A DNA stretch of 64,000 nt, taken from positions 11,014,001-11,078,000 of the forward strand of contig AP031354.1 of NCBI GenBank assembly GCA_037833965.1, read 5' to 3'. The notes under the pieces are model-generated. The model searched no databases, had not been told where the DNA came from, and saw only the letters and a list, made by a program, of their open reading frames with translations. Shown in pieces: positions 1 through 64,000 of the stretch (position 1 is its first letter; each line of letters starts with the position of its first letter). Position numbers and translations under genes: made by a program. Source of the stretch: Marchantia polymorpha subsp. ruderalis (Eukaryota > Streptophyta > Marchantiopsida > Marchantiales > Marchantiaceae).

Positions 1-3000
1 ACCACGCTACACTACACTCCGCGGAACCTGTACTACGTCTCCTGCGCGGCCGACTGCCGCGCACTAACTCCCTACCCTGCCACTCTTCCGCTCGACTGCG
101 CAGTCCCAACCGCTGCAACGCCGCGGACACCTCCCCCTCGAGGGCAGACATGGTATCCTGTGCCTTCGAAAGAAAGGCCTCGAGCTTCTTCGCTACCTTC
201 CGCCGACTCCTACTGTCGCCTGACAACAACCCGGCTGCGCGCAATTCAAACTCACGCAGTGTGAGTTTCTCCTGCGCCTTCACTTCCCAGTGGGCGTAGC
301 CCTTGAGACAGTGGGCGACTCGCCTCGCCGTCTCCACCTTCGTGCGATCCGCCTCCTTCCTGCGATCCTCTTCAATGGTCACTAATTGCGATTCGGCTTC
401 AGCACGTTGCGCCCTCAATTCGCCACACTCTGACTGTAACCTGCGGATTAATTCTTCATCCGCCTGCCGTGCGAGCTGACATTGTTCCAACAACCGCGTC
501 TGTCGCACGAGCTCCTCTGACAAAATCCGATTCTGGGCTTGCTCAGAGTTGAGTGCTTCCTTGACCTTCACCTGCTCCTTGGTGAGCTCGCCCAGTTTCT
601 CATCCTTCATCTTCTCGGAGTGCTTGTAGAATTTCTGATTAAGCTTGTACTGTCCCCACAAGCACTCATGCTTCTCCTTCAAGTCCCTCAACTCCTGGTC
701 CACTCTAGCTAATAGCTTGCTGGTGTGGACTTTAGTGCGAGTCCTCCTGCGCACTAACTCGATGTAAGATCCCGGCTGGAGTGGGTCGGCGTATTTATCG
801 ACCTTGCGATCCAAGTACCGCAGCAACGGAATCACCTGCTCAGAGAGCGCCGCCGCCGGTGCTCCAACAATTTCCTCCTCCTCCTCCTCGGTGTCTTCTG
901 CTCCTGACATTTCTTCCGTGGAGCCTCCGTCGTCATCATCCGAGTGGAGAATTTCAGTCGCCATTGATTGCGTCGGCGACTGCCCCGAGTGGGGCTGCAC
1001 GTCCTCGACGTGTGCTGCCTGCGAAGGCACGGCTGCAGCCTCGCTGCTCGTCGCCAAAATGTCTAAGGCGGAAGGCGAATGTATCCGTGCGGCATCCCCG
1101 TCTCTCGCTTGTTGATGGTCTACCGCATCCTCTCTGCCTCTGTCGTCCGTCGCCGGAGGTGATTGAGCGGAGGGTGGCTGCGCGGGGTTGGATTGCGCAT
1201 CGCGCATCGAGATTTCATCCCGCTGACAGTCACTCCGCTCCTCCGTCTGCTGCTCCCTTGATCGGTCCGTGGGGGCTGTGCCCGGCCCGTGCGCAGGCGC
1301 ATGTGCCGGCGCCTTGTCCGCCGCAGGCGTAGCGCCGCGGACATCTATCGCCGAAGGCGACATGGCCGGGGGCCGCACGCCCGATGTTCCTTGGCCTATA
1401 GGCCCTACCGCCGAAGGCGCATCTATCGGCGGACTTTCCGCCGACGGTGCGGCCTCCGCACGCTCTCTGCTCGTATCCCCTCGGCTCGAAGGCCCTGGCG
1501 CCGAAGGCGCGAATTGCGGCGCGTGGTGCGCCGGAGGGTCTGGCCCCGAGGGCCGGTGTCTCGTAGGCGGTTCTTCCGCCGGCTCCTTCCCCTTCCTACG
1601 TTGGAACGGGGGTGATTCTTGCCTGTGCACAGGCGGCACGTGTGGAGGTGTTCTGTTCACAGGCGACCTGTGCACAGGCGAGCGCCTGTGCACAGGCGGA
1701 CTGCTCCTTCCCACGCGTAAGCGTAGATCCACGTCCACTTGTGTTCGCCGGTCCGCGGAGGCTCGTCCGTCCGCGGAGGTTCGCCTGTGCGCAAACGGAA
1801 CATCTGTCCGCATCGCACGTGGTAACTCCGGAGGCCCTTGGCCCGTAGGCGGCCTCTCTCCCGACGAGGTTGCAGCGTGGCCCGTCGCTCCTGCGGTCGT
1901 CCGCGCTTCCTCTCGCCTCTCTGGCGACGCACTTCCTATCTCCGTCGCAATCGTCGCCGTGTCTGCACTGTCAGCTGGCAACACCAGTCTGCGTGCCTTC
2001 TGCTTCGGCCGGCTGTATGGCTCGCACAGCGGCCGCGGTCGAATGGGAGCAGAGGGTTCTTGATGCTGCTCCTCTTCGGACTCTTCCCTCCATCGCCGCT
2101 TCCGCGGCACTCGCGCTGCAGGGGTGTGTCTCCCTTCGTCTCTCCGTCTCGATGGGGTAGAAGTCGGGGACTCCTCCGCATCAGTGTCGACCTCGTTCTC
2201 CCGCACATACTTCCCGGGATGGTCGATGGACAATGGCGGAAAATGTTCAAGCTCCGCCGCTGTCAAACAATTCCGCTGTCGATAAAAATTGATGAGGAAA
2301 GGAGAAAGATGGTTTAGAGTTCCCCCCTTCTCCTCAAACGCGTGCTGTCGCATCACCCTGTGCAGGATGCTCGCCCAGTGAATGGGAGTTCCCTCGATGA
2401 CGCACTCCACAAAAGAGACCTGCCACAATGTGATGTAGCAGGCGCGGTGCGGCTGCAGTAATTGCATCAGCGCCGCGGACAAAGTCCGGCGAAATCGATC
2501 TTTGTAATCACGGGTCCTGTACCCATTCTTGGTAGACCTCCCGGTCTTGAACAGCTCCACAAATTGCGCCTCTTCTTGCTTGGTCACCTTGATGCTCTCG
2601 CTGTCGAAAAGGAGATGCCCTGGCATGCCAGCACATCTTCCCAACGCCTGCGCCCAATCTTGGACTATCCACCGGTCAACATGCGGACGCAATCCGCGCG
2701 AGGGTGGTCCCTGTGGCTCTAGCCACTCGCGCACCATATTCGCGCAGATGTAATTCCATCCCCATAGCAAGAAATCGAGCTTTCTTGCTATTAAGCGCTC
2801 TTCGAAAGCGCGCAGCCCGTTCTGCGGCAGGCGAAGTGGCACCATCCGCAATCTGCTCGGTCTCGTCATTGCGTTCCTGGGGTTCGCTCGCCCGCTCATT
2901 CTACTTCCACACTGTCCGCGTTTCTTTCTCTCTCGGCAAACTCTAATCGCTCTCAATTCCAAATCACGCGCACTCACTTCTCCCTCAATCAACAAGAAAT

Positions 3001-3121
3001 CTCCTGTGTGGCGACGACGAGAATGGTCCGCAGCCAGCAGATGGATGCGCGCGGCGCGCACAAGAGATTGGAATCGCGAATTCAAGAATGGGACGCTCTC
3101 CGCCGCCCGGTCGAAGGTCAT
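1..3121 (-). CDS. LTR-encoded coiled-coil protein, copy A (3' end outside window)
   Basis: The frame opens at an ATG at 3121 and stays open to the window edge (about 1,040 codons visible). It corresponds to the 1,050-codon frame of LTRs B-D minus one five-residue SPVHR-type repeat unit. For the domain description see the copy at 11173-14325. The product is unknown. The frame lies wholly inside U3 of the 3' LTR of the first array element, so it could be read from the 3' end of that element's RNA or from an unseen promoter in the leader. Confidence 0.8.
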   Translation of the reverse strand, partial: MTFDRAAESVPFLNSRFQSLVRAARIHLLAADHSRRRHTGDFLLIEGEVSARDLELRAIRVCRERKKRGQCGSRMSGRANPRNAMTRPSRLRMVPLRLPQNGLRAFEERLIARKLDFLLWGWNYICANMVREWLEPQGPPSRGLRPHVDRWIVQDWAQALGRCAGMPGHLLFDSESIKVTKQEEAQFVELFKTGRSTKNGYRTRDYKDRFRRTLSAALMQLLQPHRACYITLWQVSFVECVIEGTPIHWASILHRVMRQHAFEEKGGTLNHLSPFLINFYRQRNCLTAAELEHFPPLSIDHPGKYVRENEVDTDAEESPTSTPSRRRDEGRHTPAARVPRKRRWREESEEEQHQEPSAPIRPRPLCEPYSRPKQKARRLVLPADSADTATIATEIGSASPERREEARTTAGATGHAATSSGERPPTGQGPPELPRAMRTDVPFAHRRTSADGRASADRRTQVDVDLRLRVGRSSPPVHRRSPVHRSPVNRTPPHVPPVHRQESPPFQRRKGKEPAEEPPTRHRPSGPDPPAHHAPQFAPSAPGPSSRGDTSRERAEAAPSAESPPIDAPSAVGPIGQGTSGVRPPAMSPSAIDVRGATPAADKAPAHAPAHGPGTAPTDRSREQQTEERSDCQRDEISMRDAQSNPAQPPSAQSPPATDDRGREDAVDHQQARDGDAARIHSPSALDILATSSEAAAVPSQAAHVEDVQPHSGQSPTQSMATEILHSDDDDGGSTEEMSGAEDTEEEEEEIVGAPAAALSEQVIPLLRYLDRKVDKYADPLQPGSYIELVRRRTRTKVHTSKLLARVDQELRDLKEKHECLWGQYKLNQKFYKHSEKMKDEKLGELTKEQVKVKEALNSEQAQNRILSEELVRQTRLLEQCQLARQADEELIRRLQSECGELRAQRAEAESQLVTIEEDRRKEADRTKVETARRVAHCLKGYAHWEVKAQEKLTLREFELRAAGLLSGDSRSRRKVAKKLEAFLSKAQDTMSALEGEVSAALQRLGLRSRAEEWQGRELVRGSRPRRRRSTGSAECSVAW
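1622..1696. repeat. In-frame palindromic repeat cluster in the LTR gene
   Basis: Three perfect copies of the 12-bp palindrome CCTGTGCACAGG (1622-1633, 1667-1678, 1685-1696) plus a degenerate copy lie in the LTR gene, where they encode PVHR-type repeats on the minus strand. The 15-bp spacing keeps frame. LTRs B-D have one more unit and the plus-strand LTR at 46271-46370 has more again, so the block expands and contracts in coding units. Confidence 0.85.
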
Positions 3122-4367
3122 GGTCGGCTCTTGGTCGTGAAGAACGTCTCACTTGATGGCCGCGCCGGCTGTACGCTGGAACGGTCTTCGCTCTCACGCG
3201 CGGCTTCACGCTCCGCCGTCGTCGATTAAACTCTCACGCTCGAATTGGCGGATTTGAACTCCGCGAGCGTGTCACCCTGCGGACATGGGGGCGTAGCGCC
3301 GAAGGCGAGTTTTCCGCCTTGCGCGGTACACTTGTTCGTACCGCCCTTCGGCCAATCTCCTTCTGCCTTGACGCGTGCGTCCGCATGTCGGACAAAAATT
3401 CAACTCCTGCCTGTGCGCAGGCAGGGGCCTCGGCGGATTCTCCGCCGGTGCGGAACTTGAACATTCTCCTGTGCACAGGCGTTCGCCTGTGCGCAGGCGA
3501 ATTCCGTCCGCGGCGCTGCGCTGGCGCGGAAGGCGTTGACCGTGGTCAGCCGTCTCCGTCCAGTCTGTCCGTTCCTTGTCTCTCCGTCGGCGCTTCCGCC
3601 GCCGCAACTCCGTCCGTCCAAGAGCGCATCCACCCGTGCCGTCCGCACGGTCCGTACCTATTGGTTTACTCTGGCGGCTCTTCCGACGTACGCTGCGCTG
3701 CGCTGGCGCGGAAGGCGCCGTACACTTTCTACCTCACAAGGCGCATTTCTAGGGCCCAAGGCGGATTCTCCGCCGACGCCGAAGTGCCTGTGCACAGGCG
3801 TTCGCCTGTGCGTAGGCGGACTTCGCGCCTTCCCTAACCCTACTTCGCCTGTGCACAGGCGAACGCCTTCGTCCGCGCATAGGACAAAACTTGAATCCCC
3901 CTTCCGCGTAGGCGGAATTCGCGCCGGTGGCGAACTCCTTCCGCCGTAGGCGACCGCCTCCGTTTCTTCCAGTAGCGATAACTCCCTAAGTCCTCGTCCG
4001 TTCCAAGCGCTCTTGGGCTCGTTAGAATCAGCGCGTCGAGCTCTTTCCAACCGGACCCTAACTTGGTCAAGGCGCCCGAGGGTTGACCTAATTACGGGGG
4101 TTTCCCTACAGCCGCGGACGCAACCTCCGAAGGCGGGTTTTGCGCCTTGCGCCGTAGAGATCCTAACTGCGGAGCTCGCAGGGAGGGTGGTGCCTGTCCT
4201 TACTGCGGCACCCCAAATCCCAGATTCTACAAGATCCCTCGAGAATCCCCGCGATCTTCCGGATTCACTCTGTTTTGATGTACCGAAGGCTATTTACAAT
4301 GCTGCCAGGGTACAGTTTTCCAAAAATGTTTTAATTTCCTCAAAATTGCCAAAAGTGGGGTACCACA
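3122..4367 (-). other. Non-coding U3 leader of LTR A
   Basis: These 1,246 bases separate the LTR 5' end from the LTR gene. No credible gene is seen; the short open frames on both strands are by-products of GC-rich palindromes. No clear TATA box for the LTR gene was found. The AT-rich first 60 bases (near 4310-4367) are followed by a dense palindrome field. Confidence 0.7.
3407..3862. repeat. GC-rich palindrome field in U3 leader
   Basis: The field has perfect palindromes CCTGTGCACAGG at 3468-3479, 3787-3798 and 3848-3859, and near-copies with CCTGTGCGCAGG. It also has inverted motifs of the forms GGCGGATTCTCCGCC and CGCCGAAGGCG. The same field recurs in LTRs B, C and D (about 14611-15066, 25815-26270, 37017-37472) and, with differences, in the plus-strand LTR near 44080-44560. 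The motif is shared with the coding cluster at 1622-1696. Confidence 0.8.
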
Positions 4368-4380
4368 TGCCCCCCTCCTC
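4368..4380 (-). other. Polypurine tract, array unit A
   Basis: On the minus strand this reads GAGGAGGGGGGCA and abuts the LTR start TGTGG at 4367. Its position directly upstream of the 3' LTR fits the plus-strand priming site of LTR elements. This junction also fixes the true LTR boundary and shows that the 1,050-codon frame is inside the LTR, not between pol and LTR. Confidence 0.88.
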
Positions 4381-4404
4381 AATTGTGAGCGCCCACGCGA
4401 ACAC

Positions 4405-7236
4405 TCACATGTGGTATTTCTTCAACCGCCACCCGTTCACTCGGGTGCCTAACAAATCGCCGGCCAGGTCCGCAAGTTGGATGGATCCATTCGGGAAGAC
4501 TTCGACAACCCTGTAAGGTCCCATCCACCTTAGGTGCAGTTTGCCTGGGAATCTGGCATGCCTGCTGTCGTAGAGCAATGCCAAATCACCTGCCCGCAGG
4601 AGTACCGGTTTGATCTTTTTATCGTATCTCTCCTTTCGGCGGAGCTGGATTTTCCTGGTGCGATCTTCGGCGTCTCTTCTCCGCTCATCCAGCAGCATGA
4701 CCTCCTGTAACCTGTAGAGCTGACTCTCCTCTGCGCCCATCCTCTGCAAATCCATCGTTCGATGGGTGGGTACTTCAAATTCGATTGGGAGGATCGGGTG
4801 TTGCCCATACACCAGAAAGTATGGTGTCTGTTTGGTCGTGATCTTCTCAGCTGTGCGGTACGCCCATAGAGCGGCTGCTAGCTTCGTATCCCAGTCGTGA
4901 GCGTGATTCACCGTGACCTTGAGTAGTATTTTACACAGCAGACCATTGGACTTCTCCGTCAGTCCATTTGCCTTGGGATTGTATGGAGTAGTCTTCCGGT
5001 GCTTGATGTGGAAATACCGTGTCAGATCTTCGATGATCTGATTCAGAAAATGCGTGCCCCGGTCGCTGACTAGTTCTAAGGGACATCCGTAGCGTGTGAT
5101 GATCGACTCAAACAAGAATGCTGCCACTGTGGCAGCATCATCCTTTCTGGTGGCTCTGGCCTCTACCATTTTGGTGGCGTAGTCCGTTGCTACCAGAATG
5201 TAGCGCCTTCGTGTACTTCTAGTCACTGGTTGTATGGGCCCTACAAAGTCAATACCCCACTTTTCGAAAGGTGCTAGAGGCATGATGGGAGTCAGAGGCC
5301 AGCGTGTTGTAGGCGTCGGTCTCCCCGTCCTCTGGCAACTGTCGCACTTGCGGATGTAATCGAGAACATCCTTAAACATGGTCGGCCACCAATACCCCGC
5401 GTTTAGGATCTTTGTGACCGTGTTCCTGGTGGCATAGTGTCCACCCGCCTCCTCTGTATGCATCGCACTCACTATTCTTGGTACTTCTGATTCCTCCAGG
5501 CATCTGCATAAGCGCTCATCCGCCATTTTCTTGAACAAAACCCCCTGCTGGAGTTGATACGGGCCTGCCTTATGAATAAAGACAGTTCGCTGTTCCAAAT
5601 CCATGCCCTCGGGGCACTGGAGGGTTAACAGATATCGATATAGGTCGGCATAGCGGGACTCATGTCCTGCAGACAACTGAAATAACTCTTCATCTGGAAA
5701 ATCGTCCACCAATTCCTCCTCTGTCGGCTGGGTCCATAATCGGGACAAGTAATCCGCATTTTCGTGGTGCACCCCTTTCCTGGTCTGGACTGTGTAGGTG
5801 AACTCTTGTAGTAACAACACCCACCTGGCGATTCGACCGGATAGGTCGGCTTTCTTGACTAGGTGTTGCAATGCGTAGTGGTCCACATGGAACACAAACT
5901 CGTAACAGATTAGGTAGTGACGGAACTTCTTACAGGAGTATACCATCCCCAACGCTTCTCTCTCCGTCGTGGTGTACTTCCGCTCTGCTAGAGACAGCTG
6001 TCGGCTCGCGAAGTAGATCGGGTAGTCCTTTTTGTTGTCATCCTTTTGACTCAGTACTACACCGATGGCGAATGCCGAAGTGTCAACGTAAACATGGAAT
6101 GGTCGATTCCAGTCTGGACTCCTTAGTACGGGAGCAGTCGTGAGTTTCGCTTTCAGAGCTTCAAATGCTGTCTGCTGGTTCGCACCCCAAGCATAAGGCT
6201 CGTCCTTCTTCAACAACTTGGTCAGGTCCGCCGCCAGTATTGCATACATGTGTATGAATCTTCGGTAGTAGCCCACATGACCCAGGAATGCTCGCAGCTC
6301 TCTTAGATTCGTGGGTGGCTCAAGCTCGAGTATAACCTTGACCTTCTCGATGTCCACCGCAATGCCTTCTGCCGAGACCCGATGACCCAACAAGATCCCA
6401 CTAGTCATGAAGAAAAAGCACTTCTCGGGATGCAGTGATAAACTGCTCTCTCTACATTTATCGAAGGTCTGCTTCAAGTGACTTAGGTGTTCAGACCGCT
6501 TCCCAAAGACACAGAAGTCATCTATGAATATCTCCAGGAACTTCCTCAGTTGTTCCTGAAAGATATTGGTCATCATCCGTTGAAAGGTGGCAGGCGCGTT
6601 GCACAGACCGAAAGGCATCTTGTGGTATGCGTAAGTTCCCCAGTCGGTTGTGAACGTAGTTTTATCCTTGTCCTGTTCACGGATAGACACCTGATTGTAA
6701 CCTGAGAACCCATCCAGGAAGCTATAACATTCATGTCCTGCGACATGGTCTAGAATGGCATCCGTGAATGGTAACGGGTGATGATCCTTGCGTGTTGCTG
6801 CATTCAACTTCCGGAAATCCTGACACACTCGTATCTTACCCGTCAACTTCTTAGGTACGATAACAATCGGCGACACCCACTCGCTGCTGAGCACAGGATA
6901 AATAATACCAGCGCTCAAGTACTTATCTATCTCCTCTTTCACTAGCAAGGAGTACTTTGGGTTGAGGCGATACTGGCGCTGTCGTATGGGTACTGAGTCG
7001 TCCAGTAAATCGATACGGTGTTCCCCATATCGTGCGGGTATCCCCTTCATGTCTTCGATCTTCCAGGCGAAGACGTCGACATAGTGGCTAAGGAACGCCT
7101 GTACTTTCCTTAGCTCGTCTCCTCTCACTGCGCTTGATACCTTCAAGCATTTGCCGGGACTGAGTTGTACTTCATGACAGTCACTAGGGTCGACAATGCC
7201 CTCAGTGTGACTCGTCTCACTCCTTCCCAGTCCCAC
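4405..7236 (-). CDS. pol: pol (reverse transcriptase-RNase H-integrase), unit A
   Basis: The frame has 943 codons. Reverse transcriptase spans about residues 95-330 with FLDGFSGYNQ, MPFGLCNAPATFQ and an FIDD active-site box near 237-240. RNase H spans about 375-500 (VYVDTS, TEREAL, HVDH, ENADYLSR). Integrase follows with an HHCC zinc module (H593, H600, C631, C634) and the DDE triad at about D663, D725 and E761. The C-terminus has LLYDSR, FPGKL and VNGWRLKKY, typical of Athila/Tat-type plant elements; no chromodomain and no second RNase H are seen. The frame has no early ATG (the listed start is GTG; the first ATG is near codon 63), so translation probably continues from protease by read-through. 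It ends 37 bases before the LTR. Confidence 0.93.
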   Translation of the reverse strand: MGLGRSETSHTEGIVDPSDCHEVQLSPGKCLKVSSAVRGDELRKVQAFLSHYVDVFAWKIEDMKGIPARYGEHRIDLLDDSVPIRQRQYRLNPKYSLLVKEEIDKYLSAGIIYPVLSSEWVSPIVIVPKKLTGKIRVCQDFRKLNAATRKDHHPLPFTDAILDHVAGHECYSFLDGFSGYNQVSIREQDKDKTTFTTDWGTYAYHKMPFGLCNAPATFQRMMTNIFQEQLRKFLEIFIDDFCVFGKRSEHLSHLKQTFDKCRESSLSLHPEKCFFFMTSGILLGHRVSAEGIAVDIEKVKVILELEPPTNLRELRAFLGHVGYYRRFIHMYAILAADLTKLLKKDEPYAWGANQQTAFEALKAKLTTAPVLRSPDWNRPFHVYVDTSAFAIGVVLSQKDDNKKDYPIYFASRQLSLAERKYTTTEREALGMVYSCKKFRHYLICYEFVFHVDHYALQHLVKKADLSGRIARWVLLLQEFTYTVQTRKGVHHENADYLSRLWTQPTEEELVDDFPDEELFQLSAGHESRYADLYRYLLTLQCPEGMDLEQRTVFIHKAGPYQLQQGVLFKKMADERLCRCLEESEVPRIVSAMHTEEAGGHYATRNTVTKILNAGYWWPTMFKDVLDYIRKCDSCQRTGRPTPTTRWPLTPIMPLAPFEKWGIDFVGPIQPVTRSTRRRYILVATDYATKMVEARATRKDDAATVAAFLFESIITRYGCPLELVSDRGTHFLNQIIEDLTRYFHIKHRKTTPYNPKANGLTEKSNGLLCKILLKVTVNHAHDWDTKLAAALWAYRTAEKITTKQTPYFLVYGQHPILPIEFEVPTHRTMDLQRMGAEESQLYRLQEVMLLDERRRDAEDRTRKIQLRRKERYDKKIKPVLLRAGDLALLYDSRHARFPGKLHLRWMGPYRVVEVFPNGSIQLADLAGDLLGTRVNGWRLKKYHM

Positions 7237-7239
7237 AGT

Positions 7240-7248
7240 TAATTGCTA
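7240..7248 (-). promoter_or_regulatory. Probable read-through signal at pro/pol junction, unit A
   Basis: The protease frame ends in TAG followed by CAATTA, the UAG-CARYYA context that allows leaky termination in tobacco mosaic virus and related plant viruses. Pol continues in the same frame and lacks a nearby ATG. Read-through of a gag(-pro) terminator is a known LTR-retroelement strategy (murine leukaemia virus). Its use here is inferred from context and conservation in all four internal regions. Confidence 0.7.
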
Positions 7249-8472
7249 TTCGTCTTCCGGCTGAATAGCTTCCGTCTCTTCTTCTTCTTCCACCGAACAG
7301 CAGGCAACGAATCCTACGAAGTAATCGGATTCGGTACCACTGGAATCCGATCGCGCGGTCGACTCACTGTCCTCGCCCGATGTGTAACCTGCACTTGTCG
7401 ATGGGGTCTCTCCTTCGTGCCTGACCCTATTCCAGGGCACCGTAATGGTTTTGGTCGGTTCCGAAGGGTGAGGGAACTTAAGGCGATGTCTTCGCCAATC
7501 ACATCTGACTTGTGCACCATATAGCCATGGTCGCCCGAGCAGAACGTCATAGCCCTGCTTCATCATCGGCTGAAGGATGATATACGTCAACCGAAAGTCC
7601 GCACCCCCGATGGTTGTCTTGACATTGCGCAGCATACCTGCAGGCATTCTCCGCGTCTGATCCGCTAATCTCAACACACGCTTCGAGGGTTCGTATTGAC
7701 TGAACCCCAAGGCTCTCGCTGTATCCTCCGTCATTATGTTGACTCCTGATCCAGAGTCGATTGGCACTCTGCGTACACAACATCCTGCTATCTCCACATC
7801 GATCTCGGGTGGCCCTTGGTCTTCGCTCTCCACTTGATATACTTGAGAGGATGTGGATGCGCGCGGCTTCCGCGGATGCCGTAGCGAAAGCATCAACATT
7901 CTCCGATACGTCTTATTGTCCTCCAAGAGCTGCTTGAACGTAATGTTCACTTTTCGACTCCCGAGATCTTCAACCAAGTCATAGTGGGCGCGTTGGGGCG
8001 CCGGGGTCGGCGACGCTCTGCGAGGTTCCACGGTGGCTGCCAACTTCGCCCCAAGGGAGGATGTCAAGTCTGGCCGCGGTGGGTCCTTTTGCGTGCGGAT
8101 CGCTTCCTTCAACAGGTTGGTTACCTCGTTGCGGATATCCGGAGCATAGTCCCGTTTCAGTAGGCGCACTGGCTCGTCCTCGACTGCTGTCTGGGGGCGC
8201 ACTGCTGGTGCCTCCCGCGTAGCCGAAGACTTCCGAGCAGGTCGCGAGTCGGACTTGCTGGATGTCTTCTCCTTTCCTTTTCCCGTCCGGTCGGCGGTTC
8301 TCCGTTCGTGCTTGCGAGTGTCACGCTCTTGCTCCTTGGATTTCTTGGAGCTACGAGTTTCGACCCGTGCGCACATAACCTCTTCAGCCGGCCATTCTTC
8401 GTCTTCGCCATCCCCGTCTGAACCTACTTCGACCTGGTTAACTTGCACGTCCTCCTTGGCAGGAGTGTTCAC
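7246..8472 (-). CDS. pro: Aspartic protease region, unit A
   Basis: This region has 408 codons. The first half is charged and low in complexity. The retropepsin-like part has IDSGSGVNIM as the active-site block (near residues 235-245), a hydrophobic middle, and DVLLGRPWLYG as the second conserved block. The tail is acidic and ends at the read-through signal. It follows gag and precedes pol in one common frame, the usual gag-pro-pol order of Ty3/gypsy elements. Confidence 0.88.
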   Translation of the reverse strand: MNTPAKEDVQVNQVEVGSDGDGEDEEWPAEEVMCARVETRSSKKSKEQERDTRKHERRTADRTGKGKEKTSSKSDSRPARKSSATREAPAVRPQTAVEDEPVRLLKRDYAPDIRNEVTNLLKEAIRTQKDPPRPDLTSSLGAKLAATVEPRRASPTPAPQRAHYDLVEDLGSRKVNITFKQLLEDNKTYRRMLMLSLRHPRKPRASTSSQVYQVESEDQGPPEIDVEIAGCCVRRVPIDSGSGVNIMTEDTARALGFSQYEPSKRVLRLADQTRRMPAGMLRNVKTTIGGADFRLTYIILQPMMKQGYDVLLGRPWLYGAQVRCDWRRHRLKFPHPSEPTKTITVPWNRVRHEGETPSTSAGYTSGEDSESTARSDSSGTESDYFVGFVACCSVEEEEETEAIQPEDE

Positions 8473-8475
8473 AAA

Positions 8476-10077
8476 TCATACCACTGGCCGAGGGACTGGT
8501 GGCTGATCACACTCTGGCGCAGTGTGCCCGACCTTCTTGCAATTACTACATGTCGGAGCATAATCGTTTCGCCTTTTTGGATGGGGACACTGCGGTGAGA
8601 AGTGCCCAGCTTCCCCGCAATTATAACAAGCTCGCGGTGGCGGTGGGTCAAACGTCCCTGGAGGTGCTCTCCGCCTCACAGGTACCGTAGTGGCCCGATC
8701 CACCGGAATATATCGTGGGACTTGCATTGCTGAAACTGCAGGAGGGGTAGGCACCGACTGGACGGCGTAGGCTGTCTCTTCGCTAGCCTCTCCATAGTAC
8801 TGAGGGTGCTCTCCATAGTACGGTTGCGCCCACTCTACTGCGTTGACTGGATATGACGGCCGGGTGGTAAGGCACTCGGTGTTTGCATGTCCCACCGCCC
8901 CGCACGTAGTACACCATAAGTTCGCTCGCACTCTCCCGGGTGATTTTCTGCGATCATGCCCGCCTACCACTTGAACCTTGAGATCGGCGAAGTCCTTCAC
9001 CAGGGTCTCCATCTTCGAAGCTATATCTCCCGGCGCTCTGTCCGTAGTCACTCGTCGGATGCCCTTTTTCTTTGCTGACCCATGCTTCTTCCTCTTCTTC
9101 TCCTCCTCCGACGATGAGGTTTCCTCTTCTTCGGATGAAGAACGGTTCTCGTCCGAAGACGATTCCTCCGATGACGGAGTTGTACCTCTACGCCGTCTTC
9201 GCCCTCCTTTCGGTTTGCGCTCCTTCGACTCCCGTCTCTCTCTCCCTCTTCGGTTGAGAGTGGAAGTTTCGAAGGCTTCTGCCGATGCAATCACATCCTC
9301 AATAGTGTCGCACTTGCTGCGTCGGCAAAAAGTCTCCATCTCCCGAGTTAAACCGGTCACGTACCAATCCACAGCTTGTTGTACCGAGAAAGGGGACCCT
9401 GGTCCTGTTTTCGGTATTCTGTCGAGGAGGTCCAGAAATCTCTCAGTGTAGTCACGCAGACTCTCCTTCTTCTCTCGCTGCAAATTACGTAACTTCGTCA
9501 AAACCCGGCTGTCGTAGCCGAGCTCGCGAAAGCGACGAAGGAACTTCTCCTTCAGCTGGACCCATGTTGTCAACCCAGTCGGATCGATGCTCTCGTGATT
9601 ATACCAACTCCTCGCTTTCTTCCGCAGAAGGCTTGGAAAGATCCTTAGTCGGTCGTCGTCTGCGATCTCGCGATTGGCAATAGACACCGACTCGAATAAC
9701 TTGATGTATGAATCTGCATCGTCGTCATCCCCACTTCCTTTGTACTTCGGGTAGGAATGTTTAGTAATCGGCTGAGGTAGCCGCACATTGGCTTGTCCGT
9801 CCGCCATCAGTGTGTCTGTCGACGGTCCTCGGGCGGTCGGTTCTACTTCACTAGGCGGGTCCGTGCAAGGAATACCTAGTAGAACTGTAAGCACCAAGTT
9901 TGGTTCCGAGTCGCCGGGGGTAGGTTCCCCAAGGATGTCGGCCGAACTAGGCTTAGGTACTCTTCTTGGTGTTTTCTTGTTTTGACGCCGTGTCTCTTCC
10001 ACGGCCTTCTCTGAATCTCGTCGGAACTTGCGGACAGCCCTAGCACTTAGATTGCTCCCGCCAGCCCCAGTCGACAT
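8476..10077 (-). CDS. gag: gag capsid/nucleocapsid region, unit A
   Basis: This region has 533 codons from an ATG 64 bases downstream (in element sense) of the primer site. Residues about 100-250 form a retrotransposon Gag capsid domain (ARSWYNHE, LKEKFLRRF, LRNLQREKKESLRDYTERF). A basic stretch and a serine/glutamate-rich stretch follow (about 280-345). The nucleocapsid part has three CCHC knuckles: CTTCGAVGHANTEC, CYNCGEAGHFSPQC and CSNCKKVGHTAPEC. Three knuckles are more than most elements carry. The product should package RNA in cytoplasmic virus-like particles. Confidence 0.92.
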   Translation of the reverse strand: MSTGAGGSNLSARAVRKFRRDSEKAVEETRRQNKKTPRRVPKPSSADILGEPTPGDSEPNLVLTVLLGIPCTDPPSEVEPTARGPSTDTLMADGQANVRLPQPITKHSYPKYKGSGDDDDADSYIKLFESVSIANREIADDDRLRIFPSLLRKKARSWYNHESIDPTGLTTWVQLKEKFLRRFRELGYDSRVLTKLRNLQREKKESLRDYTERFLDLLDRIPKTGPGSPFSVQQAVDWYVTGLTREMETFCRRSKCDTIEDVIASAEAFETSTLNRRGRERRESKERKPKGGRRRRRGTTPSSEESSSDENRSSSEEEETSSSEEEKKRKKHGSAKKKGIRRVTTDRAPGDIASKMETLVKDFADLKVQVVGGHDRRKSPGRVRANLWCTTCGAVGHANTECLTTRPSYPVNAVEWAQPYYGEHPQYYGEASEETAYAVQSVPTPPAVSAMQVPRYIPVDRATTVPVRRRAPPGTFDPPPPRACYNCGEAGHFSPQCPHPKRRNDYAPTCSNCKKVGHTAPECDQPPVPRPVV

Positions 10078-10121
10078 TCACCGAGCATGGCTGCTCGTAA
10101 AAACCCCGGTGTTGACGCAAC

Positions 10122-10141
10122 TGTCCCCGGCAGCGGCGCCA
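10122..10141 (-). other. Primer binding site, unit A
   Basis: The minus strand reads TGGCGCCGCTGCCGGGGACA, 22 bases inside the internal region. It is one base from the TGGCGCCGTTGCCGGGGA primer site usual in Athila and Tat elements of plants, and it would pair with the 3' end of a host tRNA (tRNA-Arg is usually cited for Tat/Ogre). It marks the end of the upstream LTR. Confidence 0.88.
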
Positions 10142-10262
10142 AAAAGAAGTTGTCGGCTTCTTATGTAATAACCCACTAAAGGCTAAAACTGCAATATAGT
10201 GGTAGAAAGGTCGAACCCACAGGGACAGAGGAACACACAGGGTACAAAGTGTCACGTTTTAA

Positions 10263-10319
10263 CAGACTATTGAGGAGTTTGAATTCTCAGGCGACTGTCA
10301 CTCCCAGAAATACTGCAAG
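10263..10319 (-). repeat. Duplicated module in R-U5, copy 1
   Basis: This 57-bp module resembles 10672-10727 at about 85%. Both contain GAGTTTGAATTCTCAGGC and CCCAGAAATACT, and both are followed by GCAGCGTAAC within 100 bases. It is an internal direct duplication about 410 bases apart, retained in every LTR of the family seen here, including the old solo LTR. Confidence 0.8.
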
Positions 10320-10361
10320 TGTCCACTCGGAGCGCACTCGGAGGTCGCACAGTGCAGCGTA

Positions 10362-10381
10362 ACACACACACACACACACAC
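10362..10381. repeat. (AC)10 microsatellite in LTR B
   Basis: This is a dinucleotide tract in the R-U5 region. LTR D has (AC)9, the plus-strand LTR has (GT)15 (48791-48820), and the solo LTR has a longer tract interrupted by one G. It accounts for the 2-base difference in array period. Confidence 0.9.
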
Positions 10382-10671
10382 CTGAAACTACAGAAACACA
10401 ACCCAGAGATCCGTTAGGACCTCTACTTCAAGATTTCAGGGGGAAAGTCTCTCACGAGCACACTCGGCAAAGCTGCGGGCAGTGACTTCCAACTCCGGCT
10501 TTTACAACGCTTCCACTAGCTTGCTGCTAGTGTAGGAAACCCGGTTTGGACTACCTACTTCGGATCGAAGTCACTCAGACGCGGTGAACAACACTCTCAA
10601 CTCACAAAACGCGCAGAGAACACAGGTCCACACTGAAGGACTCACTGTGAAACGTTCCAGTAACACAACAA

Positions 10672-10727
10672 CAGTCTATTGAAGAGTTTGAATTCTCAGG
10701 CACTTGTCATTCCCAGAAATACTACAG
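10672..10727 (-). repeat. Duplicated module in R-U5, copy 2
   Basis: This is the second copy of the 57-bp module described at 10263-10319. It differs at roughly eight positions, so the duplication predates the divergence of the LTR copies in this window. Confidence 0.8.
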
Positions 10728-11107
10728 GGGTTACCCTCAAGGCACCTGCTGCAGCGTAACCTGAATTTACAACCAAGGCTTACACGAAGTGGCAAAACTT
10801 CACTTTGGCATTCAGGGGAAAAATCCCAAGGAGTACAATCAGAAAGGAACACTCGAAGGTGTAGGGGCGAAACTGTTCAAGTATCTAACTAGTCACTGGC
10901 TCTGAGCATCGGCAGTCACCCGCAGGTGCCGATCCGAACTACTCAAGTCTCTAACCAATGTACTAGCTCTGAACATTCGGCCGAAGGCCTTCAGCTACAA
11001 AATGCGGAACGCTAAGTTGTAACTCCTCGTGCGTGGTGACAGAACTCAAGGACACAAACACGCAAAGGAAATGGGTTCCTGATCTGCACTTCTGATGGGA
11101 AAGAACC

Positions 11108-11124
11108 CCAGGCAAAACGCCTGG
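11108..11124 (-). promoter_or_regulatory. Hairpin just downstream of the LTR TATA box
   Basis: A perfect 6-bp stem CCAGGC/GCCTGG with a 5-base loop begins three bases past the TATA box in element sense. It would therefore lie at or just before the predicted start of the RNA. The array and plus-strand LTRs keep both arms. The old solo LTR has a changed version near 59060. Confidence 0.6.
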
Positions 11125-11126
11125 AA

Positions 11127-11136
11127 CTATTTTATA
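11127..11136 (-). promoter_or_regulatory. TATA box of the genomic RNA promoter, LTR B
   Basis: The minus strand reads TATAAAATAG, 36 bases beyond the stop of the LTR gene. It is the best core-promoter match in the LTR and sets U3/R near 11100. The LTR gene is therefore upstream of the promoter in the 5' LTR. The same site is at 22331-22340, 33533-33542, 39407-39416 and 48036-48045. Confidence 0.75.
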
Positions 11137-11172
11137 CCTTCTAAATCCTAACTAGCACTACACTGCACTACG

Positions 11173-14100
11173 CTACACGCCTGCACGGAACCACGCTACA
11201 CTACACTCCGCGGAACCTGTACTACGTCTCCTGCGCGGCCGACTGCCGCGCACTAACTCCCTACCCTGCCACTCTTCCGCTCGACTGCGCAGTCCCAACC
11301 GCTGCAACGCCGCGGACACCTCCCCCTCGAGGGCAGACATGGTATCCTGTGCCTTCGAAAGAAAGGCCTCGAGCTTCTTCGCTACCTTCCGCCGACTCCT
11401 ACTGTCGCCTGACAACAACCCGGCTGCGCGCAATTCAAACTCACGCAGTGTGAGTTTCTCCTGCGCCTTCACTTCCCAGTGGGCGTAGCCCTTGAGACAG
11501 TGGGCGACTCGCCTCGCCGTCTCCACCTTCGTGCGATCCGCCTCCTTCCTGCGATCCTCTTCAATGGTCACTAATTGCGATTCGGCTTCAGCACGTTGCG
11601 CCCTCAATTCGCCACACTCTGACTGTAACCTGCGGATTAATTCTTCATCCGCCTGCCGTGCGAGCTGACATTGTTCCAACAACCGCGTCTGTCGCACGAG
11701 CTCCTCTGACAAAATCCGATTCTGGGCTTGCTCAGAGTTGAGTGCTTCCTTGACCTTCACCTGCTCCTTGGTGAGCTCGCCCAGTTTCTCATCCTTCATC
11801 TTCTCGGAGTGCTTGTAGAATTTCTGATTAAGCTTGTACTGTCCCCACAAGCACTCATGCTTCTCCTTCAAGTCCCTCAACTCCTGGTCCACTCTAGCTA
11901 ATAGCTTGCTGGTGTGGACTTTAGTGCGAGTCCTCCTGCGCACTAACTCGATGTAAGATCCCGGCTGGAGTGGGTCGGCGTATTTATCGACCTTGCGATC
12001 CAAGTACCGCAGCAACGGAATCACCTGCTCAGAGAGCGCCGCCGCCGGTGCTCCAACAATTTCCTCCTCCTCCTCCTCGGTGTCTTCTGCTCCTGACATT
12101 TCTTCCGTGGAGCCTCCGTCGTCATCATCCGAGTGGAGAATTTCAGTCGCCATTGATTGCGTCGGCGACTGCCCCGAGTGGGGCTGCACGTCCTCGACGT
12201 GTGCTGCCTGCGAAGGCACGGCTGCAGCCTCGCTGCTCGTCGCCAAAATGTCTAAGGCGGAAGGCGAATGTATCCGTGCGGCATCCCCGTCTCTCGCTTG
12301 TTGATGGTCTACCGCATCCTCTCTGCCTCTGTCGTCCGTCGCCGGAGGTGATTGAGCGGAGGGTGGCTGCGCGGGGTTGGATTGCGCATCGCGCATCGAG
12401 ATTTCATCCCGCTGACAGTCACTCCGCTCCTCCGTCTGCTGCTCCCTTGATCGGTCCGTGGGGGCTGTGCCCGGCCCGTGCGCAGGCGCATGTGCCGGCG
12501 CCTTGTCCGCCGCAGGCGTAGCGCCGCGGACATCTATCGCCGAAGGCGACATGGCCGGGGGCCGCACGCCCGATGTTCCTTGGCCTATAGGCCCTACCGC
12601 CGAAGGCGCATCTATCGGCGGACTTTCCGCCGACGGTGCGGCCTCCGCACGCTCTCTGCTCGTATCCCCTCGGCTCGAAGGCCCTGGCGCCGAAGGCGCG
12701 AATTGCGGCGCGTGGTGCGCCGGAGGGTCTGGCCCCGAGGGCCGGTGTCTCGTAGGCGGTTCTTCCGCCGGCTCCTTCCCCTTCCTACGTTGGAACGGGG
12801 GTGATTCTTGCCTGTGCACAGGCGGCACGTGTGGAGGTGTTCTGTTCACAGGCGACCTGTGCACAGGCGACCTGTGCACAGGCGAGCGCCTGTGCACAGG
12901 CGGACTGCTCCTTCCCACGCGTAAGCGTAGATCCACGTCCACTTGTGTTCGCCGGTCCGCGGAGGCTCGTCCGTCCGCGGAGGTTCGCCTGTGCGCAAAC
13001 GGAACATCTGTCCGCATCGCACGTGGTAACTCCGGAGGCCCTTGGCCCGTAGGCGGCCTCTCTCCCGACGAGGTTGCAGCGTGGCCCGTCGCTCCTGCGG
13101 TCGTCCGCGCTTCCTCTCGCCTCTCTGGCGACGCACTTCCTATCTCCGTCGCAATCGTCGCCGTGTCTGCACTGTCAGCTGGCAACACCAGTCTGCGTGC
13201 CTTCTGCTTCGGCCGGCTGTATGGCTCGCACAGCGGCCGCGGTCGAATGGGAGCAGAGGGTTCTTGATGCTGCTCCTCTTCGGACTCTTCCCTCCATCGC
13301 CGCTTCCGCGGCACTCGCGCTGCAGGGGTGTGTCTCCCTTCGTCTCTCCGTCTCGATGGGGTAGAAGTCGGGGACTCCTCCGCATCAGTGTCGACCTCGT
13401 TCTCCCGCACATACTTCCCGGGATGGTCGATGGACAATGGCGGAAAATGTTCAAGCTCCGCCGCTGTCAAACAATTCCGCTGTCGATAAAAATTGATGAG
13501 GAAAGGAGAAAGATGGTTTAGAGTTCCCCCCTTCTCCTCAAACGCGTGCTGTCGCATCACCCTGTGCAGGATGCTCGCCCAGTGAATGGGAGTTCCCTCG
13601 ATGACGCACTCCACAAAAGAGACCTGCCACAATGTGATGTAGCAGGCGCGGTGCGGCTGCAGTAATTGCATCAGCGCCGCGGACAAAGTCCGGCGAAATC
13701 GATCTTTGTAATCACGGGTCCTGTACCCATTCTTGGTAGACCTCCCGGTCTTGAACAGCTCCACAAATTGCGCCTCTTCTTGCTTGGTCACCTTGATGCT
13801 CTCGCTGTCGAAAAGGAGATGCCCTGGCATGCCAGCACATCTTCCCAACGCCTGCGCCCAATCTTGGACTATCCACCGGTCAACATGCGGACGCAATCCG
13901 CGCGAGGGTGGTCCCTGTGGCTCTAGCCACTCGCGCACCATATTCGCGCAGATGTAATTCCATCCCCATAGCAAGAAATCGAGCTTTCTTGCTATTAAGC
14001 GCTCTTCGAAAGCGCGCAGCCCGTTCTGCGGCAGGCGAAGTGGCACCATCCGCAATCTGCTCGGTCTCGTCATTGCGTTCCTGGGGTTCGCTCGCCCGCT

Positions 14101-14325
14101 CATTCTACTTCCACACTGTCCGCGTTTCTTTCTCTCTCGGCAAACTCTAATCGCTCTCAATTCCAAATCACGCGCACTCACTTCTCCCTCAATCAACAAG
14201 AAATCTCCTGTGTGGCGACGACGAGAATGGTCCGCAGCCAGCAGATGGATGCGCGCGGCGCGCACAAGAGATTGGAATCGCGAATTCAAGAATGGGACGC
14301 TCTCCGCCGCCCGGTCGAAGGTCAT
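11173..14325 (-). CDS. LTR-encoded 1,050-residue coiled-coil protein, copy B
   Basis: The frame is intact from an ATG at 14325. Residues 1-310 look globular and are the most conserved part (LPLRLPQNGLRAFEERL near 95-110, LLWGWNYIC near 118-126, an aromatic/helical block 225-285). This block loosely recalls the plant transposon-associated domain found in Gag- or Env-side frames of plant gypsy elements, but I cannot confirm that. About 315-720 is proline/serine/arginine-rich and includes SPVHR repeats near 475-510. An acidic run (SDDDD, EEEEEE) lies near 725-760 and a long charged coiled coil spans about 800-1000. I see no signal peptide or membrane span, so it is not an obvious envelope protein. 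Function is unknown; oligomerisation through the coiled coil is likely. Confidence 0.82.
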   Translation of the reverse strand: MTFDRAAESVPFLNSRFQSLVRAARIHLLAADHSRRRHTGDFLLIEGEVSARDLELRAIRVCRERKKRGQCGSRMSGRANPRNAMTRPSRLRMVPLRLPQNGLRAFEERLIARKLDFLLWGWNYICANMVREWLEPQGPPSRGLRPHVDRWIVQDWAQALGRCAGMPGHLLFDSESIKVTKQEEAQFVELFKTGRSTKNGYRTRDYKDRFRRTLSAALMQLLQPHRACYITLWQVSFVECVIEGTPIHWASILHRVMRQHAFEEKGGTLNHLSPFLINFYRQRNCLTAAELEHFPPLSIDHPGKYVRENEVDTDAEESPTSTPSRRRDEGRHTPAARVPRKRRWREESEEEQHQEPSAPIRPRPLCEPYSRPKQKARRLVLPADSADTATIATEIGSASPERREEARTTAGATGHAATSSGERPPTGQGPPELPRAMRTDVPFAHRRTSADGRASADRRTQVDVDLRLRVGRSSPPVHRRSPVHRSPVHRSPVNRTPPHVPPVHRQESPPFQRRKGKEPAEEPPTRHRPSGPDPPAHHAPQFAPSAPGPSSRGDTSRERAEAAPSAESPPIDAPSAVGPIGQGTSGVRPPAMSPSAIDVRGATPAADKAPAHAPAHGPGTAPTDRSREQQTEERSDCQRDEISMRDAQSNPAQPPSAQSPPATDDRGREDAVDHQQARDGDAARIHSPSALDILATSSEAAAVPSQAAHVEDVQPHSGQSPTQSMATEILHSDDDDGGSTEEMSGAEDTEEEEEEIVGAPAAALSEQVIPLLRYLDRKVDKYADPLQPGSYIELVRRRTRTKVHTSKLLARVDQELRDLKEKHECLWGQYKLNQKFYKHSEKMKDEKLGELTKEQVKVKEALNSEQAQNRILSEELVRQTRLLEQCQLARQADEELIRRLQSECGELRAQRAEAESQLVTIEEDRRKEADRTKVETARRVAHCLKGYAHWEVKAQEKLTLREFELRAAGLLSGDSRSRRKVAKKLEAFLSKAQDTMSALEGEVSAALQRLGLRSRAEEWQGRELVRGSRPRRRRSTGSAECSVAWFRAGV

Positions 14326-15571
14326 GGTCGGCTCTTGGTCGTGAAGAACGTCTCACTTGATGGCCGCGCCGGCTGTACGCTGGAACGGTCTTCGCTCTCA
14401 CGCGCGGCTTCACGCTCCGCCGTCGTCGATTAAACTCTCACGCTCGAATTGGCGGATTTGAACTCCGCGAGCGTGTCACCCTGCGGACATGGGGGCGTAG
14501 CGCCGAAGGCGAGTTTTCCGCCTTGCGCGGTACACTTGTTCGTACCGCCCTTCGGCCAATCTCCTTCTGCCTTGACGCGTGCGTCCGCATGTCGGACAAA
14601 AATTCAACTCCTGCCTGTGCGCAGGCAGGGGCCTCGGCGGATTCTCCGCCGGTGCGGAACTTGAACATTCTCCTGTGCACAGGCGTTCGCCTGTGCGCAG
14701 GCGAATTCCGTCCGCGGCGCTGCGCTGGCGCGGAAGGCGTTGACCGTGGTCAGCCGTCTCCGTCCAGTCTGTCCGTTCCTTGTCTCTCCGTCGGCGCTTC
14801 CGCCGCCGCAACTCCGTCCGTCCAAGAGCGCATCAACCCGTGCCGTCCGCACGGTCCGTACCTATTGGTTTACTCTGGCGGCTCTTCCGACGTACGCTGC
14901 GCTGCGCTGGCGCGGAAGGCGCCGTACACTTTCTACCTCACAAGGCGCATTTCTAGGGCCCAAGGCGGATTCTCCGCCGACGCCGAAGTGCCTGTGCACA
15001 GGCGTTCGCCTGTGCGTAGGCGGACTTCGCGCCTTCCCTAACCCTACTTCGCCTGTGCACAGGCGAACGCCTTCGTCCGCGCATAGGACAAAACTTGAAT
15101 CCCCCTTCCGCGTAGGCGGAATTCGCGCCGGTGGCGAACTCCTTCCGCCGTAGGCGACCGCCTCCGTTTCTTCCAGTAGCGATAACTCCCTAAGTCCTCG
15201 TCCGTTCCAAGCGCTCTTGGGCTCGTTAGAATCAGCGCGTCGAGCTCTTTCCAACCGGACCCTAACTTGGTCAAGGCGCCCGAGGGTTGACCTAATTACG
15301 GGGGTTTCCCTACAGCCGCGGACGCAACCTCCGAAGGCGGGTTTTGCGCCTTGCGCCGTAGAGATCCTAACTGCGGAGCTCGCAGGGAGGGTGGTGCCTG
15401 TCCTTACTGCGGCACCCCAAATCCCAGATTCTACAAGATCCCTCGAGAATCCCCGCGATCTTCCGGATTCACTCTGTTTTGATGTACCGAAGGCTATTTA
15501 CAATGCTGCCAGGGTACAGTTTTCCAAAAATGTTTTAATTTCCTCAAAATTGCCAAAAGTGGGGTACCACA
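14326..15571 (-). other. Non-coding U3 leader of LTR B
   Basis: This has the same layout as the leader of LTR A, with an AT-rich LTR start, then the palindrome field (about 14611-15066), then the LTR gene. No gene is seen. The open frames of up to 172 codons on the plus strand here change little between copies only because the copies are near-identical. Confidence 0.7.
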
Positions 15572-15584
15572 TGCCCCCCTCCTC
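15572..15584 (-). other. Polypurine tract, unit B
   Basis: The tract reads GAGGAGGGGGGCA on the minus strand, directly before LTR B at 15571, identical to unit A. Confidence 0.88.
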
Positions 15585-15608
15585 AATTGTGAGCGCCCAC
15601 GCGAACAC

Positions 15609-18440
15609 TCACATGTGGTATTTCTTCAACCGCCACCCGTTCACTCGGGTGCCTAACAAATCGCCGGCCAGGTCCGCAAGTTGGATGGATCCATTCGGGA
15701 AGACTTCGACAACCCTGTAAGGTCCCATCCACCTTAGGTGCAGTTTGCCTGGGAATCTGGCATGCCTGCTGTCGTAGAGCAATGCCAAATCACCTGCCCG
15801 CAGGAGTACCGGTTTGATCTTTTTATCGTATCTCTCCTTTCGGCGGAGCTGGATTTTCCTGGTGCGATCTTCGGCGTCTCTTCTCCGCTCATCCAGCAGC
15901 ATGACCTCCTGTAACCTGTAGAGCTGACTCTCCTCTGCGCCCATCCTCTGCAAATCCATCGTTCGATGGGTGGGTACTTCAAATTCGATTGGGAGGATCG
16001 GGTGTTGCCCATACACCAGAAAGTATGGTGTCTGTTTGGTCGTGATCTTCTCAGCTGTGCGGTACGCCCATAGAGCGGCTGCTAGCTTCGTATCCCAGTC
16101 GTGAGCGTGATTCACCGTGACCTTGAGTAGTATTTTACACAGCAGACCATTGGACTTCTCCGTCAGTCCATTTGCCTTGGGATTGTATGGAGTAGTCTTC
16201 CGGTGCTTGATGTGGAAATACCGTGTCAGATCTTCGATGATCTGATTCAGAAAATGCGTGCCCCGGTCGCTGACTAGTTCTAAGGGACATCCGTAGCGTG
16301 TGATGATCGACTCAAACAAGAATGCTGCCACTGTGGCAGCATCATCCTTTCTGGTGGCTCTGGCCTCTACCATTTTGGTGGCGTAGTCCGTTGCTACCAG
16401 AATGTAGCGCCTTCGTGTACTTCTAGTCACTGGTTGTATGGGCCCTACAAAGTCAATACCCCACTTTTCGAAAGGTGCTAGAGGCATGATGGGAGTCAGA
16501 GGCCAGCGTGTTGTAGGCGTCGGTCTCCCCGTCCTCTGGCAACTGTCGCACTTGCGGATGTAATCGAGAACATCCTTAAACATGGTCGGCCACCAATACC
16601 CCGCGTTTAGGATCTTTGTGACCGTGTTCCTGGTGGCATAGTGTCCACCCGCCTCCTCTGTATGCATCGCACTCACTATTCTTGGTACTTCTGATTCCTC
16701 CAGGCATCTGCATAAGCGCTCATCCGCCATTTTCTTGAACAAAACCCCCTGCTGGAGTTGATACGGGCCTGCCTTATGAATAAAGACAGTTCGCTGTTCC
16801 AAATCCATGCCCTCGGGGCACTGGAGGGTTAACAGATATCGATATAGGTCGGCATAGCGGGACTCATGTCCTGCAGACAACTGAAATAACTCTTCATCTG
16901 GAAAATCGTCCACCAATTCCTCCTCTGTCGGCTGGGTCCATAATCGGGACAAGTAATCCGCATTTTCGTGGTGCACCCCTTTCCTGGTCTGGACTGTGTA
17001 GGTGAACTCTTGTAGTAACAACACCCACCTGGCGATTCGACCGGATAGGTCGGCTTTCTTGACTAGGTGTTGCAATGCGTAGTGGTCCACATGGAACACA
17101 AACTCGTAACAGATTAGGTAGTGACGGAACTTCTTACAGGAGTATACCATCCCCAACGCTTCTCTCTCCGTCGTGGTGTACTTCCGCTCTGCTAGAGACA
17201 GCTGTCGGCTCGCGAAGTAGATCGGGTAGTCCTTTTTGTTGTCATCCTTTTGACTCAGTACTACACCGATGGCGAATGCCGAAGTGTCAACGTAAACATG
17301 GAATGGTCGATTCCAGTCTGGACTCCTTAGTACGGGAGCAGTCGTGAGTTTCGCTTTCAGAGCTTCAAATGCTGTCTGCTGGTTCGCACCCCAAGCATAA
17401 GGCTCGTCCTTCTTCAACAACTTGGTCAGGTCCGCCGCCAGTATTGCATACATGTGTATGAATCTTCGGTAGTAGCCCACATGACCCAGGAATGCTCGCA
17501 GCTCTCTTAGATTCGTGGGTGGCTCAAGCTCGAGTATAACCTTGACCTTCTCGATGTCCACCGCAATGCCTTCTGCCGAGACCCGATGACCCAACAAGAT
17601 CCCACTAGTCATGAAGAAAAAGCACTTCTCGGGATGCAGTGATAAACTGCTCTCTCTACATTTATCGAAGGTCTGCTTCAAGTGACTTAGGTGTTCAGAC
17701 CGCTTCCCAAAGACACAGAAGTCATCTATGAATATCTCCAGGAACTTCCTCAGTTGTTCCTGAAAGATATTGGTCATCATCCGTTGAAAGGTGGCAGGCG
17801 CGTTGCACAGACCGAAAGGCATCTTGTGGTATGCGTAAGTTCCCCAGTCGGTTGTGAACGTAGTTTTATCCTTGTCCTGTTCACGGATAGACACCTGATT
17901 GTAACCTGAGAACCCATCCAGGAAGCTATAACATTCATGTCCTGCGACATGGTCTAGAATGGCATCCGTGAATGGTAACGGGTGATGATCCTTGCGTGTT
18001 GCTGCATTCAACTTCCGGAAATCCTGACACACTCGTATCTTACCCGTCAACTTCTTAGGTACGATAACAATCGGCGACACCCACTCGCTGCTGAGCACAG
18101 GATAAATAATACCAGCGCTCAAGTACTTATCTATCTCCTCTTTCACTAGCAAGGAGTACTTTGGGTTGAGGCGATACTGGCGCTGTCGTATGGGTACTGA
18201 GTCGTCCAGTAAATCGATACGGTGTTCCCCATATCGTGCGGGTATCCCCTTCATGTCTTCGATCTTCCAGGCGAAGACGTCGACATAGTGGCTAAGGAAC
18301 GCCTGTACTTTCCTTAGCTCGTCTCCTCTCACTGCGCTTGATACCTTCAAGCATTTGCCGGGACTGAGTTGTACTTCATGACAGTCACTAGGGTCGACAA
18401 TGCCCTCAGTGTGACTCGTCTCACTCCTTCCCAGTCCCAC
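15609..18440 (-). CDS. pol: pol, unit B
   Basis: This 943-codon RT-RNase H-integrase frame is identical at protein level to unit A as far as I can compare, with the FIDD box, the HHCC module and DDE residues all visible. It is in frame with the protease region at 18450-19676 and has the same read-through context. Confidence 0.93.
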   Translation of the reverse strand: MGLGRSETSHTEGIVDPSDCHEVQLSPGKCLKVSSAVRGDELRKVQAFLSHYVDVFAWKIEDMKGIPARYGEHRIDLLDDSVPIRQRQYRLNPKYSLLVKEEIDKYLSAGIIYPVLSSEWVSPIVIVPKKLTGKIRVCQDFRKLNAATRKDHHPLPFTDAILDHVAGHECYSFLDGFSGYNQVSIREQDKDKTTFTTDWGTYAYHKMPFGLCNAPATFQRMMTNIFQEQLRKFLEIFIDDFCVFGKRSEHLSHLKQTFDKCRESSLSLHPEKCFFFMTSGILLGHRVSAEGIAVDIEKVKVILELEPPTNLRELRAFLGHVGYYRRFIHMYAILAADLTKLLKKDEPYAWGANQQTAFEALKAKLTTAPVLRSPDWNRPFHVYVDTSAFAIGVVLSQKDDNKKDYPIYFASRQLSLAERKYTTTEREALGMVYSCKKFRHYLICYEFVFHVDHYALQHLVKKADLSGRIARWVLLLQEFTYTVQTRKGVHHENADYLSRLWTQPTEEELVDDFPDEELFQLSAGHESRYADLYRYLLTLQCPEGMDLEQRTVFIHKAGPYQLQQGVLFKKMADERLCRCLEESEVPRIVSAMHTEEAGGHYATRNTVTKILNAGYWWPTMFKDVLDYIRKCDSCQRTGRPTPTTRWPLTPIMPLAPFEKWGIDFVGPIQPVTRSTRRRYILVATDYATKMVEARATRKDDAATVAAFLFESIITRYGCPLELVSDRGTHFLNQIIEDLTRYFHIKHRKTTPYNPKANGLTEKSNGLLCKILLKVTVNHAHDWDTKLAAALWAYRTAEKITTKQTPYFLVYGQHPILPIEFEVPTHRTMDLQRMGAEESQLYRLQEVMLLDERRRDAEDRTRKIQLRRKERYDKKIKPVLLRAGDLALLYDSRHARFPGKLHLRWMGPYRVVEVFPNGSIQLADLAGDLLGTRVNGWRLKKYHM

Positions 18441-18443
18441 AGT

Positions 18444-18452
18444 TAATTGCTA
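18444..18452 (-). promoter_or_regulatory. Probable read-through signal, unit B
   Basis: The TAG-CAATTA context at the pro/pol junction is as in unit A. Confidence 0.7.
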
Positions 18453-19676
18453 TTCGTCTTCCGGCTGAATAGCTTCCGTCTCTTCTTCTTCTTCCACCGA
18501 ACAGCAGGCAACGAATCCTACGAAGTAATCGGATTCGGTACCACTGGAATCCGATCGCGCGGTCGACTCACTGTCCTCGCCCGATGTGTAACCTGCACTT
18601 GTCGATGGGGTCTCTCCTTCGTGCCTGACCCTATTCCAGGGCACCGTAATGGTTTTGGTCGGTTCCGAAGGGTGAGGGAACTTAAGGCGATGTCTTCGCC
18701 AATCACATCTGACTTGTGCACCATATAGCCATGGTCGCCCGAGCAGAACGTCATAGCCCTGCTTCATCATCGGCTGAAGGATGATATACGTCAACCGAAA
18801 GTCCGCACCCCCGATGGTTGTCTTGACATTGCGCAGCATACCTGCAGGCATTCTCCGCGTCTGATCCGCTAATCTCAACACACGCTTCGAGGGTTCGTAT
18901 TGACTGAACCCCAAGGCTCTCGCTGTATCCTCCGTCATTATGTTGACTCCTGATCCAGAGTCGATTGGCACTCTGCGTACACAACATCCTGCTATCTCCA
19001 CATCGATCTCGGGTGGCCCTTGGTCTTCGCTCTCCACTTGATATACTTGAGAGGATGTGGATGCGCGCGGCTTCCGCGGATGCCGTAGCGAAAGCATCAA
19101 CATTCTCCGATACGTCTTATTGTCCTCCAAGAGCTGCTTGAACGTAATGTTCACTTTTCGACTCCCGAGATCTTCAACCAAGTCATAGTGGGCGCGTTGG
19201 GGCGCCGGGGTCGGCGACGCTCTGCGAGGTTCCACGGTGGCTGCCAACTTCGCCCCAAGGGAGGATGTCAAGTCTGGCCGCGGTGGGTCCTTTTGCGTGC
19301 GGATCGCTTCCTTCAACAGGTTGGTTACCTCGTTGCGGATATCCGGAGCATAGTCCCGTTTCAGTAGGCGCACTGGCTCGTCCTCGACTGCTGTCTGGGG
19401 GCGCACTGCTGGTGCCTCCCGCGTAGCCGAAGACTTCCGAGCAGGTCGCGAGTCGGACTTGCTGGATGTCTTCTCCTTTCCTTTTCCCGTCCGGTCGGCG
19501 GTTCTCCGTTCGTGCTTGCGAGTGTCACGCTCTTGCTCCTTGGATTTCTTGGAGCTACGAGTTTCGACCCGTGCGCACATAACCTCTTCAGCCGGCCATT
19601 CTTCGTCTTCGCCATCCCCGTCTGAACCTACTTCGACCTGGTTAACTTGCACGTCCTCCTTGGCAGGAGTGTTCAC
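18450..19676 (-). CDS. pro: Aspartic protease region, unit B
   Basis: This 408-codon region has the DSGSGVN and LLGRPWL blocks. Its protein is the same as in unit A. Confidence 0.88.
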   Translation of the reverse strand: MNTPAKEDVQVNQVEVGSDGDGEDEEWPAEEVMCARVETRSSKKSKEQERDTRKHERRTADRTGKGKEKTSSKSDSRPARKSSATREAPAVRPQTAVEDEPVRLLKRDYAPDIRNEVTNLLKEAIRTQKDPPRPDLTSSLGAKLAATVEPRRASPTPAPQRAHYDLVEDLGSRKVNITFKQLLEDNKTYRRMLMLSLRHPRKPRASTSSQVYQVESEDQGPPEIDVEIAGCCVRRVPIDSGSGVNIMTEDTARALGFSQYEPSKRVLRLADQTRRMPAGMLRNVKTTIGGADFRLTYIILQPMMKQGYDVLLGRPWLYGAQVRCDWRRHRLKFPHPSEPTKTITVPWNRVRHEGETPSTSAGYTSGEDSESTARSDSSGTESDYFVGFVACCSVEEEEETEAIQPEDE

Positions 19677-19679
19677 AAA

Positions 19680-21281
19680 TCATACCACTGGCCGAGGGAC
19701 TGGTGGCTGATCACACTCTGGCGCAGTGTGCCCGACCTTCTTGCAATTACTACATGTCGGAGCATAATCGTTTCGCCTTTTTGGATGGGGACACTGCGGT
19801 GAGAAGTGCCCAGCTTCCCCGCAATTATAACAAGCTCGCGGTGGCGGTGGGTCAAACGTCCCTGGAGGTGCTCTCCGCCTCACAGGTACCGTAGTGGCCC
19901 GATCCACCGGAATATATCGTGGGACTTGCATTGCTGAAACTGCAGGAGGGGTAGGCACCGACTGGACGGCGTAGGCTGTCTCTTCGCTAGCCTCTCCATA
20001 GTACTGAGGGTGCTCTCCATAGTACGGTTGCGCCCACTCTACTGCGTTGACTGGATATGACGGCCGGGTGGTAAGGCACTCGGTGTTTGCATGTCCCACC
20101 GCCCCGCACGTAGTACACCATAAGTTCGCTCGCACTCTCCCGGGTGATTTTCTGCGATCATGCCCGCCTACCACTTGAACCTTGAGATCGGCGAAGTCCT
20201 TCACCAGGGTCTCCATCTTCGAAGCTATATCTCCCGGCGCTCTGTCCGTAGTCACTCGTCGGATGCCCTTTTTCTTTGCTGACCCATGCTTCTTCCTCTT
20301 CTTCTCCTCCTCCGACGATGAGGTTTCCTCTTCTTCGGATGAAGAACGGTTCTCGTCCGAAGACGATTCCTCCGATGACGGAGTTGTACCTCTACGCCGT
20401 CTTCGCCCTCCTTTCGGTTTGCGCTCCTTCGACTCCCGTCTCTCTCTCCCTCTTCGGTTGAGAGTGGAAGTTTCGAAGGCTTCTGCCGATGCAATCACAT
20501 CCTCAATAGTGTCGCACTTGCTGCGTCGGCAAAAAGTCTCCATCTCCCGAGTTAAACCGGTCACGTACCAATCCACAGCTTGTTGTACCGAGAAAGGGGA
20601 CCCTGGTCCTGTTTTCGGTATTCTGTCGAGGAGGTCCAGAAATCTCTCAGTGTAGTCACGCAGACTCTCCTTCTTCTCTCGCTGCAAATTACGTAACTTC
20701 GTCAAAACCCGGCTGTCGTAGCCGAGCTCGCGAAAGCGACGAAGGAACTTCTCCTTCAGCTGGACCCATGTTGTCAACCCAGTCGGATCGATGCTCTCGT
20801 GATTATACCAACTCCTCGCTTTCTTCCGCAGAAGGCTTGGAAAGATCCTTAGTCGGTCGTCGTCTGCGATCTCGCGATTGGCAATAGACACCGACTCGAA
20901 TAACTTGATGTATGAATCTGCATCGTCGTCATCCCCACTTCCTTTGTACTTCGGGTAGGAATGTTTAGTAATCGGCTGAGGTAGCCGCACATTGGCTTGT
21001 CCGTCCGCCATCAGTGTGTCTGTCGACGGTCCTCGGGCGGTCGGTTCTACTTCACTAGGCGGGTCCGTGCAAGGAATACCTAGTAGAACTGTAAGCACCA
21101 AGTTTGGTTCCGAGTCGCCGGGGGTAGGTTCCCCAAGGATGTCGGCCGAACTAGGCTTAGGTACTCTTCTTGGTGTTTTCTTGTTTTGACGCCGTGTCTC
21201 TTCCACGGCCTTCTCTGAATCTCGTCGGAACTTGCGGACAGCCCTAGCACTTAGATTGCTCCCGCCAGCCCCAGTCGACAT
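19680..21281 (-). CDS. gag: gag region, unit B
   Basis: This 533-codon Gag has a capsid domain and three CCHC knuckles. Its protein is the same as in unit A, and it starts 44 bases after the primer site. Confidence 0.92.
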   Translation of the reverse strand: MSTGAGGSNLSARAVRKFRRDSEKAVEETRRQNKKTPRRVPKPSSADILGEPTPGDSEPNLVLTVLLGIPCTDPPSEVEPTARGPSTDTLMADGQANVRLPQPITKHSYPKYKGSGDDDDADSYIKLFESVSIANREIADDDRLRIFPSLLRKKARSWYNHESIDPTGLTTWVQLKEKFLRRFRELGYDSRVLTKLRNLQREKKESLRDYTERFLDLLDRIPKTGPGSPFSVQQAVDWYVTGLTREMETFCRRSKCDTIEDVIASAEAFETSTLNRRGRERRESKERKPKGGRRRRRGTTPSSEESSSDENRSSSEEEETSSSEEEKKRKKHGSAKKKGIRRVTTDRAPGDIASKMETLVKDFADLKVQVVGGHDRRKSPGRVRANLWCTTCGAVGHANTECLTTRPSYPVNAVEWAQPYYGEHPQYYGEASEETAYAVQSVPTPPAVSAMQVPRYIPVDRATTVPVRRRAPPGTFDPPPPRACYNCGEAGHFSPQCPHPKRRNDYAPTCSNCKKVGHTAPECDQPPVPRPVV

Positions 21282-21325
21282 TCACCGAGCATGGCTGCTC
21301 GTAAAAACCCCGGTGTTGACGCAAC

Positions 21326-21345
21326 TGTCCCCGGCAGCGGCGCCA
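21326..21345 (-). other. Primer binding site, unit B
   Basis: The sequence and spacing from the LTR (22 bases) are the same as in unit A. Confidence 0.88.
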
Positions 21346-21367
21346 AAAAGAAGTTGTCGGCTTCTTA

Positions 21368-24300
21368 TGTAATAACCCACTAAAGGCTAAAACTGCAATA
21401 TAGTGGTAGAAAGGTCGAACCCACAGGGACAGAGGAACACACAGGGTACAAAGTGTCACGTTTTAACAGACTATTGAGGAGTTTGAATTCTCAGGCGACT
21501 GTCACTCCCAGAAATACTGCAAGTGTCCACTCGGAGCGCACTCGGAGGTCGCACAGTGCAGCGTAACACACACACACACACACACCTGAAACTACAGAAA
21601 CACAACCCAGAGATCCGTTAGGACCTCTACTTCAAGATTTCAGGGGGAAAGTCTCTCACGAGCACACTCGGCAAAGCTGCGGGCAGTGACTTCCAACTCC
21701 GGCTTTTACAACGCTTCCACTAGCTTGCTGCTAGTGTAGGAAACCCGGTTTGGACTACCTACTTCGGATCGAAGTCACTCAGACGCGGTGAACAACACTC
21801 TCAACTCACAAAACGCGCAGAGAACACAGGTCCACACTGAAGGACTCACTGTGAAACGTTCCAGTAACACAACAACAGTCTATTGAAGAGTTTGAATTCT
21901 CAGGCACTTGTCATTCCCAGAAATACTACAGGGGTTACCCTCAAGGCACCTGCTGCAGCGTAACCTGAATTTACAACCAAGGCTTACACGAAGTGGCAAA
22001 ACTTCACTTTGGCATTCAGGGGAAAAATCCCAAGGAGTACAATCAGAAAGGAACACTCGAAGGTGTAGGGGCGAAACTGTTCAAGTATCTAACTAGTCAC
22101 TGGCTCTGAGCATCGGCAGTCACCCGCAGGTGCCGATCCGAACTACTCAAGTCTCTAACCAATGTACTAGCTCTGAACATTCGGCCGAAGGCCTTCAGCT
22201 ACAAAATGCGGAACGCTAAGTTGTAACTCCTCGTGCGTGGTGACAGAACTCAAGGACACAAACACGCAAAGGAAATGGGTTCCTGATCTGCACTTCTGAT
22301 GGGAAAGAACCCCAGGCAAAACGCCTGGAACTATTTTATACCTTCTAAATCCTAACTAGCACTACACTGCACTACGCTACACGCCTGCACGGAACCACGC
22401 TACACTACACTCCGCGGAACCTGTACTACGTCTCCTGCGCGGCCGACTGCCGCGCACTAACTCCCTACCCTGCCACTCTTCCGCTCGACTGCGCAGTCCC
22501 AACCGCTGCAACGCCGCGGACACCTCCCCCTCGAGGGCAGACATGGTATCCTGTGCCTTCGAAAGAAAGGCCTCGAGCTTCTTCGCTACCTTCCGCCGAC
22601 TCCTACTGTCGCCTGACAACAACCCGGCTGCGCGCAATTCAAACTCACGCAGTGTGAGTTTCTCCTGCGCCTTCACTTCCCAGTGGGCGTAGCCCTTGAG
22701 ACAGTGGGCGACTCGCCTCGCCGTCTCCACCTTCGTGCGATCCGCCTCCTTCCTGCGATCCTCTTCAATGGTCACTAATTGCGATTCGGCTTCAGCACGT
22801 TGCGCCCTCAATTCGCCACACTCTGACTGTAACCTGCGGATTAATTCTTCATCCGCCTGCCGTGCGAGCTGACATTGTTCCAACAACCGCGTCTGTCGCA
22901 CGAGCTCCTCTGACAAAATCCGATTCTGGGCTTGCTCAGAGTTGAGTGCTTCCTTGACCTTCACCTGCTCCTTGGTGAGCTCGCCCAGTTTCTCATCCTT
23001 CATCTTCTCGGAGTGCTTGTAGAATTTCTGATTAAGCTTGTACTGTCCCCACAAGCACTCATGCTTCTCCTTCAAGTCCCTCAACTCCTGGTCCACTCTA
23101 GCTAATAGCTTGCTGGTGTGGACTTTAGTGCGAGTCCTCCTGCGCACTAACTCGATGTAAGATCCCGGCTGGAGTGGGTCGGCGTATTTATCGACCTTGC
23201 GATCCAAGTACCGCAGCAACGGAATCACCTGCTCAGAGAGCGCCGCCGCCGGTGCTCCAACAATTTCCTCCTCCTCCTCCTCGGTGTCTTCTGCTCCTGA
23301 CATTTCTTCCGTGGAGCCTCCGTCGTCATCATCCGAGTGGAGAATTTCAGTCGCCATTGATTGCGTCGGCGACTGCCCCGAGTGGGGCTGCACGTCCTCG
23401 ACGTGTGCTGCCTGCGAAGGCACGGCTGCAGCCTCGCTGCTCGTCGCCAAAATGTCTAAGGCGGAAGGCGAATGTATCCGTGCGGCATCCCCGTCTCTCG
23501 CTTGTTGATGGTCTACCGCATCCTCTCTGCCTCTGTCGTCCGTCGCCGGAGGTGATTGAGCGGAGGGTGGCTGCGCGGGGTTGGATTGCGCATCGCGCAT
23601 CGAGATTTCATCCCGCTGACAGTCACTCCGCTCCTCCGTCTGCTGCTCCCTTGATCGGTCCGTGGGGGCTGTGCCCGGCCCGTGCGCAGGCGCATGTGCC
23701 GGCGCCTTGTCCGCCGCAGGCGTAGCGCCGCGGACATCTATCGCCGAAGGCGACATGGCCGGGGGCCGCACGCCCGATGTTCCTTGGCCTATAGGCCCTA
23801 CCGCCGAAGGCGCATCTATCGGCGGACTTTCCGCCGACGGTGCGGCCTCCGCACGCTCTCTGCTCGTATCCCCTCGGCTCGAAGGCCCTGGCGCCGAAGG
23901 CGCGAATTGCGGCGCGTGGTGCGCCGGAGGGTCTGGCCCCGAGGGCCGGTGTCTCGTAGGCGGTTCTTCCGCCGGCTCCTTCCCCTTCCTACGTTGGAAC
24001 GGGGGTGATTCTTGCCTGTGCACAGGCGGCACGTGTGGAGGTGTTCTGTTCACAGGCGACCTGTGCACAGGCGACCTGTGCACAGGCGAGCGCCTGTGCA
24101 CAGGCGGACTGCTCCTTCCCACGCGTAAGCGTAGATCCACGTCCACTTGTGTTCGCCGGTCCGCGGAGGCTCGTCCGTCCGCGGAGGTTCGCCTGTGCGC
24201 AAACGGAACATCTGTCCGCATCGCACGTGGTAACTCCGGAGGCCCTTGGCCCGTAGGCGGCCTCTCTCCCGACGAGGTTGCAGCGTGGCCCGTCGCTCCT

Positions 24301-26775
24301 GCGGTCGTCCGCGCTTCCTCTCGCCTCTCTGGCGACGCACTTCCTATCTCCGTCGCAATCGTCGCCGTGTCTGCACTGTCAGCTGGCAACACCAGTCTGC
24401 GTGCCTTCTGCTTCGGCCGGCTGTATGGCTCGCACAGCGGCCGCGGTCGAATGGGAGCAGAGGGTTCTTGATGCTGCTCCTCTTCGGACTCTTCCCTCCA
24501 TCGCCGCTTCCGCGGCACTCGCGCTGCAGGGGTGTGTCTCCCTTCGTCTCTCCGTCTCGATGGGGTAGAAGTCGGGGACTCCTCCGCATCAGTGTCGACC
24601 TCGTTCTCCCGCACATACTTCCCGGGATGGTCGATGGACAATGGCGGAAAATGTTCAAGCTCCGCCGCTGTCAAACAATTCCGCTGTCGATAAAAATTGA
24701 TGAGGAAAGGAGAAAGATGGTTTAGAGTTCCCCCCTTCTCCTCAAACGCGTGCTGTCGCATCACCCTGTGCAGGATGCTCGCCCAGTGAATGGGAGTTCC
24801 CTCGATGACGCACTCCACAAAAGAGACCTGCCACAATGTGATGTAGCAGGCGCGGTGCGGCTGCAGTAATTGCATCAGCGCCGCGGACAAAGTCCGGCGA
24901 AATCGATCTTTGTAATCACGGGTCCTGTACCCATTCTTGGTAGACCTCCCGGTCTTGAACAGCTCCACAAATTGCGCCTCTTCTTGCTTGGTCACCTTGA
25001 TGCTCTCGCTGTCGAAAAGGAGATGCCCTGGCATGCCAGCACATCTTCCCAACGCCTGCGCCCAATCTTGGACTATCCACCGGTCAACATGCGGACGCAA
25101 TCCGCGCGAGGGTGGTCCCTGTGGCTCTAGCCACTCGCGCACCATATTCGCGCAGATGTAATTCCATCCCCATAGCAAGAAATCGAGCTTTCTTGCTATT
25201 AAGCGCTCTTCGAAAGCGCGCAGCCCGTTCTGCGGCAGGCGAAGTGGCACCATCCGCAATCTGCTCGGTCTCGTCATTGCGTTCCTGGGGTTCGCTCGCC
25301 CGCTCATTCTACTTCCACACTGTCCGCGTTTCTTTCTCTCTCGGCAAACTCTAATCGCTCTCAATTCCAAATCACGCGCACTCACTTCTCCCTCAATCAA
25401 CAAGAAATCTCCTGTGTGGCGACGACGAGAATGGTCCGCAGCCAGCAGATGGATGCGCGCGGCGCGCACAAGAGATTGGAATCGCGAATTCAAGAATGGG
25501 ACGCTCTCCGCCGCCCGGTCGAAGGTCATGGTCGGCTCTTGGTCGTGAAGAACGTCTCACTTGATGGCCGCGCCGGCTGTACGCTGGAACGGTCTTCGCT
25601 CTCACGCGCGGCTTCACGCTCCGCCGTCGTCGATTAAACTCTCACGCTCGAATTGGCGGATTTGAACTCCGCGAGCGTGTCACCCTGCGGACATGGGGGC
25701 GTAGCGCCGAAGGCGAGTTTTCCGCCTTGCGCGGTACACTTGTTCGTACCGCCCTTCGGCCAATCTCCTTCTGCCTTGACGCGTGCGTCCGCATGTCGGA
25801 CAAAAATTCAACTCCTGCCTGTGCGCAGGCAGGGGCCTCGGCGGATTCTCCGCCGGTGCGGAACTTGAACATTCTCCTGTGCACAGGCGTTCGCCTGTGC
25901 GCAGGCGAATTCCGTCCGCGGCGCTGCGCTGGCGCGGAAGGCGTTGACCGTGGTCAGCCGTCTCCGTCCAGTCTGTCCGTTCCTTGTCTCTCCGTCGGCG
26001 CTTCCGCCGCCGCAACTCCGTCCGTCCAAGAGCGCATCAACCCGTGCCGTCCGCACGGTCCGTACCTATTGGTTTACTCTGGCGGCTCTTCCGACGTACG
26101 CTGCGCTGCGCTGGCGCGGAAGGCACCGTACACTTTCTACCTCACAAGGCGCATTTCTAGGGCCCAAGGCGGATTCTCCGCCGACGCCGAAGTGCCTGTG
26201 CACAGGCGTTCGCCTGTGCGTAGGCGGACTTCGCGCCTTCCCTAACCCTACTTCGCCTGTGCACAGGCGAACGCCTTCGTCCGCGCATAGGACAAAACTT
26301 GAATCCCCCTTCCGCGTAGGCGGAATTCGCGCCGGTGGCGAACTCCTTCCGCCGTAGGCGACCGCCTCCGTTTCTTCCAGTAGCGATAACTCCCTAAGTC
26401 CTCGTCCGTTCCAAGCGCTCTTGGGCTCGTTAGAATCAGCGCGTCGAGCTCTTTCCAACCGGACCCTAACTTGGTCAAGGCGCCCGAGGGTTGACCTAAT
26501 TACGGGGGTTTCCCTACAGCCGCGGACGCAACCTCCGAAGGCGGGTTTTGCGCCTTGCGCCGTAGAGATCCTAACTGCGGAGCTCGCAGGGAGGGTGGTG
26601 CCTGTCCTTACTGCGGCACCCCAAATCCCAGATTCTACAAGATCCCTCGAGAATCCCCGCGATCTTCCGGATTCACTCTGTTTTGATGTACCGAAGGCTA
26701 TTTACAATGCTGCCAGGGTACAGTTTTCCAAAAATGTTTTAATTTCCTCAAAATTGCCAAAAGTGGGGTACCACA
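21368..26775 (-). repeat. LTR C, 5,408 bp
   Basis: The ends are TGTGGTACC at 26775 and ...TTACA at 21368. It matches LTR B apart from isolated bases in the leader. Its TATA box is at 22331-22340, its leader is 25530-26775 and its R-U5 part is 21368-22330. Confidence 0.92.
22377..25529 (-). CDS. LTR-encoded coiled-coil protein, copy C
   Basis: This is an intact 1,050-codon frame with the same protein as copy B: N-terminal globular block, proline-rich middle with SPVHR repeats, acidic run and coiled coil. Confidence 0.82.
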   Translation of the reverse strand: MTFDRAAESVPFLNSRFQSLVRAARIHLLAADHSRRRHTGDFLLIEGEVSARDLELRAIRVCRERKKRGQCGSRMSGRANPRNAMTRPSRLRMVPLRLPQNGLRAFEERLIARKLDFLLWGWNYICANMVREWLEPQGPPSRGLRPHVDRWIVQDWAQALGRCAGMPGHLLFDSESIKVTKQEEAQFVELFKTGRSTKNGYRTRDYKDRFRRTLSAALMQLLQPHRACYITLWQVSFVECVIEGTPIHWASILHRVMRQHAFEEKGGTLNHLSPFLINFYRQRNCLTAAELEHFPPLSIDHPGKYVRENEVDTDAEESPTSTPSRRRDEGRHTPAARVPRKRRWREESEEEQHQEPSAPIRPRPLCEPYSRPKQKARRLVLPADSADTATIATEIGSASPERREEARTTAGATGHAATSSGERPPTGQGPPELPRAMRTDVPFAHRRTSADGRASADRRTQVDVDLRLRVGRSSPPVHRRSPVHRSPVHRSPVNRTPPHVPPVHRQESPPFQRRKGKEPAEEPPTRHRPSGPDPPAHHAPQFAPSAPGPSSRGDTSRERAEAAPSAESPPIDAPSAVGPIGQGTSGVRPPAMSPSAIDVRGATPAADKAPAHAPAHGPGTAPTDRSREQQTEERSDCQRDEISMRDAQSNPAQPPSAQSPPATDDRGREDAVDHQQARDGDAARIHSPSALDILATSSEAAAVPSQAAHVEDVQPHSGQSPTQSMATEILHSDDDDGGSTEEMSGAEDTEEEEEEIVGAPAAALSEQVIPLLRYLDRKVDKYADPLQPGSYIELVRRRTRTKVHTSKLLARVDQELRDLKEKHECLWGQYKLNQKFYKHSEKMKDEKLGELTKEQVKVKEALNSEQAQNRILSEELVRQTRLLEQCQLARQADEELIRRLQSECGELRAQRAEAESQLVTIEEDRRKEADRTKVETARRVAHCLKGYAHWEVKAQEKLTLREFELRAAGLLSGDSRSRRKVAKKLEAFLSKAQDTMSALEGEVSAALQRLGLRSRAEEWQGRELVRGSRPRRRRSTGSAECSVAWFRAGV

Positions 26776-26788
26776 TGCCCCCCTCCTC
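26776..26788 (-). other. Polypurine tract, unit C
   Basis: The tract reads GAGGAGGGGGGCA on the minus strand, directly before LTR C. Confidence 0.88.
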
Positions 26789-26812
26789 AATTGTGAGCGC
26801 CCACGCGAACAC

Positions 26813-29644
26813 TCACATGTGGTATTTCTTCAACCGCCACCCGTTCACTCGGGTGCCTAACAAATCGCCGGCCAGGTCCGCAAGTTGGATGGATCCATTC
26901 GGGAAGACTTCGACAACCCTGTAAGGTCCCATCCACCTTAGGTGCAGTTTGCCTGGGAATCTGGCATGCCTGCTGTCGTAGAGCAATGCCAAATCACCTG
27001 CCCGCAGGAGTACCGGTTTGATCTTTTTATCGTATCTCTCCTTTCGGCGGAGCTGGATTTTCCTGGTGCGATCTTCGGCGTCTCTTCTCCGCTCATCCAG
27101 CAGCATGACCTCCTGTAACCTGTAGAGCTGACTCTCCTCTGCGCCCATCCTCTGCAAATCCATCGTTCGATGGGTGGGTACTTCAAATTCGATTGGGAGG
27201 ATCGGGTGTTGCCCATACACCAGAAAGTATGGTGTCTGTTTGGTCGTGATCTTCTCAGCTGTGCGGTACGCCCATAGAGCGGCTGCTAGCTTCGTATCCC
27301 AGTCGTGAGCGTGATTCACCGTGACCTTGAGTAGTATTTTACACAGCAGACCATTGGACTTCTCCGTCAGTCCATTTGCCTTGGGATTGTATGGAGTAGT
27401 CTTCCGGTGCTTGATGTGGAAATACCGTGTCAGATCTTCGATGATCTGATTCAGAAAATGCGTGCCCCGGTCGCTGACTAGTTCTAAGGGACATCCGTAG
27501 CGTGTGATGATCGACTCAAACAAGAATGCTGCCACTGTGGCAGCATCATCCTTTCTGGTGGCTCTGGCCTCTACCATTTTGGTGGCGTAGTCCGTTGCTA
27601 CCAGAATGTAGCGCCTTCGTGTACTTCTAGTCACTGGTTGTATGGGCCCTACAAAGTCAATACCCCACTTTTCGAAAGGTGCTAGAGGCATGATGGGAGT
27701 CAGAGGCCAGCGTGTTGTAGGCGTCGGTCTCCCCGTCCTCTGGCAACTGTCGCACTTGCGGATGTAATCGAGAACATCCTTAAACATGGTCGGCCACCAA
27801 TACCCCGCGTTTAGGATCTTTGTGACCGTGTTCCTGGTGGCATAGTGTCCACCCGCCTCCTCTGTATGCATCGCACTCACTATTCTTGGTACTTCTGATT
27901 CCTCCAGGCATCTGCATAAGCGCTCATCCGCCATTTTCTTGAACAAAACCCCCTGCTGGAGTTGATACGGGCCTGCCTTATGAATAAAGACAGTTCGCTG
28001 TTCCAAATCCATGCCCTCGGGGCACTGGAGGGTTAACAGATATCGATATAGGTCGGCATAGCGGGACTCATGTCCTGCAGACAACTGAAATAACTCTTCA
28101 TCTGGAAAATCGTCCACCAATTCCTCCTCTGTCGGCTGGGTCCATAATCGGGACAAGTAATCCGCATTTTCGTGGTGCACCCCTTTCCTGGTCTGGACTG
28201 TGTAGGTGAACTCTTGTAGTAACAACACCCACCTGGCGATTCGACCGGATAGGTCGGCTTTCTTGACTAGGTGTTGCAATGCGTAGTGGTCCACATGGAA
28301 CACAAACTCGTAACAGATTAGGTAGTGACGGAACTTCTTACAGGAGTATACCATCCCCAACGCTTCTCTCTCCGTCGTGGTGTACTTCCGCTCTGCTAGA
28401 GACAGCTGTCGGCTCGCGAAGTAGATCGGGTAGTCCTTTTTGTTGTCATCCTTTTGACTCAGTACTACACCGATGGCGAATGCCGAAGTGTCAACGTAAA
28501 CATGGAATGGTCGATTCCAGTCTGGACTCCTTAGTACGGGAGCAGTCGTGAGTTTCGCTTTCAGAGCTTCAAATGCTGTCTGCTGGTTCGCACCCCAAGC
28601 ATAAGGCTCGTCCTTCTTCAACAACTTGGTCAGGTCCGCCGCCAGTATTGCATACATGTGTATGAATCTTCGGTAGTAGCCCACATGACCCAGGAATGCT
28701 CGCAGCTCTCTTAGATTCGTGGGTGGCTCAAGCTCGAGTATAACCTTGACCTTCTCGATGTCCACCGCAATGCCTTCTGCCGAGACCCGATGACCCAACA
28801 AGATCCCACTAGTCATGAAGAAAAAGCACTTCTCGGGATGCAGTGATAAACTGCTCTCTCTACATTTATCGAAGGTCTGCTTCAAGTGACTTAGGTGTTC
28901 AGACCGCTTCCCAAAGACACAGAAGTCATCTATGAATATCTCCAGGAACTTCCTCAGTTGTTCCTGAAAGATATTGGTCATCATCCGTTGAAAGGTGGCA
29001 GGCGCGTTGCACAGACCGAAAGGCATCTTGTGGTATGCGTAAGTTCCCCAGTCGGTTGTGAACGTAGTTTTATCCTTGTCCTGTTCACGGATAGACACCT
29101 GATTGTAACCTGAGAACCCATCCAGGAAGCTATAACATTCATGTCCTGCGACATGGTCTAGAATGGCATCCGTGAATGGTAACGGGTGATGATCCTTGCG
29201 TGTTGCTGCATTCAACTTCCGGAAATCCTGACACACTCGTATCTTACCCGTCAACTTCTTAGGTACGATAACAATCGGCGACACCCACTCGCTGCTGAGC
29301 ACAGGATAAATAATACCAGCGCTCAAGTACTTATCTATCTCCTCTTTCACTAGCAAGGAGTACTTTGGGTTGAGGCGATACTGGCGCTGTCGTATGGGTA
29401 CTGAGTCGTCCAGTAAATCGATACGGTGTTCCCCATATCGTGCGGGTATCCCCTTCATGTCTTCGATCTTCCAGGCGAAGACGTCGACATAGTGGCTAAG
29501 GAACGCCTGTACTTTCCTTAGCTCGTCTCCTCTCACTGCGCTTGATACCTTCAAGCATTTGCCGGGACTGAGTTGTACTTCATGACAGTCACTAGGGTCG
29601 ACAATGCCCTCAGTGTGACTCGTCTCACTCCTTCCCAGTCCCAC
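26813..29644 (-). CDS. pol: pol, unit C
   Basis: This 943-codon frame has RT, RNase H and integrase as in unit A, with all catalytic motifs visible. Confidence 0.93.
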   Translation of the reverse strand: MGLGRSETSHTEGIVDPSDCHEVQLSPGKCLKVSSAVRGDELRKVQAFLSHYVDVFAWKIEDMKGIPARYGEHRIDLLDDSVPIRQRQYRLNPKYSLLVKEEIDKYLSAGIIYPVLSSEWVSPIVIVPKKLTGKIRVCQDFRKLNAATRKDHHPLPFTDAILDHVAGHECYSFLDGFSGYNQVSIREQDKDKTTFTTDWGTYAYHKMPFGLCNAPATFQRMMTNIFQEQLRKFLEIFIDDFCVFGKRSEHLSHLKQTFDKCRESSLSLHPEKCFFFMTSGILLGHRVSAEGIAVDIEKVKVILELEPPTNLRELRAFLGHVGYYRRFIHMYAILAADLTKLLKKDEPYAWGANQQTAFEALKAKLTTAPVLRSPDWNRPFHVYVDTSAFAIGVVLSQKDDNKKDYPIYFASRQLSLAERKYTTTEREALGMVYSCKKFRHYLICYEFVFHVDHYALQHLVKKADLSGRIARWVLLLQEFTYTVQTRKGVHHENADYLSRLWTQPTEEELVDDFPDEELFQLSAGHESRYADLYRYLLTLQCPEGMDLEQRTVFIHKAGPYQLQQGVLFKKMADERLCRCLEESEVPRIVSAMHTEEAGGHYATRNTVTKILNAGYWWPTMFKDVLDYIRKCDSCQRTGRPTPTTRWPLTPIMPLAPFEKWGIDFVGPIQPVTRSTRRRYILVATDYATKMVEARATRKDDAATVAAFLFESIITRYGCPLELVSDRGTHFLNQIIEDLTRYFHIKHRKTTPYNPKANGLTEKSNGLLCKILLKVTVNHAHDWDTKLAAALWAYRTAEKITTKQTPYFLVYGQHPILPIEFEVPTHRTMDLQRMGAEESQLYRLQEVMLLDERRRDAEDRTRKIQLRRKERYDKKIKPVLLRAGDLALLYDSRHARFPGKLHLRWMGPYRVVEVFPNGSIQLADLAGDLLGTRVNGWRLKKYHM

Positions 29645-29647
29645 AGT

Positions 29648-29656
29648 TAATTGCTA
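29648..29656 (-). promoter_or_regulatory. Probable read-through signal, unit C
   Basis: The TAG-CAATTA context at the pro/pol junction is identical to units A and B. Confidence 0.7.
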
Positions 29657-30880
29657 TTCGTCTTCCGGCTGAATAGCTTCCGTCTCTTCTTCTTCTTCCA
29701 CCGAACAGCAGGCAACGAATCCTACGAAGTAATCGGATTCGGTACCACTGGAATCCGATCGCGCGGTCGACTCACTGTCCTCGCCCGATGTGTAACCTGC
29801 ACTTGTCGATGGGGTCTCTCCTTCGTGCCTGACCCTATTCCAGGGCACCGTAATGGTTTTGGTCGGTTCCGAAGGGTGAGGGAACTTAAGGCGATGTCTT
29901 CGCCAATCACATCTGACTTGTGCACCATATAGCCATGGTCGCCCGAGCAGAACGTCATAGCCCTGCTTCATCATCGGCTGAAGGATGATATACGTCAACC
30001 GAAAGTCCGCACCCCCGATGGTTGTCTTGACATTGCGCAGCATACCTGCAGGCATTCTCCGCGTCTGATCCGCTAATCTCAACACACGCTTCGAGGGTTC
30101 GTATTGACTGAACCCCAAGGCTCTCGCTGTATCCTCCGTCATTATGTTGACTCCTGATCCAGAGTCGATTGGCACTCTGCGTACACAACATCCTGCTATC
30201 TCCACATCGATCTCGGGTGGCCCTTGGTCTTCGCTCTCCACTTGATATACTTGAGAGGATGTGGATGCGCGCGGCTTCCGCGGATGCCGTAGCGAAAGCA
30301 TCAACATTCTCCGATACGTCTTATTGTCCTCCAAGAGCTGCTTGAACGTAATGTTCACTTTTCGACTCCCGAGATCTTCAACCAAGTCATAGTGGGCGCG
30401 TTGGGGCGCCGGGGTCGGCGACGCTCTGCGAGGTTCCACGGTGGCTGCCAACTTTGCCCCAAGGGAGGATGTCAAGTCTGGCCGCGGTGGGTCCTTTTGC
30501 GTGCGGATCGCTTCCTTCAACAGGTTGGTTACCTCGTTGCGGATATCCGGAGCATAGTCCCGTTTCAGTAGGCGCACTGGCTCGTCCTCGACTGCTGTCT
30601 GGGGGCGCACTGCTGGTGCCTCCCGCGTAGCCGAAGACTTCCGAGCAGGTCGCGAGTCGGACTTGCTGGATGTCTTCTCCTTTCCTTTTCCCGTCCGGTC
30701 GGCGGTTCTCCGTTCGTGCTTGCGAGTGTCACGCTCTTGCTCCTTGGATTTCTTGGAGCTACGAGTTTCGACCCGTGCGCACATAACCTCTTCAGCCGGC
30801 CATTCTTCGTCTTCGCCATCCCCGTCTGAACCTACTTCGACCTGGTTAACTTGCACGTCCTCCTTGGCAGGAGTGTTCAC
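29654..30880 (-). CDS. pro: Aspartic protease region, unit C
   Basis: This 408-codon region encodes the same protein as units A and B. A silent base difference near 30450 marks this unit. Confidence 0.88.
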   Translation of the reverse strand: MNTPAKEDVQVNQVEVGSDGDGEDEEWPAEEVMCARVETRSSKKSKEQERDTRKHERRTADRTGKGKEKTSSKSDSRPARKSSATREAPAVRPQTAVEDEPVRLLKRDYAPDIRNEVTNLLKEAIRTQKDPPRPDLTSSLGAKLAATVEPRRASPTPAPQRAHYDLVEDLGSRKVNITFKQLLEDNKTYRRMLMLSLRHPRKPRASTSSQVYQVESEDQGPPEIDVEIAGCCVRRVPIDSGSGVNIMTEDTARALGFSQYEPSKRVLRLADQTRRMPAGMLRNVKTTIGGADFRLTYIILQPMMKQGYDVLLGRPWLYGAQVRCDWRRHRLKFPHPSEPTKTITVPWNRVRHEGETPSTSAGYTSGEDSESTARSDSSGTESDYFVGFVACCSVEEEEETEAIQPEDE

Positions 30881-30883
30881 AAA

Positions 30884-32485
30884 TCATACCACTGGCCGAG
30901 GGACTGGTGGCTGATCACACTCTGGCGCAGTGTGCCCGACCTTCTTGCAATTACTACATGTCGGAGCATAATCGTTTCGCCTTTTTGGATGGGGACACTG
31001 CGGTGAGAAGTGCCCAGCTTCCCCGCAATTATAACAAGCTCGCGGTGGCGGTGGGTCAAACGTCCCTGGAGGTGCTCTCCGCCTCACAGGTACCGTAGTG
31101 GCCCGATCCACCGGAATATATCGTGGGACTTGCATTGCTGAAACTGCAGGAGGGGTAGGCACCGACTGGACGGCGTAGGCTGTCTCTTCGCTAGCCTCTC
31201 CATAGTACTGAGGGTGCTCTCCATAGTACGGTTGCGCCCACTCTACTGCGTTGACTGGATATGACGGCCGGGTGGTAAGGCACTCGGTGTTTGCATGTCC
31301 CACCGCCCCGCACGTAGTACACCATAAGTTCGCTCGCACTCTCCCGGGTGATTTTCTGCGATCATGCCCGCCTACCACTTGAACCTTGAGATCGGCGAAG
31401 TCCTTCACCAGGGTCTCCATCTTCGAAGCTATATCTCCCGGCGCTCTGTCCGTAGTCACTCGTCGGATGCCCTTTTTCTTTGCTGACCCATGCTTCTTCC
31501 TCTTCTTCTCCTCCTCCGACGATGAGGTTTCCTCTTCTTCGGATGAAGAACGGTTCTCGTCCGAAGACGATTCCTCCGATGACGGAGTTGTACCTCTACG
31601 CCGTCTTCGCCCTCCTTTCGGTTTGCGCTCCTTCGACTCCCGTCTCTCTCTCCCTCTTCGGTTGAGAGTGGAAGTTTCGAAGGCTTCTGCCGATGCAATC
31701 ACATCCTCAATAGTGTCGCACTTGCTGCGTCGGCAAAAAGTCTCCATCTCCCGAGTTAAACCGGTCACGTACCAATCCACAGCTTGTTGTACCGAGAAAG
31801 GGGACCCTGGTCCTGTTTTCGGTATTCTGTCGAGGAGGTCCAGAAATCTCTCAGTGTAGTCACGCAGACTCTCCTTCTTCTCTCGCTGCAAATTACGTAA
31901 CTTCGTCAAAACCCGGCTGTCGTAGCCGAGCTCGCGAAAGCGACGAAGGAACTTCTCCTTCAGCTGGACCCATGTTGTCAACCCAGTCGGATCGATGCTC
32001 TCGTGATTATACCAACTCCTCGCTTTCTTCCGCAGAAGGCTTGGAAAGATCCTTAGTCGGTCGTCGTCTGCGATCTCGCGATTGGCAATAGACACCGACT
32101 CGAATAACTTGATGTATGAATCTGCATCGTCGTCATCCCCACTTCCTTTGTACTTCGGGTAGGAATGTTTAGTAATCGGCTGAGGTAGCCGCACATTGGC
32201 TTGTCCGTCCGCCATCAGTGTGTCTGTCGACGGTCCTCGGGCGGTCGGTTCTACTTCACTAGGCGGGTCCGTGCAAGGAATACCTAGTAGAACTGTAAGC
32301 ACCAAGTTTGGTTCCGAGTCGCCGGGGGTAGGTTCCCCAAGGATGTCGGCCGAACTAGGCTTAGGTACTCTTCTTGGTGTTTTCTTGTTTTGACGCCGTG
32401 TCTCTTCCACGGCCTTCTCTGAATCTCGTCGGAACTTGCGGACAGCCCTAGCACTTAGATTGCTCCCGCCAGCCCCAGTCGACAT
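30884..32485 (-). CDS. gag: gag region, unit C
   Basis: This 533-codon Gag has a capsid domain and three CCHC knuckles, with the same protein as the other units. Confidence 0.92.
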   Translation of the reverse strand: MSTGAGGSNLSARAVRKFRRDSEKAVEETRRQNKKTPRRVPKPSSADILGEPTPGDSEPNLVLTVLLGIPCTDPPSEVEPTARGPSTDTLMADGQANVRLPQPITKHSYPKYKGSGDDDDADSYIKLFESVSIANREIADDDRLRIFPSLLRKKARSWYNHESIDPTGLTTWVQLKEKFLRRFRELGYDSRVLTKLRNLQREKKESLRDYTERFLDLLDRIPKTGPGSPFSVQQAVDWYVTGLTREMETFCRRSKCDTIEDVIASAEAFETSTLNRRGRERRESKERKPKGGRRRRRGTTPSSEESSSDENRSSSEEEETSSSEEEKKRKKHGSAKKKGIRRVTTDRAPGDIASKMETLVKDFADLKVQVVGGHDRRKSPGRVRANLWCTTCGAVGHANTECLTTRPSYPVNAVEWAQPYYGEHPQYYGEASEETAYAVQSVPTPPAVSAMQVPRYIPVDRATTVPVRRRAPPGTFDPPPPRACYNCGEAGHFSPQCPHPKRRNDYAPTCSNCKKVGHTAPECDQPPVPRPVV

Positions 32486-32529
32486 TCACCGAGCATGGCT
32501 GCTCGTAAAAACCCCGGTGTTGACGCAAC

Positions 32530-32549
32530 TGTCCCCGGCAGCGGCGCCA
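32530..32549 (-). other. Primer binding site, unit C
   Basis: This TGGCGCC-type primer site lies 22 bases from the end of LTR D at 32572. Confidence 0.88.
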
Positions 32550-32571
32550 AAAAGAAGTTGTCGGCTTCTTA

Positions 32572-35500
32572 TGTAATAACCCACTAAAGGCTAAAACTGC
32601 AATATAGTGGTAGAAAGGTCGAACCCACAGGGACAGAGGAACACACAGGGTACAAAGTGTCACGTTTTAACAGACTATTGAGGAGTTTGAATTCTCAGGC
32701 GACTGTCACTCCCAGAAATACTGCAAGTGTCCACTCGGAGCGCACTCGGAGGTCGCACAGTGCAGCGTAACACACACACACACACACCTGAAACTACAGA
32801 AACACAACCCAGAGATCCGTTAGGACCTCTACTTCAAGATTTCAGGGGGAAAGTCTCTCACGAGCACACTCGGCAAAGCTGCGGGCAGTGACTTCCAACT
32901 CCGGCTTTTACAACGCTTCCACTAGCTTGCTGCTAGTGTAGGAAACCCGGTTTGGACTACCTACTTCGGATCGAAGTCACTCAGACGCGGTGAACAACAC
33001 TCTCAACTCACAAAACGCGCAGAGAACACAGGTCCACACTGAAGGACTCACTGTGAAACGTTCCAGTAACACAACAACAGTCTATTGAAGAGTTTGAATT
33101 CTCAGGCACTTGTCATTCCCAGAAATACTACAGGGGTTACCCTCAAGGCACCTGCTGCAGCGTAACCTGAATTTACAACCAAGGCTTACACGAAGTGGCA
33201 AAACTTCACTTTGGCATTCAGGGGAAAAATCCCAAGGAGTACAATCAGAAAGGAACACTCGAAGGTGTAGGGGCGAAACTGTTCAAGTATCTAACTAGTC
33301 ACTGGCTCTGAGCATCGGCAGTCACCCGCAGGTGCCGATCCGAACTACTCAAGTCTCTAACCAATGTACTAGCTCTGAACATTCGGCCGAAGGCCTTCAG
33401 CTACAAAATGCGGAACGCTAAGTTGTAACTCCTCGTGCGTGGTGACAGAACTCAAGGACACAAACACGCAAAGGAAATGGGTTCCTGATCTGCACTTCTG
33501 ATGGGAAAGAACCCCAGGCAAAACGCCTGGAACTATTTTATACCTTCTAAATCCTAACTAGCACTACACTGCACTACGCTACACGCCTGCACGGAACCAC
33601 GCTACACTACACTCCGCGGAACCTGTACTACGTCTCCTGCGCGGCCGACTGCCGCGCACTAACTCCCTACCCTGCCACTCTTCCGCTCGACTGCGCAGTC
33701 CCAACCGCTGCAACGCCGCGGACACCTCCCCCTCGAGGGCAGACATGGTATCCTGTGCCTTCGAAAGAAAGGCCTCGAGCTTCTTCGCTACCTTCCGCCG
33801 ACTCCTACTGTCGCCTGACAACAACCCGGCTGCGCGCAATTCAAACTCACGCAGTGTGAGTTTCTCCTGCGCCTTCACTTCCCAGTGGGCGTAGCCCTTG
33901 AGACAGTGGGCGACTCGCCTCGCCGTCTCCACCTTCGTGCGATCCGCCTCCTTCCTGCGATCCTCTTCAATGGTCACTAATTGCGATTCGGCTTCAGCAC
34001 GTTGCGCCCTCAATTCGCCACACTCTGACTGTAACCTGCGGATTAATTCTTCATCCGCCTGCCGTGCGAGCTGACATTGTTCCAACAACCGCGTCTGTCG
34101 CACGAGCTCCTCTGACAAAATCCGATTCTGGGCTTGCTCAGAGTTGAGTGCTTCCTTGACCTTCACCTGCTCCTTGGTGAGCTCGCCCAGTTTCTCATCC
34201 TTCATCTTCTCGGAGTGCTTGTAGAATTTCTGATTAAGCTTGTACTGTCCCCACAAGCACTCATGCTTCTCCTTCAAGTCCCTCAACTCCTGGTCCACTC
34301 TAGCTAATAGCTTGCTGGTGTGGACTTTAGTGCGAGTCCTCCTGCGCACTAACTCGATGTAAGATCCCGGCTGGAGTGGGTCGGCGTATTTATCGACCTT
34401 GCGATCCAAGTACCGCAGCAACGGAATCACCTGCTCAGAGAGCGCCGCCGCCGGTGCTCCAACAATTTCCTCCTCCTCCTCCTCGGTGTCTTCTGCTCCT
34501 GACATTTCTTCCGTGGAGCCTCCGTCGTCATCATCCGAGTGGAGAATTTCAGTCGCCATTGATTGCGTCGGCGACTGCCCCGAGTGGGGCTGCACGTCCT
34601 CGACGTGTGCTGCCTGCGAAGGCACGGCTGCAGCCTCGCTGCTCGTCGCCAAAATGTCTAAGGCGGAAGGCGAATGTATCCGTGCGGCATCCCCGTCTCT
34701 CGCTTGTTGATGGTCTACCGCATCCTCTCTGCCTCTGTCGTCCGTCGCCGGAGGTGATTGAGCGGAGGGTGGCTGCGCGGGGTTGGATTGCGCATCGCGC
34801 ATCGAGATTTCATCCCGCTGACAGTCACTCCGCTCCTCCGTCTGCTGCTCCCTTGATCGGTCCGTGGGGGCTGTGCCCGGCCCGTGCGCAGGCGCATGTG
34901 CCGGCGCCTTGTCCGCCGCAGGCGTAGCGCCGCGGACATCTATCGCCGAAGGCGACATGGCCGGGGGCCGCACGCCCGATGTTCCTTGGCCTATAGGCCC
35001 TACCGCCGAAGGCGCATCTATCGGCGGACTTTCCGCCGACGGTGCGGCCTCCGCACGCTCTCTGCTCGTATCCCCTCGGCTCGAAGGCCCTGGCGCCGAA
35101 GGCGCGAATTGCGGCGCGTGGTGCGCCGGAGGGTCTGGCCCCGAGGGCCGGTGTCTCGTAGGCGGTTCTTCCGCCGGCTCCTTCCCCTTCCTACGTTGGA
35201 ACGGGGGTGATTCTTGCCTGTGCACAGGCGGCACGTGTGGAGGTGTTCTGTTCACAGGCGACCTGTGCACAGGCGACCTGTGCACAGGCGAGCGCCTGTG
35301 CACAGGCGGACTGCTCCTTCCCACGCGTAAGCGTAGATCCACGTCCACTTGTGTTCGCCGGTCCGCGGAGGCTCGTCCGTCCGCGGAGGTTCGCCTGTGC
35401 GCAAACGGAACATCTGTCCGCATCGCACGTGGTAACTCCGGAGGCCCTTGGCCCGTAGGCGGCCTCTCTCCCGACGAGGTTGCAGCGTGGCCCGTCGCTC

Positions 35501-37977
35501 CTGCGGTCGTCCGCGCTTCCTCTCGCCTCTCTGGCGACGCACTTCCTATCTCCGTCGCAATCGTCGCCGTGTCTGCACTGTCAGCTGGCAACACCAGTCT
35601 GCGTGCCTTCTGCTTCGGCCGGCTGTATGGCTCGCACAGCGGCCGCGGTCGAATGGGAGCAGAGGGTTCTTGATGCTGCTCCTCTTCGGACTCTTCCCTC
35701 CATCGCCGCTTCCGCGGCACTCGCGCTGCAGGGGTGTGTCTCCCTTCGTCTCTCCGTCTCGATGGGGTAGAAGTCGGGGACTCCTCCGCATCAGTGTCGA
35801 CCTCGTTCTCCCGCACATACTTCCCGGGATGGTCGATGGACAATGGCGGAAAATGTTCAAGCTCCGCCGCTGTCAAACAATTCCGCTGTCGATAAAAATT
35901 GATGAGGAAAGGAGAAAGATGGTTTAGAGTTCCCCCCTTCTCCTCAAACGCGTGCTGTCGCATCACCCTGTGCAGGATGCTCGCCCAGTGAATGGGAGTT
36001 CCCTCGATGACGCACTCCACAAAAGAGACCTGCCACAATGTGATGTAGCAGGCGCGGTGCGGCTGCAGTAATTGCATCAGCGCCGCGGACAAAGTCCGGC
36101 GAAATCGATCTTTGTAATCACGGGTCCTGTACCCATTCTTGGTAGACCTCCCGGTCTTGAACAGCTCCACAAATTGCGCCTCTTCTTGCTTGGTCACCTT
36201 GATGCTCTTGCTGTCGAAAAGGAGATGCCCTGGCATGCCAGCACATCTTCCCAACGCCTGCGCCCAATCTTGGACTATCCACCGGTCAACATGCGGACGC
36301 AATCCGCGCGAGGGTGGTCCCTGTGGCTCTAGCCACTCGCGCACCATATTCGCGCAGATGTAATTCCATCCCCATAGCAAGAAATCGAGCTTTCTTGCTA
36401 TTAAGCGCTCTTCGAAAGCGCGCAGCCCGTTCTGCGGCAGGCGAAGTGGCACCATCCGCAATCTGCTCGGTCTCGTCATTGCGTTCCTGGGGTTCGCTCG
36501 CCCGCTCATTCTACTTCCACACTGTCCGCGTTTCTTTCTCTCTCGGCAAACTCTAATCGCTCTCAATTCCAAATCACGCGCACTCACTTCTCCCTCAATC
36601 AACAAGAAATCTCCTGTGTGGCGACGACGAGAATGGTCCGCAGCCAGCAGATGGATGCGCGCGGCGCGCACAAGAGATTGGAATCGCGAATTCAAGAATG
36701 GGACGCTCTCCGCCGCCCGGTCGAAGGTCATGGTCGGCTCTTGGTCGTGAAGAACGTCTCACTTGATGGCCGCGCCGGCTGTACGCTGGAACGGTCTTCG
36801 CTCTCACGCGCGGCTTCACGCTCCGCCGTCGTCGATTAAACTCTCACGCTCGAATTGGCGGATTTGAACTCCGCGAGCGTGTCACCCTGCGGACATGGGG
36901 GCGTAGCGCCGAAGGCGAGTTTTCCGCCTTGCGCGGTACACTTGTTCGTACCGCCCTTCGGCCAATCTCCTTCTGCCTTGACGCGTGCGTCCGCATGTCG
37001 GACAAAAATTCAACTCCTGCCTGTGCGCAGGCAGGGGCCTCGGCGGATTCTCCGCCGGTGCGGAACTTGAACATTCTCCTGTGCACAGGCGTTCGCCTGT
37101 GCGCAGGCGAATTCCGTCCGCGGCGCTGCGCTGGCGCGGAAGGCGTTGACCGTGGTCAGCCGTCTCCGTCCAGTCTGTCCGTTCCTTGTCTCTCCGTCGG
37201 CGCTTCCGCCGCCGCAACTCCGTCCGTCCAAGAGCGCATCCACCCGTGCCGTCCGCACGGTCCGTACCTATTGGTTTACTCTGGCGGCTCTTCCGACGTA
37301 CGCTGCGCTGCGCTGGCGCGGAAGGCGCCGTACACTTTCTACCTCACAAGGCGCATTTCTAGGGCCCAAGGCGGATTCTCCGCCGACGCCGAAGTGCCTG
37401 TGCACAGGCGTTCGCCTGTGCGTAGGCGGACTTCGCGCCTTCCCTAACCCTACTTCGCCTGTGCACAGGCGAACGCCTTCGTCCGCGCATAGGACAAAAC
37501 TTGAATCCCCCTTCCGCGTAGGCGGAATTCGCGCCGGTGGCGAACTCCTTCCGCCGTAGGCGACCGCCTCCGTTTCTTCCAGTAGCGATAACTCCCTAAG
37601 TCCTCGTCCGTTCCAAGCGCTCTTGGGCTCGTTAGAATCAGCGCGTCGAGCTCTTTCCAACCGGACCCTAACTTGGTCAAGGCGCCCGAGGGTTGACCTA
37701 ATTACGGGGGTTTCCCTACAGCCGCGGACGCAACCTCCGAAGGCGGGTTTTGCGCCTTGCGCCGTAGAGATCCTAACTGCGGAGCTCGCAGGGAGGGTGG
37801 TGCCTGTCCTTACTGCGGCACCCCAAATCCCAGATTCTACAAGATCCCTCGAGAATCCCCGCGATCTTCCGGATTCACTCTGTTTTGATGTACCGAAGGC
37901 TATTTACAATGCTGCCAGGGTACAGTTTTCCAAAAATGTTTTAATTTCCTCAAAATTGCCAAAAGTGGGGTACCACA
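32572..37977 (-). repeat. LTR D, 5,406 bp, outermost 5' LTR of the array
   Basis: Its outer end TGTGGTACC lies at 37977 and joins, with no intervening host DNA, a plus-strand R-U5 fragment of the same family (37978 on). The first bases outside are GTAGA; the matching flank at the far end of the array is beyond the window, so a target duplication cannot be tested here. Its TATA box is at 33533-33542 and it has one CA unit fewer than LTR B. Confidence 0.92.
33579..36731 (-). CDS. LTR-encoded coiled-coil protein, copy D
   Basis: This is an intact 1,050-codon frame. It differs from copies B and C by one visible residue near position 175 (K in place of E). In the 5'-most LTR of the array the gene sits upstream of every genomic-RNA promoter, so if it is expressed from here it needs its own promoter. 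Confidence 0.82.
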   Translation of the reverse strand: MTFDRAAESVPFLNSRFQSLVRAARIHLLAADHSRRRHTGDFLLIEGEVSARDLELRAIRVCRERKKRGQCGSRMSGRANPRNAMTRPSRLRMVPLRLPQNGLRAFEERLIARKLDFLLWGWNYICANMVREWLEPQGPPSRGLRPHVDRWIVQDWAQALGRCAGMPGHLLFDSKSIKVTKQEEAQFVELFKTGRSTKNGYRTRDYKDRFRRTLSAALMQLLQPHRACYITLWQVSFVECVIEGTPIHWASILHRVMRQHAFEEKGGTLNHLSPFLINFYRQRNCLTAAELEHFPPLSIDHPGKYVRENEVDTDAEESPTSTPSRRRDEGRHTPAARVPRKRRWREESEEEQHQEPSAPIRPRPLCEPYSRPKQKARRLVLPADSADTATIATEIGSASPERREEARTTAGATGHAATSSGERPPTGQGPPELPRAMRTDVPFAHRRTSADGRASADRRTQVDVDLRLRVGRSSPPVHRRSPVHRSPVHRSPVNRTPPHVPPVHRQESPPFQRRKGKEPAEEPPTRHRPSGPDPPAHHAPQFAPSAPGPSSRGDTSRERAEAAPSAESPPIDAPSAVGPIGQGTSGVRPPAMSPSAIDVRGATPAADKAPAHAPAHGPGTAPTDRSREQQTEERSDCQRDEISMRDAQSNPAQPPSAQSPPATDDRGREDAVDHQQARDGDAARIHSPSALDILATSSEAAAVPSQAAHVEDVQPHSGQSPTQSMATEILHSDDDDGGSTEEMSGAEDTEEEEEEIVGAPAAALSEQVIPLLRYLDRKVDKYADPLQPGSYIELVRRRTRTKVHTSKLLARVDQELRDLKEKHECLWGQYKLNQKFYKHSEKMKDEKLGELTKEQVKVKEALNSEQAQNRILSEELVRQTRLLEQCQLARQADEELIRRLQSECGELRAQRAEAESQLVTIEEDRRKEADRTKVETARRVAHCLKGYAHWEVKAQEKLTLREFELRAAGLLSGDSRSRRKVAKKLEAFLSKAQDTMSALEGEVSAALQRLGLRSRAEEWQGRELVRGSRPRRRRSTGSAECSVAWFRAGV

Positions 37978-38238
37978 GTAGAGGTCCTAACGGATCTCTG
38001 GGTTGTGTTTCTGTAGTTTCAGGTGTGTGTGTGTGTGTGTTACGCTGTACTGTGCGACCTCCGAGTGCGCTCCGAGTGGACACTTGCAGTATTTCTGGGA
38101 GTGACAGTCGCCTGAGAATTCAAACTCCTCAATAGTCTGTTAAAACGTGACACTTTGTACCCTGTGTGTTCCTCTGTCCCTGTGGGTTCGACCTTTCTAC
38201 CACTATATTGCAGTTTTAGCCTTTAGTGGGTTATTACA
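37978..38238 (+). repeat. LTR 3'-end fragment (H1)
   Basis: This is the last 261 bases of a plus-strand LTR (including a GT tract), ending exactly at TTACA. On its left the array begins and on its right an LTR-gene fragment begins. The exact LTR terminus at 38238 fits the edge of an inserted LTR. It is a broken fossil piece. Confidence 0.85.
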
Positions 38239-38518
38239 CCAACAAGCGAGCGGCGGGGATGCCGCACGGGCACATTCGCCTACCGCCTTAGACATTTTGG
38301 CGAAGAGCAGCGAGGCTGCAGCCGTGCCTTCGCAGGCAGCACACGTCGACGACGTGCAGCCCCACTCGGGGCAGTCGCCGACGCAATCAATGGCGACCGA
38401 AATTCTCCACTCGGATGATGACGACGGAGGCTCCACTGAAGAAATGTAAGGAGCAGAAGACACCGAGGAGGAGGAGGAGGAAATTGTTGGAGCGCCGGCG
38501 GCGGCGCTCTCTGAGCAG

Positions 38519-39370
38519 GTGATTCCGTTGCTGAGGTACTTGGATCGTAAGGTCGATAAATACGCCGACCCACTTCAGCCGGGATCTTACATCGAGTTAG
38601 TGCGCAGGCGGACTCGCACTAAAGTCCACACCAGCAAGCTGTTGGCTAGAGTGGACCAGGAGTTGAGGGAATTGAAGGAGAAGCATGCATGCTTGTGGGG
38701 TCAGTATAAACTTAATCAGAAATTCTACAAGTACTCCGAGAAGGTGAAGGATGAGAAACTGGACGAGCTCACCAAGGAGCAGGTGAAGGTCAAGGAAGCA
38801 CTCATTTCTAAGCAGGCCCAGAATCGGATTTTGTCAGAGGAGCTCGTGCGACAGACGCGGTTGTTGGAACAATGTCAGCTCGCACGGCAGGCGGATGAGG
38901 AGTTAATCCGCAGGTTACAGTCAGAGTGTGGCGAATTGAGAGCGCAACGTGCTGAGGCCGAATCGCAATTAGTGATAATTGAAGAGGATCGCAGGAAGGA
39001 GGCGGATCGCACGAAGGTGGAGACGGCGAGGCGTGTCGCCCACTGTCTCAAGGGCTACACCCACTGGGAAGTGAAGGCGCAGGAGAAACTCACACTGCGT
39101 GAGTTTGAATTGCGCGCAGCCGGGTTGTTGTCAGGCGACAGTAGGAGTCGACGGAAGGTAGCAAAGAAGCTCGATGCTTTTCTGTCGAAGGCACAGGATA
39201 CCATGTCCGCCCTCGAAGTGGAGGTGTCCGCGGCATTGCAGCGTTTGGGACTGCGCAGTCGAACGGAAGATTGGCAGGGTAGGGAGTTAGTGCGCGGCAA
39301 TCCGCCGCGCAGGAGACGTAGTACAGGTTCCGCGGAGTGTAGTGTAGCGTGGTTCCGTGCAGGCGTGTAG
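38519..39370 (+). pseudogene. C-terminal part of the LTR-encoded protein (H2)
   Basis: About 280 codons correspond to the coiled-coil end of the LTR gene (RVDQELRELKEKH, LVRQTRLLEQCQLARQADEEL) and end at the family's usual stop. It differs from the array copies by scattered substitutions and is a fossil fragment. Confidence 0.8.
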
Positions 39371-39406
39371 CGTAGTGCAGTGTAGTGCTAGGTAGGACTT
39401 AGAAGG

Positions 39407-39416
39407 TATAAAATAG
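39407..39416 (+). promoter_or_regulatory. LTR TATA box (H2)
   Basis: TATAAAATAG lies 36 bases past the stop of the LTR-gene fragment, followed by the CCAGGC/GCCTGG hairpin. It could still drive transcription rightwards into the inverted LTR fragment at 41127-43585. Confidence 0.6.
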
Positions 39417-40306
39417 TTCCAGGCGTTTTGCCTGGGGTTCTTTCCCAAACTCAGAAGTATAGATCAGGAACCCATTTCCTTTGCGTGTTTGTGCCCTTGA
39501 GTTCTGTCACCACGCATGAGGAGTTACAACTTAGCGTTCCGCATTTTGTAACTGAAGGCCTTCGGCCGAATGTTCAGAGCTAGTACATTGGTTAGAGACT
39601 TGAGTAGTTCAGATCTGCACCTGCGGGTGATTGCCGATGCTAAGAGCCAGTGACTAGTTAGATACTTGAACAGTTTCGCCCCTACACCTTCGAGTGTTTC
39701 TTTCTGATTGTACTTCCTTGGGATTTTTCCCCTGAATGCCAAAGTGAAGTCTTGCTACTTCGTGTAAGTCTTGGTTGTAAATTCAGGTTACGCTGCAGCA
39801 GGTGCCTTGAGGGTAACCCCTGTAGTATTTCTGGGAATGACAAGTGCATGAGAATTCAAACTCTTCAATAGACTGTTGTTGTGTTACTGGAATGTTTCTC
39901 AGTGAGTCCTTCAGTGCGGACCTGTGTTCTCTGCGCGTTTTGTGAGTTGAGAGTGTTGTTCACCGCGTAGGAGTGACTTCGATCCGAAGTAGGCAGTCCA
40001 AACCGGGTTTCCTACACTAGCAGCAAGCTAGTGGAAGTGTTGTAAAAGCCGGAGTTGGAAGTCACTGCCCGCAGCTTTGCCGAGTGTGCTCGCGAGAGAC
40101 TTCCCCCCTGAAATCTTGAGTAGAGGTCCTAACGGATCTCTGGGTTGTGTTTCTGTAGTTTCAGGTGTGTGTGTGTGTGTGTGTGTTACGCTGCACTGTG
40201 CGACCTCCGAGTGCGCTCCGAGTGGACACTTGCAGTATTTCTGGGAGTGACAGTCGCCTGAGAATTCAAACTCATCAATAGTCTGTTAAAACGTGACACT
40301 TTGTAC

Positions 40307-41126
40307 CAAAAAGAGTACCTAAGCCTAGTTCGGCCGACATCCTTGGGGAACCTACCCCCGGCGACTCGGAACCAAACTTGGTGCTTACAGTTCTACTAGA
40401 TATTCCTTGCACGGACCCGCCTCGTGATTTAGAAACGACCGCCCGGGAACCGTCGACAGACACACCGATGGCGGACGGACAAGCCAATGTTCGGCTACCT
40501 CAGCCGATTACTAAACATTCCTACCCAAAGTATAAAGGGAGTGGGGATGACGACGATGCAGATTCATACATCAAGTTGTTCGAATCGGTGTCTATTGCCA
40601 ATCGCGAGACGACGACCGACTAAGGATCTTTCCAAGCCTTCTGCGGAAGAAAGCGAGGAGTTGGTACAATCACGAGAGCATCGATCCGACTGGGTTGACA
40701 ACATGGGCCCAGCTGAAGGAGAAGTTCCTTCGCCGCTTCCGTGAGCTCGGCTACGACAGTCGGGTATTGACAAAGTTACGTAATTTGCAGCGAGAGAAGA
40801 AGGAGAGTCTGCGTGACTACACTGAGAGATTTCTGGACCTCCTTGACAGAATACCGAAAACAGGACCAGGGTCCCCTTTCTCGGTACAACAAGCTGTGGA
40901 TTGGTACGTGACCGGTTTAACTCGGGAGATGGAGACTTTTTGCCGACGCAGCAAGTGCGACACTATTGAGGATGTGATTGCATCGGCAGAAGCCTTCGAA
41001 ACTTCCACTCTCAACCGAAGAGGGAGAGAGAGATGGGAGTCAAAGGAGCGAAAACCGAAGGGAGGGCGAAGACGACGTAGAGGTACAACTCCGTCATCGG
41101 AGGAATCGTCTTCGGACGAGAACCGT
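40307..41126 (+). pseudogene. gag: gag fragment (H2)
   Basis: This matches the N-terminal and capsid parts of gag (ADGQANVRLPQPITKHSYPKY, ESLRDYTERFLDLLDR). It is broken (at least one break) and cut off at the serine/glutamate-rich part by an LTR end at 41127. Confidence 0.8.
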
Positions 41127-43585
41127 TGTAATAACCCACTAAAGGCTAAAACTGCAATATAGTGGTAGAAAGGTCGAACCCACAGGGACAGAGGAACACA
41201 CAGGGTACAAAGTGTCACGTTTTAACAGACTATTGAGGAGTTTGAATTCTCAGGCGACTGTCACTCCCAGAAATACTGCAAGTGTCCACTCGGAGCGCAC
41301 TCGGAGGTCGCACAGTGCAGCGTAACACACACACACACACACACACCTGAAACTACAGAAACACAACCCAGAGATCCGTTAGGACCTCTACTTCAAGATT
41401 TCAGGGGGAAAGTCTCTCTCAAGCACACTCGGCAAAGCTGCGGGCAGTGACTTCCAACTCCGGCTTTTACAACACTTCCACTAGCTTGCTGCTAGTGTAG
41501 GAAACCCGGTTTGGACTGCCTACTTCGGATCGAAGTCACTCATACGCGGTGAACAACACTCCCAACTCACAAAACGCGCAGAGAACACAGGTCCGCACTG
41601 AAGGACTCACTGAGAAACATTCCAGTAACACAACAACAGTCTATTGAAGAGTTTGAATTCTCAGGCACTTGTCATTCCCAGAAATACTACAGGGGTTACC
41701 CTCAAGGCACCTGCTGCAGCGTAACCTGAATTTACAACCAAGGCTTACACGAAGTAACAAAACTTCACTTTGGCATTCAGGGGAAAAATCCCAAAGGAGT
41801 ACAATCAGAAAGAAACACTCGAAGGTGTAGGGGCGAAACTGTTCAAGTATCTAACTAGTCACTGGCTCTGAGCATCGGCAGTCACCCGCAGGTGCAGATC
41901 CGAACTACTCAAGTCTCTAACCAATGTACTAGCTCTGAACATTCGGCCGAAGGCCTTCAACTACAAAATTGCGGAACGCTAAGTTGTAACTCCTCCTGCG
42001 TGGTGACAGAACTCAAGGACACAAACACGCAAAGGAAATGGGTTCCTGATCTATACTTCTGAGTTTGGGAAAGAACCCCAGGCAAAACGCCTGGAACTAT
42101 TTTATACCTTCTAAGTCCTACCTAGCACTACACTGCACTACGCTACACGCCTGCACGGAACCACGCTACACTACACTCCGCGGAACCTGTACTACGTCTC
42201 CTGCGCGGCCGACTGCCGCGCACTAACTCCCTACCCTGCCAATCTTCCGCTCGACAGCGCAGTCCCAAACGCTGCAACGCCGCGGACACCTCCACTTCGA
42301 GGGCGGACATGGTATCCTGTGCCTTCGACAGAAAGGCATCGAGCTTCTTTGCTACCTTCCGCCGACTCCTACTGTCGCCTGACAACAACCCGGCTGCGCG
42401 CAATTCAAACTCACGCAGTGTGAGTTTCTCCTGCGCCTTCACTTCCCAGTGGGCGTAGCCCTTGAGACAGTGGGCGACACGCCTCGCCGTCTCCACCTTC
42501 GTGCGATCCGCCTCCTTCCTGCGATCCTCTTCAATTATCACTAATTGCGATTCGGCTTCAGCACGTTGCGCTCTCAATTCGCCACACTCTGACTGTAACC
42601 TGCGGATTAACTCTTCATCCGCCTGCCGTGCGAGCTGACATTGTTCCAACAACCGCGTCTGTCGCACGAGCTCCTCTGAAAAAATCCGATTCTGGGCCTG
42701 CTCAGAAATGAGTGCTTCCTTGACCTTCACCTGCTCCTTGGTGAGCTCGTCAAGTTTCTCATCCTTCATCTTCTCGGAGTGCTTGTAGAATTTCTGATTA
42801 AGTTTGTACTGACCCCACAAGCATGCATGCTTCTCCTTCAATTCCCTCAACTCCTGGTCCACTCTAGCTAACAGCTTGCTGGTGTGGACTTTAGTGCGAG
42901 TCCGCCTGCGCACTAACTCGATGTAAGATCCCGGCTGGAGTGGGTCGGCGTATTTATCGACCTTGCGATCCAAGTACCTCAGCAACGGAATCACCTGCTC
43001 AGAGAGCGCCGCCGCCGGCGCTCCAACAATTTCCTCCTCCTCCTCCTCGGTGTCTTCTGCTCCTGACATTTCTTCCGTGGAGCCTCCGTCGTCATCATCC
43101 GAGTGGAGAATTTCAGTCGCCATTGATTGCGTCGGCGACTGCCCCGAGTGGGGCTGCACGTCATCGACGTGTGCTGCCTGCGAAGGCACGGCTGCAGCCT
43201 CGCTGCTTGTCGCCAAAATGTCTAAGGCGGAAGGCGAATGCACCCGTGCGGCATCCCCGTCGCTCGCTTGTTGGTTGTCTACCGCGTCCTCTCTGCCGCC
43301 GTCGCCCGCCGCCGAAGGCGATCGAGCGGAAGGTGGCTGCGCGGGGTTTGATTGCGCATCGCGCATCGAAATTTCATCCCGCGGACAGTCACTCCGCTCC
43401 TCCGTCTGTTGCTGCTCCCTTGATCGGTCCGTGGGGGCTGTGCCCGGCCCGTGCGCAGGCGCAATCGCCGGCGCCTTGTCCGCCGCAGGCGTAGCGCCGC
43501 GGACATCTATCGCCGAAGGCGACATGGCCGGGGGTCGCTCGCCCGATGTCCCTTGGCCTATAGGCCCTACCGCCGAAGGCGCATC
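41127..43585 (-). repeat. LTR fragment in reverse orientation (H3)
   Basis: This is a minus-strand LTR starting at its exact 3' terminus (TGTAATAACC on the plus strand) inside gag of H2, and running back through R-U5 and the LTR gene to 43585. There it is cut by the exact 5' end of the plus-strand LTR E. It forms the second arm of a roughly 2-kb inverted repeat with 38239-40306. Confidence 0.85.
42143..43525 (-). pseudogene. C-terminal 460 codons of the LTR-encoded protein (H3)
   Basis: The frame covers the end of the proline-rich part, the acidic run and the whole coiled coil. It is closer to copy E than to the array. It is a fossil fragment whose N-terminal part is displaced by LTR E. Confidence 0.8.
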
Positions 43586-44846
43586 TGTGGTACCCCACTT
43601 TTGGCAATTTTGAGGAAATTAAAACATTTTTGGAAAACTGTACCCTGGCAGCATTGTAAATAGCCTTCGGTACATCAAAACAGAGTGAATCCGGAAGATC
43701 GCGGGGATTCTCGAGAGATCTTGTAGAATCTGGGATTTGGGGTGCAGCAGTAAGGACAGGCACCACCCTCCCTGCGAGCTCTGCAGTTAGGATCTCTACG
43801 GCGCAAGGCGCGGAACCCGCCTTCGGAGGTTGCGTCCGCGGCTGTAGGGAAACCCCCCGTAATTAGGTCAACCCTCGGGCGCCTTGACCAAGTTAGGGTC
43901 CCGTTGGAAAGAGCTCGACGCACTGATTCCAACGAGCCCAAGAACGCTTGGAACGGATGAGGACTTAGGGAGTTATCGCTATTGGAAGAAACGGAGGCGG
44001 TCGCCTACGGCGGAAAGAGTTCGCCACCGGCGCGAATTCCGCCTACGCGGAAGGGGGAATCAAGTTTTGTCCTATGCGCGGACGAAGGCGTTCGCCTGTG
44101 CACAGGCGAAGTAGGGTTAGGGAAGGCGCGAAGTCCGCCTACGCACAGGCGCTCGCCTGTGCACAGGCGCTTCGGCGTCGGCGGAAAATCCGCCTTGGGC
44201 CCTAGAAATGCGCCTTGTGAGGTAGAAGTGTACGGCGCCTTCCGCGCCAGCGCGGCGCCGCGTACGTCGGAAGAGCCGCCAGAGTAATCAAATCGGTACG
44301 GACCATGCGGACGGGAAGGGTGGATGCGCTCTTGGACGGACGGAGTTGCGGCGGCGGAAGCGCCGACGAAGAGACAAGGAACGGACAGACTGGACGGAGA
44401 CGGCTGACCACGGTCAACGCCTTCCGCGCCAGCGCGACGTAGCGCACGGAATTCGCCTGCGCACAGGCGAACGCCTGTGCACAGGCGAACGCCTGTGCAC
44501 AGGAGGATGAAGTTCCGTGCCGGCGGAGAATCCGCCGAGGCTCCTGCCTGCGCACAGGCGGGAGTTGAACTTTTGTCCGACATGCGGACACACGCGTCAA
44601 GGCAGAGGGGGATTGGCCGAGGGGCGGTACGAACAAGTGTACCGCGCAAGGCGGAAAACTCGCCTTCGGCGTTACGCCCCCATGTCCGCAGGGTGACACG
44701 CTCGCGGAGTTCAAATCCGCCAATTCGAGCGTGAGAGTTTAATCGACGACGGCGGAGCGTGAAGCCGCGCGTGAGAGCGAAGACCGTTCCAGCGTACAGC
44801 CGGCGCGGCCATCAAGTGAGACGTTCTTCATGACCAAGAGCCGACC

Positions 44847-47800
44847 ATGACCTTCGACCGGGCGGCGGAGAACGTCCCATTCTTGAATTCGCGATTCCAA
44901 TCTCTTGTGCGCGTTGCGCGCATCCATCTGCTGGCTGCGGAACATTCTCGACGTCGTCGCACAGGAGATTTCTTGTTGATTGAGGGAGAAGTGAGTGCGC
45001 GTGATTTGGAATTGAGGGCGATTAGAGTTTGCCGAGAGAGAAAGAAGCGCGGGCAGTGTGGAAGTAGAATGAGCGGGCGAGCGAACCCCAGGAACGCAAT
45101 GACGAGACCGAGCAGATTGCGGATGGTGCCACTTCGCCTACCGCAGAACGGGCTGCGCGCTTTTGAGGAGCGCTTAATAGCAAGAAAGCTCGATTTCTTG
45201 CTATGGGGATGGAATTACATCTGTGCGAATATGGTGCGCGAGTGGCTAGAGCCACAGGGACCACCCTCGCGCGGATTGCGTCCGCATGTTGACCGGTGGA
45301 CAGTCCAAGATTGGGCACAGGCGTTGGGAAGATGTGCTGGCATGCCAGGGCATCTCCTTTTTGACAGTGAGAGCATCAAGGTGACCAAGCAAGAAGAGGC
45401 GCAATTTGTGGAGCTGTTCAAGACCGGGAGGTCTACCAAGAATGGGTACAGGACCCGTGATTACAAGGATCGATTTCGCCGGACTTTGTCCGCGGCGCTG
45501 ATGCAATTACTGCAGCCGCACCGCGCCTGCTACATCACATTGTGGCAGGTCTCTTTTGTGGAGTGCGTCATCGAGGGAACTCCCATTCACTGGGCGAGCA
45601 TCCTGCACAGGGTGATGCGACAGCACGCGTTTGAGGAGAAGGGGGGAACTCTAAACCATCTTTCTCCTTTCCTCATCAATTTTTATCGACAGCGGAATTG
45701 TTTGACAGCGGCGGAGCTTGAACATTTTCCGCCATTGTCCATCGACCATCCCGGGAAGTATGTGCGGGAGAACGAGGTCGACACTGATGCAGAGGAGTCA
45801 CCGACTTCTACCCCATCAAGACGGAGGGACGAAGGGAGACACACTCCTGCAGCACGAGTGCCGCGGAAGCGGCGATGGAGGGAAGAGTCTGAAGAGGAGC
45901 AGCATCAAGAACCCTCTGCTCCCATTCGACCGCGGCCGCTGTGCGAGCCATACAGCCGGCCGAAGCAGAAGGCACGCAGACTGGTGTTACCAGCTGACAG
46001 TGCGGACACGGCGACAATTGCGACGGAGATAGGAAGTGCGTCGCCAGAGAGGCATGAGGAAGCGCGGACGACCGCAGGAGCGACGGGCCACGCTGCAACC
46101 TCGACGGGAGAAAGGCCGCCTACGGGCCAAGAGCCTCCGGAGTTACCACGTGCGATGCGGACAGATGTTCCGTTTGCGCACGGACGAGCCTCCGCGGACG
46201 GACGAGCCTCCGCGGACCGGCGAACACAAGTGGACGTGGATCTACGCTTACGCGTGGGAAGGAGCAGTCCGCCTGTGCACAGGCGCTCACCTGTGCACAG
46301 GTCGCCTGTGCACAGGTCGCTTGTGCACAGGACACCTCCACACGTGCCGCCTGTGCACAGGCAAGAATCACCCCCGTTCCAACGTAGGAAGGGGAAGGAG
46401 CCGGCGGAAGAACCGCCTACGAGACACCGGCCCTCGGGGCCAGACCCTCCGGCGCACCACGCGCCGCAATTTGCGCCTTCGGCGCCAGGGCCTTCGAGCC
46501 GAGGAGATACGAGCAGAGAGCGTGCGGAGGCCGCACCATCGGCGGGAAGTCCGCCGATAGATGCGCCTTCGGCGGTAGGGCCTATAGGCCAAGGAACATC
46601 GGGCGTACGGCCCCCGGCCATGTCGCCTTCGGCGATAGATGTCCGCGGCGCTACGCCTGCGGCGGACAAGGCGCCGGCAAATGCGCCTGCGCACGGGCCG
46701 GGCATTGCCCCCACGGACCGATCAAGGGAGCAGCAGACGGAGGAGCGGAGTGACTGTCCGCGGGATGAAATCTCGATGCGCGATGCGCAATCAAACCCCG
46801 CGCAGCCACCTTCCGCTCGATCGCCTTCGGCGGCGGACGACGGCGGCAGAGAGGATGCGGTAGACAATCAACAAGCGAGAGACGGGGATGCCGCACGGGT
46901 ACATTCGCCTTCCGCCTTAGACATTTTGGCGACGAGCAGCGAGGCTGCAGCCGTGCCTTCGCAGGCAGCACACGTCGACGACGTGCAGCCCCACTCGGGG
47001 CAGTCGCCGACGCAATCAATGGCGACTGAAATTCTCCACTCGGATGATGACGACGGAGGCTCCACGGAAGAAATGTCAGGAGCAGAAGACACCGAGGAGG
47101 AGGAGGAGGAAATTGTTGGAGCGCCGGCGGCGGCGCTCTCTGAGCAGGTGATTCCGTTGCTGCGGTACTTGGATCGCAAGGTCGATAAATACGCCGACCC
47201 ACTCCAGCCGGGATCTTACATCGAGTTAGTGCGCAGGCGGACTCGCACTAAAGTCCACACCAGCAAGCTATTAGCTAGAGTGGACCAGGAGTTGAAGGAA
47301 TTGAAGGAGAAGCATGCGTGCTTGTGGGGTCAGTACAAGCTTAATCAGAAATTCTACAAGCACTCCGAGAAGATGAAGGATGAGAAACTGGGCGAGCTCA
47401 CCAAGGAGCAGGTGAAGGTCAAGGAAGCACTCATTTCTGAGCAGGCCCAGAATCGGATTTTGTCAGAGGAGCTCGTGCGACAGACGCGGTTGTTGGAACA
47501 ATGTCAGCTCGCACGGCAGGCGGATGAAGAGTTAATCCGCAGGTTACAGTCAGAGTGTGGCGAATTAAGAGCGCAACGTGCTGAAGCCGAATCGCAATTA
47601 GTGATAATTGAAGAGGATCGCAGGAAGGAGGCGGATCGCACGAAGGTGGAGACGGCGAGGCGTGTCGCCCACTGTCTCAAGGGCTACGCCCACTGGGAAG
47701 TGAAGGCGCAGGAGAAACTCACACTGCGTGAGTTTGAATTGCGCGCAGCCGGGTTGCTGTCAGGCGACAGTAGGAGTCGGCGGAAGGTAGCAAAGAAGCT

Positions 47801-47999
47801 CGATGCCTTTCTGTCGAAGGCACAGGATACCATGTCCGCTCTCGAAGTGGAGGTGTCCGCGGCATTGCAGCGTTTGGGACTGCGCTGTCGAGCGGAAGAT
47901 TGGCAGGGTAGGGAGTTAGTGCGCGGCAGTCGGCCGCGCAGGAGACGTAGTACAGGTTCCGCGGAGTGTAGTGTAGCGTGGTTCCGTGCAGGCGTGTAG
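44847..47999 (+). CDS. LTR-encoded coiled-coil protein, copy E
   Basis: This intact 1,050-codon frame has the same architecture as array copies and scattered substitutions, mostly in the N-terminal 80 residues and proline-rich middle. The 95-290 block and coiled coil are almost unchanged. The equal length despite several repeat-unit changes suggests in-frame indels only, as expected if the protein has been selected. Confidence 0.82.
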   Translation: MTFDRAAENVPFLNSRFQSLVRVARIHLLAAEHSRRRRTGDFLLIEGEVSARDLELRAIRVCRERKKRGQCGSRMSGRANPRNAMTRPSRLRMVPLRLPQNGLRAFEERLIARKLDFLLWGWNYICANMVREWLEPQGPPSRGLRPHVDRWTVQDWAQALGRCAGMPGHLLFDSESIKVTKQEEAQFVELFKTGRSTKNGYRTRDYKDRFRRTLSAALMQLLQPHRACYITLWQVSFVECVIEGTPIHWASILHRVMRQHAFEEKGGTLNHLSPFLINFYRQRNCLTAAELEHFPPLSIDHPGKYVRENEVDTDAEESPTSTPSRRRDEGRHTPAARVPRKRRWREESEEEQHQEPSAPIRPRPLCEPYSRPKQKARRLVLPADSADTATIATEIGSASPERHEEARTTAGATGHAATSTGERPPTGQEPPELPRAMRTDVPFAHGRASADGRASADRRTQVDVDLRLRVGRSSPPVHRRSPVHRSPVHRSLVHRTPPHVPPVHRQESPPFQRRKGKEPAEEPPTRHRPSGPDPPAHHAPQFAPSAPGPSSRGDTSRERAEAAPSAGSPPIDAPSAVGPIGQGTSGVRPPAMSPSAIDVRGATPAADKAPANAPAHGPGIAPTDRSREQQTEERSDCPRDEISMRDAQSNPAQPPSARSPSAADDGGREDAVDNQQARDGDAARVHSPSALDILATSSEAAAVPSQAAHVDDVQPHSGQSPTQSMATEILHSDDDDGGSTEEMSGAEDTEEEEEEIVGAPAAALSEQVIPLLRYLDRKVDKYADPLQPGSYIELVRRRTRTKVHTSKLLARVDQELKELKEKHACLWGQYKLNQKFYKHSEKMKDEKLGELTKEQVKVKEALISEQAQNRILSEELVRQTRLLEQCQLARQADEELIRRLQSECGELRAQRAEAESQLVIIEEDRRKEADRTKVETARRVAHCLKGYAHWEVKAQEKLTLREFELRAAGLLSGDSRSRRKVAKKLDAFLSKAQDTMSALEVEVSAALQRLGLRCRAEDWQGRELVRGSRPRRRRSTGSAECSVAWFRAGV
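46271..46370. repeat. Expanded in-frame palindrome cluster, copy E
   Basis: A run of CTGTGCACAGG units spaced mostly 15 bases encodes PVHR repeats, with more and partly degenerate units than in the array copies. Confidence 0.8.
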
Positions 48000-48035
48000 C
48001 GTAGTGCAGTGTAGTGCTAGGTAGGACTTAGAAGG

Positions 48036-48045
48036 TATAAAATAG
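48036..48045 (+). promoter_or_regulatory. TATA box, LTR E
   Basis: TATAAAATAG lies 36 bases after the LTR-gene stop and is followed by the CCAGGC/GCCTGG hairpin. It is the predicted promoter of the genomic RNA of element E. Confidence 0.75.
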
Positions 48046-48788
48046 TTCCAGGCGTTTTGCCTGGGGTTCTTTCCCATCAGAAGTGCAGATCAGGAACCCA
48101 TTTCCTTTGCGTGTTTGTGTCCTTGAGTTCTGTCACCACGCACGAGGAGTTACAACTTAGCGTTCCGCATTTTGTAGCTGAAGGCCTTCGGCCGAATGTT
48201 CAGAGCTAGTACATTGGTTAGAGACTTGAGTAGTTCGGATCTGCACCTGCGGGTGACTGCCGATGCTCAGAGCCAGTGACTAGTTAGATACTTGAACAGT
48301 TTCGCCCCTACACCTTCGAGTGTTTCTTTCTGATTGTACTCCTTGGGATTTTTCCCCTAAATGCCAAAGTGAAGTTTTGCTACTTCGTGTAAGCCTTGGT
48401 TGTAAATTCAGGTTACGCTGCATCAGGTGCCTTGAGAGTAACCCCTGTAGTATTTCTGGGAATGACAAGTGCCTGAGAATTCAAACTCTTCAATAGACTG
48501 TTGTTGTGTTACTGGAATGTTTCTCAGTGAGTCCTTCAGTGCGGACCTGTGTTCTCTGCGCGTTTTGTGAGTTGAGAGTGTTGTTCACCGCGTCTGAGTG
48601 ACTTCGATCCGAAGTAGGTAGTCCAAACCGGGTTTCCTACACTAGCAGCAAGCTAGTGGAAGCGTTGTAAAAGCCGGAGTTGGAAGTCACTACCCGCAGC
48701 TTCGCTGAGTGTGCTCTTGAGAGACTTTCCCCCTGAAATCTTGAAGTAGAGGTCCTAACGGATCTCTGGGTTGTGTTTCTGTAGTTTC

Positions 48789-48823
<35 letters not shown>

Positions 48824-49040
48824 GCTGCACTGTGCGACCTCCGAGTGCGCTCCGAGTGGACACTTGCAGTATTTCTGGGAGTGACAGTAGCCTGAGAATT
48901 CAAACTCCTCAATAGTCTGTTAAAACGTGACACTTTGTACCCTGTGTGTTCCTCTGTCCCTGTGGGTTCGACCTTTCTACCACTATATTGCAGTTTTAGC
49001 CTTTAGTGGGTTATTACATAAGAAGCCGACAACTTCTTTT

Positions 49041-49060
49041 TGGCGCCGCTGCCGGGGACA
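49041..49060 (+). other. Primer binding site, element E
   Basis: TGGCGCCGCTGCCGGGGACA lies 22 bases past the LTR end, identical to the array units. Confidence 0.88.
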
Positions 49061-49104
49061 GTTGCGTCAACACCGGGGTTTTTACGAGCAGCCATGCTCG
49101 GTGA

Positions 49105-51936
49105 ATGTCGACTGGGGCTAGCGGGAGCAACCTAAGTGCTAGAGCTGTCCGCAAGTTCCGACGAGATTCAGAGAAGGCCGTGGAAGAGACACGGCGTCAA
49201 AACAAGAAAACACCAAAAAGAGTACCTAAGCCTAGTTTGGCCGACATCCTTGGGGAACCTACCCCCGGCGACTCGGAACCAAACTTGGTGCTTACAGTTC
49301 TACTAGATATTCCTTGCACGGACCCGCCTCGTGAAGTAGAACCGACCGCCCGAGAACCGTCGACAGACACACCGATGGCGGACGGACAAGCCAATGTGCG
49401 GCTACCTCAGCCGATTACTAAACATTCCTACCCGAAGTACAAAGGGAGTGGGGATGACGACGATGCAGATTCATACATCAAGTTGTTCGAGTCGGTGTCT
49501 ATTGCCAATCGCGAGATCGCAGACGACGACCGACTAAGGATCTTTCCAAGCCTTCTGCGGAAGAAAGCGAGGAGTTGGTACAATCACGAGAGCATCGATC
49601 CGACTGGGTTGACAACATGGGCCCAGCTGAAGGAGAAGTTCCTCCGCCGCTTTCGCGAGCTCGGCTACGACAGCCGGGTTTTGACAAAGTTACGTAATTT
49701 GCAGCGAGAGAAGAAGGAGAGTCTGCGTGACTACACTGAGAGATTTCTGGACCTCCTTGACAGAATACCGAAAACAGGACCAGGGTCCCCTTTCTCAGTA
49801 CAACAAGCTGTGGATTGGTACGTGACCGGTTTAACTCGGGAGATGGAGACTTTTTGCCGACGCAGCAAGTGCGACACTATTGAGGATGTGATTGCATCGG
49901 CAGAAGCCTTCGAAACTTCCACTCTCAACCGAAGAGGGAGAGAGAGACGGGAGTCGAAGGAGCGAAAACCGAAGGGAGGGCGAAGACGACGTAGAGGTAC
50001 AACTCCGTCATCGGAGGAATCGTCTTCGGACGAGAACCGTTCCTCATCCGAAGAAGAGGAAACCTCATCGTCGGAGGAGGAGAAGAAGAGGAAGAAGCAT
50101 GGGTCAGCGAAGAAAAAGGGCACCCGACGAGTGACTACGGACAGAGCGCCGGGAGACATGGCCTCGAAGATGGAGACCCTTGTGAAGGACTTCGCCGATC
50201 TCAAGGTTCAAGTGGTAGGCGGGCATGATCGCCGAAAATCACCCGGGAGAGTGCGAGCGAACTTATGGTGTACTACGTGCGGGGCGGTGGGACATGCAAA
50301 CACCGAGTGCCTTACCACCCGTCCGTCATATCCAGTCAACGCAGTAGAGTGGGCACAACCGTACTATGGAGAGCACCCTCAGTACTATGGAGAGGCTAGC
50401 GAAGAGACAGCCTACGCCGTCCAGTCGGTTCCTACCCCTCCTGCAGTTTCAGCAATGCAAGTCCCACGATATATTCCGGTGGATCGGGCCACTACAGTAC
50501 CCGTGAGGCGGAGGGCACCTCCAGGGACGTTTGACCCACCGCCACCGCGAGCTTGTTATAATTGCGGGGAAGTTGGGCACTTCTCACCGCAGTGTCCCCA
50601 TCCAAAAAGGCGAAACGATTATGCTCCGACATGTAGTAATTGCAAGAAGATCGGGCATACTGCGCCAGAGTGTGATCAGCCACCAGTCCCTCGGCCAGCG
50701 GTACGATTTGTGAATACTCCTGCCAAGGAGGACGTCCAAGTTAACCAGGTCGAAGTAGGTTCGAACGGGGATGACGAAGACGAAGAATGGCCGGCTGAAG
50801 AGGTTATGTGCGCACGGGTCGAAACTCGTAGTTCCAAGAAATCGAAGGAGCAAGAGCGTGACACTCGCAAGCACGAACGGAGAACCGACGACCGGACGGG
50901 AAAAGGGAAGGAGAAGATATCCAGCAAGTCCGACTTGCGACCTGCTCGGAAGTCTTCGGCTACGCGAGAGGCACCAGCGGTGCGCCCCCAGACAGCAGTC
51001 GAGGACGAGCCAGTGCGGCTACTGAAACGGGACTATGCTCCAGATATCCGCAACGAGGTAACCAACCTGTTGAAGGAAGCGATCCGCGCTCAAAAGGACC
51101 CACTGCGGCCAGACTTGACATCCTCCCTTGGGGCGAAGTTGGCAGCCACCGTGGAACCTCGCAGAGCGTCGCCGACCCCGGCGACCCAACGCGCCCACTA
51201 TGACTTGGTCGAAGATCTCGGGAGTCGAAAAGTGAACATCACGTTCAAGCAGCTCTTGGAGGACAATAAGACGTATCGGAGAATGTTGATGCTTTCGCTA
51301 CGGCATCCGCGGAAGCCGCGCGCATCCACATCCTCTCAAGTATATCAAGTGGAGAGCGAAGACCAAGGGCCACCCGAGATCGATGTGGAAATAGCAGGGT
51401 GTTGTGTACGCAGGGTGCCAATCGACTCTGGATCAGGAGTCAACATAATGACGGAGGATACAGCGAGAGCCTTGGGGTTCAGTCAATACGAACCCTCGAA
51501 GCGTGTGTTGAGATTAGCGGATCAGACGCGGAGAATGCCTGCAGGTATGCTGCGCAATGTCAAGACAATCATCGGGGGTGCGGACTTTCGGTTGACGTAT
51601 ATCATCCTTCAACCGATGATGAAGCAGGGCTATGACGTTCTGCTCGGGCGACCATGGCTATATGGCGCACAAGTCAGATGTGATTGGCGAAGGCATCACC
51701 TTAAGTTTCCCCATCCTTCGGAACCGACCAAAACCATTACGGTGCCCTGGAATAGGGTCAGACACGAAGGAGAGACCCCATCGACAAGTGCAGGTTACAC
51801 ATCGGGCGAGGACAGTGAGTCGACCGCGCGATCGGATTCCAGTGGTACCGAATCCGATTATTTCGTGGGATTCGTTGCCTGCTGTTCGGTGGGAGAAGAA
51901 GAAGAGCCGGAAGCTATTCAGCCGGAAGACGAATAG
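49105..51936 (+). CDS. gag-pro: gag-pro, element E
   Basis: One 943-codon frame has Gag capsid domain (about 100-250), basic and serine/glutamate-rich stretch, three CCHC knuckles (about 390-530) and aspartic protease (DSGSGVN and LLGRPWL blocks, about 770-880). It shows that gag and protease are one translational unit in this family. It ends in the TAG-CAATTA context. Confidence 0.92.
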   Translation: MSTGASGSNLSARAVRKFRRDSEKAVEETRRQNKKTPKRVPKPSLADILGEPTPGDSEPNLVLTVLLDIPCTDPPREVEPTAREPSTDTPMADGQANVRLPQPITKHSYPKYKGSGDDDDADSYIKLFESVSIANREIADDDRLRIFPSLLRKKARSWYNHESIDPTGLTTWAQLKEKFLRRFRELGYDSRVLTKLRNLQREKKESLRDYTERFLDLLDRIPKTGPGSPFSVQQAVDWYVTGLTREMETFCRRSKCDTIEDVIASAEAFETSTLNRRGRERRESKERKPKGGRRRRRGTTPSSEESSSDENRSSSEEEETSSSEEEKKRKKHGSAKKKGTRRVTTDRAPGDMASKMETLVKDFADLKVQVVGGHDRRKSPGRVRANLWCTTCGAVGHANTECLTTRPSYPVNAVEWAQPYYGEHPQYYGEASEETAYAVQSVPTPPAVSAMQVPRYIPVDRATTVPVRRRAPPGTFDPPPPRACYNCGEVGHFSPQCPHPKRRNDYAPTCSNCKKIGHTAPECDQPPVPRPAVRFVNTPAKEDVQVNQVEVGSNGDDEDEEWPAEEVMCARVETRSSKKSKEQERDTRKHERRTDDRTGKGKEKISSKSDLRPARKSSATREAPAVRPQTAVEDEPVRLLKRDYAPDIRNEVTNLLKEAIRAQKDPLRPDLTSSLGAKLAATVEPRRASPTPATQRAHYDLVEDLGSRKVNITFKQLLEDNKTYRRMLMLSLRHPRKPRASTSSQVYQVESEDQGPPEIDVEIAGCCVRRVPIDSGSGVNIMTEDTARALGFSQYEPSKRVLRLADQTRRMPAGMLRNVKTIIGGADFRLTYIILQPMMKQGYDVLLGRPWLYGAQVRCDWRRHHLKFPHPSEPTKTITVPWNRVRHEGETPSTSAGYTSGEDSESTARSDSSGTESDYFVGFVACCSVGEEEEPEAIQPEDE

Positions 51937-51942
51937 CAATTA
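51934..51942 (+). promoter_or_regulatory. Probable read-through signal, element E
   Basis: TAG-CAATTA is conserved here although flanking codons differ from the array (for example the base after this motif), which supports its being a functional site in the family. Confidence 0.7.
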
Positions 51943-51945
51943 ACG

Positions 51946-54575
51946 GTGGGACTGGGAAGGAGTGAGACGAGTCACACCGAGGGCATTGTCGACCCTAGTG
52001 ACTGTCACGAAGTACAACTCAGTCCCGACAAGTGCTTGAAGGTATCAAGCGCAGTGAGAGGAGACGAGCTAAGGAAAGTACAGGCATTCCTTAGCCATTA
52101 TGTCGACGTCTTCGCCTGGAAGATCGAAGACATGAAGGGGATACCTGCACGGTATGGGGAACACCGTATCGATTTACTGGACGGCTAAGTACCCATACGA
52201 CAGCGCCAGTATCGCCTCAACCCAAAATACTCCTTGCTAGTTAAGGAGGAGATAGATAAGTACTTGAGTGCTGGTATTATTTACCCTGTGCTCAGCAGTG
52301 AGTGGGTGTCGCCGATTGTTATCGTACCCAAGAAGTTGACGGGTAAGATACGAGTGTGTCAGGATTTCCGGAAGTTGAATGCAGCAACACGCAAGGATCA
52401 TCACCCGTTACCATTCACGGATGCCATTCTAGACCATGTCGCAGGACATGAATGTTATAGCTTCCTGGATGGGTTCTCAGGTTACAATCAGGTGTCTATC
52501 CGTGAACAGGACAAGGATAAAACTACGTTCACAACCGACTGGGAAACTTACGCATACCACAAGATGCCCTTCGGTCTGTGCAACGCGCCTGCCACCTTTC
52601 AACGGATGATGACCAATATCTTTCAGGAACAACTGAGGAAGTTCCTGGAAATATTCATAGATGACTTCTGTGTCTTTGGGAAGCGGTCTGAACACCTAAG
52701 TCACTTGAAGCAGACCTTCGATAAATGTAGAGAGAGCAGTTTATCACTGCATCCCGAGAAGTGCTTTTTCTTTATGACTAGTGGGATCTTGTTGGGTCAT
52801 CGGGTCTCGGCAGACGGCATTGCGGTGGACGTCGAGAAGGTCAAGGTTATACTCGAGCTTGAGCCACCCACGAATCTAAGAGAGCTGCGAGCATTCCTGG
52901 GTCATGTGGGCTACTACCGAAGATTCATACACCTGTATGCAATACTGGCGGCGGACCTGACCAAGTTGTTGAAGAAGGACGAGCCTTATGCTTGGGGTGC
53001 GAACCAGCAGTCAGCATTTGAGACTCTTAAAGCGAAACTCACGACTGCTCCCGTACTAAGGAGTCCAGACTGGAATCGACCATTCCATGTTTACGTTGAC
53101 ACATCGGCGTTCGCCATCGGTGTAGTACTGAGTCAAAAGGATGACAACAAAAAGGACTACCCGATCTACTTCGCGAGCCGACAGCTGTCTCTAGCAGAGC
53201 GGAAGTACACCACGACGGAGAGAGAAGCGTTGGGGATGGTGTACTCCTGTAAAAAGTTCCGTCACTACCTAATCTGCTACGAGTTTGTGTTCCATGTGGA
53301 CCACTACGCATTGCAACACCTAGTCAAGAAAGCCGACCTATCCGGTCGGATCGCCAGGTGGGTGTTGTTACTACAAGAGTTCACCTACACAGTCCAGACC
53401 AGGAAAGGGGTGCACCACGAAAATGCGGATTACTTGTCCCGATTATGGACCCAGCCGACAGAGGAGGAATTGGTGGACGATTTTCCAGATGAAGAGTTAT
53501 TTCAGTTGTCTGCAGGACACGAGTCCCGCTATGCCGACCTGTATCGATATCTGCTAACCCTCCAGTGTCCCGAAGGCATGGATTTGGAACAGCGAACTGT
53601 CTTTATTCATAAGGCAGGCCCGTACCAACTCCAGCAGGGGGTTTTGTTCAAGAAGATGGCAGATGAGCGCTTATGCAGATGCCTGGAGGAATCAGAGGTA
53701 CCAAGAATAGTGAGTGCGATGCATACAGAGGAGGCGGGTGGACACTATGCCACCAGGAACACGGTCACAAAGATTCTAAATGCGGGGTATTGGTGGCCGA
53801 CCATGTTTAAGGATGTTCTCGATTACATCCGCAAGTGCGACAGTTGCCAGAGGACGGGGAGACCGACGCCTACAACACGCTGGCCCCTGACTCCCATCAT
53901 GCCTCTAGCACCTTTCGAAAAGTGGGGCATTGATTTTGTAGGGCCGATACAACCAGTGACTAGAAGCACACGAAGGCGCTACATTCTGGTAGCAACGGAC
54001 TACGCCACCAAAATGGTAGAGGCCAGGGCCACCAGAAGGGATGATGCTGCCACAGTGGCAGCCTTCTTGTTTGAGTCGATTATCACACGCTACGGATGTC
54101 CCTTAGAGCTAGTCAGCGACCGGGGCACGCATTTTTTGAATCAGATCATCGAAGATCTTACACGGTATTTCCACATCAAGCACCGGAAGACTACTCCATA
54201 CAATCCCAAGGCGAATGGACTGACGGAGAAGTCCAATGGTCAGCTGTGTAAAATACTACTCAAGGTCACGGTGAATCACGCTCACGACTGGGATACGAAG
54301 CTAGCAGCCGCTCTATGGGCGTACCGGACAGTTGAGAAGATCACGACCAAACAGACACCATACTTTCTGGTGTATGGGCAACACCCGATCCTCCCGATCG
54401 AATTTGAAGTACCCACCCAACGAACGTTGGATTTGCAGAGGATGGGCGCAGAGGAGAGTCAGCTCTACAGGTTACAGGAGGTCACGCTGCTGGATGAGAG
54501 GAGACGAGACGCCGAAGATCGCACCAGGAAAATCCAGCTCCGCCGAAAGGAGAGATACGATAAAAAGATCAAACC
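51946..54575 (+). pseudogene. pol: pol region, element E, broken
   Basis: RT, RNase H and integrase core are recognisable with FIDD box, HHCC and DDE motifs, in the same order as in the array. The region is broken (about two breaks) and lacks the integrase tail and polypurine tract seen in the array units. It passes directly into LTR sequence at about 54575. Confidence 0.85.
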
Positions 54576-56943
54576 TGGCAGCATTGTAAATAGCCTTCGG
54601 TACATCAAAACGGAGTGAATCCGGAAGATCGCGGGGATTCTCGAGGGATCTTGTAGAATCTAGGATTTGGGGTGCAGCAGTAAGGACAGGCACCACCCTC
54701 CCTGCGAGCTCTGCAGTTAGGACCCCTACGACGCAAGGCGCAAAACCCGCCGTCGGAGGTTGCGTCCGCGGCGGTAGGGAAAATCCTCCATAATTAGGTC
54801 AACCCTCGGGCGCCTTGACCAAGTTAGGGTCTCGTTGGAAAGAGCTCAACGCACTGATTCCAACGAGTCCAAGAACGCTTGGAACGGATGAGGACTTAGG
54901 GAGCTATCACTATTGGAAGATACGGAGACGGTCGCCTTCGGCGGAAGGAGTTCGCCACCGGCGGGAATTCCGCCTACGCGGAAGGGGGAATCAAGTTTTG
55001 TCCTATGCGCGGAGGAAGGCGTTCGCCTGTGCACAGGCGAAGTAGGGTTTGGGGAGGCGCGAAGTCCGCCTACGCACAGGCGTTCGCCTGTGCACAGGCG
55101 CTTCGGCGTCGGCGGAAAATCCGCCTTGGGCCCTAGAAATGCGCCTTGTGAGGTAGAAAGTATACGGCGCCTTCCGCGCCAGCGCAGCGCCGCGTACGGC
55201 GGAAGAGCCGTCAGAGTAATCAAATCTGTACGGACCATGCGGACGGGACGGGTGGATGCGCTCTTGGACGGACGGAGTTGCGGCGGCGGAAGCGCCGACG
55301 AAGAGACAAGGAACGGACAGACTGGACGGAGACGGCTGACCACGGTCAACGCCTTCCGCGCCAGCGCTACGCCGCGCACGGAATTCGCCTGCGCACAAGC
55401 GAGCGCCTGTGCACAGGAGAATGAAGTTCCGCGCCGGCGGAGAATCCGCCGAGGAGTCTGCCTGCGCACAGGCAGGAGTTGAACTTTTGTCCGACATGCG
55501 GACACACGCGTCAAGGCAGAGGGGGATTGGCCGAGGGGCGGTACGAACAAGTGTACCGCGCAAGGCGGAAAACTCGCCTTCGGCGCTACGCCCCCATGTC
55601 CGCGGGGTAATACGCTCGCGGAGTTCAAATCCGCCAATTCGAGCGTGAGAGTTTAATCGACGACGGCGGAGCGTGAAGCCGCGCGTGAGAGCGAAGACCG
55701 TTCCAGCGTAGAGCCGGCGCGGCCATCAAGTGAGACGTTCTTCACGAGCAAGAGCCGACCATGACCTTCGACCGGGCGGCGGAGAACGTCCCATTCTTGA
55801 ATTCGCGATTCCAATCTCTTGTGCGCGCTGCGCGCATCCATCTGCTGGCTGCTAAACATTCTCGACGTCGCCGCACAGGAGATTTCTTGTTGATTGAGGG
55901 AGAAGTGAATGCGCGTGATTTGGAATTGAGGGCGATTAGAGTTTGCCGAGAGAGAAAGGAGCTCGGGCGGTGCGGAAGTAGAATGAGCGGGCGAGCGAAC
56001 CCCAGGAACGCAATGACGAGACCGGGCAGATTGCGGATGGTGCCACTTCGCCTACCACAGAACGGGCTGCGCGCTTTCGAGGAGCGCTTAATAGCAAGAA
56101 AGCTCGATTTCTTGCTATGGGGATGGAACTACATCTGTGCGAATATGGTGCGCGAGTGGCTAGAGCCACAGGGACCACCCTCGCGCGGATTGCGTCCGCA
56201 TGTTGATCGGTGGACAGTCCAAGATTGGGCGCAGGCGTTGGGAAGATGTGCTGGCATGCCAGGGCATCTCCTTTTCGACAGTGAGAGCATCAAGGTGACC
56301 AAGCAGGAAGAGGCGCAATTTGTGGAGCTATTCAAGACCGGGAGGTCTACCAAGAATGGGTACAGGACCCGTGATTACAAGGATCGATTTCGCCGGACTT
56401 TGTCCGCGGCGCTGATGCAATTGCTGCAGCCACACCGCGCCTGCTACATCACATTGTGGCAGGTCTCTTTTGTGGAGTGTGTCATCGAGGGAACTCCAAT
56501 TCACTGGGCGAGCATCCTGCACAGGGTGATGCGACAGCACGCTTTTGAGGAGAAGGGGGGAACTCTAAACCATCTTTCTCCTTTCCTCATCAATTTTTAT
56601 CGACAGCGGAATTGTTTGACAGCGGCGGAGCTTGAGCATTTTCCGCCATTGTCCGTCGACCATCCCGGGAAGTATGTGCGGGAGAATGAGGTCGACACTG
56701 ATGCAGAGGAGTCACCGACTTCTACCCCATCAAGGCGGAGGGACGAAGGGAGAAACACTCCTGCAGCACGAGTGCCGCGGAAGCGGCGATGGAGAGAAGA
56801 GTCCGAAGAGGAGCAGCATCAAGAACCCTCTGCTCCCATTCGACCGCGGCCGCTGTACGAGTCATACAGCCGGCCGAAGCAGAAGGCACGCAGACTGGTG
56901 TTACCAGCCGACAGTGCGGACACGGCGACGATTGCGACGGAGA
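54576..56943 (+). repeat. Partial 3' LTR (F)
   Basis: This plus-strand LTR sequence comprises leader with palindromes (54576-55760, no other gene seen) and the first part of the LTR gene. It stops at about 56943, where Ty1/copia sequence begins. It is more different from LTR E than expected for the twin LTR of a young insertion. Confidence 0.85.
55761..56943 (+). pseudogene. N-terminal part of the LTR-encoded protein (F)
   Basis: About 390 codons match the conserved N-terminal block (LPLRLPQNGLRAFEERL, LLWGWNYIC) and the start of the basic, proline-rich part. The frame then runs into unrelated copia DNA. It is a fossil fragment. Confidence 0.8.
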
Positions 56944-58099
56944 AAGTGATTAATATTGAATGGCTTAAAACTCCATTTTTCTTCTGGTGTCTCAAACTTA
57001 ATGGCACTTGAAGTACATATGTTCACAAGATATGCAGCGGTGATCATTGCCTGATATCGGAAAGACTTAGTCAATTTGGAATTGAATCTCATGCTTCTTA
57101 TCTTGTTCAATAATAAGTTGTTTATTCTCTCGGCAACTTTGTTTTGCTAAGGGAATAGTCTCACAGATTTATGTCTTTTATTACCATCATTGGCACGAAA
57201 CTAATCAAACTCAGCATAACAAAAGTCCAGACCATTATCCGTTCTTAAATTTGTAATCTTTGTATCAGTTAGATTCTCAATCAAAATATTCCATTCTTTA
57301 AATTTCTCAGAAGCTTGATTTCTGAGTTTCAACAAATATATCCAAAATTTTCTAAAGAAGTCATCAATGATAGATAAGAAATAGAAGTTACCACCATGTG
57401 TTGCTGTCCTTGAGTATCCTCACAAATCTGAGTGAATGTACGTAAGAACTTGTGTAGACGTGTGTTTTTTGATTGGAAATTGTGCCTGTGTTGTTTTGCC
57501 AAAATGCAAAGCTTGGATAAATCAAGTTTGTTGACTTTGTCTTTTCCTAAAAGATTCTGGTTGCTCGTATGTTGTAGTAACTAATCACTTATATGGCCGA
57601 GACTTCGGTGCCAAAGTGTAGCTTTGCTATCACTTTTGATATTGGCAACTGACACATTTCCATGGAGAGTCTCTACGATGGGATAATAGAGACCGGCTAT
57701 CCTGATAACCTTCAAAACAATAACACATTTTGAAATGTACATAGAGCCTTGCTCTATCTTGTTTGTATTATTCAAGTCATCAAAAATGCAAATAGAGATC
57801 AGGTTCCTACGACAGTTCAAGTACATATCAAACATTTTCAAGAATTATAACACCATCAACCATCTTAATGCTAATACATCCTATACTAGCAATAGAATAA
57901 GAATGGTTGTTACCCATTATTAATTTCTCTTCATCGAGTTTTATGTAGTCAGACAGTCAATGCTTGTTGTGTGTTATATGATAAGTGCAACCAGAGTCAA
58001 GTATCCAATCAGAGGCCTTGAGATTTCTTGAAGGCACAAAAACTTTGCCGTCGTTGTAGCCATCATCAAAGTTTCTTGAATCTTGGTGACCTTTGTCTA
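56944..58099 (-). mobile_element. Ty1/copia element remnant, integrase part
   Basis: On the minus strand I read a Gag-pre-integrase motif (LWHRSLGHIS, near 57581-57841), then an integrase core with LSIIDDF, LRTDNG and VAERIN motifs, then TPEEKW near 56985, the usual order toward the C-terminus of a plant copia integrase. Base composition is much more AT-rich than the gypsy DNA. It is an old fossil with several breaks, and RT and RNase H are absent. Confidence 0.82.
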
Positions 58100-59122
58100 T
58101 GTAATAACCCACTAAAGGCTAAAACTGCAATATAGTGGTAGAAAGGTCGAACCCACAAGGACAGAGGAACACACAGGGTACAAAGTGTCACGTTTTAACA
58201 GACTATTGAGGAGTTTGAATTCTTAGGCGACTGTCACTCCCAGAAATACTGCAAGTGTTTACTCGGAGCGCACTCAGAGGTCGCACAGTGCAGCGTAACA
58301 CACACACACACACACACACACGCACACCTGAAACTACAGAAACTCAACCCAGAGATCCGTTAGGACCTCTACTCAAGATTTCAGGGGGAAGGTCTCTCAA
58401 GAGTTCACTCAGCGAAGCTGCGGGTAGTGACTTCCAACTCCGGCTTTTACAACACTTCCACTAGCTTGCTGCTAGCGTAGGAAACCCGGTTTGGACTGCC
58501 TACTTCGGATCGAAGTCACTCATACGCGGTGAACAACACTCTCAACTCACAAAACGCGCAGAGAACACAGGTCCGCACTAAAGGACTCACTGAGGAACAT
58601 TCCAGTAACACACCATAACAGTCTATTGAAGAGTTTGAATTCTTAGGCACTTGTCATTCCCAGAAATACTACAGGGGTTACCCCAAAGGCACCTGCTGCA
58701 GCGTAACCTGATTTTACAACCAAGGCTTACACGAAGTAGCAAAACTTCACTTTGGCATTTAGGGGAAAAATCCCGAAGGAGTACAATCAGGAACAAACAC
58801 TCGAAGGTGTAGGGGCGAAACTATTCAAGTATCTAACTAGTCACTGGCTCTAAGCATCGGCAATCACCCGTAGGTGTAGATCCGAACTACTCAAGTCTCT
58901 AACCAATGTACTAGCTCTGAACATTCGGCCGAAGGTCTTCAGCTACAAAATGCGGAACGCCAAGTTGTAGCTCCTCTTGCGTGGTGACAGAACTAAGGAC
59001 ACAAACACGCAGAGAAAATGAGTTCCTAATCTGCACTTCCGAAATTGGGAAAGAACACAAGGCAAGACGCCTTGAACTACTTTATACCTTCTAAGTCCTA
59101 ACTAACACTACACTGCACTATG

Positions 59123-61557
59123 CTATGCGCCTGCACGGAACCACGCAACACTACACTCCGCAGAACCTGTGCTTCGCCTCCTGCGCGACGGACTGCCGCG
59201 CACTAACTCCCTACCCTGCCAGTCTTCCGCTCGACTGCGCAGTCCCAAACGCTGCAACGCCGCGGACACCTCCGCCTCGAGGGTGGACATGGTATCCCGC
59301 GCCTTCGACAGAAAAGAATCTAACTTCTTCGCTACTCGCCGCCGACTCCTACTGTCACCTGCCAACAACCCGGCTGCACGAAGCTCTAACTCACGCAGTG
59401 TGAGCTTCTCCTGCGCCGCCACTTCCCAGTGGGCGTAGCCCTTGAGACAGTGGGCGACGCACCTCGCCATCTCTTCCTTCGTGCGATCTGCCTCTCGCCT
59501 GCGATCATCTTCAATTACTACCAACTGCGATTCGGCCTCCGCACGCTGAGCTCTCAATTCCTCGCACTCCGACTATAGCCTGCGGATTAAATCCTCATCC
59601 GCCTGTCGTGCGAGCTGACACTCCGCCAACAACCGCGTCTGTCGCACGAGCTCCTCTGACAGAACCTGATTCTGAGTCTTCTCAGAAATCAGTTCTTCTG
59701 TGGTCTTCACCACATCCCTGGTGAGCTCTTCCAGTCTCGCCTTCTTCAATGTGTCGTAGTGGGTGTGCGACTTCCGCACGAGATTATACTGTCCCCACAA
59801 GCATTCATGCTTCTCCCGCAAATCCTTCAGTTCCCGGTCCAACCGAGCTAGCAGCTTGCTGGTGTGGACTTTTGTGCGAGTCCGCCTGCGCACTAACTCG
59901 ACGTAGGACCCAGGCTGGAGAGGATCTGCGTATTTATCAAATTTGCGATCCAAGTACCTCAGCAGAGGTACTACCTGCTCACAGAGCGCCGCCGCCGGCG
60001 CTCCAACGATTTCCTCCTCCTCCTCGGTGTCTCCCGATCCCGACATTGCTTCCGTGGATCCTCCTTCGTCATCATCCGAGGGAAGGATTTCGGTCGCCAT
60101 TGATTGCGTTGGCGACTGGCCCGAGTGGGGCTACGAGTGGTCTGCGGGTGCTGCCGCCGATGGCACTCCTGCAGCTTCGTTGCTCCCCGCTAAAATGTCC
60201 AAGGCGGTGGGTGAATGTGGCCGTGCTACATCCCCATCATCCGCCTGCCGATCGTCGATCGTCTCCTCTTCCCCTGGCCCGAAGGCCGCCTCTCGTCCGC
60301 CGGAGGTGTAGCGTGGTCCGCCGCTCCTGCGGACGTCCACGCTCTCTCGATCATCTCCGGTGACGCACTTCCCTTCTCCGTGGCGATCGTTGCCGTGTCC
60401 GCGCTGCTGGCTGGTAACACAAGCCTGCGCGCCTTCTGCTTCGGCCGGCTGCACACTTCGTGCAGTGGCCGCTGTCGTATGGGAGCAGTGGGTTCTCGAT
60501 GCTGCTCCTCCTCTGGTTCCTCTCTCCATCTTCGCTTCCGCGGCACTCTTGCTGCGGGTGTGCTTCTTCCATCGTCCCGCCGGGTCGGCGGAGTAGAAGC
60601 TAGTGAATCCTCTGCATCGGTGTCGACCTCGTTATCCCGCACATACTTCCCGGGATGGTCGACGGACAATGGCGGAAAGCGAGCGAGCTCCGCCGCGGTC
60701 AAACAATTCCTCTGCCGATAGAAGTTTATCAAGAACGGGGAGAGGTGATTGAGCGTTCCCCCCTTTTCCTCGAAGGCGTGCTGTCGCATCACTCTATGCA
60801 GGATGCTCGCCTAGTGAACTGGAGCTCCGGCCAAGATGAGCTCCACAAAAGAAACCTGCCATAAGGTGATGTATGAGGTGCAGTGTGGCTGCAGCAATTG
60901 CAGCAGCGCCGCCGCTACAGTTCGGCGGAAGCGATCTTTGTAGTCGCGGGTCTTGTACCCGTTCTTGGTAGACCTCTCCCGCTTGAACAATTCCACAAAT
61001 TGCGCCTCGTCCTGCTTCGTCACCTTGACGCTCTCACTATCAAAGAGGAGGTACCTGTCGGTGCCGGCACACCTCCCCAATGCCTGCGCCCAATCGTGGA
61101 CGGTCCACCGATCTACGTGCGGACGCAATCCGCGCGTAGGTTGTCGCTCCGCGTCCAGCCATTCGCGTACCATGTCTACACAAATGTAATTCCATCCCCA
61201 CAGCAAGAAATCAAGCTTTCTTGCAATCAGCCGCTCCTCGAAAGCACGCAACCCATTCTGTGGAAGCCGGAGCGGCAGCATCCGCAACCTGTTCAATCTT
61301 GACATTGCGTTCTTGAACTTTGCTTGCGCAACAACTCTCTCTCTGCTCTGCTCGAGCTTCTTGCTCCCTCTACAAATTCTAATCTCCATCGATACCAAAT
61401 CGCGCGCACTCAATTCTCTCTCAGTCCCCAAGTAATCCTCCGCGCGGCGATGTCTAGAAGGTTTAACAGCTAGCAGGTGGACGCGCGCAGCTCGCACTAG
61501 AAATTGAAATCGCGAATTCAAGAATGGGGCGTCCTCCGTCTCCTGGTCGAAGGTCAT
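59123..61557 (-). pseudogene. Decayed LTR-encoded protein gene in solo LTR G
   Basis: The N-terminal block (60811-61557; LPLRLPQNGLRAFEERL, LLWGWNYIC, VTKQDEAQFVELFK) and the coiled-coil block (59123-60100) remain easily recognised, while the proline-rich middle is mostly missing. It is broken, with about three or four breaks. The contrast between conserved blocks and lost linker suggests that this was a selected protein before the insertion died. Confidence 0.82.
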
Positions 61558-62335
61558 GGTCGGCTCTCGGTCGTGAAGGTCGAATCACTTGATGGCCGCG
61601 CCGGCTCCGCGCTATAACGGCCTCCTCTCTCACGCGCGGCTTCACGCTCCGCCGACGCCGACTTAACTCACGCGTTCGAATTGGCAATTTGAACTCCGCT
61701 AGCGTACTACGCCGCGGACAAGGGTGCGCAGCGCCAAAGGCGGATTTCTCGCCTTGCGCGCTACACTCGTTCATACTAATCTCTGGCCAATCCCTCTCCG
61801 CCGAAGGCGATCGTCCGCGCATCGGACAAAAGTTGAACTCCCTTCTGTGTAGGCGGAATCCCCGGCGGAATCTCCGCCGGCGCGGAACTTCATCTGCCTG
61901 TGCGTAGGCGCTCGCCTACGTGTAGGCGAATTCCGTCCGCCTATCAAATGTTCGTCCGCGCTGCTGCGCTGGCGCCAAAGGCGATGACTGCGGTCAACAG
62001 ACTCCGTCCAGTCCGTCCATTTCTCTCGCCTCTCCGTCGGCGCTCTTGTCGCCGTAACCCCGTCCGGCTGAAGGCGCACTCATCCGTTCCGTCCGTACAG
62101 TCCGTACGGTCCGTACGGATTTTACTACTCCGTTGGGTCCTCGCCCGTCCGCGCTGCTGCGCTGGCGCCGAAGGCGCCGTACAATTTCCAACCCCGAAGG
62201 CGCATTTCCCGCCGACGCCGAAGCGCATGTGCGTAGGCGAGCTTCGCTCGTCCGCCTGCGCAGAGGTTTTAATCCTTCCCGCCTACGAGTAGGCGACATT
62301 CGCAGCGGACATCCCGCCGACGTCAAACCCTATTT

Positions 62336-62351
62336 CGCCTACGCGTAGGCG
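62336..62351. repeat. Variant palindrome CGCCTACGCGTAGGCG in solo LTR G
   Basis: This lies at the same place in the leader as CGCCTGTGCACAGGCG at 3846-3861 in LTR A. Four bases differ, as two matched pairs, so the 16-bp symmetry is kept. Confidence 0.75.
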
Positions 62352-62815
62352 GACTGCCTTCGTCCTCGCATAGGACAAACTTTCCTCGCCTACTCGTAGG
62401 CGAGAAGCTGCGTGTCTTGCGACCTCCATAACTCCCGGAATCCTCCTCCGTTCGTGGCGTTCTTGGGCTCGTTAGAATCAGCGCGTTGAGTTCTTTTCAA
62501 CGAGACCCTAACCAAGTCGAGGCGTTTGGGAATTGACCAGCATCTAAGGATTCTTCTAGCGCCGAAGGCGCAGCGCCGAAGGCGGATTTCGCGCCTTGCA
62601 CCGAAGGGGTTATTCCTTTAGAGCCCGCATGTAGGGTGGTGTCCGTCCCCGACGTTGCACCCAACTCCTGGATTCTACGAGTTTTCTCGAGATTCTCTGC
62701 GATCTTCCAATTTCACTCTATTTTGCTGCACCGAAGGCTATTTACACTGCTGCCGCGGTACAGTTTTCCAAAAATGTTTTAATTTCCTCAAAAATACCAA
62801 AAGTGGGGTACCACA

Positions 62816-63300
62816 GATGTGCTAGCTTGATTCTCCTTGTTCTTCTTAATCCATGAGTAATAATTCTTCTTGATGTGACCCATCTTGTTGCAATAGAATC
62901 ACTTCTTGTCGGCGTTGGAATTGATCTCGAGTTATTGGTATTTGTAGGTGATTTGTCATGATTCTTGGACTTCAATTTCCTTCCATCAATATTCTTGCAC
63001 TACTATTTGCCACGAGCCATGTGATTTATGCCATCACCGAAGTTATTCTTATCTGCTTTCATTTCCAAGTCTTTGGATTTTAGCCCAGATATCACTTCAT
63101 CTAAGGTGATAGATGACCTCCGTACTTGATTGTTGATTTCACCTCCGTGTATTCCTCTGGAAGTAGATTGAGAATGATTACTTTACTCTAATGGCTGAGC
63201 TCTTCCTTGTCGCCGGAATTTGCAAGCTTGATAGTCATCTTCAAAAACTCCTCTAAGTTGGCTTCAAAAGACTTTTACCCTAAAGTACCCCATGGACAAT
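62816..63300 (-). mobile_element. Ty1/copia element remnant, gag part
   Basis: On the minus strand a copia-type Gag reads LPEEYTEVKS, then LDEVISGLKSKDLEMK, then a decayed zinc knuckle (YCNKMGHIKKNYY) near 62860-62895. It is the upstream half of the element whose integrase lies at 56944-58099, and the solo LTR split them around the protease. Broken, several breaks. Confidence 0.8.
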
Positions 63301-64000
63301 ACTGGTCACACATGTTCTAGTATCAACAGACGATGCAGGTAATGCAACTCTATCGCAGCGATATTGGCGTTGGACGTCTACTTGAGCTCTGTTGTTAATA
63401 TCAAGCTCTCATCAGTACTTCTATCTACCTATAATTTGAGTGCACTGTGCTCTCTTCAATCTCTGAAGTTACTATAATTTCAACTTCATAAGCAGTAATA
63501 GTATGGTGTGTTGGCTTCAATTCTCTATCTCCGGTTTACTTGTAGTTGTTCATGAAGACCAACTTTTCTTCATCGAGGTTGCTCTAATTCATGAACAAAG
63601 TCGAAGCATCGATCGTCATGTGAAACCATTGCAATGAGGAGCAAAAAGTGAAGTTTGAAGTTCCTCTCGCATGATATGTGTATAGTAACAAGTCCTAGAA
63701 TTTTAGCAAGATGTGACCTCGATGGGTAAGACGTATCAAACGAATTCTCATCAAGCAAATTAGGTTCCGATGAAGTACCATCAAGAAAATAACTACTGCA
63801 AACTATCGGTACTTTGATCAGAAATCATACAATAATTTCGGTTATAATAGACATTGAAAATGAGGCTCTTCACATGGGGAAAAGTGAGAGTATGTCACCC
63901 TCTTAGACTTGATAAGTGGTATTAACCACGTACCGGGGCAGCCAAACTTTAAGTAGCTTACCGAATTTTGTTTTAAGACCTGCTGTGATATAACTCCAGG
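63301..64000. other. AT-rich stretch, probably upstream part of the copia remnant
   Basis: I find no convincing gene, LTR end or tRNA-iMet-type primer site. By position it could be the start of copia gag and its leader or LTR on the minus strand. A 62-codon minus-strand frame (63570-63758) has no recognisable motif and is left uncalled. Confidence 0.4.

What the first reader, a model, noticed from the sequence alone, without database searches (positions are those of the whole stretch)
10164..15571. A 5.4-kb LTR that carries its own 1,050-codon gene in U3
Polypurine tract at 15572-15584 followed by TGTGG, and TTACA at 10164 followed by a TGGCGCC primer site, fix the LTR ends; three independent non-array junctions (43586, 58100, 62815) confirm the same termini. 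The frame is therefore inside the LTR and upstream of the TATA box. A gene in U3 is known from mouse mammary tumour virus (sag) and partly from nef, but I know of no well-described plant case with a frame this long. It is intact in three array LTRs and in LTR E, and open to the window edge in LTR A.
Basis: partly seen in the sequence, partly recalled or inferred. Interest (0 to 1): 0.85.

Follow-up and report, generated by a model that had tools for sequence, protein, structure and literature searches.

The report
Large conserved gene inside retrotransposon LTR
In the liverwort Marchantia, an old group of Ty3-type jumping genes keeps a large, naturally selected protein gene inside the repeats at its ends, so that lone repeats left behind in the genome can still carry it.

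Summary
The LTR is 5,408 bp (10164-15571, minus strand), ends TGTGG...TTACA, and carries a 1,050-codon frame (11173-14325) upstream of its TATA box (11131-11136). The window's own genome (241 Mb, 9 contigs; Marchantia by protein matches) allowed the refuting test: of 20 insertions with both ends in hand, 17 have a perfect 5-bp duplication at exactly these ends, 2 match 4 of 5, and 1 (the window's old solo LTR) has none. The frame is a real gene: dN/dS 0.18 against the window's second element and 0.22 against the old LTR, near gag and protease; 0 of 2,000 neutral simulations were as conserved. Constraint appears only from about codon 85, so the protein is probably about 966 aa, with a conserved N-domain, a Pro/Ser/Ala-rich linker and a coiled coil. 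It also lies inside the LTR in divergent families: 65-72% protein identity (2 loci, duplications), about 50% (12 loci), and, weakly, an outgroup with 51% gag identity (5 of 6 loci). Solo LTRs keep it. Its function is inferred: most likely a nuclear accessory protein. The papers searched gave no described plant case in what I read.

The parts
10164..15571 (-). LTR2, 5,408 bp, TGTGG...TTACA
   Evidence: ends fixed by duplications of dispersed copies
11173..14325 (-). U3 frame, 1,050 codons (P0001); constrained part 11173-14073 (codons 85-1050)
11410..11907 (-). predicted long coiled-coil helix (residues 807-972)
   Evidence: AlphaFold2 C-domain model, mean pLDDT 77, residues about 815-934 above 90
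13390..14073 (-). conserved N-terminal domain (residues 85-312); model all-helical but not reliable
   Evidence: alignment A4; pLDDT 44
14326..15571 (-). U3 upstream of the frame, 1,246 bp, with 6 ATGs and many short palindromes
11131..11136 (-). only TATAAA-type site found in the LTR
10164..11172 (-). [quoted passage not shown]
10670..10726 (-). copy 1 of a ~55-nt conserved motif in R/U5
10248..10316 (-). copy 2 of the same motif
10129..10141 (-). primer binding site TGGCGCCGCTGCC, 22 nt after the LTR end
15572..15584 (-). polypurine tract
8476..10077 (-). gag (Retrotrans_gag, CCHC knuckles)
7246..8472 (-). protease
4405..7236 (-). RT-RNase H-integrase, Ty3/gypsy order, no chromodomain hit
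22377..25529 (-). same U3 frame in LTR3 (21368-26775)
33579..36731 (-). same U3 frame in LTR4 (32572-37977)
2..3121 (-). same U3 frame in LTR1 (A), cut by the window edge; no stop beyond it (L008)
44847..47999 (+). same U3 frame in LTR E (43586-49018), 97% identical protein
58100..62815 (-). old divergent solo LTR with a decayed copy of the frame (3 stops), same termini, no target duplication
37978..37982 (.). right copy of the 5-bp duplication (GTAGA on +) that flanks the whole tandem array; the left copy lies outside the window

Best explanation
This is an accessory gene of an old Ty3/gypsy LTR-retrotransposon lineage of Marchantia, lying wholly in U3. SHOWN: the LTR ends; the gene between the LTR start and the TATA box; purifying selection; the same place in divergent families; frames without stops in solo LTRs. 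INFERRED: the gene once stood between pol and a short 3' LTR, as accessory genes often do in other plant elements, and was taken into U3 when a polypurine tract upstream of it became the start of U3. Because the TATA box lies downstream of the gene, only the 3'-LTR copy should be in genomic RNA. Six upstream ATGs argue that it is read either from a local promoter in U3 or from a spliced RNA. The product is most likely a nuclear, self-associating coiled-coil protein that acts on the element's RNA or transcription (as CERV of Cer1 does), not an envelope protein.
For: Ends: 17 of 20 insertions with both ends in hand perfect, 2 with 4 of 5; in the main family 11 of 11 (7 solo LTRs, 4 insertions with more than one LTR). 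Selection: LTR2 vs E5 55 synonymous, 33 nonsynonymous changes, 0 premature stops, 0 indels over 1,050 codons, omega median 0.185 (bootstrap 0.120-0.269), vs old solo LTR 0.218 (0.175-0.270); controls gag 0.153, PR 0.143, RT-INT 0.073; CpG-aware neutral simulation mean 57 nonsynonymous codons, minimum 41, 0 of 2,000 at or below 33. Divergent families. Of the 24 gag relatives listed, 5 contain a stretch of this protein; in the 4 whose layout I looked at it lies ahead of gag. 0 of 1,032 windows look transmembrane; several basic clusters; long coiled coil.
Against: No RNA or protein data: expression, splicing and localisation are untested. One of 20 insertions (the window's own old solo LTR) has no duplication. 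Copies are capped lists ranked by protein score, which favours conserved ones (the LTR2-E5 and LTR2-solo comparisons are free of this). The N-domain could not be modelled (pLDDT 44), and no family or structure relative was found, so no homology supports the functional step. In the outgroup family 1 of 6 loci shows no trace of the gene, and 1 of the other 5 matches only a gene model of its own group.
Confidence: 0.7

Rival explanations
1. The LTR ends are misplaced: the true LTR is short (TATA-R-U5 side) and the frame is an ordinary internal accessory ORF.
For: Plant accessory ORFs are described in the internal region (PMC7264820); the array alone cannot fix the ends; the window's own solo LTR lacks a duplication.
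Against: 17 perfect and 2 near-perfect duplications of 20 at the long ends, with 8 of 11 main-family empty sites matching element sequence across the joint (one of them over 29 bases only); six non-array junctions in the window.
Confidence: 0.01
2. The frame is an accident of GC-rich sequence and codes for nothing.
For: GC 55-65% and high CpG lengthen random frames; no known domain; codons 1-84 do evolve as if non-coding.
Against: Purifying selection over the rest, no indel in the frame between LTR2 and E5, protein-level conservation across families.
Confidence: 0.02
3. It is a host gene carried by the LTR, or now kept by the host from solo LTRs (domesticated).
For: Solo LTRs with frames free of stops exist (6 read whole); annotators call host proteins from it; variants private to the 6 solo LTRs are 24 nonsynonymous to 30 synonymous, below the neutral ratio, though these copies were chosen by protein score.
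Against: The relatives whose surroundings I read lie in LTRs, and many listed copies carry stops; no single-copy host relative stood out in these capped lists; low dN/dS between elements is explained by selection on the elements.
Confidence: 0.08
4. It is an envelope-like or cell-to-cell movement protein, as proposed for plant env-like ORFs.
For: In genomic RNA it follows pol, the place of env.
Against: No transmembrane-like segment; basic clusters and a coiled coil fit a nuclear or RNA-bound protein better.
Confidence: 0.07
5. It is a structural partner of Gag (particle or RNA packaging), not a nuclear regulator.
For: Coiled coil and basic regions could bind Gag or RNA; R/U5 is unusually conserved.
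Against: Nothing here argues strongly against it. The N-domain showed no match to this family's gag; the only profile match came from gene models that contain this protein's own coiled coil.
Confidence: 0.15

Closest known systems
Mouse mammary tumour virus sag (U3 gene; recalled)
   Same: A sense gene inside U3, so present in both LTRs.
   Different: Retrovirus of mice with an unrelated, much shorter protein (recalled, not compared here). Here a plant Ty3 element.
HIV nef and foamy virus bel genes (recalled)
   Same: Accessory genes reaching into U3.
   Different: Only partly in U3 (recalled); here the whole frame lies between LTR start and TATA box.
Accessory ORFs of Grande, RIRE2, Retand (PMC7264820 parts 1-2 of 3; PMC11963269 passages)
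   Same: Plant Ty3 elements with an accessory protein; Grande's is nuclear, and some Retand ORFs match SMC- or Mis12-type domains.
   Different: Antisense, between pol and 3' LTR, mostly with Transposase_28; Retand LTRs are 315-1,194 bp. Here sense, in U3, no Transposase_28 hit.
Cer1 CERV of C. elegans (PMC10309623: abstract, outline, passages)
   Same: A nuclear protein with a predicted leucine zipper, needed for export of the element's genomic RNA; its C-terminal part comes from an ORF in the env place that has no obvious homology outside Caenorhabditis.
   Different: Made from a spliced mRNA that shares sequence with gag, and not placed in the LTR in what I read.
Rice Retrosat2 ORF0 (PMC3485330: passages)
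   Same: LTR over 3.2 kb and an extra ORF of unknown function.
   Different: ORF0 is described as upstream of the gag-pol ORF; I saw no statement that it lies in the LTR.
[not shown]
   Same: Tat elements without the additional RNase H, reported in both Marchantia genomes studied; a plausible home for this element.
   Different: No LTR gene is mentioned in what I read; membership by RT tree not tested.

Membership tests
Ty3/gypsy LTR retrotransposon | PR-RT-RH-INT order, PBS, PPT, 5-bp duplications | tested here: met
Chromovirus | chromodomain after integrase | tested here: not met
   none in the Pfam scan of the RT-INT frames at E up to 1
[not shown]
   no reference RT set at hand; the non-chromovirus pol and a tRNA-Asp-type PBS (recalled) are leads only
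aRH-bearing Tat | second RNase H | tested here: not met
   only one RNase H region is hit, by the two overlapping RT_RNaseH models
U3-gene elements (MMTV-like organisation) | complete sense frame between LTR start and promoter | tested here: met
U3-gene elements (MMTV-like organisation) | expression from the 3' LTR by spliced or internal-promoter RNA | not testable with these tools
   no RNA data
Retand/Grande accessory protein | Transposase_28 domain | tested here: not met
   two short places elsewhere in the genome, best E 0.888, under the cut-off (the control rang in 1 of 14 genomes, also under it, so the test is weak); none in the 34 proteins or fragments scanned
Retand/Grande accessory protein | antisense between pol and 3' LTR | tested here: not met
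   sense and inside U3
Transposase_32 (PF20167) plant transposon proteins | domain match | tested here: inconclusive
   0 matches in the genome, but the control rang nowhere; none
env-like ORF | transmembrane segment | tested here: not met
   highest 19-residue Kyte-Doolittle mean 1.14

The most novel reading that the evidence does not exclude
An old retrotransposon lineage has moved an essential accessory gene into its LTR, so that each LTR, solo ones included, is a stand-alone expression unit. LTR-LTR recombination, which normally deletes all genes of such elements, then spares this one, and a genome-wide pool of solo LTRs supplies the protein in trans to the complete elements.
Probability: 0.3. 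Interest if true: 0.85.

Novelty: new variant of a known kind. Interest (0 to 1): 0.72.

Why it matters
LTRs of plant elements are commonly treated as non-coding control regions, and this gene has been called as uncharacterised host proteins. Here a selected gene of about 966 codons has stayed in the LTR through the divergence of several families. It opens a direct test of whether solo LTRs, usually seen as dead remains, can keep serving the living elements, and of how a gene enters U3.

Tried and rejected
Fold search: not run, because the N-domain model was poor (pLDDT 44) and a single long coiled coil matches anything. PDB sequence search gave two chance-level hits. Pfam gave nothing consistent for the protein or its relatives. 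Rfam: no match in the window at gathering scores. The gag-profile match proved to be this protein's own coiled coil inside some gag gene models, not a shared domain. RNAalifold on the ~55-nt U5 motif (48 sequences): no support (-1.99 against column-shuffled mean -0.60, minimum -3.33). Private against shared codon variants in 17 copies (private 64 nonsynonymous, 74 synonymous, 1 stop; shared 25, 63) was not used as evidence for or against host selection, because copies were chosen by protein score. PF20167 search uninformative; PF03078 unanswered.

Rows dropped before the duplication count: fetched LTRs with only one usable end, or with internal sequence on one side and no partner fetched (L006, L011/L012, L015/L016, L021, L022, L024, L025, L036, L038, L039, L040, L042, L044, L033's divergent copy, and the first LTR in L031). 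The window's solo LTR is counted as the 20th, without duplication. For the C3 insertion only the two ends were read; that it is one two-LTR element is inferred from two frames 11.2 kb apart and the shared duplication.

Full report
WHAT IS THERE. The window holds, on the minus strand, a head-to-tail array (period about 11.2 kb, copies 99.9% identical) of four LTRs and three internal regions, followed by nested fragments, an opposite-strand element E (43586-56943, broken) and an old solo LTR (58100-62815). Internal regions carry gag, protease and RT-RNase H-integrase in Ty3/gypsy order, a PBS 22 nt after the LTR end and a PPT right before the next LTR. Pol ends 37 nt before the LTR. The 5,408-bp LTR holds a frame of 1,050 codons (11173-14325), with 1,246 bp before it and the only TATA-type site found (11131-11136) and about 1 kb of R/U5 after it.

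THE ENDS ARE PROVEN. Six non-array junctions in the window share the termini (37977, 38238, 41127, 43586, 58100, 62815). The window lies in a 241-Mb, 9-contig genome at C5:11014001-11078000. From it I fetched ends of dispersed copies. Counting the window's own solo LTR, 20 insertions have both ends in hand: 17 show a perfect 5-bp duplication, 2 match 4 of 5, and 1, the window's old solo LTR, has none. They are: in the main family 11 of 11 perfect (7 solo LTRs, one of them nested inside another element, and 4 insertions with more than one LTR, one of them the window's array as a whole); 2 of 2 divergent LTRs perfect; 6 LTRs of the most divergent tested family (4 perfect, 2 with one mismatch); and the old solo LTR. 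For 8 of the 11 main-family insertions the joined empty site matches element sequence across the joint, in one case over 29 bases only. LTRs with one usable end were left out and are listed under Tried and rejected.

THE FRAME IS A GENE. LTR2 against LTR E: 55 synonymous and 33 nonsynonymous changes, no premature stop, no indel in 1,050 codons, dN/dS 0.18; against the old solo LTR 0.22; bootstrap ranges 0.120-0.269 and 0.175-0.270. Controls in the same elements: gag 0.153, protease 0.143, RT-INT 0.073. The LTR is rich in CpG and CpG sites change faster, so I simulated neutral change with CpG-dependent rates taken from the non-coding U3: 88 changes gave a mean of 57 nonsynonymous codons, and 0 of 2,000 runs reached 33 or fewer; the chance of no stop was 0.043. 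Constraint is not uniform: against the old LTR, codons 1-84 have 12 synonymous and 38 nonsynonymous differences, codons 85-310 have 68 and 40, and 7 of 28 relatives' gene models begin exactly at codon 85. I therefore think that the protein starts at Met85. In the genome 44 copies were scored of 14,167 first-look candidates, and 39 of 44 have no stop; this list is ranked by score and so favours intact copies.

THE PROTEIN. No Pfam match in P0001, and none shared by its relatives. A profile search scored 7,993 candidates and listed 28 relatives, 26 named Marchantia polymorpha subsp. ruderalis and 2 unnamed; its sensitivity is limited, so relatives elsewhere are not excluded. Layout: conserved N-domain (85-312; the model is helical but at pLDDT 44), a Pro/Ser/Ala-rich linker with basic and acidic stretches, then a long coiled coil (helix at residues 807-972, mean pLDDT of the C-domain model 77). 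No 19-residue window looks transmembrane.

IT IS OLD. In the solo LTR of the window the ORF is 16-21% different in DNA by region and the LTR termini are the same. Two LTRs with the ORF at about 65-72% protein identity have duplications TGAAA and ATCGC. A P0003-like copy on C9 matches this LTR at 80.6% from the end of the ORF through R/U5 to the last base. Of the 12 best-scoring loci of a P0005-like family (about 50% protein identity to P0001; 74 scored of 10,736 candidates), 12 have R/U5-like sequence right after the ORF, and in 11 the match reaches the LTR's last base; the 6 with both ends are 4.3-4.7 kb. In an outgroup with about 51% gag identity, the LTR end and leader lie just before gag in 6 of 6 loci, and in 5 of 6 a 25-36% identical match to the C-terminal part of this protein ends about 600 bp upstream of that LTR end; in one of the 5 it is seen only with a gene model of that same group. 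This last step is weak in sequence but consistent in place. In addition 5 of the 24 gag relatives contain a stretch of this protein; in the 4 whose layout I looked at (P0033, P0036, P0038, P0039) it lies ahead of gag, as expected if the gene lies upstream of gag in the 5' LTR.

HOW IT MAY WORK. The TATA box lies downstream of the gene, so the element's own RNA should hold only the 3'-LTR copy. Six ATGs precede the frame in U3, which disfavours plain scanning from far upstream; a local promoter in U3 or a spliced leader is more likely. Neither is shown. A gene in U3 exists twice per element and survives LTR-LTR recombination; six solo LTRs of the main family with duplications, read whole, carry frames without stops (C5:4617660, C9:19743785, C3:21041178, C8:18583840, C8:7556459, C8:9119444). 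Among known proteins the best functional parallel is CERV of Cer1, a nuclear protein with a predicted leucine zipper needed for export of genomic RNA (PMC10309623: abstract, outline and passages seen). Grande's accessory protein is nuclear, and some Retand ORFs match SMC- or Mis12-type domains (PMC7264820: parts 1 and 2 of 3 read; PMC11963269: passages). These are parallels, not homology: Transposase_28 gave no match over its cut-off and none in this protein. That the protein is nuclear is my inference from basic clusters and the parallels.

LIMITS. No RNA or protein data; the host name rests on protein matches (for example 100% over 477 residues of a gag relative named M. polymorpha) and on nine contigs; family counts are lower bounds from capped lists; one of 20 insertions lacks a duplication; RT phylogeny was not done.

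Noticed in passing
7240-7248, 18444-18452, 29648-29656 (minus) and 51934-51942 (plus): Protease and RT are separated by one in-frame UAG followed by CAA UUA, the context of the tobacco mosaic virus readthrough stop (recalled). Kept in all three array copies and in E; relatives P0031 and P0041 end at a corresponding place. Probably programmed readthrough to make Pol.
   Followed up: partly
8476 region and its copies at 19680 and 30884: All three array copies have a further in-frame stop between gag and protease; element E and relative P0031 are open there, so the gag-protease frame of the array looks broken.
   Followed up: yes
1-37977 (array; left end in L008): The whole array of four LTRs and three internal regions (about 39 kb) is flanked by one perfect 5-bp duplication, and its outer LTRs differ by 1 base and one 15-bp indel: a single recent insertion that was, or became, a tandem array.
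   Followed up: yes
10248-10316 and 10670-10726: A ~55-nt sequence occurs twice, about 410 nt apart, in R/U5 of the main and divergent families, and a weaker match is seen in the outgroup (L048, L052, L053). No support for RNA structure. Possibly a packaging or protein-binding site.
   Followed up: partly
14326-15571 and 12046-13395: Short palindromes such as CGCCTGTGCACAGGCG are in excess in non-coding U3 (15 against 1.5 expected) and in the linker part of the gene (15 against 2.6), slightly in its N-terminal part (4 against 0.9), and not in its C-terminal part, R/U5 or the internal region (1 against 0.8, 1 against 0.9, 7 against 7.3). They look like small inserted hairpins that also lengthened the linker.
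   Followed up: partly
L003/L008, L009/L010, L013/L014, L019/L007, L019/L020, L023, L026, L027; also L018: 8 of 11 main-family insertions lie in sequence of their own or a close sister family by the empty-site test, and a ninth (C9 solo, L018) lies in a P0003-like copy of the gene: perhaps a preference for their own kind of chromatin.
   Followed up: partly
10164-11172: R/U5 is about three times more conserved than non-coding U3 at non-CpG sites (0.97% against 3.09%, LTR2 against E5).
   Followed up: partly
P0036 (MARPO_0006s0274): One Marchantia gene model joins part of this U3 protein, a long charged repeat and gag: perhaps an annotation or splicing product of LTR and internal region.
   Followed up: no
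C4:10354060-10370680 and C6:24272060-24288700 (L011, L012, L015, L016): Two further places show LTR pairs with internal sequence on both outer sides (PPT before the first LTR; PBS or a cut leader after the second), so tandem arrays like the window's seem not to be rare.
   Followed up: no
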